The position numbers and the translations under genes were made by a program. The notes beneath the pieces were generated by a model. The model searched no databases and was not told the DNA's origin. It saw nothing but the letters and a program-made list of their open reading frames with translations. DNA of 64,000 nt from Persicaria tinctoria (lineage: Eukaryota > Streptophyta > Magnoliopsida > Caryophyllales > Polygonaceae), in assembly GCA_037127255.1 (NCBI GenBank), contig JBANSL010000004.1, positions 20,033,967 through 20,097,966 of the forward strand, read 5' to 3'. Of the stretch, positions 1-64,000 are shown piece after piece (position 1 is the first letter of the stretch; every line of letters starts with the position of its first letter).

Positions 1-1228
1 TACGCACTCTCTCTCTCCGGCGATTACGCGTTCGACGATTCCTGAATCCACTCCGGCCCATCGCCGCGCCGTCCCTGGCTGCACTTCCTTCTCTATTGCC
101 GCTGGAGATCTCCTCTGAGATCGTCGACATCGGTCCTCGCTGGATCTGAGAATCCAGAGCGAGCGAGTCCGAGCGAGATAGCGAGGGAGGCCGAAGGCGT
201 CCCGCGTGCAGTTCGATTGAGGACGAAGGCGTCGAATCACGATCGACGATTGTTGACGGCATTGCAGGTAACTCTATATCAGTGCAATGGAATCATAGAA
301 AATTTGCGCCGAAAGCGCAAATTTTCTTCGATTTTTTAAGTGTTGGAGTTGAATTTGAAGTATCAAGGTGTTTGTGTTTATGTTTCTTTGTTAAATTGCA
401 CTGTGAAGGCTTTGAAATTGAGCATACATGTGACAGATTTTGCTTCCGACTAATCGATCTTTCCTTCTGACTGATTTCCTTATCAATCGTTCGAAGATCG
501 ATTGATAAGGAACTCGATTTTGTTTGTGATGGATTGCAATTGCTGAACGAAATCTGAAATCTTGTTGCAATTATAGATGAAAAGGTCCAAAATCCTGCAA
601 TTATGTTCATTGAAGCATCAATACATCCTTTGTTCTTGAAAGCAAATTCCTCGATCATGTGGCTGTTTAGTAGTACTCTTTTTTTAGTTCATCAGAAGTT
701 CAGCAAAACATATTCCTAGATACAGAATTTTGTTATACATGTTAGGAAGATATAGAACAGATTGATGGACGTCGACACTGATATGTCTGATTCTAATAAA
801 AAGCCAATAGAGGAGGAAATGAAGTCATTGTCTATGCAAACAGATTCTGAGGTTTCATCCTCGGGTGCTAAGGTATTTATACTTGTGGTTAACTGTTATC
901 TTTTTTTCGCTCTTCTCCATTGTTTCATTCTGATGGCTTGATAAAAATTTGTAGGGGAAAGAGGATGTAGACATTTCACAATCAATGGAGAAAATGCAAA
1001 TTGCTGAACCTGCACCGAGTTTCAAAAAGAAACCTATTATTATTGTTGTTGTTGAGATGGCAGGTTGGTAATTACTCTTTGCTTGTATATAGTTACTGTC
1101 CTTATGCTGAAGTAAGAGGTTCATGACTTGTTTGATTATCATTAGGGAGCGGCAAGACTACATTTCTTCACCGTTTAGTTTGTCATACACAAGCATCCAA
1201 AATGCGTGGATATGTGATGAACCTCACT
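1..1228 (+). pseudogene. 5' fragment of a GPN-loop GTPase 1 (QQT2-like) gene
   Basis: GPN1/QQT2 proteins are GTPases that help assemble and import RNA polymerase II. Four exon-like blocks are visible: a non-coding leader ending near 266 at a GT donor; 765-872, starting ATG (MDVDTDMSDS) and ending AAG|GT; 955-1063, ending in the start of the P-loop; and 1146 to about 1226, completing AGSGKT and continuing TFLHRLVCHTQASKMRGYV. The intron edges are GT/AG and phases agree. The first P-loop residue is E instead of G (VVVEMAGSGKT), which should damage nucleotide binding. After about 1226 similarity stops abruptly, just before the expected NLDPA segment, and the frame ends within 20 codons. The G1 motif is present and the rest of the GTPase is absent. 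It is therefore a truncated copy, joined directly to fragments of other genes. Identification is by remembered family similarity. Confidence 0.8.
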
Positions 1229-1312
1229 TGTATGCTTGTCAAGTTTTTGGGCATCATTCTGAACTGAATTCAGTTCTTTCTCCAGATTGGTTACCTTATC
1301 CAAACTCTGTTT

Positions 1313-1545
1313 TTATTGGAAAATAACAGTGTCTCTTTCTGCTTCAATCTTAGCAAGAGCTTCCTTCAAATTCTGCATTTGTGCTTCAGCTTCTCCAGCA
1401 GACTTTGGATTCTGATTGTCGTCTGATAATAAGTATAAGCCTTGCTCTGAATTTGAATGTTTAATAGCTACTCCAGACAGATTACCCATCAACTTCTCCT
1501 CGGCTGACTTCAGTAAGTACTTAGTAGAACTCCTCTTGCACCCTT
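1313..1545 (-). pseudogene. NETWORKED1 (NET1) coiled-coil fragment
   Basis: On the minus strand the frame reads SDDNQNPKSAGEAEAQMQNL followed by KEALAKIEAERDTVIFQ, ending at a stop near 1313. NET1 proteins are plant actin-binding proteins with an N-terminal KIP1/NAB domain and long coiled coils. This segment matches the start of the coiled coil, where E/L/K heptads such as LKEALAKIEAERD are typical. No NAB domain and no downstream coiled coil are present. The fragment lies between a GPN1 piece and a signal peptide peptidase piece, both on the other strand. It is a displaced exon fragment rather than a gene. A second NET1 piece lies near 18.3 kb. Confidence 0.65.
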
Positions 1546-1611
1546 TCATTGCATTCATCCAGCATTCCAGGGGAAGGAAATTAACAAGATGAAGTCTTGC
1601 TTGTTTGTTGA

Positions 1612-2200
1612 TGCAAGAGACCATGTCAAACGAGCATGCTATGAGGTTTCCGTTCATTGGAAGTGCGATGCTTTTGTCGCTGTTTTTGCTTTTCAAGTTT
1701 CTTTCTAAATACTTGGTTAATTCTGTGTTGACTTGCTATTTCTTTGTACTTGGGATCCTTGCACTTTCGTATGTTCTCTCTGTATGGGTGATTCTGAGTA
1801 ATTGATGTCTGCTCTGTACTGTTAAGAAGCAATATTATTTTCTCTTACATTAATTACCTAATTCTCAGAGGAACATTGCTGCCTTCTATTAAACGCTTTA
1901 TGCCGAATCACTGGAATGAGAATGTTATCACCTGGCGCTTCCCCTTTTTCCGATGTATGCTCATCATCTCGCCTTCTCATTTGTATTTCTGTTTTGAGTT
2001 ATAATTGACCACAAGTCTAATTCTTCTTTTGTGCTTGGTATGCTTCCAAGAAGCACTGTCTAGCCAACAATACCTTGGGTCTTGCCTTTTGCATTCAGGT
2101 TTGGTACTTTACCAAGTTTGGGTCTTGTGCCTTTACTTTTAAAAATGTTGTTGATCACGTGTCTTAATTATTCCTAAAATATGGCAGGGTATTGAATGAA
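1612..2200 (+). pseudogene. Signal peptide peptidase (SPP) fragment
   Basis: SPP is an intramembrane aspartyl protease of the ER. Three exon-like blocks match the N-terminal half of plant SPP. About 1616-1780 reads ETMSNEHAMRFPFIGSAMLL and continues through two hydrophobic segments. About 1868-1955 reads GTLLPSIKRFMPNHWNENV and then ITWRFPFF. About 2050-2098 reads KKHCLANNTLGLAFCIQ before a GT. A final GIE at about 2190 is followed at once by a stop and unrelated DNA. The catalytic YD and GLGD motifs are missing, so the copy cannot be an active protease. KHC replaces the usual KHW. It is a truncated gene fragment that kept its introns. Confidence 0.8.
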
Positions 2201-2428
2201 GCAGAAATCGCGCCCTGTGGGGAGCCTAATTGGCAGTTCAGGCTTATTAAAAGCTAGAGTGGCTTTCATCTCTGTGAAGAAACCAGTAGCAAAAGCTCCT
2301 CCAACAACAATAAGCACAACCTCACTTCTAATGAATGAAGCGGCAAGAGAGAGCAGCAGAAAAGACTGGACTTTTTGATATGTAGGATGATTGGCTGTGG
2401 ATGGTTTGAGATTTGTATGATTCTCCAA
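2174..2428 (-). other. Unrecognised hydrophobic open frame
   Basis: An 84-codon minus-strand frame contains a hydrophobic stretch (SFLLLSLAASF, then VVLIVVGGAFATGFF) and a hydrophilic tail. It begins exactly where the SPP similarity breaks off. It could be one exon of another captured gene. I recognise no family, and the opposite strand is also open, so coding is uncertain. From 2429 to 2688 I see no gene. Confidence 0.2.
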
Positions 2429-2688
2429 TGATGACTGATGCTTCTGATCTAGGCAAATTGTATCTTATGAAAGTGCATTTTCCTCTTCTTATAAGACCTA
2501 CTATTTATGAAATCGTAGTTTCATTAAGTATGGCCAAGTTATGGATTCAATTAGATTCTGATTTGTGAAATTAACATCGTTTTTATGCGTATTCTAGTTA
2601 CTTTGGAGCTTGTATTGGAAATATGAAAGATAAAGCATTCAAAATAAGGTTGTCAGCACAATTCTGCCATCGGTACTATATAAAAGTA

Positions 2689-4166
2689 TGATGAGAGGGT
2701 TTCTCGACCAAATAAATTTATAGTCAAGACCCCGCTATAGTATAGGGAGTCAGGATCGTCCACAGGAGAGAGTCAGCGCTTCTTATTTAGTTGTTTTGTC
2801 GGGTTGAAACTAACAAAAGAGATGGAAGAGAGATGGGTGGTGATAAGAGCATAAAATCTGAATTTTAATTAATAAAAAGAAAAACTTCTAAGCCAAGGAT
2901 CACCACAACAACAAATACATGTGCAAATCAATGAATCATATAAAAGATCATGCTTCTATCATCAAACAATTGAGTTTCATCAATCAACAAGTAAATCAAT
3001 TCACTTTCGCATAAAAGACCTACTCGTTTCTACCTTCTCTTAATTAGGATCCTTTAACTTTCATTAGAAAACCCTAATTACTATCAAGTTAACAATTTCC
3101 TTTGTCAAGTTCAATTGCAACTATGAATTCCTTTAGACTTTCATCCAAGGGTAAGCACATAGGTAGAAGACAATAAAAACATCGCACAATCATAGATCCA
3201 TCAATTCAACACACATCTCTATTGTTGGGCTCACCCCAACCCTAGAAGAGAAAAGAACTACTCAAACATAGTAATGAAACACATGAATTTAAGTGAAGAA
3301 AACATAAACTGAAATTAAACTAAATAAAACCTGGAAATTCAGCGTCTCAATCGCAACAAACACATCCAAGCTTTCACCCAAACACTAAACAAAACCCTAA
3401 AAATCGTCTCTACTGCTGCTGCGCGCAGCCCTGTGTTGTCTGTCGTCCTCCCCCCAAAAATCAGTCCCTAATAGGCTTTATTTAAAGATAGAAATTCAGA
3501 CTTAATCTCCAAGGAAAGAGATTTAATCTTAGGAAAATAATAAAATCTAACTAAGGAAGGATAAAATATCTCAAGTCTATCTAAATAAAAGATCCTAAAA
3601 GAAATTTAGAAGAAAACCCTAATTAAAAAGCCCAATAAGTAATAAATTCAGCCCGCAGAAAATTCTCCTGGTGCGCAGGGTATCGGTGCCGAGGTCTGGG
3701 TGTCGGCGCCGAGGTATCTGTTCGAATGCAGTAGGTTCTGTTTTTCTCCAGCTTTTCGACTCTGACTTAAATCACACTTTTCCGAGTCCTCGTTAATCCG
3801 ATTGACGCATACAAATATGCGTTGGAAAACTCTTTTCAAGGACTACAAATCTCATGAAGGCTCCATAACTTGAATCAAAGTGATGGATGGCGAAAATAAG
3901 GTTTTTCTCCAGCTACACCACTTTTTGCTTTTGCTTGGCTTCTCCATTACCTTCATGATTTTTTCATTAAGCTCTAAAGTGCGTCGAAACTCTTCCAAAT
4001 CAGCTCCAAAACCTAAAAAAATCACACCAAAGCTTGTTTAGACTCCATATCTTGCAATATTAAGCATAACTACACATTTTCCTTACTTTCCCAACACAAA
4101 AGCTAATAAAATGACTTGAATGAAATGAAAACATGATGTAAAATAAGACTAAAAATGTGGACATCA
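2689..4166 (-). mobile_element. Solo LTR (family A), 1478 bp
   Basis: The block is bounded by TGATGAGAGG at 2689 and GTGGACATCA at 4166, giving the inverted ends TGATG/CATCA. It is flanked by the 5-bp direct repeat AAGTA (2684-2688 and 4167-4171). On the minus strand it shows a TATA-like CTTTAAATAAAG and an end with TATAGCGGGGTCTTGAC. No internal retrotransposon sequence and no second LTR in the same orientation are nearby, so it is a solo LTR. The DNA at 20.5-21.46 kb ends with the same terminal 50 bp in the opposite orientation. Confidence 0.8.
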
Positions 4167-4414
4167 AAGTACTACTAGGAAAGATTATATCTTAGCCATT
4201 TATGTTCCATATTAAACATTAATTCAATATTATAGAATAATATTTTAGGTTTTATCATGTAATAAGACAAGTTTGTGTATTCTTTTTTATATGTCAGCAC
4301 AATTATGTCATTGGTACTCATCAAATTTTAGATTTTATATGTCAGCACAATTCAATGAGTTCTCTCAAATAAAGATTCAGTCTTTTTATCACTTTGGTTC
4401 ATGAATTGTATCCT
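4167..4414. repeat. Spacer with copies of TGTCAGCACAATT
   Basis: No gene is visible. The 13-mer TGTCAGCACAATT occurs at 4292-4304 and 4340-4352, and also at 2651-2663 on the other side of the solo LTR. Once the LTR is removed, three copies lie within about 220 bp of ancestral DNA. Two of them continue with a similar CATYGGTACT. Confidence 0.5.
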
Positions 4415-6470
4415 TGTTGTTGCAGGAGGATGGTCAAGTATGAAATAAATATAAAATAAAGATCAGACTGACTTCCCTGTCTCAGCAAATGATTACAAGA
4501 CTTCCTCCCGTTGTAGTAAGAAAAAATCAGGATCGAATCAACGAGGAAGCACGTCAGCAGTTCTCAGGTAGCAACAGATCTCACAGGCAGTATAGCAGAA
4601 AGACAGAAACACAGAAGCAAGGAAAGAAACAGAAATAAAAGCAGAAAATAAAAGCAAAGAACAATGAACTAAACGAACACATAAAAGACAAAGCAAAGCA
4701 GAAACAAAAAGCAAAGGCAGAGGCCCGTCGATCTCGACAAGAGTCAACTCGAGATCGACCACAACAGTGAACAACAGAAACTCAGAAAGTGAAAATCAAC
4801 GAAAACAGAAGAAAACCAACTCGACCTAGACCAGCTCCTACTCGAGATCGACAAAGCAGAACTCGATCTCGACAAAGGTCTATTCTATGTCGACTGGAAA
4901 CAGAAACTTAAATTTGCAGAATCTCGAACAAAACTCAGAATTTCGACAGAAATAAATTCAATATATAAAAGACTTCCAAAGCCAGGGTTTCAACACCACA
5001 ACGATAACCATGCAAAGTAACACATAAAGGCATAAAAGATCATGCTTTCCATCAAATAACTTTCGTCATTAACAAAAAGGCATATAGAGGCTTTCGCATA
5101 AACCCTAATTGTTACTAACCCTTTTTCACATAATTAATCCAAGTTGCATTAAGATCACTTTCGCTTCAATAACAAAAACAAGGACCACCTTCAACTCTCG
5201 CAAAAGAATCATGCTCATAGGGATAGAAGATGAATTGCACAAAAGATCTGACCTTTATCGCATCGCCTCACATGCCCACCGTCGGGCTCACCCCAGCCCC
5301 AGAAGTGGGTGGACTACTCACGCCTCATCGCAATCGCAGACATTGAATGAAAAGAACTAACTTGCATAAAATAAACTCCAACTTACAATCTCTCTTTTTG
5401 TAACTAACTAATTGTCTCTGAAATTGAATTGTGTGTGAATTGGAATGAATGAAAAACCAGCCCCAAGGGCCTTATTTATAGGCCCAAGGGCCTTATTCAT
5501 GTCTTGATAGATCTTGTCTTCCATGGATCAAATTTGGATAGAATCTTCTCGGCCAAATCGACTTCCTTCACGCCCAAGCAACTCCAATTCGACTAGGACT
5601 GATCAACTCGACGCGTTTCTGGAAACTGGGCTACTCGACCTCGACAAGGGCTCGTCGACCTCGAGTAGGATTCCTCGTCGACTGGACTTCCCGGCTAGCT
5701 CTGCTCGATGTGGCTCGGTCTTGGCTCCTGGTGCTTGTCGACCTCGAGTACCTCTTGTCGATGTCGAGTAGGCTTGATCGGTCGACTAGGTCTCCTCGGG
5801 TAGGTGTACTCGACAAGCTCGGACTTGGGCTCTGCGCTTCGTCGATCTCGACTAAGGCTCGTCGAGATCGAGTAGGGTTGCTCGAGGATGGTTTCTCTGA
5901 TGGTGTCGACTAGAGCTCCTCGGCATGGACTCGTACTGGCGTGGTGGCGCTTGTCGATCTCGACAAGCCTTTGTCGAGATAGAGTAGAGGTGTGCTCGGC
6001 TTCTCGTCCTCGGCTTCTCGGTCAGCTTCTCTTCTCGACTCCGGGTGTGGTGCCTGGGCTTCGTCGATCTCGACCAAGGTCATGTCGAGACCGAGTTGGG
6101 TCCGGAAGTCAGGTTGGTCTGGCTCTTCGACAATGCTCTTTCGACCAAGGCTGCTCGGCTACGCTCGTCTAGATCGAGTAAGGTCTACTCGAGATCGAGT
6201 AGTCTGGTTCCTCGGCTCGATTTGACTGGTTCCGCTGCTTCTTTGACTTTGGACTTCTGTAGCCGATTCCCGAGCTTTTCTGACCTTCTGTAGAATTGTT
6301 GTAAAATGCCTCGAAATCTGCGATTTAAACAGAAACTGGTGTAGATTCCATAATTTGGCAAATAAACATGGACTACATAGATTCTGTACTATCTTAGCCC
6401 AAATGCATGAAATGTATGCAGAAATCGGTATAAAATTTACTGTAAAACATGGCAGATTCAGCTCATAACA
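4415..6470 (-). repeat. 3' LTR of the Athila-like element
   Basis: On the minus strand it starts TGTTATGAGCTGAATCTGCC (6470) and ends CCTGCAACAACA (4415). A TATA box CTATAAATAAG lies at 5471-5481 on the minus strand. It contains 13 exact [CG]TCGA-NN-TCGA[CG] sites: starts at 4727, 4748, 4841, 4862, 5634, 5654, 5737, 5757, 5841, 5861, 5953, 6063 and 6188. Several mutated copies sit at the expected paired positions. Relative to the other LTR, about 120 bp next to the TATA box is replaced by a second copy of CCCAAGGGCCTTATT. Confidence 0.9.
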
Positions 6471-6484
6471 AACACCCCATACTT
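6471..6484 (-). promoter_or_regulatory. Polypurine tract
   Basis: The minus-strand sequence AAGTATGGGGTGTT directly precedes the 3' LTR start. This is the usual place and composition for the plus-strand primer of a Ty3 element. Confidence 0.7.
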
Positions 6485-7930
6485 AAGCTTGCTTGTCCTC
6501 AAGCAATACTTTTAATTGTCATTCAGGGGAAGAATTCAAACTCTCAACATATCAGATTCATTCTTATATAACCCTGCAATCAATTACCATCCTTGAAAAG
6601 GTACTAGTGTCACAAATTCATGCATGTGCAAATATACAAAAGCAACATCTACTCACAAAAGGAGGGTTATGCAAAACATAATTCATGTGACCAAGCATTG
6701 TTAATCAAGAAGACTTTAATTTAAGCTCAATAGGGAGTAGATTGGTAAAAGGCAAAAGGTGGGCAATTTTTGGCAATGTGGTGCTTTTGATCCGGGGAAA
6801 TGGAGTACTTTCCAAACTTTCATACCACATTCTTTCTCATTAGATTCATCACCTTTCACAATGCTTTTATCAATAATATTGATTTTACCTCTCTAACCTC
6901 AGCACTGCCTTCTCGCGAGTCGCAAACATGGGTGTCATGAATGGCCCCGGATACTTAGTGCTTTGGACTCCTCACAATGTGTCCCATCTCTCCAAACTAT
7001 TATCTCAGAGAGCAGGGTCAATCTACCTTTATCTCCTGAGGTGATTGGATTTTCTTTCACTCATTAAATTTTCCATATATTTCAAACAATTTCCTTCCAA
7101 ACTCCAATTATGATAAACACAACAACCATATAACAATATCATTCTCAACATAATCCCCGGATAAGGTAAATAATGGAAATATTTAGATCATGTGGAGCAA
7201 TAATTGAAATAAGGCATATTATGGCTTTTGTGTAATGCATAAGCATAGGTAAGGCTAGGATTATAAACAATGAGCATTATATGGAAATATAAAGTCCTCT
7301 ATCCTCTTATCATGCAACATGTCAAAAGCAACTTCAAATTTTACCTCCTTTCATGGTTTTCATCAAAATATGCACTTCATTGTGACTTCCCTTAACTAGG
7401 CAATTTCATGCTATATCTCTAATGAATCCAATTTTGCATCGTCGAGTTCAATATTAAACTTCCATGACATTATTCAAAATTTTCAAATGGGGGTTATTTT
7501 TCTCAAAATTTGGAAAACATGCATATAAGCACATAAATCAATAATGCATTCCAAAATAGCCATGTAGCAATTCAAAGAAATAATGCACAAATAATGTCAA
7601 ATATGATCAAATATGCACAAAGTAAGCCCTTCCTCCACCCCATACTTAAACATTACAGTGTCCTCACTGTATAAAAACAAGGGTAAAGAAAGGAACTCAC
7701 AGGACAGATGTGCAGAGCCTCATATTTTCGAATAGAAGCACCTCCTGGCCCGAGTATTGCTTGGTTCTATCCATGGACCTGAAAAGTGTAGAAGACGTAT
7801 ACCCACAATAGCAAACTAAAAGTGTTCAAAACCAAAAAAAAAAAAACAAAAAGCAACAAAGTCTCAAAAGTCCTAAAAAGTCTATGTACATGCTCTAGAT
7901 TTTATAGTCGCTAGGCCGACTTTTCATTTA
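6485..7930 (-). other. Non-coding 3' interior of the retrotransposon
   Basis: About 1.45 kb between the polypurine tract and the last pol-like frame. No frame of note and no recognisable domain on either strand. Athila-like elements often carry a long non-coding or degenerate env-like stretch here. Confidence 0.6.
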
Positions 7931-7933
7931 TGC

Positions 7934-8263
7934 TCAAGGTGGCATTTGCAGGGCCCATGTGGCTTGGGCCTCAAATAGGACTCCATTCTTGTCCCTCAGC
8001 TGTAATCCTCCAGAATGGATCTTGTTCACCACGAAAGGCCCCATCCGTTTCTTGTTGAATTTGTTGGGAAACCAATGATCCTTTGATTTAGAGACATAGA
8101 GCTTGTCTCCAACTTCATATTCCTTAGGCTCATCATTGGAAATCCTACACAATCGCACATACCAAGGCAGACCTCTCCCATGTATAGATAAATCTTTAAT
8201 GGAAATAGGAGAAGAAAGATCCATACCTTGGCTTACCTTCGCAGAGACGGAATCGGGGACCAC
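7934..8263 (-). pseudogene. Pol remnant resembling an integrase C-terminal tail
   Basis: A 109-codon frame reads YEVGDKLYVSKSKDHWFPNK, then KRMGPFVVNKIHSGGLQL. The order GDK-YV ... FPNKF ... GPFVV.K.H..G resembles the SH3-like C-terminal domain of Ty3 integrases (GDxVxL ... FPGKL ... GPFxV). The catalytic DDE core, reverse transcriptase and RNase H are absent upstream. The frame lies next to the TCGA array, so a large pol deletion is likely. Alternatively it is an unrelated conserved C-terminal peptide of this family. Confidence 0.45.
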
Positions 8264-8264
8264 T

Positions 8265-8845
8265 GTGTTTGGTCGATCTCGACTAGGGCTAGTCGATCTC
8301 GACGAGTCTGCAGGTTCTGGTGGTGGTCTGCTCGCAGATGCAGAAGTCGACGAAGGACAGGTCTTGTCGACCTCGAGTAGGGCTCTGCTCCTGGTGGTTT
8401 GCTCATCGAGGAAGGCGGATCTGGTGGCGCCGGGTGGTGGTCGATCTCGACAAGGCTGGTCGAGATCGACGAGGCTGGTCCGTCTGGTGGAGTCAGTGTC
8501 GAGGAAGCAGGAGTCGAGTCAGCAGAGGGCTTGTCGATCTCGACAAGGGTGGTCGATGTCGACGAGGATCCTGGTTCTGGTGGTGGTGCGCTCAAGGAAG
8601 CCGAAGTCGATGAAGAAGACCACTTGTCGATCTCGACAAGGCTACTCGATGTCGAGTAGGCCTTTGCTCCTGGTGGCTGCAGCGTCGAGGAAGCAGGGTC
8701 TGGGCTCCCCGAGTGGTGGTCGACCTCGACGAGCCTACTCGAGATCGAGTAGGGTTCTGCTTCCGTCTGGCTGCTCGACGAGGCTGGTACTGGTGGAGAC
8801 TCCTTGGTCTGGTCGAGATCGACTAGGGTCCGGTCGATCTTGACC
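8265..8845 (-). repeat. Internal tandem array of TCGA palindromes encoding SSTSLVEID repeats
   Basis: About five to six units of roughly 95-100 bp hold 12 exact [CG]TCGA-NN-TCGA[CG] sites, mostly in pairs 19-20 bp apart (8272/8292, 8440/8459, 8533/8552, 8626/8645, 8719/8738). Four extended 18-bp palindromes are CTTGTCGATCTCGACAAG at 8530 and 8623, CTACTCGATGTCGAGTAG at 8642 and CTACTCGAGATCGAGTAG at 8735. On the minus strand a 219-codon frame (8233-8892) turns the units into repeats such as STSTTLVEIDKPSADSTPAS. Frames are open on both strands because TCGA palindromes read similarly both ways, so translation is unproven. It lies where pol should be. Confidence 0.75.
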
Positions 8846-8922
8846 CCATACTTAGCTCCTGTCAAGGTATCCGAAAAATAATTAATCCACAACGACTTAC
8901 CATGGTCCGTGTCGATTGGATT

Positions 8923-11416
8923 CTATGTGTTCTCCTTGAGGATTGCCATGATCTCCTCCACCTGGGCCTCCATGTCCCTCTTTTCCATCTCCTCAGGGGT
9001 CATATTTCTGACCTTGGGTTCCCCGCAGCCGATGTAGCCCGCTGAGATAGATTTGACCTCTTCCATTGGACCCGTATGCCTTTCAGTTTTATTAAAGGAA
9101 TACTCAATTACCTCATCGCTGATGTTGAAGGTGAGCACTCCTTTCCTTACGCTTATGTTGGCATCCACCGTCGCCAAGAATGGTCTTCCTAAGATAATTG
9201 GACAAGCAGGATCTTCTTGCATATCAACAACTAGAAAATCAGCAGGGACAAAGAATTTACCTACTTGTACTGGCACATTATCCACCATGCCTGTTTGGAT
9301 GACCACCGTGTTGTTGGTCATGTAAAGTCTAGCATCCACAGGCTCTAGGGCACCTATCTTAATCTTGGACCAAATCGTTAAAGGCATAATACTAACACTG
9401 GCTCCAAGATCACATAGGGCATTAATTTTGTATGGACCAAATCCAATAGTTATAGCAAACTTACCTGGATCCGGCCTCTTCTCCAATATGTCCAGATGGC
9501 TGCATTCCTCTGTGATTTCAGCCATCGATCGCTTTTTGCTCAGAATCTCCTTCAGAAACTTGACATAGGATGGCATTTCATTAAGAGCTTCTGTGAAGGG
9601 GATGGTGACGTTGAGCTTCTGAAGCATCTTGATGAAGCGCTGAAACGTTTTCTCTGCCGGGTCCTTTAGAGATTTTTTGGGGAAAGGCAGCTTCTTTTTC
9701 TGAGTCGGAGCCAGAACAGACGTCGGAGGTGCTGCAGGTTGCTCTATGTCGACCAGAGGCTCCTCGACATCGACTACAGTTTTGTCGACATCGACCAGGT
9801 TGGGCTTAGTCGAGTTGATGTGTGGTGCAGACGAGGATTTTTGTAGGTTCTCCTCGAGGTCGAGTAGGCCTTTGTCGAGATCGACTAGAGGTTTGTCGAC
9901 ATCAACTAGTTGTTCCTCGTTGTTCTGCTGCTTTTCGACCTCTGGCTCTTGCAACTGATGGGCGTTTCTGAGTTTTACAGCGGCGATGTGTCCAGTCTTT
10001 CCCTTTGGATTTGGTTCTGAAGATCCAGGGAGTGCACCTAACTGTCTGGGAATTCCTGCTGCCAGCTGACCAATCTGTGTATCAACTGATTTCCGCCAAA
10101 TATCAATTTCCCCAAGTCTAGAGTTGACACCTTGCATCTGAGTATAGACAGAGTTGAAAGATTGCCTAGTTTCTGAGTGGTTCCTCCGTATTTCCTCCAG
10201 GACTGTCTGTATATCATCCTTTTTCTGGTCCCTTTCCGGATGTCCTGGAGCTCTGTAGGGCGGGGGGTTCCTAGGGACACCCTGGTTCCATTGTGGTTGC
10301 TGAAACCTTTGGTCCCCCATGTAGCGATTGTGACCCCCTGCGTAAGCTGCATCCTCATGGTGCTCTGCCAGCTTGACTTGTTCTGTGTGTGGGCACTCAG
10401 GAGTGGTGTGCCTTTGCGATCCGCATTCAATGCAAGGCTGGTTGACAGAGAGATACTTTACTTGCTTGATGAGCTTCTTATTTTGGTCTCTGTAGTACTG
10501 CTCCCTAACGTCTGGATCAATCTCCTTAGGTGGCTCATAGAGGGGCATGGATGGTGCTGGCCTGGCGTATGGGTTCTCTTCATAAGTTGCAGTAGACCCA
10601 TACTTGTTGTCGTAGTTAGTGAGCTTCTCTAGCACACCCCATGCGTCACTTGGCGGCATTGTCAGATACTCATAGCGAGTATAATGGTTGATTCTGTCCT
10701 TTGTGACCTGATCAAGAGAGTTGAAGAAGATCTCCTGAATGACGTAGGGTGGCTGTCCATGAGTAGGGCAAGATCGCAGAAGTTCCTTGTAGCGCTGCCA
10801 TGCCTTTGCCAGCGGTTCCCCTTGCTTCTGTTTGAAGGCGGTGATTCTCTGGCGGAGATGTGCTGTTTTGGCGGGTGGGAAGAATTTGTTCAGGAACTCT
10901 TGCTCTACTTGGGCCCAGGTTGTGAGTGATCTTGCTTTCAGCCCTTCCAGCCATTTCAGTGCCGGCCCAGCGAAAAGATTTCATCTTGACATATTCCAGG
11001 GTTGTACCTTCAGCAAGAGTACGACACATGTCAGAAAAATTTGTAATATGTTCAAGAGGACACTCATTAAATCTACCATAGAAGGCATTATTTTTCAGCT
11101 CTATAAGAAATTGAGTGCGAATTTCAAAAGAGTTATCAGGGATAAGAATCGCCGATTCAGGCACGACGAGAGTTGGGTGCATGTAGTCCTCTGCCGTGGT
11201 TGGATATTGGGCAAGCTCAGCATGTGCTTGTTCCCTAGCTGCTTTCTCAGCGGCGATAGCAGCATCCTTAGTCGCCAATTCCCTTGTAAGCCTAGCGATC
11301 AGCTGTTTCTGTGTCTCCGCAGCTGCCATGGCTCTTTGTAGTTTAGCTCGGACGTGAAATAGGCGTTCCGGTTCGTCTAAGGCGTCAAACTCAGGTGTTT
11401 GACCAGAACGGCGCAT
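8923..11416 (-). pseudogene. gag-protease gene of the Athila-like element, one frameshift
   Basis: The N-terminal part starts MRRSGQTPEFDALDEPERLF (11,416) with a coiled-coil stretch, then the gag segment FEIRTQFLIELKNNAFYGRF. A frameshift near 10,985 moves the frame. The rest continues through the capsid region (TTWAQVEQEFLNKFFPP) to 8923. After it come a CX2CX4HX4C zinc knuckle (CIECGSQRHTTPEC), a linker with LVDVDKPLVDLDKGLLDLEE made by TCGA sites at 9763-9884, and an aspartic protease with ALCDLGASVSIMPL and PIILGRPFLATVDANI. The active site DLGA is the usual variant in Athila-like elements. Gag would form the particle and the protease would process it. Apart from the frameshift the frame is clean. 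Confidence 0.85.
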
Positions 11417-11479
11417 ACACCTGAAAAGTAACTCAAAGAAACAGTGAGAACTGACTACCTAAGGCGCGATTGATAGCTT

Positions 11480-11497
11480 CCTCGACAACGGCGCCAA
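11480..11497 (-). promoter_or_regulatory. Primer-binding site (tRNA-Asp type)
   Basis: The minus strand reads TTGGCGCCGTTGTCGAGG a few bases inside the 5' LTR. It resembles the TGGCGCCGTTGCCGGGG primer site of Athila/Tat elements, complementary to the 3' end of tRNA-Asp, with two differences. Confidence 0.75.
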
Positions 11498-11502
11498 TTT
11501 TT

Positions 11503-13676
11503 TGTTGCAGGAGGATGGTCAAGTATGAAATAAATATAAAATAAAGATCAGACTGACTTCCCTGTCTCAGCAAATGATTACAAGACTTCCTCCCGTTGTA
11601 GTAAGAGAAAATCAGGATCGAATCCACGAGGAAGCACGTCAGCAGTTCTCAGGTAGCAACAGATCTCACAGACAGTATAGTAGAAAGACAGAAACACAGA
11701 AGCAAGGAAAGAAACGGAAATAAAAGCAGAAAATAAAAGCAAAGAACAATGAACTAAACGAAGACAGAAAAGACGAAGCAAAGCAGAAACTAAAAGCAAA
11801 GGCAGAGGCTCGTCGATCTCGACAAGAGTCAACTCGAGATCGACCACAACAGTGAACAACAGAAACTCAGAAAGTGAAAATCGACGAAAACAGAAGAAAA
11901 CCAACTCGACCTAGACCAGCTCCTACTCGAGATCGACAAAGCAGAACTCGATCTCGACAAAGGTCTACTCTATGTCGACTGGAAACAGAAACTTAAATTT
12001 GCAGAATCTCGAACAAAACTCATAATTTCGACAGAAATAAATTCAATATATAAAAGACTTCCAAAGCCAGGGTTTCAACACCACAACGATAACCATGCAA
12101 AGTAACACATAAAGGCATAAAAGATCATGCTTTCCATCAAATAACTTTCGTCATTAACAAATAGGCATATAGAGGCTTTCGCATAAACCCTAATTGTTAC
12201 TAACCCTTTTTCACATAATTAATCCAAGTTGCATTAAGATCACTTTCGCTTCAATAACACAAACAAGGATCACCTTCAACTCTCGCAAAAGAATCATGCT
12301 CATAGGGATAGAAGATGAATTGCACAAAAGATCTGACCTTTATCGCATCGCCTCACATGGCCACCGTCGGGCTCACCCCAGCCCCAGAAGTGGGTGGACT
12401 ACTCACGCCTCATCGCAATCGCAGACATTGAATGAAAAGAACTAACTTGCATAAAATAAACTCCAACTTACAATCTCTCTTTTTGTAACTAACTAATTGT
12501 CTCTGAAATTGAATTGTGTGTGAATTGGAATGAATGAAAAACCAGCCCCAAGGGCCTTATTTATAGGCTTCTAGTCCTTGCTAACCAAGGATAGGATATC
12601 TATATCTATATCTAAAATTATATCTAAAAGGCTAAAAGATAAATAAAATGTTTTAAGGAAATAAATCAATAAGGAAAAGATAATTCTAAAGTGGGTAAGT
12701 CTTCATGTCTTGATAGATCTTGTCTTCCATGGATCAAATTTGGATAGAATCTTCTCGGCCAAATCGACTTCCTTCACGCCCAAGCAACTCCAATTCGACT
12801 AGGACTGATCAACTCGACGCATTTCTGGAAACTGGGCTACTCGACCTCGACAAGGGCTCGTCGACCTCGAGTAGGATTCCTCGTCGACTGGACTTCCCGG
12901 CTAGCTCTGCTCGATGTGGCTCGGTCTTGGCTCCTGGTGCTTGTCGACCTCGAGTACCTCTTGTCGATGTCGAGTAGGCTTGATCCGTCGACTAGGTCTC
13001 CTCGGGTAGGTGTACTCGACAAGCTCGGACTTGGGCTCTGGGCTTCGTCGATCTCGACTAAGGCTCGTCGAGATCGAGTAGGGTTGCTCGAGGATGGTTT
13101 CTTTGATGGTGTCGACTAGAGCTCCTCGGCATGGACTCGGACTGGCGTGGTGGCACTTGTCGATCTCGACAAGCCTTTGTTGAGATCGAGTAGAGGTGTG
13201 CTCGGCTTCTCGTCCTCGGCTTCTCGTTCAGTTTCTCTTCTCGACTCCGGGTGTGGTGCCTGGGCTTCGTCGATCTCGACCAAGGTCTTGTCGAGATCGA
13301 GTTGGGTCCGGAAGTCGGGTTGGTCTGGCTCTTCGACAATGCTCTGTCGACCAAGGCAGCTCGGCTACGCTCGTCTAGATCGAGTAAGGTCTACTCGAGA
13401 TCGAGTAGTCTGGTTCCTCGGCTCGATTTGACTGGTTCCGCTGCTTCTTTGACTTTGGACTTCTGTAGCCGATTCCCGAGCTTTTCTGACCTTCTGTAGA
13501 ATTGCTGTAAAATGCCTCGAAATCTGCGATTTAAACAGAAACTGGTGTAGATTCCATAATTTGGCAAATAAACATAGACTACATAGATTATGTACTATCT
13601 TAGCCCAAATGCATGAAATGTATGCAGAAATCGGTATAAAAGTTACTGTAAAACATGGCAGATTCAGCTTACAACA
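11503..13676 (-). repeat. 5' LTR of the Athila-like element
   Basis: It starts TGTTGTAAGCTGAATCTGCC on the minus strand at 13,676 and ends CCTGCAACA next to the primer site. It is collinear with the 3' LTR. It carries 14 exact TCGA palindromes in the same paired arrangement. The extended form CTTGTCGATCTCGACAAG is at 13,156 and CTACTCGAGATCGAGTAG at 13,391. It keeps a 0.1-kb segment (about 12,567-12,705) that the 3' LTR lost. Confidence 0.9.
12556..12566 (-). promoter_or_regulatory. TATA box of the 5' LTR
   Basis: CTATAAATAAG on the minus strand is also found in the 3' LTR (5471-5481), in the LTR fragment at 20.7 kb (CTATAAATAAG) and, cut by the window edge, at 63,996-64,000. Transcription would run leftwards into gag. 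Confidence 0.7.
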
Positions 13677-13734
13677 ATCCTCTATTCACTTTGGTTCATG
13701 CAAATTAACCTATCAAGGTAGAGTGGCACATGAA

Positions 13735-14228
13735 CTCTTACAACAGAATCGTGCAACTCTTACAACAGAGTCGTGCAACTCTTACAACAGAGTCGTGCAA
13801 CTCTTGCAACAGAGTCATGCAACTCTTGCAACAGAGTCGTGCAACTCTTGCAACAGAGTCGTGCAACTCTTACAAGAGAGTCATGCAACTCTTACAATAG
13901 AGTCGTGCAACTCTTAAAACAGAGTCGTGCAACTTTTACAAGAGAGTCGTGCAACTCTTAAAACAAGAGTCGTGCAACTCTTACAACAGAGTCGTGCAAC
14001 TCTTAAAACAGAGTCGTGCAACTCTAACAAGAGAATCATGCAACTCTTAAAACAAGAGTCGTGCAACTCTTACAACAGAGTCGTGAAACTCTTAAAACAG
14101 AGTCGTGCAACTCTTACAAGAGAGTCGTGCAACTCTTAAAACAAGAGTCGTCCAACTCTTACAACATAGTCGTGCAACTCTTAAAACAGGGTCGTCCAAC
14201 TCTTAAAACAGCGTCGTGCAACTCTAAA
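13735..14228. repeat. 22-bp minisatellite (GAGTCGTGCAACTC core)
   Basis: About 22 tandem units with consensus core GAGTCGTGCAACTC followed by TTACAACA, and one-base variants (TTGCAACA, TTAAAACA, TTACAAGA). Units with AACAAGAG are two bases longer. Each unit has the arms GAGT/ACTC. The array starts just after the Athila-like element and its flanking TSD. Confidence 0.9.
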
Positions 14229-14414
14229 ATGTCATAGTATTATTCATGAAATTTATAGTTTTATTCATACAAACTAAAATCTAATTTGATTCTTCTTAAA
14301 CTAAAAATCTAATTTGGGCACATTATAATATTATTCTTGCACTTTTTAATCTAATTTGGTTCTTAAACTCTATTTTACAGTTGCACAACCGTAGTTTAGA
14401 ATTGCACAACTGTA

Positions 14415-14587
14415 GTGTCAGCATCTTTTTTCTATTTTATTAATCAGAGAAAACAACTAGTGTCAACGGTGTTTGCAATTTTAGTGATAAAAATGTATTG
14501 ATCAATTTTATTTCTTTATAACTCTGTTATCACTAAAATTGCAAACACCGCTGACACAACCTTTAATTTCTAAAAAGATGCTGACAC
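14415..14587. repeat. Nested foldback element
   Basis: Outer arms GTGTCAGCATCTTTTT (14,415-14,430) and its exact complement (14,572-14,587) enclose inner arms of 30 bp (14,460-14,489 and 14,528-14,557) with one mismatch. The arms extend outwards with a 10-base indel to TTGCACAACTGTA on both sides. The size and form resemble a MITE, but I see no clear target duplication. Confidence 0.65.
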
Positions 14588-15207
14588 AGCCCTTAATTAC
14601 AGTTGCACAACTGCATCTTAAAGTTGCACGACGGCACCTTAAAGTTGCACGACTGCACCTTAACCAAATATTTTGTTGTCTTCATTATGAAAAACGATCT
14701 TCTAGTGGATTTATATTTTTCTTCTAAATTGAGAATAAGTATTTAATTCGAATACATGTCTCGCAATTACATAACTTTACAGATAGTGCAAAAAAGCGAA
14801 GAAATCTGTAACTATTGAACAAGCATGACAAGCAAGATCTAATGCAATATAAGTATATTACCACTAAAGAAAACTAAAAAATAGGAAATAAAAGAGCACA
14901 ATGCAATCACATCACAACTTAATAGAAAGTCAGGCTTCATATCTGGCCTCGGACAACAATCCAAAACCCGAAACACAACCACACCAGCTGAATGACCGAA
15001 TTTCTATTTTAGAATTGTAATTTGTAAGCCGGATGTAAGTTCTAGAATTGTAATTTCTGTTTTAGAGAGTTAGGAGCTTTGTGTCAGCACTTTTTTTTAA
15101 AGTTGCAAAACTGTAGTTTAAAGATGCACAACTTCACTTTACAATTTTATTTTTGCACCTTTTACTCTTATTCACGAAGAGAAACATAATAAGAGATACC
15201 ACATAGA

Positions 15208-15279
15208 TAGCCTAAGCGGGATTTGAACCCGCATCATTGTGCGTAGGCACATTGCTCTACCATTTTGAGCTAATAGGCT
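15208..15279 (-). tRNA. tRNA-like sequence, probably a pseudogene
   Basis: The minus strand has an acceptor stem AGCCTAT/TTAGGCT (one mismatch), a D arm TAGCTCAAAATGGTAGAGCA and a perfect T arm GCGGG-TTCAAAT-CCCGC. The A and B boxes are therefore good. The anticodon arm is poor: TGTG/CACA closes a loop of only six bases (CCTACG), so no anticodon can be named. The variable loop is four bases. It may be a tRNA relic or a SINE head. No CCA is encoded and no T-run follows closely. Confidence 0.5.
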
Positions 15280-15843
15280 TAACCATAAATGTTCAAGGAG
15301 AATCTAATATGCTGCCTTGTCTAATTTAAAACCATTGCACAAAAGCTGGAATCATAGGTACAGAAATCGATCTTATTAGCATCAAAGGCAAACATAAATC
15401 TGCAGTTACAAAGACAACATACATGAACAACTAGTTTTATTGCAAGCAAAATAGAAATCAGCTCCCATTCAATAGACATATTATCCATCACAAAATTACC
15501 ACCAATCAATACTCTCTAGCTTTGTAGTTACAACATCAGTCTGCCTTAGCTGGGGCTGCTATTGGGGCTGCTGACGGGGCTACTTCAGCTCATTCGCCGC
15601 CTTTTTTCTCCTTGGGCTTCCCCTTCTGGAGTTTCATGAAGCAGAAACACGAGCAACACGGGCACTGAAAACAAGAACTTCATGCCTTGCCACTCCCCAG
15701 ATCTCAGTTTCCCTCAAATGTGAATGCTAAATATGAAAATTTATATCTCAAGACTCAAGCTCTTCTACCTTCAACCTTACTTCAAATAAATGTATTTGCT
15801 CCCTAATCACTGGTAGGCCACATCGGATTCACATAAAGTTTAC

Positions 15844-16807
15844 CTTGGTGTTGCTGCCACTTCAAGGCCTGCCCAATTAGAGCCATTAACCGTGATGATG
15901 GCACCACTGGTACTTCTGCAGCTATGGTTGTCCGCACCAAGAAAGACCATGCATTACAAGAATAAGAGCAGATACAACCCCATGTAATACAATGTCCAAT
16001 AACAGTTGAAAGTGGAAGAAAGAGTCAAGTGGAAACCAAACAGCACTAACCTTGGGCAATCTGTGCTCGACGTTTTTCTTTCGTAGAATCTTGATAAGCC
16101 TGTTCAACAGAAAACAAATGCAAGTGATTAGAAGCCCTCTAACAATTGTAAGTCCCAACAAAATCTAATACGATGCCCTAACTCTGTGACTGTCAAATGT
16201 TACACAAGATAACCCCAGCAACAACATATATAAACATTGAGAATACGCTATTTTGGCTTAATAACCGATCAACCGACAGTACTAGTTTCCAAGCTCATTT
16301 TACTTCATTTAATTTGGATGTCCTTAGTCTACCTGTCTAGATTGACATACCCGCTTCAATATGGTAACACAATTCAAATTCCAACAAATTCAGAACCTCT
16401 AATATGTCTACATGTCTAAAAAGGTCAACAACATGAGACCTTCAACTGATCAAAGTTTCACTGACAGAAAAATGAAATAAAATAAAAACATCTCTCCTGC
16501 CCTTTCTAACATATTCTATGGTAGCCTGTTAGCGTCTTCATTCTTAAGGCATAGAATTTATATGCTTTCTTTGTGTTTTTCTAGATAATCCAAAAACCTC
16601 GAATTTGACCAAGAAATAAAAGTGGGTTGTCAGAATGAGTCAATCAGAACCTCATGTGGATCAAAATAAGTCCGAACAAGAAGATGCTCTAGACGGAGGT
16701 ATCTTTCCGGCTGTTCTTGCTTCATTACGCCCATATATCACTTGAGTTTGCCTCAAAATTGCATGTGTGGTGTCCAACTCACGTAGTTCAATCATCTCTA
16801 GAACAAT
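15844..16807 (-). pseudogene. SMU1-like (spliceosomal LisH/WD40 protein) fragment
   Basis: SMU1 is a splicing factor with N-terminal LisH/CTLH segments and a WD40 propeller. Three minus-strand exon blocks match the region before the propeller. Block 16,651-16,807 contains EMIELRELDTTHAILRQTQ and then KQEQPERYLRLEHLLVRTYF. Block 16,051-16,099 reads AYQDSTKEKRRAQIAQ. Block 15,844 to about 15,929 reads [20 protein letters not shown], then ALKWQQHQ before a GT. A net +4 base change between RQTQ and MGVMK shifts the frame, and the third block has lost its AG acceptor. Neither LisH nor WD repeats are present. It is a clear fragment of a single-copy gene. Confidence 0.85.
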
Positions 16808-17025
16808 CTACAACAAAGCATATCAAACGTCACAAATTGGATATCAATTGAAGCAAAAACACAAGGAAAATCCAAATTCCCACATTGCAAATTTACAACT
16901 CGATAAGCTAGGGTTTCCCGAAACCAACAGTATTACAACAATTCCGAACAATTAGATCAGCAAAATGGACTATACGTAGGGAAGCAAACGCTATGAATTA
17001 ATTTAAGATGTAGAAAAACAACTCT

Positions 17026-17274
17026 TTCTTAGAGTTGCACAACTCTCTCTTATTGTTGTGTTATTTGCTTGTTTTTAAGAACCTAAGCATGTAGCAGTAG
17101 CACATTCATCTCTCTTATTTATATTTTATATCATCTCTTTAGGGTGTTATAATTATGTAATGTAAACCTCAAGCAAATGTTTCACAACTCAGCCTTGGAG
17201 TTGCACAACTCAGCCTTGGAGTTGCACAACTCAGCCTTAGAGTTGCACAACTCTCTCTTAGAGTTGCACAACAT
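17026..17274. repeat. GAGTTGCACAACTC palindrome repeats, 21-bp period
   Basis: The 14-mer GAGTTGCACAACTC (six-base arms, CA centre) occurs at 17,032-17,045, 17,198-17,211, 17,219-17,232 and 17,240-17,253, with a partial copy at 17,261-17,272. The last four are spaced 21 bp apart by TCAGCCTTGGA-like linkers. The word TTGCACAACT also recurs at 14.38-14.65 kb and near 15.1 kb, and a variant forms the core of the minisatellite at 13.7 kb. Confidence 0.8.
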
Positions 17275-17767
17275 GGCGATCTAATTGTGGGTTAGGTTTA
17301 GTAATTTTAACATGGCGATCATTACTTAACTACTTAATCAGGTAAATCATGACATGAGGTTTAGTACTTAAAATACCTTTGGTGGCTGCCTCATTGAGTA
17401 AAGCATTGTCTTCAATTTCAAAAGAAATGCATTTTCATTGTACTAGCTTGGTGGCTGCTGTGTCTCTTCCTTTGCTGAAGTTTTTTCATGCTTGGGCTTT
17501 TTTTGTATTAATTTACCTGAGATTTTAGAACACTTATAAGCTTGACCTCTAGTAGAGCTATTCGCATTTCATGAGATATGATATAGAACGCATCCACTTC
17601 CTGATGATTTTAATGTTATAGCAACTTTCTGATGCAACTGGTACAAGTTATGCTTTTTAATGTGTGATAATCTGGAGAAAATCATTGGAAGTAAATGCTT
17701 TAGGGAGAGATACATCACCCACTTACCCTTTAGTGATTAAAACTCGCTAGAAATGTTCTGCTTGTTT

Positions 17768-18010
17768 ATTGATGCCATCACATTGAATCCCTTTGGCTTA
17801 TCTTCTTCTTCATCATCGAAGTTGATGTCATCTATGAAATATCAGGAAACCAGAAAAATTAAAGTGCAGTTATGCACATTGATTGTCATATCCAGATCTA
17901 AAAAAAAAAAGACACCGAAAAGAAGTTTCAAGACATACCAATATCCAACTCAGCCACATCTTCTTCAGATGCAGCAGGTTTATCTATGGTTTCAGCCTCA
18001 ACTGGGAAAT
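17768..18010 (-). pseudogene. Acidic exon fragments of an unrecognised gene
   Basis: Two short minus-strand blocks look coding. About 17,940-18,010 reads VEAETIDKPAASEEDVAELD followed by IG and a GT donor. About 17,768-17,826 reads FIDDINFDDEEEDKPKGFNV. They could be consecutive exons of one acidic protein. I do not recognise the family. They lie next to the SMU1 and NET1 fragments. Confidence 0.35.
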
Positions 18011-18280
18011 TAGGAATTGAAAAGATTATCGGAATCTCTTCAAATCTTGTTCACAACCCATCACCTCCTGTCTTCGTTTTACTGCCTTTCAAATCCTTTA
18101 TCACAGAGCCAAATATACCCTAAAACACCAAATATCAATTACTCGTATGGATCAAAACATATCTGAGAAACAATTGGTATAACTAAATCTTTTTGCTTTC
18201 TTTCTTTTGGGCAGTTGGCTCAAAACCTTCATGTGCATATCTGATTTCAGTTATTTTGCACTGGAGGCATGACCTAAAGA

Positions 18281-18812
18281 ATGATTTCAATTATCCTTAT
18301 GTATAATCTAGAAGCCGAAAGAGATTCAAGTCTTTGCCAGTTTAAAGATGCATCTGAAAGGCTAGACGCTTTAGAGGCTATGGTCACTGCAGCTCAGGGG
18401 GATGTCACACGGTGGAGGGATCAAGCAGTTGAAGCTGAAAGTGAGACCCAGAATCTCAAGCAAGAGCTTTCCAGATCCGAAACTGAGAAGCAAGGTGCTC
18501 TTTCTCAATATCGTGAGGGTTTGGGGGAAGATTTCTGAGCTGTAGGAGAAGCTTCGGCTTGCTGATGTAAATGCTGAAAGGATTTGTGAACATAATGAAC
18601 ATGCTAGATGTGAAATTAAGGACTTGAAGTAGGAGTTCTCTAGATTAAATGAAGAGAAAGAGGACGCATATCTGAAGTACCAGCAGTGCTTGGACATGAT
18701 TTCAAAACTTCAGAATGACCTAATGGAAGCAAAAGAGGAAGTCAAGATGATTAGAAGTGAGATGTTGCTTGGATCAGCCAATTTAAAGGGCGCTGACACA
18801 AGATGTAAATGA
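18281..18812 (+). pseudogene. NETWORKED1 (NET1) coiled-coil fragment, second copy
   Basis: The frame starts LEAERDSSLCQFKDASERLD and runs through long E/L/K heptads. A one-base shift near 18,530 and in-frame stops (one at about 18,630) break it. It then reads RLNEEKEDAYLKYQQCLDMI, followed by SKLQNDLMEAKEEVKMIRSE and ending with GSANLKGADTRCK. KYQQCLDMISKLQNDL and the final SANLKGA-like phrase are characteristic of NET1 proteins. No NAB actin-binding domain is present. The orientation is opposite to the fragment at 1.3 kb. Confidence 0.75.
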
Positions 18813-19127
18813 TTGAGAAGATTTCCATTAAGATTCATCATACACATAGTCTGTTTGTCCAGCCTGAAAGCCTAGTAATCCACAAAACAATCTAGTCAAT
18901 TATTGATCCATTATTCTATCAATATCACTTTAGAGTGCATAGAAAGCTACTTTTTCCAGCCAGCTCAACACAAAACAACATGCATTTTCAAGAATGTGGT
19001 CTCTCTCTTCCCAGCCATAGTACCACAACTTTGTTCTTAGAATTCAGAGATTTCATAAATCTAATCCCAAAAAGGCCAACCACTCATTTCATAAAGGAAA
19101 ATAAATTAGAGAAAATGTGACTGGCAT

Positions 19128-19400
19128 ATATACCTGGATCTTGGGTAGTGTTGCTAAGTGATGTTTCGTTGTTCATTTCATGAACATTTGAAGAACAAAA
19201 GTCGTTTTCCTTAGATGATGTACTAATAGACGCAATCGCATCATCATCATCGCCAAACATATCAAATGTGTCATCACGAGCTGATGGATTTTCTGTTGTA
19301 GATACATTTAGGCGGGAGGGACCAGTAGTTGCAGCTGCACTAGAAGAGAGGCCATTTTTCCTTGCTTGAACCAGGCTTTCATATCTTTCTACAGCAATCA
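19128..19400 (-). pseudogene. Exon fragment, acidic (FDMFGDDDD) unknown protein
   Basis: One minus-strand exon-like block reads ERYESLVQARKNGLSSSAAA, then NPSARDDTFDMFGDDDDAIA and a Ser/Asn-rich tail. It ends at QDPG, where a GTATAT donor follows. The xDMFxDDD phrase suggests a CD2BP2/GYF-type or similar nuclear protein, but this is a weak guess. No other exon of it is recognised nearby. Confidence 0.35.
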
Positions 19401-20339
19401 AGAGAAAAAGGGCACGGCTGATTAGCAAAGCCGAGGTTAAAATAGTTTACTCATTCGAGGTTATGCAAAGGCAGTATAAGCTAAAAAGGCAGTTGTTATA
19501 TTCCAAATACAGGCATAAATGTGTGCAGCAAGAGGTAAGATTTCTCTCCAGAATATATTTTTTCCATCTTAATTTATCAGGAGAAAACTATAAAGAGCTT
19601 TCGAAATCCTAGGTAAACCACTTAACATAGTTTCAGTGAAAAGCCTAGGCAAAGATAAGAAATTAACATAGTTTTGTAAGGCCCCAGTCAATGAGTCACT
19701 AGCTCATACCAACCCAACTCTTCTGAATTCGCTGTCGGCAGACTCAAATACAAAAAAAAAACTCATGTTCATATGACTATTACTCTCGTATGAAAATGTA
19801 AAGAGTGAAACAATTAAAAAACCACACAGGTTCTGCTCAATATGACATTCAGAATACAGCATAAATCAGATATACAAAATACTAGCATAAATCTGGAAGG
19901 GAGCAAGAACTCCACGCATCAACAAGGAAATCTGGAAGGAAACAGATCGAAGAAACAAGTACTGGAAGGGATCGAAAAAGGTGAGGTTCAGTGTATACCT
20001 AGGCGAGATGAGCAGCGAGACAGAGCGAAGGAGGAGAGACTCGGCGAGAGCTGCGACTCAACGAGATAGGTCTATTCCAGATTTATCGACAGTTACTCCA
20101 GCATCTGCAATTGAGAGATGAGAGATTAGAGCGGTGGCCGGAGGAGAGAGTCGGTGAGATTAGAGCTTGAGATCGAGAACCACTTACCAGAGGAGGAAGG
20201 TGCGCGAAGGCGGATAGACAGGGGGAACGCGGTGAGACGATGGATAGCGGCGAAGGTGGCGAAGGCGGCAAGACCGGCAGCGAGCGAGTGAGGGCGGCTG
20301 CGAGCGAGTGGAAGTCTGGCGAGGAAGATGGAGGTCCGG

Positions 20340-20341
<2 letters not shown>

Positions 20342-20383
<42 letters not shown>
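20342..20383. repeat. (GA)n microsatellite in a leader-like block
   Basis: About 21 GA units. They sit in a minus-strand, 5'-UTR-like block (about 20,080-20,460) with the look of a plant leader. A second (GA)n lies at about 20,776-20,804 inside the LTR fragment. Confidence 0.85.
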
Positions 20384-20385
<2 letters not shown>

Positions 20386-20534
20386 AGATCGAGAGAGGGA
20401 GAGGAGAAGGGTCCGGAGATGAGAGAGATTCCAATTTGAGAATAAGTATATATATGGGACATTTTGCTAAATTATCCAAAAACGTGACTATTTTGCAAAT
20501 TCGTCCAAAAAAATCCCTATTTTGCAAATTTTTT

Positions 20535-20772
20535 CAGAGAAGATCTATCAAGATGGAAGAGATTTATCCACTTTAGATATAGTTTCCTTATAGATCTATT
20601 TCCTTTATCAATTATGTTTTATCTTATGCTTTTAGATAGGAAGTTTTTAGATATATATATATATAGATAGATGTTCCTTCCAAGAATAGCTAGATGGAGC
20701 ACTATAAATAAGGTCTTAGGGGGCTGATTTTCATACATTCAAGCCATGTCGTCTTCGGGCGCAAACAGAGTG

Positions 20773-20805
<33 letters not shown>

Positions 20806-21464
20806 GGAGGAGGAACGTTTGGAAGGTTTTGTAAGTTTAAGTTTTATTTTTAATGTTAAAGTTAGTTTCTTTTATGATGTTTGCATTCTAATTTCCTTCT
20901 TCTAGGGTCGGGGTGAGCCCGACGATAGTCATGCACACTTGAGGTAAAGTTTTGATATTTATTATGTTTTGATCATCTACTGCCTTTTATATGTTTATTG
21001 TCTACTCGAAAGAATAGAGATTCATGTTAACAACTTGAATTATAAACATAAAATTGGTAGATACAATTAGGGTTACTTGAAAGAGTTATCTAATTGTTGG
21101 AAAAGGCGAAAGTTTACTCCTTTGATGTGATTACATAACTATTCTATCTTATCTTTTGTGTGTTTGATTATCGTTGCGGTGATCCCTTACCTTGGAAGTT
21201 TGCACATTTATTACTTTATTTCTTTATTTACATTCTGCACAGATTTTACCCGACACCAACCAACATTCCTTATCCATCCCTCGACATCGACCCATTCTTA
21301 GCCGACGTCGACAGCAACCCTCATCACCTTTTCCCGCTATCCATGAACCCCGAAACACACTAAACCTAGAACCGCTGACTTCTCTCCTGAGGACGAACCT
21401 GACTCCATTATCCTATAGCGGGGTCTTGACTATAAATTTATTTGGTCGAGAAACCCTCTCGTCA
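20535..21464 (+). mobile_element. 5'-truncated LTR related to family A
   Basis: It ends GGTCGAGAAACCCTCTCGTCA at 21,464, nearly identical to the end of the solo LTR at 2689 but on the opposite strand. A TATA box CTATAAATAAG (20,702-20,712) and a leader with GGGTGAGCCCGACGATAG follow the family layout. The left half resembles the 63.8-kb LTR (ATCTATCAAGAT, then AGAGATTTA). It contains one lone TCGA palindrome, CTCGACATCGAC at 21,280. No 5' terminus or target duplication was found. Confidence 0.6.
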
Positions 21465-21531
21465 ATTATGCCAGATGCATGTTGGGATCTTCTCCGTTTC
21501 TTCTGTGAAAACTAGGCAACAACGATGCCAT

Positions 21532-21745
21532 CTTGACTTGAATTCAAATTTTGAGCCAGTTGGGAGATCTGGGAGCTTGATGGCTAGTAGTGGTGATGTA
21601 AGTGTAAGGTCCTTAAGATCTCTCAACGTTCTTTTTTGTCTTGAATTCAAATTTTGAGCCAGTTGGGGGATCTGGGAGCTTGATGGCTAGTAGTGGTGAT
21701 GTAAGTGTAAGGTCCTTAAGATCTCTCAACATTCTTTTTGGTTCA
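21532..21745. repeat. Tandem duplication of about 105 bp
   Basis: A block starting GAATTCAAATTTTGAGCC and ending GATCTCTCAACRTTC occurs twice in direct tandem (about 21,538-21,640 and 21,642-21,745) with very few differences. In one frame it reads FEPVGRSGSLMASSGDVSV, then RSLRSLN. I recognise no family, though one ancestral exon may lie underneath. Confidence 0.75.
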
Positions 21746-22129
21746 TCTTCATTGTTGGCCATTTTGCTTGATCGATGTCTTCGTAACTTGGAAAAACATC
21801 GTTCGATTTGTGTATCACAAGGCACTAGAGAAAGATTAGCATAATAGGTATGAACCATACAAGATAGTTGCACCCAAAAGACACTCACGAAATACGCTTA
21901 ACCAAAAACTCGGCACTCCCCGACAACGGATCCAAGAGTTTGGTGCATGCAGAATGTCATGTGTTCTACACCCCAAATTTGAATTCTATACCTTCAACTA
22001 ATAACTAGTATTAGTAGCAAGTATAGGTGGATCTCATAGAGAGTGCATGTGACTTTGTTCAAACGTATTAAGCAAGCGAGCAATTCATAATGAGAGTGAA
22101 AGCAATGATGAGCAGGCTGAAGAAACCCC

Positions 22130-22985
22130 AACACACTTATTCATTAAGTGTCACCACACTATAAGTCTCATTCAACGTTTAGACCCGATTGAACAAGTTT
22201 TATAAGACATTGACATAAGTGATAGAAACATAAAAAGAAACACTATGGGAATCTTTGACAAACTAAACCACAAACAGAAGGCGACTTTTGCTACAACAAG
22301 GTGGTGTCCGTGGAAAATTGGGAAAAGGAAAATATTTGACCAACCTACCTCAACCACAATACCAAATACAGAATACACGACATGTGAAATATTAAAGAAA
22401 TGGGAAGACAACAAGAAGTTTGATCTTAAGGACCAAAAATAACAATCAGAGCTAACTCGCCTAAAAAATGGAAAATATAAGATTGAAAAAACCACCAAAA
22501 GGAACCTACAAAATAAATTCTAATAGTAGCAATTGTGACCTTGCTCCATCGAATGTTCGATTCATTATTCATGATCTCCGAGGTGTCAAGCTTGGGGATC
22601 ATGAATAAAATCTAAGATGGAGGGGTGCAGGTTGGACAGAGATCGACCATCATGGGAGAACTGCACGATGGCTCTCAAGCTTGGGGTCTTGAAGGCTCAT
22701 GAGCTTAGGCTTCCCAAAATCATCGGGGAAGGGGACAATATACCTTGCAATGATCAACGGTTTAAAGAGTTGCTGGTCATGCTCGTGGGAGTTTGAGATT
22801 CTCATTACCGATGTTCCAGTCAGTATCCAACATTTCAAGGAGGTGACCTTCTCGCACGTCTTCCGTGAAGTCAACAGATGTGCAGATCATATCGCTCGGC
22901 GCTTCCATACACATATTGCGCCAAATCTCCAAACAAATAGAGAACTCAACATCCTCATATGCTATGATGCTCTTGGATGGTGGAC
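22130..22985 (+). pseudogene. LINE ORF2 3' remnant (zf-RVT tail and RNase H)
   Basis: About 22,150-22,440 matches the zinc-finger/linker region of plant L1 LINEs (RNTMGIFDKLNHKQKATFA, then WEDNKKFDLKDQ). About 22,660-22,940 matches the RNase H: MALKLGVLKAHELRLPKIIG, EGDNIYLAMINGL and FREVNRCADHIARRF. Stops and shifts interrupt it. The catalytic GD and NR.AD residues are still visible. No reverse transcriptase lies upstream, as expected for a 5'-truncated LINE. Confidence 0.75.
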
Positions 22986-23094
22986 TAGTAGGGTCAAGGC
23001 CCGTGAAAATTATTACCTGTATAAAAAAATGCATATAAATAAGAATATTTACTCTTATAAAATATAACTATCTAATAAAATATGCAAGAGCCTT

Positions 23095-23535
23095 AATAAC
23101 AAATACTAAAAGAAGTCTGACTCTCTCAAATAACAATAGCTCCATCGATTTTATTATACATGACTGGGAATGTAGGCCGGCCAACTAACATTGGTTATGA
23201 CCTAATTGGCAACCAAACCCCTATTAAAGCGAAAGCTATAACTTTTAGACAATGCATTATCCAAACACTAAACCTGGGTATAAACAAATTGTAGATCGAG
23301 GGAAATTCCCTTGCCATCATCAACCACCTTAAATTAAAAAAATCAAATGTTCTTGGGAAATCAAAATGATTATGTTTGACATTAAAAACCTCCTATCAAG
23401 AGTAAGAGAAGTTTATTTCTCTCACATACATCGTGATGGAAATAGAGTGACTGATAAGGTTGCATACATTTGCCGCTCTACAAGCCAGTGCATGGGTCTG
23501 TTCAAGTGGGTCAATGGAACATGGTCCCTAAAAGG
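23095..23535 (+). pseudogene. Second LINE RNase H remnant
   Basis: A separate plus-strand RNase H block reads IHDWECRPTNIGYDLIGNQT, then EGNSLAIINHLK and HIHRDGNRVTDKVAYICRST. It is in tandem after the previous LINE end but has a different sequence, so it is another 5'-truncated insertion. It has several stops. The order IGN..P..KAKA, EG.S, H..R.GNRV.DKVA matches the LINE in the CACTA. Confidence 0.75.
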
Positions 23536-23589
23536 TTTAGGGCTCATTTTCATTTAAATTAATTATATAATAAATGTATTACAAAAATA

Positions 23590-24225
23590 ATCATCTAGTC
23601 ACTCTAGCCTATTGGTAAAAAAAAACAGCTGATTAAAATAGGAGTCCCTTACCCTGCCACGGTTCAAAACCCCTTTGCAACATTTTCATTTATAATTTTT
23701 TGTGTTAAAAATTTGATTAAAAAATATATAATTATCTTCTCATCACTAAATTTTTTAATTGATTTAATTTTAAACCGGTGAATTCGGTAAATACATAATA
23801 TTTTCATGCAATAACTTTTATGCTAAAAAATTGATTGAAAAAATAAACTCATTGCCCTTCAACTAAAAATTGAAATTGATTGAATTTGAAACAAAAGTGA
23901 ATTTGGTATAAAAAAAACGTAGTATTTTAAAATTGAATACAACAACTATTTTATAATTTAAAAACATTTTCTTTTACAATTTTTTGTGTTAAAAAATTAA
24001 TTGAAAATATATAATTATCTTCTCTCACTAAATTTTTTAATTGATTTAATTTTAAACCGGTGAATTTGGTAAATACATAATATTTTCATGCAATAACTTT
24101 TATGCTAAAAAATTGATTAAAAAAATATAAAATCATTGCCCTATAACTAAAAATTGAAATTGATTGAGTTTCAAACAAAAGTGAATTTGGTAAAAAAAAC
24201 ACAGTATTTTAAATTTTAAAACAAA
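23590..24225. repeat. AT-rich DNA with a ~290-bp tandem duplication and a SINE-like head
   Basis: About 23,596-23,680 has an A-box-like TCTAGCCTATTGGT and a B-box-like GGTTCAAAACCCC, as in tRNA-derived SINEs. After it a block beginning ATAATTTTTTGTGTTAAA (about 23,690) recurs at about 23,975. Both share ACTAAATTTTTTAATTGATT and AAACCGGTGAATT. No coding is visible. Confidence 0.5.
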
Positions 24226-24479
24226 ACAATTTAAAAATTTAAAAATTTGAAAGCATAAATGGATTTATGTTTAAAATTTTGAATTGAAAAAATAGTTGAT
24301 ACGTTGTTACGATGGAATGATAAGGCACTGCTGCTCTGGCAGAGGTTTCGATATTTATAATAATACATGGGGCCATTTGCATAAATAATTGGTTGCGATC
24401 TTTGCATGCTTAACCCAATCCGAATTTTTTTTGCTAAAAAGCGGATATACGGGTGAAGGTTGCAACCGGTAGCCGGTGA

Positions 24480-24995
24480 GTCAGGAAAGAGGAAAAAAAA
24501 AAGGAAAGAGGGAAAGGGGAAACACCGGGTGCCATGGTTGAGGGCCTGAGGCAACCACAAGAAGGGAGAAGGAAAGGGGTCGGGGGCGGTGGCTAGGGTT
24601 CCGATCTGAAGGAAGGGTTCGAGTCGCTCGATGGCGTCGGCAGCAACATCTTCACTCCTCTCGCTCCTCTCCACCTGCACCACTGGAACCCTAGCGACAT
24701 TAATTGCTCCTCACAGCGCCCATCTGGTTGCCGATGCTCAATTCGGTTGCTGGTGCGGTTGAAACCGCCGGTTCTACAACCTTGGGGATGGTACGTAGGT
24801 TATCGAATCTTCAACCGAAGGTTTTCCCCTGGTGCCCTTTCTCCCTCACAACTCATGCAGCTCATTCCAATCTCTCCTTCCCCCCGTGCTCTTCCCCCCT
24901 CACGCAGCTGATTCCACTATCTCCTTCTTCAAGCGATTTCGAGCAATTTCGAGGAGAATCTCCACAAATTGGCTTCGATTAAGCTATTCCAGGTA
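24480..24995 (+). other. Leader/first-exon-like block next to the P4-ATPase fragment
   Basis: GC-rich, CT-rich DNA with short open frames ends near 24,991 at TTCCAG|GTACAA, a good donor. It resembles a plant 5'-UTR exon. I see no protein family. It may be the leader of the P4-ATPase copy downstream or of another captured gene. From 25,000 to 25,500 I see nothing coding. Confidence 0.3.
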
Positions 24996-25506
24996 CAATT
25001 CTTCACCCTTCTTCTTCTTTGCTCTATCTTCCAAGCCTGTAATCAACTTGTTGGTGTTCCAATGGCTGTTGGAGCCGAGATTTCTTTGCTCTTGGCTGCA
25101 ATATAGTTGTGGTCTAGAGACATCTAGTCTCTGGATTTTGCTTCTGTGATGTTTATATTTGATTGGTTGCATGCTTGCTCTTCACTCAAACATAGGCAGT
25201 TGAGAAAAATATGCATTAGGATGAATAGAAACTAGAGGTATTTAAATATGCAATGTCATAGAGAAGATCATGCACCAGATTTATATACAAGAATTATATA
25301 GGGTATGTTCCATATTTATTCTGGCAAAAAAAAACACCCAGATCTTGGTGTTAAGTTTCCTGCTCATCCTTGAGTCACAACTTGTATTTAGTTCTTCTTT
25401 TCGCCATTTCTCTGTTTTTCCTTGTCTGATGTAGGAGATAATGCAGAAGGTTGAAAATGTATGCTTTTTTTTTCTTTGACAAATTTAATTAAATTTTAAT
25501 ATGCAG

Positions 25507-25985
25507 GTTAATTGCTGAACTTATTGAGAATGACCTTATATTGATTGGTAGTACTGCTATTGAAGATAAGCTTCAGGAAGAAGGGCCTCCTTGTATAGAG
25601 ATACTTTCAAGAGCTGGTATCCAGATATGGGTTCTTACTGGATACAAAATGGAAACTGTAATAAATATTGTCTATGGTTAGGATATTAAATGGCTTTTGG
25701 GTTCTTTTTGCTTCTTGAACATAGAATTGAATTTGCTATTCATGCATGTCTTCTTAATAACTTTATCTGATGCAACCTGCAATTTGATAAACAATGCCAT
25801 GCAACAGTTCATTATAACTTCAGAGACAGATGAGATCAGAGATGTAGAGAAGAGGGTATGTTGCATATGAGCATATTACAGTTCAAATCTTGTTTTCCAA
25901 TATCTAGTTTTCGTCTTCTGTTTTTTTAGGGTGACCCAGTGGAAGTTGCCAATGTCATGATGAATGTTGTCAAAACCCCAGCTGA
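25507..25985 (+). pseudogene. P4-type ATPase (phospholipid flippase) fragment
   Basis: Plant ALA flippases move lipids across membranes. Three exon blocks are visible. 25,507 to about 25,676 reads [20 protein letters not shown], then [20 protein letters not shown]. About 25,770-25,857 reads CNLINNAMQQFIITSETDEI, then RDVEKR. About 25,930-25,985 reads GDPVEVANVMMNVVKTPA. They come from the cytosolic P domain. The invariant Asp of the TGDK motif is Tyr (TGYK). Phosphorylation-site and membrane segments are missing. The third block is cut by the CACTA element at 25,983. The DNA after that element (from 40,267, NKCLEKIA in one frame) may continue it. Confidence 0.8.
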
Positions 25986-26317
25986 CACTACTAGAAAAAC
26001 GCAATTAGACATCTGTTGTGAACCGATGTCTTTCAAAAAAAATTCCGATCTCTTTGTGCGTGTAGTAAAAGATCAACTTTTCTACATCGGTTTCAGGCCG
26101 ATGTCTTTTCTTGGTTAAAACATCTATTTTATTTTTAATATAGATATAAATCATGCCCTCAAATTTATTTTTGACATGTTCACTTATTGTTAAAGTCTTA
26201 TTATTTCTCATTTATAAGCTTTTAAAGATGTCCACACCATTACTAAATTTTACATTTACATCACTATTTTTTTTTTTTTTTTTTTTTTGATTAGGTAAAA
26301 ATTCGGGTGAGAATACT

Positions 26318-29300
26318 CTACCCGAAAGCATCCTGCCGGATGAGGTCAAGTAGACCTGAGTGATTGTATAAATTAGGTCCCCTGGTAGAGTAGCAAAGGT
26401 GTGCAACCTTATCCGCTACCCGGTTACCAATACGGGGAATATGAGAAATTCTTATATTCCTTACACCTCGGAGAATAGTCTGAATATCTGACATTACTAA
26501 TTCTATTTCCCAAGGACAGTTCGTGTGTGTTTCTAAGAAATCTGTAATTACTTTTGAATCCCCTTCAATGATTAGGTTATCGATGTTTAGTTCCTTTGCC
26601 TTTTTTACCCCAAGTCGTAGTGCCAATGCTTCTGCCATAATAGGAGAGTGTCCCCCAATCACCCCACCATCCATGCTGATTGGATTACCATTCCAATCCC
26701 GTATAATGTAGCCAATAGAGCTCTTTGAATCTGATATATATGATCCATCAAAGTTTAGTTTGTATTTGCCCATAGGCGGCCTTTTCCATCGGGCGGACTT
26801 TTTGGTATTTTTAGGGTGGACTTTTACCCTATTTTGGATTGTGGAATCCTCGTCGTCTTCAAGGTTCAGTTTGATGGTTGTTCTCCAATTATTGATGTTT
26901 TCCAAGACCATTTTTCTAATGCCCTCTATTGAAGGGATCTTGGCATTCCTGAAGATTACTTGATTCCTCACAAACCACAGTGTCCACCATCTAAATGCTA
27001 TATTCTGTTTTCTGTCCTTCGAAAGGGTGGTGCTCAGGAGCTGAAGAATTTGATCCATATCTCTGTTTTCTGATATAATTGTGCTGACTTTCTGGGATAT
27101 ATCTCTGGGAAATTGTTGTTGAAAGCTGTTGAAGGGGCATTCTATGAAGATATGAATATCATCTTCCGATGATTGGTTACACAAGATGCATGGAGTGGGA
27201 ACAGCAACCCCCTTCTGGGCTAATCGCGCAGCAGTGGGTAATCCTTTTTGTTTGATTCTCCACATAAAATTTTGGACTTTTGGGGGAGCGTCAATTTTCC
27301 AAATCCAGGTGAATTCATTAGATATTATGCGTGTGTTGGATGAAACTAGGTTATAGGCGGATGACGTTGTGAACCAACCTTTTTTGTCCGGCCACCAGTA
27401 TAGCCTATCAGCAAGGGGACTTATGGGTAGGGGGATTTTGATGATTTCTTTTGTTATAGCCTCAGGGAGAGTGGAGTCAAGTTTTTCTCTCCACCATTTT
27501 CCCCCCATTATATAATCGCTTACAGTTTCTTTTTGGTCTATATTGGGTTGGGGTTCTATTTTATCCAAAAGAGGCTATGTTGTTACCCAGTTGTCTTTCC
27601 AGAAATTGATAGATTTTCCGTCTCCTACTGACCAGATAAGTCCTGATTTAAATTTTGTAATCAAGGAGCTGAGTTTTGACCATTGCCACGAGGCATTCCC
27701 CCTCCTAGTGTAGTTGAGTATGTGTTTTTCTTTTAGGTATTTGTGTTGTATAATCTTAACCCAGTTATTCTCAGGTTCCGCTAAAATTTTCCATAACAGT
27801 TTTAGTTGGAGGGCTTCGTTCATGTTTCTTGCTTTCCGTATTCCAAGTCCGCCAGCTGCTTTTGATTTACATATTTTGTCCCAGCTTATCAGTGGACTGT
27901 GTTGCGCATCTTTGTTCCAGAAAAAAGTTCTGTTAATTTGGTCAAGTTGCTTGTGTATTGACGCAGGGAGCAAGAAGCTCTGCATAGCATATAGAGGTTT
28001 TGATGATAGATTAGATGCAATTAAAGTGGCTCTTCCCTGCTGAGATAGGGTGTTTGCCCGCCATTTACTGAGTTGTTCTCTTGATTTACATATAATCTCG
28101 CCAAAGGTTTCCTTCGTTACCCGCCCGTTTACGATTGGGCAACCCAAGTATTTCTCCAAACTTCGTTCTAAGGGTATATTAAGTACTCCTTCTAAGTCTC
28201 GTGCTCTTGTCCTCGGGATTCCTGGCGTGGTTTGGAAGGATGACTTGTGATAGTTTACTTTCTGTCCCGAGAATCTACAGTAGTCCTCGATTATTTCTTT
28301 TAATTTTGTACATGCAGAGATGCTTCCTTTTGAGAAAATGATAATGTCATCCGCAAAGGCCAAAAACGGGATGCTAGGGCCAGAATTCCCAAATTTAAAG
28401 CCAATACTATTATTTGGGCTCTCTGCGTCTATCGACAGTTTACGAGCCAACACTTCTGCACCAAGCAGAAAAAGGAAGGGAGAGAGAGGGTCTCCTTGAC
28501 GTAGTCCTCTAGTTGGTTTAAAGGGTTCCGTGGGTCCATTGTTAACTAATACAGAGAACGAAACCGTAGTTACACATTCCATAACTATGTCCACGAACCG
28601 TTGGTGGAAACCGAATCTTTGGAGCACCAACTTTGTAAATTGCCAATCTACTCTGTCGTACGCCTTTTCCATATCAAGTTTTATGGCAGTCCAACCTTTC
28701 AAGCCCTTTCTTGTGCGAAAGGAGTGGAATATTTCATGAGCTATAAGTATATTATCCTGAATTGCTCTGTCAGAAACAAATGCTCCTTGGAGAGGGTGTA
28801 TAAGTTTTCCAATTATCATTTTTAGTCGTTCAGTGATTATCTTGGAGATGATTTTATATAGAGTAGAGCAAAGACTAATCGGTCGATAATGTGTAGTCAT
28901 AGAGGGGTTATCATTTTTTGGTATGAGTGAGATAAATGTGTGGTTGATTTGCTTCAACAGATGACCAGAGTGGAAAAAAGCTTTAACTGCCTTAGTAATA
29001 TCAATTCCTACAATTTCCCAATACTTTTTGTAAAACTCTGCAGTCATACCATCAGGACCAGAAGATTTATTGCTTCCTAATGAGAAAACAACTTTTTTGA
29101 TTTCACTGTTTGTTGGCTGCTTGATTAGAAAACTATTTTCCTCATCGGTGATAACAGGGTTGATAACTGAAAGGTATTCATGAAGTTGTTGTATTGGGAA
29201 GATTTGCTCTCGTCTAAACCTTTTTTCAAAGTCTTTCTGTATTTCCGTTTTAATATTTTCATCCCCAACAATTTGGGTTCCTTCTGCAGAAGTAATTGTT

Positions 29301-30445
29301 CTAATGATTTTCCTATTTCTCCTTCCAGACGCTACTCTATGGAAATAGGCCGAATTAGTATCTGCTAGTTTCAAGTGTTTTGACTTTGCTCTTTGATTCC
29401 AAAAAGTTTTATGGAATCGGAGAAGATTTTCTCTCTTGGATAGGAGGTTTTGTTCTTTAGTGGATGCATTTGAGTTTTGGTTTAGGTTGTGGGTCGATTG
29501 TATATCCAATAGGGCTTCGTCCACTTCTTGGAATTGTCGAAAAATATTTCCAAATGTTTTCTTGTTCCAAGCTTTCGCCTTCTGTTTGAGGATTTTTGAT
29601 TTATATATGATTTGGAACATAGCAGAGCCAGAGCAAGTAGCTCTCCAAGATTGCTTGACGATATTGCGAAAGTCTTTCCTCTGAAGCCAGACGTTTTCAA
29701 ATTTAAACGGAGGGGGTTTGAAAGGGACGTTCTTTGAGAGAGTAATTGAAATGGGGCAATGATCCGAGTTTGAGAATGCACCATTTTTCGTTACCAACTC
29801 GGGGAACATGTCAATAATTTCATGATGAACTAACACCCTATCAAGTTTTTCCAAGATGTTATCTGGGCCACCCTGATTCTTTCTCCATGTAAAAGGGTTA
29901 CCGAACGAAGGAATCTCTACCAAGGACCACGCATCTTTAAACTCCATTATTCTCTGAAATCTACTCGGTCGAGTTTCTGCACCACCACACTTATCCGATG
30001 GTTGGCTTATTTCATTTAAGTCACCCATCACTAAGCAGGGGAGGTTACTTTGGGCAATTAGACTATATAAGTTTCTCCAAAAGTCCTCTTTTTCTGCAGG
30101 GTTGGGGGGTGCGTAAACAAAAAGCATAAGACATTCAAAACTCTCCTTTATATTTTCATATTTTACTCCTATGATTCTCGGGAGGTGAATAACCACCGAG
30201 ATTGTTTCATCTATGAACGAGTTTTCATTCCATAATAAAACAATACCCCCGGAACGACCAGAGGCCGGTGACCAACAAATATTTGTAAATCCTGCATTTT
30301 TCCATAGAGATTCTTTTGGTTCTGTTTCAGTCTTTGTTTCTGCCAGAATAAGCATTTGTATATGATCTAAAGTACGTCACCCCTTAATATTAGACCAGAA
30401 GATTGTTTTTCCAATTCCCCTGCAATTCCAATATCGTATAATCAT
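26318..30445 (-). pseudogene. LINE ORF2: endonuclease, reverse transcriptase, zf-RVT and RNase H
   Basis: The frame begins ATG at 30,445 (MIIRYWNCRGIGKT), has a TGA at codon 23, runs open for 926 codons to a TAG at 27,575-27,577, and continues in the same frame to 26,318. Domains in order: EEP endonuclease (LAETKT, MGDLNEIS, SDHCPI); reverse transcriptase (GLRQGDPLSPFLFLL, FADDIIIFSKGS); zf-RVT (CILCNQSSEDDIHIFIECPF); RNase H (NFDGSYISD, EALALRLG, EGDSKVI, GNRVADKVAHL). The catalytic FADD and the RNase H acidic residues are present. It would nick target DNA and copy its own mRNA. Only two in-frame stops separate it from an uninterrupted gene. Confidence 0.9.
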
Positions 30446-31287
30446 GACCACATCGTTTTTGTATGGTCGAGCAAAAGGTGATCTCTCCCATACCAACTCA
30501 CTACCCTTTCTGTGATTTTCCTTGGCTTTTGAAAATAGGATTTTTGTGTAAGAATCCTACGAACATTTTTAAAGGTGTTGAATTTTTCCACTATTACTAT
30601 ATTCGGGGTATGGGTATCATTCCAAAATGGGACTGTGTTGCTCCATTGAAGAGATTTTGCAAAGTAAGCAATAAGCGGAAGTCTAATGGGGTTTTGTTTA
30701 TTATTGTTTGTTATAATATGATGGAGCAAGAAAGTTAATCCTAAGTGGTTTTGAGTAATATTAATTAAGTGTTTATTGAAGCTATTAGATCTGTAATTGT
30801 GGGATGGTTGACAAACATCAATACAATAAATTGCCCATAATGCCAATTTAACCCATTGGAAGTATGTAAGTAAATGATTATGGATTTCCATTATAATGGG
30901 GTTTTTAAGATAATTTGTTATAGTAGCAATTAGAAGAGGTGCGAGAGAGGGGGTTTTAACCTTCCATTTGACTTGTTGATTCACACTTGTTTTGGTGGCT
31001 AGAAACCCGTAGCTAGAGAAGGGGGTATAAAGCATACCAAACTTGTAGTTAATCTTAATTGAAGTTAACAAAGTTATTATGGTTTTACCTGCTATTTGAC
31101 TTGTTGATTCACTCCTCTTCTTCTTCCGCCTTTTTTCCTCAACATTTGCCTGCTTTGAATTTTCCGCCGTGGGGATGAAGTTACCCAACTGGACCTGATT
31201 TTTGCCCTTTCGGGATGTGTTTGGGTGGGGAACGAAAGAAACATTCCCCATGGGTTTTTTTCTTTTATCCTTTGAAGAGGATGCCAT
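30442..31287 (-). CDS. LINE ORF1-like protein, 281 residues, unusual
   Basis: The frame starts at an ATG in good context (GCCATGG, 31,287) with MASSSKDKRKKPMGNVSF and ends in TGA at 30,442-30,444. That TGA overlaps the ORF2 ATG (ATGA). The first 90 residues are very basic (KDKRKK, RKGK, EEKRRKKKR), which would suit RNA binding. I see no CCHC knuckle and no RRM-like domain, both usual in plant LINE ORF1. The second half looks low in charge and is not recognisable. The frame is open upstream as well, to 31,965. It may be a divergent ORF1 or chance openness. Confidence 0.4.
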   Translation of the reverse strand: MASSSKDKRKKPMGNVSFVPHPNTSRKGKNQVQLGNFIPTAENSKQANVEEKRRKKKRSESTSQIAGKTIITLLTSIKINYKFGMLYTPFSSYGFLATKTSVNQQVKWKVKTPSLAPLLIATITNYLKNPIIMEIHNHLLTYFQWVKLALWAIYCIDVCQPSHNYRSNSFNKHLINITQNHLGLTFLLHHIITNNNKQNPIRLPLIAYFAKSLQWSNTVPFWNDTHTPNIVIVEKFNTFKNVRRILTQKSYFQKPRKITERVVSWYGRDHLLLDHTKTMWS

Positions 31288-31965
31288 GGCTGTGTCACAA
31301 ACAAAGAGATGGAGAGTAAGCACTTGAAAATAGCAATAGAAAATTAGATGGGAAGGAGGAGCAAGGTGTGTTGCACATAGGCTCATCCAAATGCTCTTAT
31401 AGGGGTGTAAAGGTAGTTGACCATCAAAAGTCCGTAGATACTTCATATAACTAGTTAAACAAGGGAACTTAATGAAATGAGACTTCATAACTGTAGCTAC
31501 CAAATAGACATCTCTGCACAGAACCGAGATTGACGAAGAAGCCGGAGTCAAACTCGTATTTGAAATTACAAGTTGATTCATTAACTTAGGCAAAGAGTAG
31601 AAAATTTCTAGATTAAGAATTGATAAAAGAAATTTAGTAGACAAAAATTGGTGACCCAGAGCACTCCTCAAAATGGCATTTTCATTCAAACGAGATGACC
31701 ACAACTCCCCAGAAAAAACAAGGGAGTCGCAACCAAAGGAGTGGAGAAGGGCAGTCGAGATGCCAAGTCCAACGACAACCTTTACACTATAATTAGGCTT
31801 CATACAGTAATTTTTAACCTTCATATTTTTATCAATTAAGACAAATGGGATTTGGTTTGTCTTTGATAGCGATCGACTAAATCCAGCTAATTCATATTTA
31901 TTTATATGAGAGGAAATCCGTTGTGTATTCAAGATGCATTGGATTTTCAAGCAAATAAATGAGTT

Positions 31966-33824
31966 TCATTTGAAGACGGGCGATATTCTCCAAGAAATAA
32001 GATAATCAGATGGTTTGATTTTATACCATATAATTTGCTGCCAAAAACACCAGCACAACCTGCATGAAGTGTTTAAAGGCAACTTCTGGTGTTTTATAGT
32101 TGACCAATTTTGACAGATCATATTTACAGGCCACCAAGTACATACATCAAGGTTGCAAAAGAACAGCTCTTGCCCCATGCAAATTTGGATAAAAAATACA
32201 TACACACCACAGCAGCAGCAACCAGGGCTACCATAACCATTACCCTTAAGCAAATAATTCAAAGATAGACATGAACAACAGGTTTTGCCAGAGAACCAGA
32301 GGAAGCATGTAGACATCCCTCGGCGCAGGAAATATATTGGACAAGAGAAACCCATGTTAGCAACCGAACTAACCCCTAAGGGATCCAGACTAAGGAAAAC
32401 CAGTCTGGAACAATCACACTTACACCAGCCCTTCCAAAGAGTGTAGACAAAGAAAGTATAATTATACACCCTGGTAAAAAACAAGGCAATCGGGCCATTC
32501 TTCCAAGTGAGTTTCCTCCACAACGTTTTACCAATGAATTTTTTTAGCAGAGTATAGCAGCACAAGGATGTTTTAGCTATCAATGAATTCGAGATACACT
32601 TAAAGCAATACCCGAGAGAGAAAGGAAGGAGGTCATATACACCTAGCTGCTCAAACCCAAATAACTTAGCAAAAGAAACATGGGGAGCACCAATAGACCC
32701 AATAGCCAAATCAGCTAAACAAGATTGAGCACAACAATTTAATTCCCCATAGAAAGTTTTACCACATAGTTTAGCAAAGCTAATCAGATCAACATCAATT
32801 TCAGACCTTTTTCCATCAACCCCGGTATCGCAAAAATTGATAATCAAGAATCTAAACAACACTGAACCCAGATAAGCATCATAAGGGATATAATTCGGAA
32901 TCAAAATTGTTCTAGTCAAGAAGAAATACCACATAAGGCAACCCATTAAAGCCCTAATTTTTCTAGAGAGCACTTCTTCATCATAGCTGGGTAAAGGGAC
33001 AATTAAAGTCCTATAGATCACAATTTGTTCAAAGCCCTTTCGGGGGTAGAAAGCAAAGAGGAATACACCTCTAACGCCGTTTTTTCAAGACCCTTTCGGG
33101 GGGTAGAAAGCGAAGAGGAATAAACCTCTAACGCAGTTTTTTTAAGGCCCTTTCGGGGGGTAGGGGGTGAAGAGGCATACACCTCTACCACCGGGTTTTC
33201 CAAGCACCAGAAGAAGGTGATTTTCTGTGCAACATGCAGCAATTTAGTTACACCAACAGTAAGCCCATGAGATTTCATAAAGATTGTAGTACAACTTGAT
33301 AAACTCAAGCAAGAGAATATGTAAAACATGAAAATTGTAGGCCACATAGATAAATCATGAAGATTTTGGCATATAACTCCCACACAGAGTTTTATGAGAG
33401 GGAGAACGTTTTTAAGGATGAAAAAGAGTTTACAATGGAGACTTTTTGAGTACCTGCTTTTATGATTCAGATTTGAAACCTTCAATCCAAGAGGCCAACA
33501 ACGAACAGAAACCCCGTCGCTGCAGGAACGACCCAACAGAGCAAGTGAAGAACACCCCTTCCGTCTCCAAAAAAAAGCCTTTCTCCGACGCTTCCTGAAG
33601 TTTTTCGAAACAGGAAGAAAGGCATTCCAACCAGCCCTAATCTCACTAAGATATCGGGCAAGAAAGCTCCACATCCATAGGGAGGACTCATCTTTAACAC
33701 TAACAAGCAAGACTTGTGGTATCATATGACCAATAATAGCGAGAAATCCAACCAAGAGCGAGATCGAGCCAGACGCAGGAAGACGACTCGATTGCTCCAG
33801 CCACACAAATTGAGACCACATCAA
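31966..33824 (-). other. Upstream open frames of the LINE (ORF0-like)
   Basis: Two minus-strand frames cover this stretch: 33,018-33,824 (268 codons, ATG near 33,821) and 31,966-33,021 (351 codons, no ATG at its start). The second is in the same frame as ORF1, separated by one TGA at 31,966. The predicted proteins are rich in Cys, Phe and Trp and match no family I know. A related stretch (IPNYIPYD here, IPYIPYDV there) occurs upstream of the second LINE at 62.3-62.7 kb. Confidence 0.35.
33031..33203. repeat. Three 56-57-bp tandem repeats in the LINE leader
   Basis: Each unit starts CCCTTTCGGGGGG and continues with GAAGAGG and ACACCTCTA. Unit starts are at about 33,035, 33,091 and 33,148. On the minus strand they encode repeats like LEVYSSSLSTPRKGLEKTA. 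Tandem leader repeats are known as promoter monomers in some LINEs; that role is only inferred here. Confidence 0.8.
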
Positions 33825-34011
33825 GGCTCAAATTAAGGGTAAGGGGTAGATCTGAGTGTTGATTTACTTGGATCTAGCCGAGAGATTAGAAAGAGGGAGC
33901 CAGATTCGATCGGTTCGATCTTAGGGTTTGGACAGGAAATTTGGGCAAAGGGGAAATGGGGGCGCGTGACAAGCGCGTTCTTCACGTTATACTACTTACA
34001 TCACTATTTTT

Positions 34012-37000
34012 ACAATAATCAATGTATTAAAACAAAATAGACATCTTTTTTTTTTATATTGATTTTGTGTATATTAATTTCATATATATAATTTGTGATT
34101 TTTTATTGTTTTAAAATAATCTATGGTATGAAATATGTACATAACAGATGTATTAATATGATATGGACATCATTTTAGATTTATATAAAGATGTTATTAC
34201 TAACAATATATATCAATTTATATTGACGTTGTGATTTAAAAATTTATGTTACACATTGATTTGATTATTTAGACGATGTCTATAATAATACTAACATCTG
34301 TTTTTTCTATAATGGTTCGATTTCATTGCTATTTAGACACAACATTTTTCATCTATAATCCGATGTTTTTTCATTCGATACACAACACCCTTTGTTCATA
34401 TAATAAGATTTCATAAATGATGGGCATTTTAATGAACATATACATTAAAATAAACGCGAAATCGACATTTACAAATATTTTACAAAGGATATGAACTTGA
34501 AAGATACAATTACAAATGATGAGTACTTCTAAATAATTGGTACAAAGGATAGTTTGGTAACCCTTAAGATGACTGTCCATGGGACAGTTGCAAACACTAA
34601 AACTATGCAGTCTTGGCACCCTACTCCAGCTCAGGCACGATGGAAAGATAAAAATAGTGCATAGAGATAAGAAACAATCTTATTCTACCAAGGATTTAAC
34701 CTATGGAGATATACAAGGAAGCATATAACAAACTTAAAATTATTTAGAGAGAAGAAAGAACTCGACAAACAAGCGCGCGGGACCTCCAACTCGGACTCTC
34801 GAAGAGCAGCAACTCGGCAACTCACACAAAAGTAACCCTAGACACAAAATGTTAAATAAGTGAATAAGAATCAAATTGAGATCTTGAAAATTGAAGTTAC
34901 ACAGAGCAAGCTAAATTCCTTCATGTTCATATTGAACGGTAATTAATAAAAAAAAATTATCTAGTCAAAATATACTCAACTTGCCCAAGGTCCTCGATCA
35001 CTTATGTAATATGTGTGCTACTTTGTTGCATGGGCAAGGATGTTTTTCTCTTCGTTCACCATTTCATGATCCCTATTAACAAATCTGGCATATAAACTCC
35101 TTACCAGGTCAAGGGACACCTAGCAGAGCACAAAATTAAGAACATAAAAATATTAATAAATAAATTTTGGACTAAAATGGAGTGATATTGCCTAATGTGA
35201 TATAAATAAAATGTAAATAAATAAATTCTGGACAAAAGTAAGAACATAAAAAGTGATAAGCATATTTATGTTTCTATCTAAATCTTGATAATAGTCCTAA
35301 TGTGATATTGCCAAGCACCAACCTGAGCTATCATCCAAACGATCAATATTCAGGCGACAACTGTATGTACTTTACAAAGATAGCATACCTTGTATAGGCA
35401 AAGGAGCTTATTCGAAAGTCCTTATGCCTTCAACCTGTTCGTCATGGGCTGGAAGTGGCATGGGATGCAATAGCTTATTATTATTATCTCAATTGGTTTA
35501 AAGTTGCAATAGATGGAGTTACTCTAGCTTGAGTAGAACGAAAAGCTTCTCCTGCTCGGTGAGGGCATGGCGTAAGTGGAAGCGGTGCCCATAAGGGCAA
35601 GCTAGGGTCACCTGCAAGGACCATACGACAAACCTCAGTCTTGTAGCGAGGGTGGCAGATCACAGGGTGCAACTCTCCATACCCGTGAGCGAACTAACAA
35701 TTATCTCCGTACGAACAGGATCTAGTCTCTTGCCATGTTGTGAAGCTCTGTCCTGGTCATGCCTTGGTTGTAAACCTCCAACTCTACCGGTCCATTCTTT
35801 TTGTCTCCTCCACAGACATGCAACTTTAGCTGCAATTCAGGACTATTTTTTGTTAGTTGTATGCACTTTCAACTTGCATTAGTTGCAAGTAAAACCCAAT
35901 CAATTGTCACAGTTCACAAAGTGGAGGAACCTCTTTCTCTATTTCTTTAAGTATGAGGTTCCTAAGCTCCTTGTTTCAACTTTTACCATCATCGCCAAAT
36001 TGTCATTTAGTCATTTAGATATAGTTATACACAGAACTATCAGTTTCTTAATTTGGCATGGAAGAAGTTTTAACCAATTATTTTCTCCCTGATATAGTGT
36101 ATGAGATAGCTTAAGAAATCCCATTATTGGTGAAATAATTCTACCTTTATTTTTGTAAAAAATGCTCATGTGCAAATAATTAAAGTACTGTAGTAATCAT
36201 TCTAATGACAAATAGAACAGAGATTGGATTAATCCTCGTATTGTGTTTGTTGCAAATTAGTAATCATTCTAAAATATGAAAATCAAATACCAAGAGAACA
36301 AAATCATCAATTCAATATTTTGTATTATATTTTGGTCGGAATCAAATATGAAAAATAAAAGGAACATGGACAGAAGATCTCATACCAGAGCATCTAACTC
36401 CTATCAAATTATGAACACCACCCATTAATGTATTTTCAGAAGCCCGGAACTAAGAATTTAATGATTTTGGAAAGACGTGTCAAAATGTGATTAGTTGCAT
36501 ATGATAAAATTGCAAACTTGTTTGATCATGTTCATCAATGTAACTTGTCATCAAATGTTTTTTTTTTTCATTCAAGGATTTAAAGTAACAGGAAATGCAA
36601 GATATCAGATGTCATTACAAAATCTCCTTAATAGAAGCTCATGAGCATGAATTCTTCCTTCAATCATTAAATGACTCAAAATATTATAATTGAAAAAAGA
36701 GGAAAAGTAAATAAAAATGAGCATAACAAGTTAACCATTCGAACTCAAATGGATTGTTTTATTATCCTTGAAAGCAGTTTGTATGAAAAGGGAACAGATT
36801 ATGCGTATGAATAGCTCTAAAAAGTTATGTTAAAAACAGTCAGTCCTAATCAATATATAAGAGTTGAGAAGGAAAACTAAACGCAATTTGTAAGATCAAA
36901 AAGCATCAAAGAAAAACAAATAAACCTATTCTCTCCTCCACCTACAAAATTCTGATCAAAGAACATTATGTCTGAAACTTCAATCGGTTCCGAGAAGCTC

Positions 37001-37193
37001 AGACAGACTGAGAACCAGCCCTTAAATTCCCCTCCTTTGGAATTCGTTGGATACAAATAATGGCAATCAAGTTGGAATTTTATATGTATTGATCAAAAAT
37101 CGTGAACACGTCAATAAAACTATTGCATTCGCTATCACGATCGTGGACTACTAGAGCAACGTGCTCGCATCAACTTTCAAAAGAATGAGCTAG
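34012..37193. other. CACTA interior without recognised genes
   Basis: About 3.2 kb. 34,010-34,330 is AT-rich with repeated ACATC/GATGT subterminal-like words. 35,400-35,690 is more GC-rich and has a minus-strand frame ([20 protein letters not shown]) that I do not recognise. The rest shows no coding pattern. Confidence 0.4.
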
Positions 37194-37202
37194 TTGAAAA
37201 AA

Positions 37203-38420
37203 GGGTAAATTGCAACTAATATCCCAACCTTTAGGGATAGTTGCTTTCAATACCCTAACCTTGTAAAATTTTACAAAATATCCTAACCTATACTATTAGT
37301 TGCACTTAACACCCTAGATGAGATTCTTAAATTACAAAAATTACCCTTATCATACAAAAATTACAAAAATCACCCATATTTATAAAATGTTTTCAATAAA
37401 CTCCTAATAAATTTAAAATTTTGAAATTAAAAAAATCTCTTACAATTTAAGCTCACCCAACCCACCATCCAAAAATAATTATAACAAGTATATAAAATCT
37501 ACTCCTTTAAAAATATAATATAATTATTTTAGCATTTACTCATTTAATATCTTAATATAATTACTCAAAATAATTAATTATTTATCTTAAACATAATACT
37601 TTTAGAAAAATAAAATAATGTAGATTTTAATAAATAAATTCTATGAGATATGATAACCGTTTGTAATATATAAAGAGTTACATGATAAAGATATATTAAA
37701 AATAATATGGTAAAATTATTATTTTTTACCATATTATTTTTAGTATATATTTATTATATAATTATTTATTGCAAATGGTTATCATATCTTTTACCATTTA
37801 TTTTTTAAATCTACTTTATTTTATTTTTGTAAAACTATTATGTTAAACATTTCTTATAGAATCATTTTTTTAATACCATGGAATTTATGTGTGATACATT
37901 ATAAGATGTTATGTATTAGTTTTAGTATATATAACATAATATTAACCAAAAAGACAGTATATATTGTATCAAATAATATATATGGAATATATAGATGTAC
38001 AAATCGGCATGTATCGAGACAGACTTATATAAATTTAGATTTTAATTATAATGTTTGTTTTTTAGATAAATAATTAATTATTTTTTTTTATTATATTAAA
38101 ATTTTACATGAGTAGATGCTAAAGTAATTATATTATATTTTGAAGGAGTAGATTTTATATACCTGTTATAATTATTTTTGGATGGTGGGTTGGGTTGGCT
38201 TAAATTGTAAGAGATTTTTGTAATTTCAAATTTTAAAATTTATTAGGAGTTTATTGAAAACATTTTATGAATATGGGCGATTTTTGTAATTTTTGTATGA
38301 TGTGGGTAATTTTTTAAATTTAAGAATCTCATCCAGGGTGTTAAGTGCAACTAATAATATAAGTTAAGATATTTTGTGAAAATTTACCCTAAAGGTTGGG
38401 ATATTAGTTGCAATTTACCC
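37203..38420. mobile_element. MULE-type element with long inverted repeats, 1.2 kb
   Basis: Both ends read GGGTAAATTGCAACTAATAT inwards. The inverted repeats extend about 330-345 bp (37,203 to about 37,548 and about 38,093 to 38,420). The 9-bp duplication TTGAAAAAA flanks it at 37,194-37,202 and 38,421-38,429, as for Mutator-like elements. The middle contains a second AT-rich palindrome centred near 37,720. No transposase. Confidence 0.85.
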
Positions 38421-38744
38421 TTGAAAAAATCATTTTAAAAAACCAATTAACAAAGAACGGCTTATCATTCATTTATTCCATAAATTGAGGATGAAAACCA
38501 CAAAAATTGCTGAGAACTACGAGTAAAACTAAGCCAAGCTAAAGCTAACCATCCTTAATTTGAAGACCTGATAATATGGATGTATGTTGTGTGATAATCA
38601 TTGACCAAAACTGATATTTGGAGGGAGATAACTTTTATGTGGTATAAATTCATACTTCATAATATGCATAAACATCAAGATGCACTTTGTTAAACATCTA
38701 AAATTAAAAATCAGTAATATGTACAGATAAGTAAAGTTAAAACC

Positions 38745-38884
38745 TGCCTTTATATCGGTTATAAAGATCCTCCAAATGCCTAGAGTCAGTATGTGTTTTA
38801 TCTTGTGGCTGACAGTAAAATACATCAAATGTCGTTTCCAGATGCCAGTGACAGGCCTTCGGTACCTATAGTGCATCCTTTTCG
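38745..38884 (-). pseudogene. DCN1-like (cullin neddylation) exon fragment
   Basis: The minus-strand exon reads KACHWHLETTFDVFYCQPQD, then KTHTDSRHLEDLYNRYK. DCN1-like proteins have a UBA-like segment that reads ALKASDWHLEGAFD...YSQPQ...DSRHLEELYNRYKD, and the match is clear. An in-frame TAG lies six codons into the exon (EKDAL*), and an AG acceptor is at 38,885. The PONY domain was not found. It is a single-exon relic inside the CACTA. Confidence 0.75.
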
Positions 38885-39718
38885 CTGCATAGATTAGGTA
38901 AAACAAAACAAAATTCAAATTCTATTAACATATCAATTGCATTAACAAATTAGACCAGAAACATAGGAGAGAAGAGACAAAGCTAGTAGAAATCAAAATA
39001 ACACCCTCCCTATCAACCAATAGAATGCAATGGACATTAATTTATTTGTGTACAGTTTCAATGGATAGATAGAAATCAAGAAAAATGACCCCTCAAGTTA
39101 TCAACTGAAATTATCAACTAAAAAATCTTCTAGCTCTTGGAAGTTGGAAAGGAAAAAGATATGTTGAAGTTTTAGAACCCCCAATTCCCAATCCGAACCC
39201 TAATAGTAAATTTGAACACCCGCAATGTAGTAGATAGTTGTCAAAACAAATGTTTGCTTGCACTCAAAAATAGGAATAGGAGCATGCCATACCTTAGATC
39301 AGAAAACATATAGCATCAGATACGATATTACAAGGCAAAACAGGTCCAAAAGATGACAACAACAACATTTAGAGAAGTAGGGACAGATTACAGACTCAAC
39401 TGTTTCAATAACCCTAGATTAGAGAATGAAATTAAACCCTAGATCTGAAAATTAGAGAATCAAACTAAACCACAAAAACCCTAGATTTGAATTTGAGAGG
39501 AGCATTCGAGGTCTTAAAACTCAAGGAAAAATCGAAAAGAGATGGAGGACGTGAGTGCTTACAAGAGAAGGTTACAAGCGGCGGAGGGAGCAAGAGGGCT
39601 AAGCAACGAGGGAGACAGTCGTTGTCGTGGTTAGGCCATCGCTAGCAGTCGAGAGAGAAGTCACAAATGAGAGCCATAGAGAGATAGAGGGAGAGATCTA
39701 TAAAGGGTAAGGGAGGAC

Positions 39719-40033
39719 TTACCGGTTAATTAGGGTTTCGGGAGAGAGGGCCGCCATCTTCGTAGTCGCCGACCAGAGCAAGAGAGAGAAGAGAGAAGGA
39801 GATGATGATAGGAAAAAGAAGCCAGTGATGGGAGAAAGAGGCCAGAGAAAAGAGAAGGAGGCCGGATTTGGAGGAAGGGGTCCGATTTGGAGCATAGAGA
39901 AGGAGACGATGATAGGGACTGAGAATGGATGGGGGCTGTGTTTGTGTTTGTGTGAGACAGAGAGAGTTGAGAGAAATGAGGTTTGGTCAGTTTGTTCAAA
40001 CAAGTCTGAGAATGGCTCCGGCCTCTTTTTCAT
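39719..40033 (-). other. Leader plus first-exon-like block in the CACTA
   Basis: On the minus strand a CT-rich leader is followed by ATGGCGGCCCTCTCTCCCGA (MAALSPETLINR) and then GTAAGT, a perfect donor. It looks like the first exon of a nuclear gene. The family is unknown, and the next exon is not recognised. It may belong to the same captured gene set as the DCN1 fragment downstream on this strand. Confidence 0.35.
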
Positions 40034-40263
40034 TAAGTATGGGCGGGTGTTTAAAAAAATTCAAACACAGAGAAAATTTCATCGGCCGCGCGTTTTCATT
40101 TTTTTAAAATTAACTCTTTAACATCTGTCAAAAAATTCAACTGTTGTTTTAATTTTTTTTCACATCAAAAATTTATTATTTGATGTAATAGTTTAATTTA
40201 ACATCGGCTGATTTTGTGACAGACTTAAATCACATGATGTCTAATTGCAGTATTCTAGTAGTG

Positions 40264-41070
40264 TGAATAAATGCCTTGAAAAAATTGCAAAGCCTATGAC
40301 TTGTGTTTTTGTTTGATGCCTTCATTTGGAACTCTTTCTGAGTTATGAAAAATTTTGAAGTTGTTTTTGTAAGCTAAAGTGGTTGATCCATATGTGTGAT
40401 GTTCTCTTGACAAACAACTGATGGATTTCTGATTTGTTTAACGGGTTGGAGAAAATGAGCCATTTGTACAAAGATGTGTGTTGTTCGATGGAGGTACTAA
40501 TTAATAGTTTACTTATTATTCTTTATCTTAAGCTTTCAAAGCAGCTACATGTACTAGCAACCCCACCCTCATGGAATGCAGTTCCAGGGATCGGCGACTG
40601 CAAGGAGTCGTCACGGGTGGCCCTCATATGATCTGGCAGTGGAACCCGAGCATAAGGGATCAGCGCACTACAAGGAACCCGAGCATGAGGGGCTTGATCT
40701 CTTTGGATGCCAATTAAAAGTAGGATCATAATTTACTAGAGTGCATACTTTCATAATTTACTAGAGTGCATACTTTCATTTTTCTGAACCCGAGGATGAG
40801 GGGCTTGATTTCATCACTCATTGAGCTTTTGTTTCTGATCATGGTATTAAGCTGAGCAACTGCATAAAATTAATTCCGGTCATGGTATTATAGACTCAGT
40901 GAGTGTCTTTAATGCACTCAGTTAGCTGAGCAACTGCATAAGATTTCCTAATGTTTATTGGAGTTATCTCCACTGTGCATTTCTAGACTTCTAGTTAACG
41001 CTGATTCAATTTCAGCAAGTTTAAAATCTAAGTGGTAACTTTGTTGATATGATTGAAATTTCACTGTCAG
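40264..41070 (+). other. Old host-like DNA to the right of the CACTA
   Basis: A short frame NKCLEKIAKPMTCVFV right after the CACTA may continue the P4-ATPase fragment. A GC-richer stretch at 40,560-40,720 repeats GAACCCGAGCATRAGGG. The words GAGCAACTGCATAA occur twice (about 40,853 and 40,928). No gene is clear. Confidence 0.3.
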
Positions 41071-41229
41071 ACATGTACTGAAACTGGGTTCTTCTATGTG
41101 ATCAATCATGGAATTGATGAAGATTTGTTTGAGAAACTCTTTTGTCAAAGAAAAAACTTCTTCTCACTTCCCCTTGAAGAGAAAAAGAAACTGGAAAGGA
41201 AGGAACATAAGGGCACAAAGAGTGGATGA
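41071..41229 (+). pseudogene. 2-oxoglutarate/Fe(II) dioxygenase N-terminal exon fragment
   Basis: After a CAG acceptor the frame reads TCTETGFFYVINHGIDEDLF in style (ACxETGFFYVINHGI), then FFSLPLEEKKKLERKEHKG and a stop at 41,227. This is the DIOX_N domain of plant 2OG oxygenases. The jelly-roll core with the HxD...H iron site is absent. A solo LTR begins 130 bp downstream, so the gene may have been broken or only this exon was captured. Confidence 0.75.
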
Positions 41230-41357
41230 GAATAATTGTGAAGAATGGATGCTTGGTAGTGAACTGATTTGTGCAGGGTGCAAGATCGACTGATGTATAT
41301 GTATGTAGGCTGAAGGAGCTGTCATATTATATGTGCCTTAGTAGTGAACTGATTTGC

Positions 41358-42768
41358 TGATAGCATGCATTTAGGTAGGCATAATATGTTGCATTTAGTT
41401 TAGTTAAGATGCATTTCATGCAGGGATTAAGTACAATTTGCATATTTGCTCTCTATGTAGGTGGAGTCGGAATCTACATGTTTTTATTGATTATTTCAGG
41501 TAACTGTGGATCCGAAAAGGAGAAATGGGTTGATGATGCATTAAGATGAGGAAGTCCAGTTGATCGAAGAAGCTTAAATGAAGATCTAAAGAGGTCCTGA
41601 GAAGAAGAAGCGGACCTAAACGAAGAACAAGTCTGCAGAAGTTGTCGCCAGACATGCTGAACTTGTTTTGCACTTTATGGAGGCCTCGGTTGTCCGATTG
41701 ACTATTATGATCATGCGTTGGAAAGCTCTTTCAAAGAGCTACAATTTTCCTGTTGACAAGAAGAGCAAATTCAAAACAGATTTTCCATGAAAGACAATAT
41801 GCAGCGGGCGCCGCTGCAGCGGGATATGGGAGAGCTGTTGATGCTGCCGCCGTAGCATCCATTCCGCGGCCGCAGCATTGGTCGTCAGTGCGTATACGCT
41901 GCGTTTCGTTTAATGAAACCCTAGTTTTTATTCTTAGTTGTTTTGTGGCCGACTTGGATCTTTTATAAGGCCAATTTTAGTTATTTTTCAAGAACTTCTA
42001 TTCTATTCCAGGATCTATCAGACAATGAGAGAGAGCGATGTTCTCCATGGGCGGCTAAACTCTCTTCGTTCTACTTGCAATTTGAAGCTTTATTTGGATT
42101 GATTGTGAGTTTCTGAATCTTGTTCCTTATTTCCTATATTGAATGTTTCAACTTCTTTGTGCTTGCATGTTTGATTGTTTTATTCTATCTAGCCCGCGCA
42201 ACTAGTTAGAATCAATTCAATTGCTAAGGTTTTGTAGATTCCTGGTTGTGAACCTTAACCTAAGTGACAAACTTGTTCCTTTAGGGCTGGTTGAACTAAT
42301 TGAATGAGTAGGAAGTTGGATGTGTTGTTAAATCCCTCTTTAAGGACTGCAAATACCTTGGTTAATCTCTGAACTTAAAGCTATCAATTGGGTTAAATCC
42401 TTCTTTAGGGACTATTTGATTGATAAGGGTTTCTAGGACTGGTTGGACTAGTAGCTATATTAGGTTGGGACAAGGGCATTCATAGGAAGACTAAAAGGAC
42501 AAGAGGAAGTTACAATATCAATTCAACCAAATAAAGTGGATAGTTGTAGGTAGAGCGATCTTCTCTAAATTGTTTTGCATCAATCTGTTTATAGTTTATT
42601 TTGTCTTCTTTTTTTATTTCAATCAACCAAAACCCCCCTTTCTACTAATTGGTAAATACACTTTGCTGAGAAATACTTGATTCTCTGTGGGATCGACCTC
42701 TTGCTATACTAGTTTGTAGGTTTGAGTTTTATTTTGATACGGTTTACGTGACTAAAAACCGTTCATCA
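41358..42768 (+). mobile_element. Solo LTR (family C), 1411 bp
   Basis: It starts TGATAGCATGCATTTAGG and ends AACCGTTCATCA, with the duplication TTTGC at 41,353-41,357 and 42,769-42,773. A TATA-like TTTTATAAGGCC lies near 41,959. The end has TCTGTGGGATCGACCTC, typical of Ty3-type LTR ends. It shares GCGTTGGAAAGCTCTTTCAA-like DNA with family A. No internal sequence is present. A similar minus-strand LTR end lies near 62.9 kb. Confidence 0.8.
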
Positions 42769-43649
42769 TTTGCCTACCTCTTGTACTGTCATAGGGGAAA
42801 AAAAAAGAAAAAGATGGGGGTATAGGCAACCATATCTACCTCTTGTTGACTTATTTATAAATCTGTAATGTGTGTTTAATATGTATATCAAGTTTCTTCA
42901 TGAGAGTTAAACCACATACATATACACAATATATCTATTTGTTTCTTTATGGAAATTAGGCAAGAAATGTATGACTTTTTTTTAAATAGCTTCATGACAG
43001 GAGTCAAATTGCACATGACAGTTACGTCTTCTAACATGTCACATGTATGAATTTTTTTTTTATCATATACATATTAAATTTCATATGCTTTTCGACCTGA
43101 CAACCTCAGTGTTTGTACATGATACCAGTTAATATTAACATGACGATCTGTTGTAAAGGGTGACAATGTCAATAATAAAAATTAACTGTCCACCATGTGA
43201 TTTCCTACTAGACACCATTTGGTTGTCTACTGGACATGTTTTAGGTTTTTCCTCTCTTCCGGGCTATCGTAATGAAAGCTCAAATTCTTCTTTCTCCCTT
43301 CTAACTTGATCAAAATCTCCAAGTTCTTATTGGAACAAGCTAAGATGTTCTTAAAAAGACATGTTCTTGTGCAACTAAATAGCCACAAATATTTTTGTGA
43401 ATCTTCATGCCCCTTGCCGCTGCTTGCCAGTGACACTTTCAATTGACAGAACGGTACAAAGATATCTTTTAACAAAATAAAGACCGATATCATTTAACAA
43501 AATAATTGAGTTGTCTAAAATGATAGTCCTTTTTTTTTAAAAAAAAAACATCGATTGTGAAAAGCTTGCCTTACATCAATAAAGAACGAGATCTATGATT
43601 GAAAAAAAAATCTTGCAAAAAAAAATATTGATATCTAATGGAAGTGGGT

Positions 43650-45140
<1,491 letters not shown>

Positions 45141-45512
45141 AACCAAATTCTTTTATGGACCCTATCTAGGAACGATCCTATAGGCCTTCGTCTTATCTAT
45201 CCAAGAAAGGTACTCACATCCCTTCTCATCTTACCCTCTTATCACATTATGAATTTGAGGTGCTAAAATTGATTTCGTTGCTATTTAAAGAAGTATGAGT
45301 GTTTCTATCATCTTCCTTGGTTCTATTGTAAAAAAATCGATTCGTAACCCCGACTTAGTCTTGAAAAATCGATTCGTAATACAAGAAAATAGGCCATTTG
45401 TGTAGATAACAAAAAACAATTATCCAACCGCAATAGATTGCAAAATCACAACACAATCTGTTCAATACGAAAAATGCAAAATATTCAACCAAAATAGATT
45501 ACAAAATCACAA

Positions 45513-46457
45513 CATGCTCAATTGCAAGAATTCCAGCATCCGCAAATAGTTCTTCTGGGAAATTGTATATCAGTTGTTTGTTAATAAAACAATTGATGAC
45601 ATGGCCTATGATCTTATTTACTTTCTCCCTCATCTTATCCTTTTCAGCTATTTCAATCTCTGCAACCTTAGCCATTGAATCAACACGAACACGTGCACCA
45701 TAGATTTTTACTTTATCCATGTCCATAGTTGTGTTTGCCACCAAAATCTTCGCATTCTCAATGCGCTTTGGTTGCCCAATACCGATCTTCTTGTCCAAGA
45801 TAAATCTATAATGACATAACAATCAGACAGATAAACTTGGTGAACAAGTTTTTCAGTAACATCACACCTGTTGAAGAAGCATGTAACCACCCAACATAGG
45901 ACAACACAAGATTTTAAATTTTGACAGAGTTGAAAGAAAATAGCACAGGAAGCATGGTTTTTCAAAGAACTTGATCATAAAAGTTTATATTCTTAGATAC
46001 ACAGAACTACAGAAGCATCAGATTAGTAGCTAAGGTACTCATGTAAGCAGGCTGCATTTATATTCTGCTGACCTATTGTGTTTTTTTCTTCAATAATGAG
46101 AGAACTAAATAGACTTGACAACTAGTAGAAATGAAAAGCCATAATTATTATTCGACCCTAGGCACCTTTGCTAGCTTCTATGCACTTGAAAGTAAAAAGG
46201 TAAAACAACATTTAACTTGGAAAATACTCTTGCAAAAAGAGCTGCAGAAACAATTTTATACATAATCCAAACTTGGAACATTTCATATTTCAAGTGAGGG
46301 TTTAAAGGCAGAAAAGGGTCAGGAAATGACATGTCAATCTGACATGCAAGCATCCACTGGTCTAGAATCAAAAGACTCACCCTTCATCTAGAAACGAATC
46401 CCTCAACGAGCCACCAGACTTCTTGATGATTTGAATGGATTCGAGGTTTGTGCTCCC
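45513..46457 (-). pseudogene. CCT2 (TCP-1 beta chaperonin subunit) fragment
   Basis: CCT2 is one of eight subunits of the cytosolic chaperonin. Exon 46,381-46,457 reads STNLESIQIIKKSGGSLRDS, then FLDEG, with AG and GT borders. Exon 45,513-45,805 reads [20 protein letters not shown], then [20 protein letters not shown] and [20 protein letters not shown]. The join is in phase (DEG-FILD). Variants such as GHVINCF for GHGINCF suggest relaxed constraint. It stops at IEHV, where the normal protein goes on, and the donor is lost. It is a two-exon capture from the middle of the gene. Confidence 0.9.
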
Positions 46458-47134
46458 CTGTCAATTTCAAGATCATTTCGAGGCACAATCAGTGTTTTGC
46501 TCAAAGGCATATCAGAGAAAAACTTCAAAATTGGCATGGCATGACAAATAGCTTCCCACAAATAGTCTTATTACCATTGTAAAAAGCATTTCATATGAAT
46601 TCAATTATGCAATGAAAATCAAAAGGAATTCATCAGATGATAAACTTCAAGATAACAGATCTCCAACTTTCAGGATGCATAATGCACAGTTTAAGAAGTC
46701 GAAAATTACAAACCATAACCTTTTTGAAGGAAAAAAACTTGCAGATCATGCAACAAAACTGTACTACTTGCCAAGATGTTTTATTTTGTGTGGGTCTAAA
46801 AACAAGAGGATATTCATGACTTGAGATATACACAGTACCATATGTGCGAGCTACCACAAGCTTCAAGGGGAAAGAAGCTCATGACAAACAAGATCTGAAG
46901 TGCCGTGAATAAAATCTTCTTAGATATCCTAATTTCCATTGCAATCACTTTGTTCTACAGGCTGAAATTATAACTCATAAACAGCTTGAAATGCTTGGGT
47001 AAATGCTAATCGTGATTCCTTGTAATGTAACTCAGAAACTACATTGTTACTCAAAGAATCGGATATGACAATGAGAGTAAAGACAAATGGTCAATTGGTC
47101 ATCTTGATCAGAGAGCTAGATAGTTGGAGCTTAC

Positions 47135-48060
47135 CCGATCACCAATGTTGCAATCGTTATTCTCGTCATGAGCCATGAACTTGCTGGTTCTTTTGACATA
47201 GCGATTATAAATCTTGTTGTGGAAGAGACAATCAGCTAAAACCACCACCGATTTCTGCATCTTATTCGACACCACCACGCCTATAACCTGCTTCATCCTC
47301 GCTTTCTATCTCTCTACGTGTTCCTAAATTGCACAAGAGGAAACTCTCATATCAGTAAGCTAAAAAACATTGATTTCACAAGGATGAAAATTGAGATGCC
47401 AGCTAAGTATCAAAAACAAAAAGAGAGCAGAGTTCATTTAGGACTTTCAACAAACAGTTGGTAGGGGTTAAAAACTAGGCTACGGATTGAATCCACATGT
47501 AAATGTCACAGGTACAAGCAACTCAAATGTCTCCCAACCTAATTTGATAACCAATTAGCTCTCTAGTACAACATTACTCCTCTGAGCAATGTATCTGAAA
47601 CTCCTTTTCTGGGTTCTTGCAATCGATATGCGAATGGTGAGGGAAATCATACGGCATATCATCGTTATAATTGAGACAAATTGGGGCAATTGAGGTCCCA
47701 AACTGAGACCAATTCGAACAATAACAAGAGAACCCCCAAATTTCATACCAAATTCAAGCATCGAATCCTTACATCTACTTCAACATGAAGGATGTGTGAA
47801 GTTGATTTTAAAACAAAAAAGGGGAAAAACGGGGGCTTACATCATAGGCATGGACGGGGATGAGGCCGGACTTCCTCCCGCCGCCTTTCGATCCCTCGTC
47901 TGCCTCCTCCGTCTCCCCTCTCCTGATCACCCTCATCTGCGTCCTCTCCGCCGCCTTCTTCCAAGCTCTGCAAGTGGGGCTGCTCATCTGCCACCTTCGC
48001 CTTCACCCTTATTTGCCGCCTCCGTCTCTCTCTCTCTGATTTTTCTGCCATCGATGGGCA
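47135..48060 (-). pseudogene. Mitochondrial-type ribosomal protein S17, 5' fragment
   Basis: The exon at 47,135-47,296 begins ATG and reads MKQVIGVVVSNKMQKSVVVL, then YNRYVKRTSKFMAHDENN and CNIGDR before a GTAAGC donor. Nuclear-encoded, mitochondrial-type bacterial S17 proteins continue with a short basic tail, which I cannot find. Upstream, about 47,842-48,060 looks like a 5'-UTR exon ending at another GTAAGC. Promoter, leader and first coding exon are therefore present and the last exon is not. It lies head-to-tail with the CCT2 fragment. If the second exon is only too short to see, this could still be a gene. Confidence 0.75.
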
Positions 48061-48278
48061 GGAGAGAGGTAAGGAAAGGAGACCGGTTACTTAAGGTAAA
48101 AAAATTACCAACTGGGTGCAATTTGTGTGAGGGAGAGGGTTAACCCTTGCAAATTGAAATGAATAATGGATTATAAGCGCAAAGTTTTTCAGCTCAAGTG
48201 TCATTTACTAACATTCCCTCTAATACATGTCTCAATACCTCATGGGATAGGTTAGGTATGAATTCTTACCGGATCCCC

Positions 48279-48305
48279 AAAAAAAAAAAAAAAAAAAAAA
48301 AAAAA
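48279..48305. repeat. Poly(A) run
   Basis: 27 consecutive A. It may be the tail of an old retroposon inserted upstream of the UPF0496 gene; no matching element was seen to its left. Confidence 0.8.
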
Positions 48306-48638
48306 CAGTATAAGAAAAAAATGGGAAAATATAGAGAGTTGATTTGTTGAATTTTCTTCACTCGGTGGCCCGTCGGTACTCGGTTAAGCTTTCATCTTCT
48401 TCTTCCACTAACCTCTCCCTTTGACCGTCATTTTTGTGGATCTCCCTTTCCGGCCTTTCCTTGCTCAAATCCATTCCCCAGTTGCCAAAGCAGCTCCAAT
48501 CCTAATTCATTCTTCGTTTTACTTCATCTGATCCTCCGACATTTCCTCCAATTCTTGCTTTGAACAACTCAATCCTCCTCGATTTTTAATCTGCTTGCTT
48601 GATCTGGTTCCCCTTCCATCCCCTAAATTCTAGCCCAG

Positions 48639-49802
48639 ATGGGGGCCTCCTGCAGCAAAGACCCAAGCTTGGATGTAGTTCCTGCGCCGCCGCGCGCCGC
48701 CGGCCTCACCACGTCTGTCTCCGCCAGCGATTTCAGCTCCTACCTCTCAGCGTGTGAGTCAGACGCGCAGCTCCGAGATTTCGACTCCGCCCTCCGCCAG
48801 CAGACCACGCACCTGGTCACAACTGTCGCCGATGCCCAACAGGTAGGCTCTCTGTCTCTTGAATCCCTCAGAGCTGTTACTGGATGCCTCGCTGATGTGA
48901 ACCACGAAGTGGTTAGATTCGTGTTGAACTCCAACAGAGATGCTTGGAAATCTCCAGAGCTGTTCGATTTGGTCCAGCAGTATTTCGATTACAGCGATCA
49001 GGTTTTGGCTTTCTTCAACTCCCTTAATGGTTGCCTGAGAGCCGCTCAGCACAGGGAGCTGCTCGTCAAGTTGGCATTAGGCCACTTTGAGGAGGAATCG
49101 AAGGGTGTTGGTGGGGCTGATGGTGGTAATAGCGTCAGGTTTGCGAAGACTTTGCGAGAACTGAGGAATCTAAAGGAGGAAGGAAATCCTTTTAGTGGGG
49201 AATTTTTCGCATCGCTTAAATCCCTCCAGATTCTGCAGCTGCAGATGCTTAATAAGCTTAAAGCTAAGCAGCAGAAGCTCAGTAATAAGATGAAATCAGT
49301 GAAGATTTATAAGAGGATTTCCCTTGTGATCTTTGCAGCATGTTTCGTAGGGGTGATCGTTTTCTCAGTGGTTGCTGCAGCTATTGCAGCCCCGCCTTTG
49401 GTGACCGCTCTTGCTGCTGCAATGTCTGCTCCAATGGGGGGTATGGGGAAATGGTTGAATTCCTTGTGGAAGAAGTATGAAAAGGATTTTAAGGCACAAT
49501 ATGAGGTGGTTGATACAATGCGCTTGACAAGTTTGCTGACATTGGCGGAGTTGGATGATATCGGCTTGTTAGCAAGGAAGTTGGAGATTCAGATTCAGGC
49601 ATTGCTTGTAAGTGCTGAATTCTCAATTAGGGATGATTCCACGCTGAAGGTGGTGATTGGCGATATGACGAACAAACTAGGTGGTCTTACAACGGCAATT
49701 GCTGAGCTAGAGGAACGTTCTACCTTGTATAGCCGCGATATAGGGCGGGGAAGGACAGTCATCTTGCAAGGGATAAGCAGGAGAGGCTCAAATAACATCT
49801 AA
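48639..49802 (+). CDS. UPF0496 (DUF677/At14a-like) membrane protein
   Basis: An uninterrupted 387-codon single-exon frame, the only intact-looking host gene here. The start MGASCSKDPSLD has Gly2 and Cys5, a likely N-myristoylation and palmitoylation signal. Then come helical segments typical of UPF0496 (SASDFSSYLSACESDAQLRD; SLNGCLRAAQHRELLVKLAL), a coiled coil (about 190-225), and one strong hydrophobic block at about 225-265 (ISLVIFAACFVGVIVFSVVA). The C-terminal half keeps family features (LTLAELDDIGLLARKLEIQI). At14a-like proteins sit at the plasma membrane and are linked to cytoskeleton or cell-wall contact; the exact role of this copy is unknown. The start is the first ATG after a CT-rich leader. 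Length fits the family. Confidence 0.9.
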   Translation: MGASCSKDPSLDVVPAPPRAAGLTTSVSASDFSSYLSACESDAQLRDFDSALRQQTTHLVTTVADAQQVGSLSLESLRAVTGCLADVNHEVVRFVLNSNRDAWKSPELFDLVQQYFDYSDQVLAFFNSLNGCLRAAQHRELLVKLALGHFEEESKGVGGADGGNSVRFAKTLRELRNLKEEGNPFSGEFFASLKSLQILQLQMLNKLKAKQQKLSNKMKSVKIYKRISLVIFAACFVGVIVFSVVAAAIAAPPLVTALAAAMSAPMGGMGKWLNSLWKKYEKDFKAQYEVVDTMRLTSLLTLAELDDIGLLARKLEIQIQALLVSAEFSIRDDSTLKVVIGDMTNKLGGLTTAIAELEERSTLYSRDIGRGRTVILQGISRRGSNNI

Positions 49803-51583
49803 AAGGGGCATTGTTTATGTATGCCTCCATTGGTAAGTTCACTTTGTGTAATGGTTAGAGGATCATCTCAATAAGAATGGCTTTGTTTTACCCTTCACGT
49901 TGGAATCAAGTATATGCTTATCTTGGCTTTTCCATATGTCCAAACATTTGGGCGCTGGTGGAGTTTTAGAGGGTTACATTCATGCTTACTTGTTCTACGC
50001 ATATATATTGTAAAGTCATGATTCAATGCGATATTACATCAAAAGTAGACTTGTTGATCTATGCAACAACGCGACTACTTTATACTTGGCTGTTCATTGG
50101 TTCTTCAATGCTGGTGACCTTGACAGAGCAGTTATAAATGTCTATGTGGCTGGAAACAAGTCCAGGAGAAGTTTGGCACATAAGCCACGTGAAGGGTCTG
50201 TTTTTGGTATGAAAGGGAGATGTTTTAGTCTAAATGTCTCTGCGTAGCGGTTTACACTCAGGTACACTGTATAATGTAGCATATTGTTGATTCTGTTTAT
50301 CGAAACAAGAGCTGGTAACTTGATGATCTCTTTGTCTTGGCATCGCGCATCTTGGCTTACCTTACCTTCTTTTTGCATCTCTCCAAAGTTTTTGTTATAC
50401 ATGAATGGAGTAGCAAGTTATGTGTAATCTAGTATTTGAACAAAGTCAGTTGTGTTCCATTTTATGTTGAGCGGAGTAAATGTGTCTGTTACATGTACAA
50501 TGTGCCCTTGCACAAAGGTAAGTACATGGCGGAGTTTTAGAGAGTCATATTAGACTACTATCCATATACCATTTTCGTGTGAGTGAACGGTTCATGTGAT
50601 GCTGGCCTGAAGTGAACACTATTCTTGAATGATTGTTTTTGTGAGAATAGGGAGTCGTGAACTGGGTTGGGTTTGAGACTTTTGCCAAAACTTATAGATC
50701 CCTTAATTAAGATAGTTTTAGATTTAGTGATTGAGATTTCTCTATAACTCTATTGAAACACTTTTCATAACTAATACTCTCTTCGTTTCAAAATATAGGT
50801 AGTTTGCCTTTTTGACATGATTTTTAAGAAGAGAAATTTGTACTCAATATACCAAAAAAGTTAACCCTTTACAAAAATGTCAATCCCCTATAAAAAATTT
50901 GTTAAATGTCAAAAAGTAACATTTATTTGTAAAAATAACAAGTAACATTTATTTGGAGGGAGTTTGAAATTTTGGAGGTGGTTTGGGCGGGATTTAAGGC
51001 AGAGCAAAGGAGGGAGAGAGAGTTCACAACAGCTGAAGAGGAGAAGGTAGAAGGGGAAGTGGAGGCCTAAGGCTGACAACGACGGGGTGGAGGGCGACGG
51101 TCGTGGTGGCTCTTCCTCTTCTCTGTTTTTTTTTTTTTAATTTTGTGAAAGGGGAAATGGAAATGTGTGGAGGTCGGTCGGATTTGTGGAGATGGAGGGA
51201 GATTTGTGGAGGAAGGGTGGTAGAGATGGATGGAGGTGGTTCAGTCCGGCCACGACAGCTCTTTGCCTCGTCAGATACCAAGGTGAAACGGAGGGTTGAA
51301 CATTTGAGGGTTGAATAGGGGTTAGTCTTATATTGACTAAGGGATCGTAGTCAGTGGCTAGGCAACAACAGTTACTGGCTAGACAACATTAGTTACTGGC
51401 TAGTAAGTGTAAATCGTAAATTGAGATCAAGATACGATGTAGACCCAACTTTACTTCGATTTTTTTTTTAATAAACATATATAAAGTGGATGGTAGATAA
51501 AATTAAATTAAGTTCAAAAATAAATTTATTTTTGAGAAAATGGTAGTCTATATACCAAAATATTGAGATGTTAGCAAAACTAA
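49803..51583. other. 3' flank of UPF0496 and non-coding DNA
   Basis: Short frames only. 50,770-50,960 resembles common plant intergenic repeats (TTTCAAAATATAGGTAG, then GGAGGGAG). 51,000-51,300 is purine-rich with opposing open frames. No family recognised. Confidence 0.5.
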
Positions 51584-51599
51584 CCCCCCCCCCCCCCCC
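51584..51599. repeat. Poly(C) run
   Basis: 16 consecutive C. Confidence 0.85.
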
Positions 51600-51734
51600 G
51601 CCTAAAATTGCAAAACTGTCAAAATGACCCACAAATTTGCAAAAACAACCGGTGACCAAAACCTGTGGTAGCCGGGTTAGAGAGGAGGGAGCCATCAAAT
51701 CAAGGGTAAAAAGCATTCCTTTTATTTCAATTGG

Positions 51735-51900
51735 AAATTCAAGAGATGAGAGAGAGAACACCATTGAAGAACGTTCAAGAGAGGAGAGAGAGAACACCGT
51801 TGAAGAAGCAATTGAAGGTTAGAGAGAAGGAAGTCGACTACCATTGAAGGCCCTTCAAGAGAGGAGAGAGAGAACACCATTGAAGAAGCAATTGAGGGTA
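51735..51900. repeat. Purine-rich local repeats
   Basis: GAGAGAGAACACC followed by TTGAAGAA occurs three times (about 51,748, 51,787 and 51,868), the last two also followed by GCAATTGA. From 51,900 to 53,300 no gene is convincing. Confidence 0.6.
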
Positions 51901-53318
51901 CGACTGGAACCGCACGAGAGGAAGAGAGAAGGAGGGAGGGAGGAAGGGATTAGGCAAGTCGAAAAGGGAGGACGACGAGTGCGAAGGGATTCTCTGGTTC
52001 GATAACATTCGAAGAAAAAGAATCCCATGCGAAAAGTAAGTTCTCATCATCTCTCTCTTCTCTTGAAAAACTTTTCGAGGGTTGAATGTCTTGAATGTGG
52101 AATTGGGGACCTTGGGGAGAATGAGGTGAAATGATATACAAACCCTAACCTTATTGGTGTTGGGCGGTTTGAGATTTAGTTGAGAATTCAGCATTGATGA
52201 AAAGTTGATGATGAAATTGAAGGTCCAAATAGGGTAGAAAGGAATTGAAAACCTCCATTAGTACTGTTTCGAATCTGGATTCAGAAAACTTGAAAACCGT
52301 CATTACTGTTTCGAATCTGGATTTGGGAAACTTGAAAAGGGCAGGGAGATTCGTTAGTCTGGCTAAGTGAAACGGTTGGGTGGCTAGATTTAGTAATCTG
52401 TGTTTTGCTTTTCGAATTAGGGAAGTTGGGAAGAGTTGGGTTTTAAATGATGTTGGATATGGTAAAGGTGAATTTGGGGAGAATGTGGAATTTGTGCTTA
52501 TGAGTTTGGAAATTGGGAACTTTGGGAGAATTTGGAGATTTGGGTTGATTTGTAAATAGTGGCATCTAAATATAATGTTCACATTTGGTGGTAGTTGTAC
52601 ATCATTGCAAGTTTTTGCTATATGTTGAAGTATGTTATGATTCAAACGGTGCAAAAATACATTACACCACTCCGATGTCATTTGAGAGTATTGTAAGTTT
52701 GTGATATGTGTATTACATAAGGTTGTGATAATTGAGACTATTGTATATTTGTGTCATTTGTTGCATTCTTTATTCACGTGAGTTTAGCATTTGTTGAATT
52801 CTTTGTACATCGTTGTAATTTTGTTTCTATGTGTTGAAGTATGTTGTGATTGAAGCCATTAATGTTACACTGGACGATGTCTTTTGAGAGTAATGTAGAT
52901 TTATTTCTAGGGTTGTCATATGTGTATTACATAAGTTTTTTTTTATGGTTGACACTATTGTGTAGTTGTGTACTTGTGGTGTTTGTTTCATTCTTTACTT
53001 GTGCCAGTTACCATTTTGAGATTATTTGAACATGTATATTTGTGGGACATATAAATATGTGAACATTTGTATTCGTGGCATTTGTGTAGTTGTGTCATTT
53101 ATGTAATGTTATATGTTTTGGCAGAAAAATTATTTTGACTGGCTAGATATCTGAATATATTGGCAAGGATTATTGCTAAAATGGGTATTATCTGAACACA
53201 TGTATGACAGATTACGGAGACAATGAGAAAAATGAAAGGAAAAAAATCGCGATGTCGTCGAACAACAAAGTATTAACTGTAATCACTTCTCGGGCAAATT
53301 AAGGGCCTTCTTTTTGTC

Positions 53319-53702
53319 TTGGTGATGTTAATCGTGTCGTGTCGTGTGATATTTGTGCAATCGACACTAGTCCTTCCTTCGGAAAAGTATTTAAGGGGGA
53401 GGTCGAGCCACTTCTCGAAGATGGGATTGCTGAAAGGAATGGACGACGTCCTCTTTGCGGCTGATTTGAAAATGTTGAAAGTCAGCAAGCCAGAGGGCAT
53501 TGTAATGATCGGATCCAATGTGTCGTATTGTTGCGCCCTTATCCGATTCTTCATGGAGAGGCAACTGAAGACATTGAAGAAGTGTGAGACATGGTACGAG
53601 ATCCAGTGCCGACTCATCCGGTTCTCCATCAAGGAATTTTGCCTCGTCACCGACCTGAAGTGTGTCGAAAGGAATCGGGACTTTGAGAACGTTATCAGCT
53701 AA
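53319..53702 (+). pseudogene. DUF1985-like transposon remnant
   Basis: The frame contains SYCCALIRFFMERQLKTLKK, then CETWYEIQCRLIRFSIKEFC and LVTDLKC. The pattern W(Y/F)...G.(P/L)IRFS..EF.LVTGL.C marks DUF1985, a domain found in plant transposons with Ulp1-type proteases. The usual GL is DL. No Ulp1 protease or transposase is visible nearby, so this is an isolated relic. From 53,710 to 54,730 I see no gene. Confidence 0.6.
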
Positions 53703-54738
53703 TGTTGTTTTGTATTGAACTTTTTGTAGACTTATGTTGACTAGGAAATGTAGTTATTCGTAGTGTTTGGTTTACCTGCTAAACGTGTAATCATTTCCAC
53801 CTTTTGGATCCTTGTGTTTGATGACTGAATAGGTATGTTGTGGACACTTTGGTTCTATTTATTATGGATGGTTGTTACGAATGTTGCGTTATGACGCATT
53901 TCGTTTGGGTTTAATAGTCGTTGTTCTTATGTTGGAAAGTTTCTGAGATATATAAAATATGGTAGGGGATTGTCTTTTATCGGCTTAGTCTTTAATGTTA
54001 TTGGCTAGGGAAAATCGTGTACTGACTAGTAAGCAAACAACCCCGTACATATGTCTTTTGCATCGTCGGTAAACTAAACGGCCAGTTATGTGCAAAATAA
54101 ATGAGCAAAATGGCAAGTTAGTCTTTGATGTTATCCGGTTTTGCACCTCCTCCTTCGACTTCAACAATACCTCCTCGTGAAGGTCGATGTTCTTGCGTCG
54201 AGGGTCCCCTACATGCGGAACAACTTTGACCAACATCTCCTCCACATCCTCGGTGGCCACCCCTTTCTCCCCTGCAAAATAAAGAGATTAAGACGGTCAT
54301 TTCAGTATCGGTTGGGGGTAAGGAGAGGACGGGGAGAATCCATGTCTGTAAATTTAAAACGAAAACCATACTTACCCATGTTCGTTGATGTATATTGTAT
54401 ACAAGTGCTATGTGTATCCCTGTGTACGTCTATATATATTCTGTTAATGACTAGAACTTCCCTTTGGTTGGCTAGTAACTTATTTTTTGGGTTTTATCCT
54501 TCGAACTCCACGTTAATGGCATCTAGTACATAATCTGCTTTTATTCCCTGTTATGTCAACCTGTCGAGACCCCCATCTCCTTTTATTGTCTGGATGCAAC
54601 CCGCCTATTTTCCCCATCTGATTTCCCTCCATTTTGGGTGGACGGGAATTTAATATGTGCAAAACCCATTTGCATTTAATGCATGTGATGTCACATGTAC
54701 AATTTGCATTAAATGCTTCTATCTCTCTCCACAAATCC

Positions 54739-55587
54739 TAGGGGTGGGCACGGGACGGGACGGGACGGGATTGGGCCGGGACGGGACTCGTCCCGCGAAA
54801 TTTTTTCGGGACGGGATCGGGACGGGATTGACATTTTTTTTTCGGGACGGGATCGGGACGGGATGGTGTCTGGACGGGACGGGATCGGGACGGGACGGGC
54901 CTTGTCCCGCATATAAAAATAATAAAATATTATATAAATTCGCAAAGTGAAAAAATGCTTTCATAATTCATTATTTAGTATAATATGTTGAATACGGTAT
55001 TATTCTCAACTATATTATTCAATAATAATAATATTATTATTATTATAATACTATTATTAATTCATACAATGATTGTATAATTAATTATAATGTTCAACAT
55101 ATTTGGCTACATTATCTTACTAGATCAGGACGGAAAGGAATTGAGACGAGATTTACCAATATTGTCTAATTATCGATTGATAGTTAGGAAGAATACCGTA
55201 TTTAATTAGCTATTTGCCTCTTGTAACTCTAAATGGGCGGGATGTGTGTGTCGATCTGATGGGATCCTCTCCATTGACTCAGTCTGGAATTTCTGACTTT
55301 ATGCCTGGTCGTGCTGTTGTTGATGCTGCTCGATGTAAGTGTGTCAAGTATCGAGATTTGTGTACGGCGGCTGGTTATGGTTTCCTACCCTTCTCATTCT
55401 CTTCATTGGGGGAGTTGGATACAGATGCGGTTGCATTGCTGAAGCGGATTCAGAAATTCTCGGTACCTCAGGATGCTGGGGCTCGTGCTGCACGTTATAA
55501 TTTTACTAGACTTGGCTTTGTTATCGCTAAAGGAGTGGGTGTCCAGATAGTATCTCGGTTGCCCACTAATTTCTTGTAATCTGTTTT

Positions 55588-55627
<40 letters not shown>

Positions 55628-56225
55628 TAATATTAATAATAAAAAAATAATAATAATCCCACGTTATAATTAAAAATAAAATAAAATAATATTACTTATT
55701 TTTATTGTTATTATTATAAAATAATTATACTTTACAAGAAAAAAATATAATATGATATAATAATAATAATAATAATAATTTTATTATAAATTAATATTAT
55801 TATTATATTATATTATAATATTATATAATAATAATAATAATAATATTATAAATTGAAAATTGAAAATTATTATTATAGTTATAAATAATACAGTATTTGC
55901 TCAAAATAATAATACTAATAATATATTATTATTATTCTATAATACTATAATAATATTATTATTATAATATTATTATTCTATAATATTATAATAATATTAT
56001 TATTATAATAATATTATTATTATTAATATTATTATTATTATATGCGGGACGGGACGGGATTTGCGGGATCCCACCGGGATCGTCCCGCGTTTCGTCCCGC
56101 ATAATTTTTGCGGGACGGGATCGGGACGGGATTCGCTATTTTGTCCTAAATCCCACCGGGATCGGGACGGGATCGGGACGGGACCGGGACGGGATCGGGA
56201 TTTGCGGGATTTGTGCCCACCCCTA
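54739..56225. mobile_element. hAT-type non-autonomous element with G-run ends, 1.5 kb
   Basis: Perfect 13-bp terminal inverted repeats TAGGGGTGGGCAC/GTGCCCACCCCTA and a perfect 8-bp duplication ACAAATCC (54,731-54,738 and 56,226-56,233) identify a hAT-type insertion. Inside each end are arrays of GGGACGGGATCGGGAC-like units on the same strand. The centre is TAA-rich and includes a piece of a retroelement-type protein. No transposase. Confidence 0.9.
55214..55579 (+). pseudogene. Retroelement-type C-terminal fragment inside the hAT element
   Basis: A 121-codon frame reads CVDLMGSSPLTQSGISDFMP, GRAVVDAARCKCVKYRDLC, then GYGFLPFSFSSLGELDTDAV and ends SRLPTNFL. I know this phrase as a C-terminal segment of repetitive plant proteins usually annotated as reverse-transcriptase-like. 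It has no stop. It is probably passenger DNA. A (TAA/ATA)n microsatellite follows at about 55,588-55,625. Confidence 0.5.
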
Positions 56226-56233
56226 ACAAATCC

Positions 56234-56775
56234 TGTCCTCTCACCCCTCTCTCTCCACTCAACTCTACCAACTCCTCATTTTTTTATGCCCAAATGAAAT
56301 CACTCCCCTGTCACATTTTGACACATGTCACTCGCTTTTTTCTTTTAACCTTGTGTGCAACCTGCTACCGGGTGAACAAATTTTGCAAATATGACATTTT
56401 GCTATCCCTCTGCAATTTTTACCTCCCATTGTTATTTTTGCAAAGTACAAATTTTTTTGGTATATTCATGCAAATCATCCTTTATTTTTTAATTTTAACA
56501 AATAAAAATGGCCAAAAATTAGTTTAAAATAATTAAAGTGGGTCTCTCTCCTCCTCTCTCTCTCCCCCTAGCCTTGGTTACCTTCAACCGGTTGGGAAGG
56601 TGCCCAAAAAATTTACAATAATGACATTTTGGCATTCCTATGCAAATTATCCCCCCCCCCAATGGTCATTTTTGCAAAGTTGAGTTTGATTTGGTATATT
56701 GGTGCAAATCATCCTTTTAAGAACTAAAAAACTCTACAAAATATTTAAAAATTTTGTAAATCTTTTTTAAGTATA
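56234..56775. other. Spacer between the hAT element and the second LINE
   Basis: No gene. The phrase CCC-TTGTTATTTTTGCAAAG and its close copy (CCCAATGGTCATTTTTGCAA) appear at 56,428 and 56,659. A C10 run is at about 56,651. Confidence 0.4.
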
Positions 56776-57165
56776 TTAATATTTATTCCTAGTGAGTATG
56801 AAATTATCTGCAACTTTATCTGTCACTCTATTCCAAATGGGGACATGTGAAAGATGCTTCTTGAAAGTGTTAATGATTGTTTTGATATCTCTCATGGTCA
56901 GTTCAATTTCCCATGAACATTTTCCTTTATTTACGAGGTGGTTGATGATGATTTGTGTGTCTCCTTCAATTTCAAGATTTCTAATATGGAGTTCTCTAGC
57001 TTTAAATAGACATTCTCTTAGGGCGAGGGCTTTCGCCTTAAAAGGAGTTTGGTTGTCTATATGTTTGTATCCCAAAGTAGAGACTTCCCCCTGCCAATCA
57101 CGGATAATAAACCCAGTGGTACTTACATCCATGTTTGAAAATGATCCATCGAAGTTTAGCTTCAT
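56776..57165 (-). pseudogene. LINE 2 RNase H domain
   Basis: Reads MKLNFDGSFSNMDVSTTGFI, then FKAKALALRECLFKARELHI, EIEGDTQIIINHLV in style, and WNRVTDKVADNFI. The acidic residues of the RNase H active site (FDGS, E in LALRE, GD, TD) are kept. It is open for 129 codons to 56,776. Confidence 0.8.
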
Positions 57166-57438
57166 GAACCCTATCCTCGGTTTTCTCCATTTTATTTTTG
57201 ATTTGTTGATTTTTCGACTAGACTTATCCTTTGCGGTTTCAATTCCTAAATCTCCCTCATGTTTACATGCTTTTCTCCGGTTATCTCGGAATTTGTTGAT
57301 GAAAAATTATGTTTCTATGTTTGATGGTATGTGGTCATCCCGTAAGGTTATCTGATTTTTGTAAAACCAAATAGTCCACCATTTAAAAGCTAGTGTTTCT
57401 TTCTCTATGGTATTGAGTTTATCTCCTAATGTGCTCAT

Positions 57439-57972
57439 CATAGTTATCCGATACGAGATTCGATTCGAAACGGGACACGGATACGGATACGAGATTCGCT
57501 ACCCTCCTCGAATCGGATATCATGGATACGGTGGGGATATTTTTGTAATTATATTTTATAAATGAAAATAGTAAAAATTTACAAAATTAATTACTTCAAA
57601 AAATGTAAATGACTACCCTTTTTTGGGCAAAAAAGTATGAAGACGTGAGTCGGATCTTATTTACTAAATATGGGATCCTACTGTTTTCACTTGGAACTTC
57701 CAACAAAATTAATTACACAACCCATTTAATACACATAGTACACTATTCATTATCTTCTTCAGTTCACGTGCCTCCAGCTTCGCACCGCCTCGTCTTCTCC
57801 GCCTTCATGACAACAGCGCCCTGCCTCGGGTTCTTCGCAGTTCCTTGTCCATCAAAGCGGAACATCGGGGATTCGATGGATTTACCGTATTGATACGATT
57901 ATCGGCTCGAATCGGACACGAAGTATCGGATTATATATTCATAGACACGTGTTTCCGTATCCCGCTTCAATG
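57439..57972. mobile_element. hAT-type MITE, 534 bp
   Basis: Ends CATAGTTATCCGATACG and (complement) CATTGAAGCGGGATACG form imperfect inverted repeats. They are flanked by GTGCTCAT/ATGCTCAT (57,431-57,438 and 57,973-57,980), an 8-bp duplication with one mismatch. GGATACGG/CCGTATCC words recur inside both ends. It interrupts the LINE between RNase H and zf-RVT. Confidence 0.7.
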
Positions 57973-58098
57973 ATGCTCATAATCACTTTAATATCTTTTG
58001 TGTTTCTTAGTATATTGGGTGCGCTGTTTTAGATTGAATGTATCTGCATAGAAGGATATTTTACGAGACAACATTCCAAAAACAAATGTGCTTCATCT

Positions 58099-59726
58099 TC
58101 AAAATGGTTTTATACATTTACAGGGAGTTGGGACCGAAACGCCTATCTGAGATAGTCGAGATATTGTTGGGAGCCCCTTTTGAGCTAACTTCCATAGAAA
58201 GTTTTTAATCTTTGGGGGGGTATTTAGTTTCCATATCCAAGAATTTGGGTCGTCTGTCACATTGTCAGAATTTGTAAGTGTTGTGAACCTACCCTCTCTA
58301 TCCAACCACCAGAAAAGTCTATCCGGGAATGGCGAGATAGAGAGAGGAACAACTGTTATTTCCTTTACGATTGTGTTATCGAATGCAAGTTTCAGTTTCT
58401 CAATCCACCATTTTCCATTCATTATATAGTCGCTGACCTTTTGGTTAATATTGATTCCTTTTAGTGGATTTTTCTTTCCTAAAAGAGGGGTTGTTGACAA
58501 CCAGTTGTCTTTTGAGAAGTTAATTGATCTCCCATCTCCTGCATACCATATTAGGCCTTTTTTGAATTTATCTATGAGCCGACATAGGTTTCTCCAATGC
58601 CAACATGTATTGCCCTTTATGTTATATTGTAGAAGCTCTGTGTTTTTCTGATATTTGTATCTTATTAGTTTTACCCAATAATTATTAGGTTCGGCAAAGA
58701 TTTTCCACAATAATTTCATTTGTAGAGCTTCATTCATATCCTTAGATTTTTTAAGCCCGATTCACTTTTTGGCTTGTAGATTCTATCCCAACTTGTAAGT
58801 GGTTTATGTTGGAGGTCTTTGTTCCAGAAAAACATTATGTTGATTTGGTCTAGTTTTTTGTGTATATTGGTCGATAACATAAAATTTGCATTGTGTAGAG
58901 AGGTTTTGACGAAAGATTTGAATTGATTAGGACGGCTCTGCCCTGTTGGAAGAGGGCATTAGCCCTCCATTTAGAAAGTTGATCTTTTGATCTGGGTGCA
59001 TACAAATCCTTCAAAGGTCTCTCGATTTACCTTTCCATTAATAACGGGGCACCCCAAATAGTTTTCTAGCGATCTTGTATGTGGAATTTATAGACTTCGC
59101 TCTAGTTCTTAAACTCTAGTTCTAGGTACACCACTAGTTGTTTGGGATGAGGATTTGTGAAAATTAACCTTTTGGCCCAAGAACTTGCAGTATTCATCAA
59201 TAATTTTCCTGATATTTTCACTAGTAGTTGATGTGGCTTTTGCAAAGATCATGATATCATCCGTGAAAGGAAGGAAAGGTACAATGAGACCGTCCCTACC
59301 TAATCTATAACCAACAGTTTCTGAACCCACTAAGACATCTGCTTGTAATTTTTTGGAAATAATTTCTGAACCAAAGATGAATAAAAATTGAGACAACGGA
59401 TCTCCTTGTCTGATTCCTCTAGTTGGTTTAAATAAGTCAGTAGGACCATTGTTTACCAAAATTGAAAATGAGACTGTTTCTACACATTCTTTTACCCATC
59501 CTATAAAAGTTGGGTTGAATCCAAATTTTACCCAGGATTTGAAAGGAGAAATCCTATTCAACTCGATCGTATGTTTTTTCGTGTCTTGTTTTATCCCCAT
59601 CCATCCTTCATTTCCTTTTCTATTTTTAAATGTGTGGAAGATCTCGTGTGCTATCAGTATATTGTCATGAATTGCTCGATCAGATACAAAAGCTCCTTGT
59701 AATGGATATATGTGCTTCCCAATCAC
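58099..59726 (-). pseudogene. LINE 2 reverse transcriptase and zf-RVT region
   Basis: 59,109-59,726 holds the palm: GAFVSDRAIHDNILIAHEIF, then GIRQGDPLSQFLFIFGSEI and FTDDIMIFAKATST. The catalytic box is FTDD rather than FADD. 58,099-58,737 holds MNEALQMKLLWKIFAEPNNY and the C-terminal WKLAQKGLPTISRL. The stretch 58,738-59,108 has shifts but still shows the thumb region. It is not functional. Confidence 0.85.
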
Positions 59727-59938
59727 ACCTTTTAGGCGATCAGTTATGATTTTTGAAATTAGCTTATATATAGTCGAGAAAAGGTTAATTGGTCTATATT
59801 TGTTTGTTGTAGCTGGTTTATCACATTTTGGTAATAGTGTAATAAATGTATAGTTTATCAGTCTAAGCAGTTTACTTGATTGGAAGAAGCCATGAGTTCC
59901 TTATTTTCACACTCTATAATATAAGGATTAGGGGTGAC

Positions 59939-60614
59939 AATTTCACCCGCACCCGACTCGAACCCGAATCACCCGACCCGAAAAAGTGGGTGAAAACCCG
60001 AAAAAAAATCAGATGAAAAGTGGATATGGGTGAAGTGGATATGGGTGGTGGGTCGGGTGGGGTGAGATTTTTTCCACCCACATCCGATCCACCACCCGAC
60101 CCGATCCACCATCCATCTACATTATAAAAGGAGTATTATTTATATATTTTATATAAAAAATATATAAACTTTCTAATTTCTTAAACCATAACTTCCTAAT
60201 CGACACTTCGTTCTACAAACCTCTTGCCCTCTTCGTCCTATTCTTGTCTTGATGTTGTTGGGAGGCTTATTTTCCTTAAGACAATGTTGTTTAAACTCTG
60301 GTTTGTGTTTAAAACTTATGGTCGTGTGTTTAAGACAATGTTATTTAAACTTATGATGACTTATTTAAGACTTAATGTGCAAGATGATGTTATTTTAGCC
60401 GCTGTTTTCTCTACATGTTTTATTGGAATTCAATTATGTGTATTTAGCAAAAATCACACATATGTCATCCATATTTCACCATTCACCCACTCACCCGATG
60501 AATGTGGATGAAAGTAGATATGGGTGACGGGTCGGGTGGGGTGATTGGTCATCCATGGTGGGTCGGGTGAAATGGGGGTCCATCCACCCACCAACGGACC
60601 CATTGTCATTCATA
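59939..60614. mobile_element. hAT-type element with CCCG/GGGT-rich ends, 676 bp
   Basis: Starts TAGGGGTGACAATTTCACCC and ends ATTGTCATTCATA. The 8-bp duplication ATAAGGAT/ATAGGGAT (59,931-59,938 and 60,615-60,622) has one mismatch. The ends carry ACCCG and GGGTGGGTCGGGTG arrays. It splits the LINE reverse transcriptase from the endonuclease linker. No transposase. Confidence 0.8.
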
Positions 60615-60956
60615 ATAGGGATTTATCAAAGATAAGTAATTTGAGAGATTTAATCTATTCTCCCCATCTTTTTTGAATCATCTTTCCAAATTCCATTGAA
60701 TTTCCTTCTTAATGTTTTCTTCTTCAATGATTTGGGTTCCATTTGCAGTTCTAATCTTTCTAATAATCTTTATGTTTCTTCTCCCCGTTGATTTCCCATG
60801 GAAATACCCTGAGTTTGTATCAGCAAGTTTTAGGTGTTTAGTTTTTGCTCTTTGATTCCATAATTTCTTATGGAAAGCTAGTAATGCTTCCTTTTTCTTA
60901 AGTAGATTTGTTTATTCAGTCAACATGAATCTGTTTTGACAATTTGGTGTCTCCTT

Positions 60957-61718
60957 TTATAAATCTACAAGACTTCTTTCGACCTCATTTAATTGTCGAA
61001 AAATGTTTCCGAAGGTGTTCCTATTCCATTTCTTGGATTTTGCCTTTAAACTTTTTGTCTTAAAAGACAATTGAAACATTGATGATCCATTGCAGTTTGC
61101 TCTCCAAGCTTGTTTAACAATATTTCGAAAGTTTTTCCTGTGTAGCCACATGTTTTCAAATTTGAATGGCAGGGCCTTATGTATTTCACCATTACTTAAT
61201 TCTATGGAGATTGGACAATGGTCAGACTATGTGAATGCATGGTGGGTAACTTGTAGATTTGGGAATTCCTCCAGAAATTGACGCTGGATAATTGCTCTAT
61301 CAAGTTTTTCAATAATATTATCCGGTCCTGAAATCTTTTTTCTCCATGTGAAATAGTTCCCTGAAAAAGGTATTTCAAGCAGAGCATATGATTCTTTAAG
61401 ATCAAGAAGTCGTCTAAATTGCGTAGAGTTTATTTCTGCTCCTCCAAACTTGTCTTCACCATAACTAATTTCGTTCATATTCCCAATCACCATACATGAC
61501 AGGTCTGCAGAGGTTATCAAATTTTTAATTGTCAACCAAAAATCGTTTTTATCTCTTTCATATAGAGGTCGATACACAAAAATAATTATGTATGAGAAAT
61601 TTAAGTTAAATTTACTCTTTTCATGACAAGAAGGTTTAGTGTTGATTATATTCAAAAATAATTCAGCAAGGTTACAAAACCTTGAGAATAGGCACGTTGC
61701 ATTACAACTAATGTTCAA
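60957..61718 (-). pseudogene. LINE 2 endonuclease (EEP) and linker
   Basis: 61,227-61,620 reads MVIGNMNEISYGEDKFGGAE, then LLEIPFSGNYFTWRKKISGP and EKLDRAIIQRQFLEEFPN. 60,957-61,151 reads RKNFRNIVKQAWRANCNGSS. The GDxNE box is GNMNE here, and the final SDHxPI motif has decayed. It is related to but clearly diverged from LINE 1. Confidence 0.8.
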
Positions 61719-61832
61719 GAAACAAAGTGTCCAAAATGAAGCAGCTAGTCAATACTCAAAGGGAATTCCAACTAATGTTCAAGAAACAAGTGTCCAAAAT
61801 GAGGCAACTAGTCAATACCCAAAGGGAATTCA
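61706..61832. repeat. 64-bp tandem duplication
   Basis: Two copies start AACTAATGTTCAAGAAACAA at 61,706 and 61,770 and end AAAGGGAATT. The second has lost two A and differs at a few bases. Confidence 0.8.
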
Positions 61833-62254
61833 TGAAGTAACCGTTGATGATGGTAGTATAAATAGTTTTATTCAACCTGGCGACATCAAGACCCCCCGAG
61901 GACGGAAACCCTTCACGAGACTTGTCATGAAGGCCAAAAGCCTGGCTTTTTTCGAGACCTCAAAGGGGGTATTTCATATGTCTAAACGGAGAGTAATCTT
62001 CATAGTTAGCCTTTCCTTTGTCCATCCACAACAAGGGTAAGAAAATCAACCACTCATCGCCCTTGAGAAATATCAAACATATTAGGATATCGAATCAGCC
62101 CTGGGATCTCTGCAACGCCGAGTATGCATAAACACAAGCCAATTTATTCCTGAAATGATTCATCATAATACATTCTATAGATACAAAGCCTAGAAGGGCA
62201 TTTCTACTATTAATAAGTATTCTTAATAGGAACCAACTTTCAAAATTCCATTTG

Positions 62255-62677
62255 CTAACATGGTATACATAAGAGTTTGAAAAAGAACAAGAATTGACCC
62301 CCACAATAGAGTTTAGAATACAATCCCATCAGCATAGACGACACCCATTCGGATTCACCAAAGTTTCCAAAACGATTACTAGAATTAGATTTTGATAACA
62401 ACCCCACCTCCTGCTGTTCAAACTTACACATACCCGAAGGTAGTGAGCAAGGAGCAAGGAAGAAGGCGAGATAACTTTTCCACAATTTAGGAGAGTTGAC
62501 CAAGTCAGTTTCATCACCCAAAGCAACTTCATCAGCAGCCAGATAAAGGAAGACTTTAGGTGAATCCGAGGTATACGAGTCCGAAGAAACATCATAAGGG
62601 ATGTAAGGAATATTTAGTGAAACAAAGCCTCTCAAAAGAGACGGATGTTGTATATCAAGAGGAGGGTCACCCATCAT
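62255..62677 (-). other. Upstream frame of LINE 2, related to that of LINE 1
   Basis: A 140-codon minus-strand frame reads FVSLNIPYIPYDVSSDSYTS, then LAADEVALGDETDLVNSPKL. LINE 1 at about 32.8-32.9 kb reads ILIPNYIPYDAYLGSVLFRF, then GKRSEIDVDLISFAKLCGKT. The order IPYDxxS/Y ... E.D.DL..S.KL is alike. That two LINEs share it suggests an upstream coding or structural region. No known domain. Confidence 0.35.
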
Positions 62678-62849
62678 TATATAGTATATTACTTGGAAGG
62701 TTATGCTTTTGATTCCTCCTCCATCATTGGGGTGAAGAACCCCCTCGGGAATGTTGTTCTCAACATTGTTTTGCTACCCATACGAGGTGTGATTGGTAGT
62801 GGAAAAGAAAGCTCCACCGCACCAGCCATTTTTAGGTCCTTTCCAGAGT

Positions 62850-62976
62850 TAGACATGCCAAAGCACAGATATCAAAATAATTTCCAAACAAACAAACTAG
62901 TATAGGATGCAAGTAAGGGTTCAATCCCAAAGAAAAACAAGTATTTTCAAGATTTGTATATTTATTGATTGAAAGA
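62850..62976 (-). mobile_element. LTR-end fragment related to family C
   Basis: On the minus strand AATACTTGTTTTTCTTTGGG, then TATACTAGTTTGTTTG, parallels the end of the solo LTR at 42.66-42.72 kb (AATACTTGATTCTCTGTGGG, then TATACTAGTTTGTAGG). Only about 120 bp is recognisable, directly left of the next LTR. Confidence 0.4.
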
Positions 62977-64000
62977 TGTTGTGAGCTGAATCTGCCATGT
63001 TTTACAGTAACTTTTATATCGTTTTCTGCATACATTTCATACATTTGGGCTAAAAAAGTACATAATCTATGTAGTTTATGTTTATTTGCCAAATTATGGA
63101 ATCTACACCAGTTTCTGTTTAAATTCGCAGAATTTGAGGCAATTTACAGCAGTTCTAAGAAAGGTTGGAAAACCTCGGAAATCAGCTACAGAAGTCCAAG
63201 GTCAGGAAGCAGCGGAATCAGGACGAATCAAGCTGGAAACCAGAATTACTAGATATCGATGAAATGTAGTCGATATCGACAAATATGTCCGAGCAGTGCT
63301 GGTCGACTAAGAGCATGATCGAGGAGCTGAGAGCCAGAGCCAACCCGACTCCACAAGCCTGCTCGATATCGAGTAGTTTACTCGATATCGACAACACCAT
63401 GAAGCTATGCCCGGAGTCGAGGAAGCCACACCAAATCGAGAAGTCGAGGACTGGACATGCCGAGCACCTAGTTACTCGATATCAACAAACGTTGTTGATA
63501 TCGACAAGATCAGCACCACACTTCCGAGCATGTGTCGGGGAGCAGTTCCTCGACCAAGACCAGCAGCGCAGAAGTCGACACAAGTCTACTCGATATCGAC
63601 AAAAGTTATCGATATCGAGGACCCTAGATCACCTGACTGAGCTTGATCGAGCACCAGCAACCCGAGATACCCAGCCAGCCGAAGTCGACGCCAACTTTAC
63701 TCGATATCGAGTAGAATTAGTCGATATCGAGGAGCGCCTTCTGGAGCCGCGTTACGCGGTGAGCTGACCGACGCGGTTTGGCTTTTCTTGGGGCCGAAGA
63801 ATCCGAGTTTGCTGAGATCTATCCACATCTATCAAGGCATATCAAGATCTATCAACACAAGAAGAGATTTACCTATTTTAGATTTATTTCCTATTTGGAT
63901 TTAATTATTTATTCCATTTATTTATCGTAAAGCTTTAGATAATTAGATTTAGATATAGATAGACTTTCTTACCTAGAATAGCTAAGGAATGAAGACTATA
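62977..64000 (+). mobile_element. LTR of a diverged Athila-like subfamily, cut by the window end
   Basis: It starts TGTTGTGAGCTGAATCTGCC, like the LTR start of the 4.4-13.7 kb element, and stays alignable for about 260 bp (ATGTTTTACAGTAACTTTTA, then TTATGGAATCTACACCAGTT). It then holds six exact TCGA palindromes (63,269; 63,362; 63,381; 63,589; 63,700; 63,720), all with centre TA, plus several one-base variants at paired positions. TACTCGATATCGAGTA at 63,698-63,713 is a perfect 16-bp palindrome. The window ends in GACTATA, where the TATA box should start. Its partner LTR and interior lie outside. Confidence 0.85.

Follow-up and report, generated by a model that had tools for sequence, protein, structure and literature searches.

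Why does a plant LTR retrotransposon carry dozens of short palindromes, set in pairs 19-21 bp apart, in its LTRs and within its genes alike? The question arises from a 64,000-nucleotide stretch of Persicaria tinctoria DNA (hereafter the window), in which a first-pass annotation had counted by hand 43 exact copies of STCGANNTCGAS in one element. Our listing gives the same number (left LTR 13, internal array 12, gag-pro 4, right LTR 14), all within 4727-13405 and out of 50 in the whole window. In line with its estimate that well under one would be expected by chance, dinucleotide shuffles average 0.06 sites with a maximum of 1, and a chance origin is rejected. Since 27 of the 43 represent two LTR copies of one set, about 29 are distinct. 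None of the pairs it named is off by more than one base, the last reading 9853/9874 instead of 9853/9873, and its one-base variants at 5973, 6083, 6168 and 8834 are present, with cores at 5974, 6085, 6168 and 8834. Seven window sites lie outside the element, one of them isolated at 21280 and six in a second LTR that the annotation had not listed.

The element and its parts

We identify the element as a non-autonomous, Athila-like Ty3/gypsy retrotransposon (Table 1). It has both the TG..CA LTR ends and the 5-bp target duplication that are common to LTR retrotransposons, the duplicated ATCCT being read by eye on the + strand at 4410-4414 and 13677-13681. The Athila label is one that we assume, and we take a primer-binding site (PBS) of the TTGGCGCC type to denote tRNA-Asp and to be an Athila mark. 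Here TTGGCGCCGTTG follows the 5' LTR and GAGGACAAGCAAG..TAAGTATGGGGTG precedes the 3' LTR, nearly as in L163, an autonomous-type element of the same genome.

Table 1. Features in and around the element, in window coordinates
Feature	Position	Strand	Basis or remarks
Athila-like LTR retrotransposon, non-autonomous	4415..13676	-	LTR pair
5' LTR	11500..13676	-	TATAAATA at 12565-12558
PBS TTGGCGCCGTTG...	about 11480-11497	-	directly inside 5' LTR
U3 site cluster, paired TCGANNTCGA	12840..13405	-	-839 to -285 from TATA box
Downstream cluster	11812..11979	-	exact pairs 11812/11833, 11926/11947; +608 to +743 from TATA box
gag, N-terminal part	10712..11416	-	ORF; frame broken in window copy
gag, C-terminal part, and aspartic protease	8923..10659	-	ORF and homologues
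In-frame 93-bp repeat array, 12 exact sites	8233..8892	-	ORF, repeat and site listing
Integrase C-terminal domain	7934..8263	-	RT, RNase H and integrase core absent
Polypurine tract (PPT) GAGGACAAGC...ATGGGGTG	about 6471-6508	-	directly inside 3' LTR
3' LTR, 13 exact sites	4415..6470	-	site listing
Second, related LTR, ending at window edge	62977..64000	+	colinear pairs; all 7 exact cores TCGATATCGA
Autonomous-type LTR, approximate limits	2690..4165	-	resembles 3' LTR start of L163 (by eye)

Pfam at 1e-3 returned no domain for five window ORFs, the gag and protease pieces included. In a related copy, L159, gag matches PF03732 at 61.2 bits, while the protease scores 22.2 bits against PF13650, below the cut-off of 24.3; many gag-pro homologues carry the latter domain. 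P0001, a metagenomic sequence known here as a protein, aligns to 44% of the gag-pro query at 68% identity; it has the same order of protease, array and integrase tail, and its peptide is compatible with the sites. The sole remnant of pol is the integrase C-terminal domain, which matches the L163 integrase frame at 43% identity across 54 aa and is 97-100% identical among 150 copies scored genome-wide, in some of which its frame is open for up to 1196 aa.

The 12 sites of the internal array stand as first described, but the array itself (8272-8850) proves to be largely minus-strand coding sequence, a 93-bp repeat encoding 31 aa. In gag-protease, site runs at 9743-9785 and 9854-9896 proceed in 21-bp steps and code for LVDVDK-like repeats, and the downstream LTR cluster contains one-mismatch sites at 11906 and 11969, again in 21-bp steps. 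The window also holds a UPF0496-like gene at 48639-49802.

Spacing and arrangement of the pairs

The sites number 546,363 in the 1.68-Gb host genome, where the reversed pattern occurs 11,869 times. Core starts 19-21 bp apart occur at 222,217 places compared with 72 for the control, and all 30 spacings from 22 to 51 bp add up to 47,551 pairs; the copies are related by descent, and neither site nor pair counts are independent. The pairing thus recurs genome-wide, and it is seen in LTRs, gag, array and divergent subfamilies, so that it does not arise from one satellite alone. Among 392 distinct successive gaps below 160 bp in the fetched loci, none is shorter than 18 bp, 206 measure 18-22 bp, a single one falls at 23-53 bp and 185 at 54-140 bp. 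Outside the host, IMG/VR contains at least 120 stretches with paired sites, and of the 80 listed 77 show one pair and three show two, which we take as chance in GC-rich phage DNA; a gag-pro protein scan of IMG/VR found no relative.

Such numbers might arise by neutral tandem duplication and homogenisation of a single short repeat, and the array is indeed a tandem 93-bp repeat whose site number differs between copies. Yet the LTR and gag sites lie outside this repeat, cores in the LTRs persist between diverging linkers, flanks vary from site to site, three reading frames are used and gaps of 23-53 bp are almost absent. We regard neutral repetition as most improbable, and a simple satellite is rejected on the diverging linkers and the several frames.

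Measured from the TATA box, the sites of six LTRs (one cut short) fall at -839 to -243 and at +595 to +834, and the interval between is free of them. A similar layout extends beyond the family, and confinement to it, which the first-pass annotation had put up for testing, fails in part: autonomous-type elements of the same genome (from which L163, L165 and L166 derive) carry pairs of a variant core, TCGGCGCCGA (TCGG-CG-CCGA), in both U3 and pol, with the spacing unchanged. The LTR of this type within the window has one variant-core pair, TCGGTGCCGA at 3683 and TCGGCGCCGA at 3703.

Conservation of the sites and what may read them

Sites within ORFs use all three reading frames (117, 123 and 28 sites). 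In the array, related copies included, the two sites of a pair encode different peptides, S-x-S-T/S in one and [VL]-[DE]-x-D in the other. A search guided solely by amino acids located 84 sites; in 82 of them TCG codes for the third residue of S-x-S, compared with 67 of 507 serines in the remaining ORF, and the V/L/I codon ends in TC at 83 of the 84, though the residue itself varies. On these codon data we reject protein-level selection for a peptide repeat.

Between two LTRs, about 30% diverged, 12 aligned sites retain 96 of 96 core bases, while 10 of 24 centre bases and 253 of 437 in the neighbourhood are kept; the two central bases switch together, and the site centre differs in concert by subfamily. 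The first-pass annotation had sorted the best sites into two 18-bp classes, a division that we reject: the bases beside the core mismatch across the dyad in 159 of 409 distinct sites, and half-site flanks combine rather freely.

A DNA-protein reading fits these data best. With a probability of roughly 0.6, we consider the palindromes to be DNA docking arrays for a dimeric sequence-specific protein. To judge from the sequence, one dimer would bind two YCGA half-sites two bases apart (TCGR-NN-YCGA), and a second dimer would sit next to it at a distance of about two helical turns. Proteins would thus be placed on a paired-site array upstream of the TATA box, on a second array downstream and on further arrays in gag and the in-frame polyprotein spacer, where the DNA would be kept whatever the peptide. 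The likeliest binder would be a host transcriptional regulator on which the element draws for its own expression, and more sites may give more transcript or resistance to silencing.

Several observations count against docking arrays. A simple promoter role does not explain the gag and array sites. Strict helical phasing would call for a tighter spacing than 18-22 bp, and a search for 10.5-bp periodicity in the longer gaps gave nothing convincing. In one relative, L159, 61 of 72 core bases aligned to the sites of the window element are preserved, in L162 the TATA-proximal pair is missing, and the base beside the core does match weakly between left and right (250 of 409 versus 212). Among LTR-type pairs outside the TA class, 12 of 34 have reverse-complementary centres where shuffling yields 5.0; a stem spanning the pair would produce this as well. 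Finally, we identified no known plant factor with the sites' motif.

The last pairing result leads to RNA. U3, R/U5 and internal sites should all be present in genomic RNA, where pairs could form hairpins or anneal two genomic RNAs for dimerisation or packaging, as the first-pass annotation had suggested. Besides the complementary centres, the sense strand folds much better than shuffles (z = -4.59 in U3, -6.65 in the array and -8.39 in the second LTR), but palindrome-rich sequence folds well regardless, the dyad mismatches beside the core fit a hairpin less well, and centres at array and gag loci show no covariation (33 of 140 versus 31.8). Decayed sites show G>A over C>T in the sense strand (23 to 6 at array loci, 5 to 3 elsewhere), the opposite of what keeping G-U pairs predicts and hence a further point against RNA, albeit a weak one given that the array codes for protein and the remaining set is small. 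We judge an RNA-level role improbable.

The binder might instead be encoded by the element, with Gag or the integrase C-terminal domain binding the sites in order to oppose silencing or to tag the element's own copies. VANC proteins of VANDAL transposons, which are element-encoded motif binders that lift silencing, offer an analogy. That the integrase C-terminal domain is retained though RT and the integrase core are gone speaks for such a binder, as does the concerted variation of the centre by subfamily, expected if site and binder co-evolve. Against it, Pfam finds no domain in the piece of L159 spanning array and integrase tail, and a non-systematic look noticed no extra DNA-binding ORF; we hold this source of the binder to be unlikely.

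Alternatively, the sites may be mainly host small-RNA or CG-methylation targets that bring the element no gain. The CpG observed/expected ratio is 1.14 in the U3 site block versus 0.30 in internal non-coding DNA, the strong RNA folding would suit this role, and two studies describe the palindrome clusters of maize Sireviruses as small-RNA hotspots (PMC5311732, PMC10760457). A pure liability should vanish, however, and these cores persist over about 30% LTR divergence and by codon choice, which makes this reading very unlikely.

Returning to docking arrays, a broader version is conceivable, though we find it rather doubtful. TCGR-NN-YCGA pairs two helical turns apart would form a lineage-wide cis code in the host's Athila-like elements, read by one co-evolving DNA-binding protein whose central-base preference shifted between subfamilies (TC/GA, CA/TG, TA, CG). 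The hundreds of thousands of sites would then track a regulatory or anti-silencing arms race, in which non-autonomous elements substituted an amplified array for pol so as to outcompete their autonomous helpers.

If the palindromes are docking arrays, more than 200,000 natural pairs of sites, graded variants among them, are on offer in one genome as an unusually rich handle on the protein that promotes or curbs this highly abundant retrotransposon family. A mobile element would be keeping DNA motifs within protein-coding sequence in all three frames, the Sirevirus idea of repeated motifs would extend to Ty3/gypsy with a sharp spacing rule added, and the concerted central-base change would make co-evolution with the binder directly testable.

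Comparison with known systems

The window element resembles Athila in the PF03732 gag of a related copy and may do so in its PBS, its PPT context and its aspartic protease relatives, but the window copy itself is without RT, RNase H and integrase core. Our literature search turned up no account of comparable site arrays for Athila, and a search on the core strings returned, among the 25 listed of 307 matching papers, none that by its title deals with retrotransposons. TR-GAG elements are non-autonomous LTR retrotransposons with LTRs and gag but no RT or integrase core. The window element shares this composition but retains in addition the protease, an array of palindromes in frame and the C-terminal part of integrase. 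As in the VANDAL/VANC system, short motifs are repeated through a mobile element and shift between relatives; VANDALs, however, are DNA transposons with an element-encoded binder, whereas the present system is known from its sites.

The closest precedent contradicts the earlier statement that no plant retrotransposon system of this kind was known to be described. The LTRs of Sireviruses (Ty1/copia) contain RM boxes, dense, repeated palindromic motifs near and upstream of the TATA box (PMC2829016), the maize motif being CACCGGACNNNGTCCGGTG (PMC10760457). Both systems combine many short LTR palindromes with a CG-containing core upstream of the TATA box, CpG-island-like composition, extra internal copies and a core that differs between families. 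With its CpG-rich motif cluster upstream of the TATA box and its high copy number, the present family works alike but is not a Sirevirus. Its gag/pro relatives include proteins that carry gypsy-type RT and RNase H domains (P0003), its integrase tail matches L163, and neither TCGA-NN-TCGA nor TCGG-CG-CCGA has the CGG-CCG core of Sireviruses. Extra copies, placed at the env gene in Sireviruses, here lie in gag, array and pol, and the 19-21 bp pairing and three-frame coding found here go unmentioned in the available text of PMC2829016 and PMC10760457. The palindromes are thus of a known kind, with the Sirevirus motifs as precedent and the paired gypsy version as a new variant.

Site pairing in the window element and the host genome

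The palindromic sites (TCGA-NN-TCGA core) are concentrated in a non-autonomous LTR retrotransposon whose LTRs differ at 45 of 2054 aligned positions, 7 of them where the alignment next to a gap is uncertain. It has a TTGGCGCC-type PBS and the PPT GAGGACAAGC...ATGGGG. Its coding part, with broken frames, lacks RT, RNase H and integrase core: it runs from gag through protease and a 93-bp repeat array to the integrase C-terminal domain. We tentatively label the element Athila-like from marks of that group. A search of the host genome with the integrase tail turned up 11,181 first-look candidates; all 150 scored were 97-100% identical, some with open frames of up to 1196 aa. At the related locus L159, a single 1091-aa frame spans gag through integrase tail and carries PF03732, with a PF13650 match below cut-off.

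Exact STCGANNTCGAS sites number 50 in the window (dinucleotide shuffles give 0.06), and the computed listing places 43 within the element, exactly as the first-pass annotation had counted by hand. The host genome (1.68 Gb, 221 contigs) holds 546,363 sites, compared with 11,869 matches to the reversed pattern. The 19-21 bp pairing noted earlier recurs genome-wide, with exact cores starting at this distance in 222,217 places (control 72). When the flanks that face each other are required to be S, 46,570 pairs have a spacing of exactly 19 (control 0), while the 30 spacings from 22 to 51 bp, the upper part of a tally covering 19-51 bp, sum to 47,551 (control 1,400), the listed part including spacing 22 and skipped triplet members. 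Among 392 distinct successive gaps below 160 bp in fetched loci, 206 were 18-22 bp, 185 were 54-140 bp, one was 23-53 bp and none was shorter than 18 bp (L127, L129-L133, L135-L164 and both window elements, picked by matches, not at random; L121-L126 and L128 were excluded because they overlap L127, and the 29 loci L129-L158 minus the window's own copy, L134, form one close subfamily). Random pair spacing in other family members, raised earlier as a counter-case, is not seen among these loci. On contig C1 (1796000-1821500), site patterns recur about four times at 6.67-kb intervals, suggesting that LTR-internal-LTR-internal units of the CA/TG subfamily are arrayed in tandem there.

Features of the window
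Feature	Position	Strand	Description
LTR retrotransposon	4415-13676	minus	two LTRs + 5-bp duplication
Tandem satellite	13733-14229		22-bp unit (AACTCTTACAACAGAGTCGTGC, ~22 copies); starts ~50 bp from the element's insertion point
Tandem repeats	14374, 14597, 15096, 17179		21-bp units
LINE-like ORFs	26318-30355, 58099-59726		endonuclease/RT and RNase H-like frames (translations judged by eye)
Inverted repeat	37263-38387		two 250-bp arms separated by 625 bp, with 92% complementarity; perhaps of foldback or MITE-like type
UPF0496-like ORF	48639-49802		homologues carry PF05055; best match 66%
Second window LTR	62977-64000	plus	related LTR, cut by window end

The UPF0496-like protein matches named plants at no more than 45%, and the host plant may therefore be far from well-sampled genomes.

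Position and footprint of the sites

Anchored on the TATA box, sites in six LTRs form an upstream cluster at -839 to -243 and a downstream cluster at +595 to +834, with zero between (window element, L159, L160, L162, L127, oriented by its TATA match, and the second window LTR, whose TATA box is taken from the final CTATA at the window end and whose downstream part lies outside). L162 is without the proximal pair, its closest upstream site lying at -406. CpG observed/expected in the window element is 1.14 in the U3 block, 0.99 in the array, 0.51 in the rest of gag-pro and 0.30 in internal non-coding sequence.

When the LTR of the window element was aligned with those of its relatives, identities for core (eight bases per site), centre (the two bases between its halves) and neighbourhood were 96/96, 10/24 and 253/437 with L160 (12/14 sites align, the other two falling in a gap), 91/96, 19/24 and 309/479 with L162, 62/64, 6/16 and 191/342 with the second window LTR, and 61/72, 7/20 and 119/281 with L159; the aligner can favour repeated cores, and site order was inspected by eye. 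The centre is subfamily-specific. The window element has mostly TC/GA, together with CC and some CA/TG; TA occupies 25/28 sites in L160 and all 7/7 exact cores in the second window LTR, whereas L159 has CA/TG at 19/31 sites and L162 has TC/GA at 8/8. Nearly all 409 distinct sites in the fetched loci have TC/GA, CA/TG, CC/GG or TA, with AG, CG, AA, GC and AC totalling 19.

Selection on the sites and a proposed model of protein docking

Selection on the site sequence acts on DNA, not on the peptide. Within the integrase-tail frames of 30 loci, including the window's own copy, sites occupy the three codon positions 117, 123 and 28 times, and 24 loci use all three frames (S-x-S-T/S, [VL]-[DE]-x-D, S-R-D-R-P). 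Locating sites by amino acids only gave 84 instances, from the 19/30 loci whose frame reaches 300 aa. TCG encodes the third S-x-S residue in 82/84, compared with 67/507 serines elsewhere in the ORF and 268/604 unmarked array serines, and the first in 66/84; codons end in TC at the V/L/I position in 83/84 and at the following V/I/L in 80/84, while the residue itself varies, all these counts coming from related copies rather than independent events.

We favour docking of a dimeric protein, whose binding we infer: a DNA-binding protein would sit as a dimer on each palindrome, two dimers would share one helix face, and paired sites would form enhancer-like docking arrays. The main physical rival is RNA structure at the pairs, which the strong folds (z -4.59, -6.65 and -8.39) suit. 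Against this rival, the bases beside the core mismatch across the dyad in 159/409 sites, though the 250 matching sites exceed the 212 expected; pair centres show no covariation in array/gag loci (33/140 vs 31.8), but they covary in LTR-type pairs without TA (12/34 vs 5.0). Sense-strand decay of sites runs to G>A over C>T, 23 to 6 in the array loci, a coding set, and 5 to 3 in the small set elsewhere, the reverse of what keeping G-U pairs would give, though the coding nature of the first set and the size of the second weaken this point.

Autonomous-type relatives and known systems

Pairing of this kind, with a variant core, also occurs outside the family, whose confinement the earlier note had proposed to test. 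An Athila-like gag-pol protein (P0003) has 66 matches in the host genome, the longest open frames reaching 2048 aa. L163, which covers a 3' portion of one of these elements, lacks TCGANNTCGA but carries three TCGR-NN-YCGA pairs (20, 21 and 21 bp apart) in its pol frame, upstream of the integrase domains, plus a fourth (20 bp) in U3, ~200 bp upstream of the TATA-like TTTAAAATAAAG; L165 and L166, both short pieces of a second element, have the same pairs. In L164, from a third element, two TCGGTACCGA lie 94 bp apart, with no TCGR-NN-YCGA pair. Exact TCGGCGCCGA pairs at 19-22 bp occur 468 times genome-wide (control 0). In two P0003-matched elements (C1, ~19.45 and ~45.03 Mb) they occur at a single internal place and at one place on each flank, the outer places being taken for LTRs. 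At L163:197-382 the sequence with the palindrome pairs is translated into a spacer rich in Ser, Pro and Thr before the integrase domains, which may be ancestral to the array of non-autonomous elements; because the array likewise sits just before an integrase remnant, we infer that it derives from a pol spacer that its autonomous ancestor carried.

Two-helical-turn pairing, coding-frame placement, the concerted centre and a Ty3/gypsy host did not turn up in the literature searched, in which few subscription papers were covered. The first-pass annotation knew of no described plant retrotransposon system of this kind; in PMC2829016, however, Sirevirus LTRs are described with palindromic 'repeated motifs' in high copy number, almost all of them built on a CGG-CCG core, which form CpG islands a short way upstream of the TATA box, and with further copies near env. 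A maize Sirevirus motif, CACCGGACNNNGTCCGGTG, and small-RNA hotspots appear in PMC10760457 and PMC5311732. Given these precedents, the palindromic sites of the window element are a feature of a known kind.
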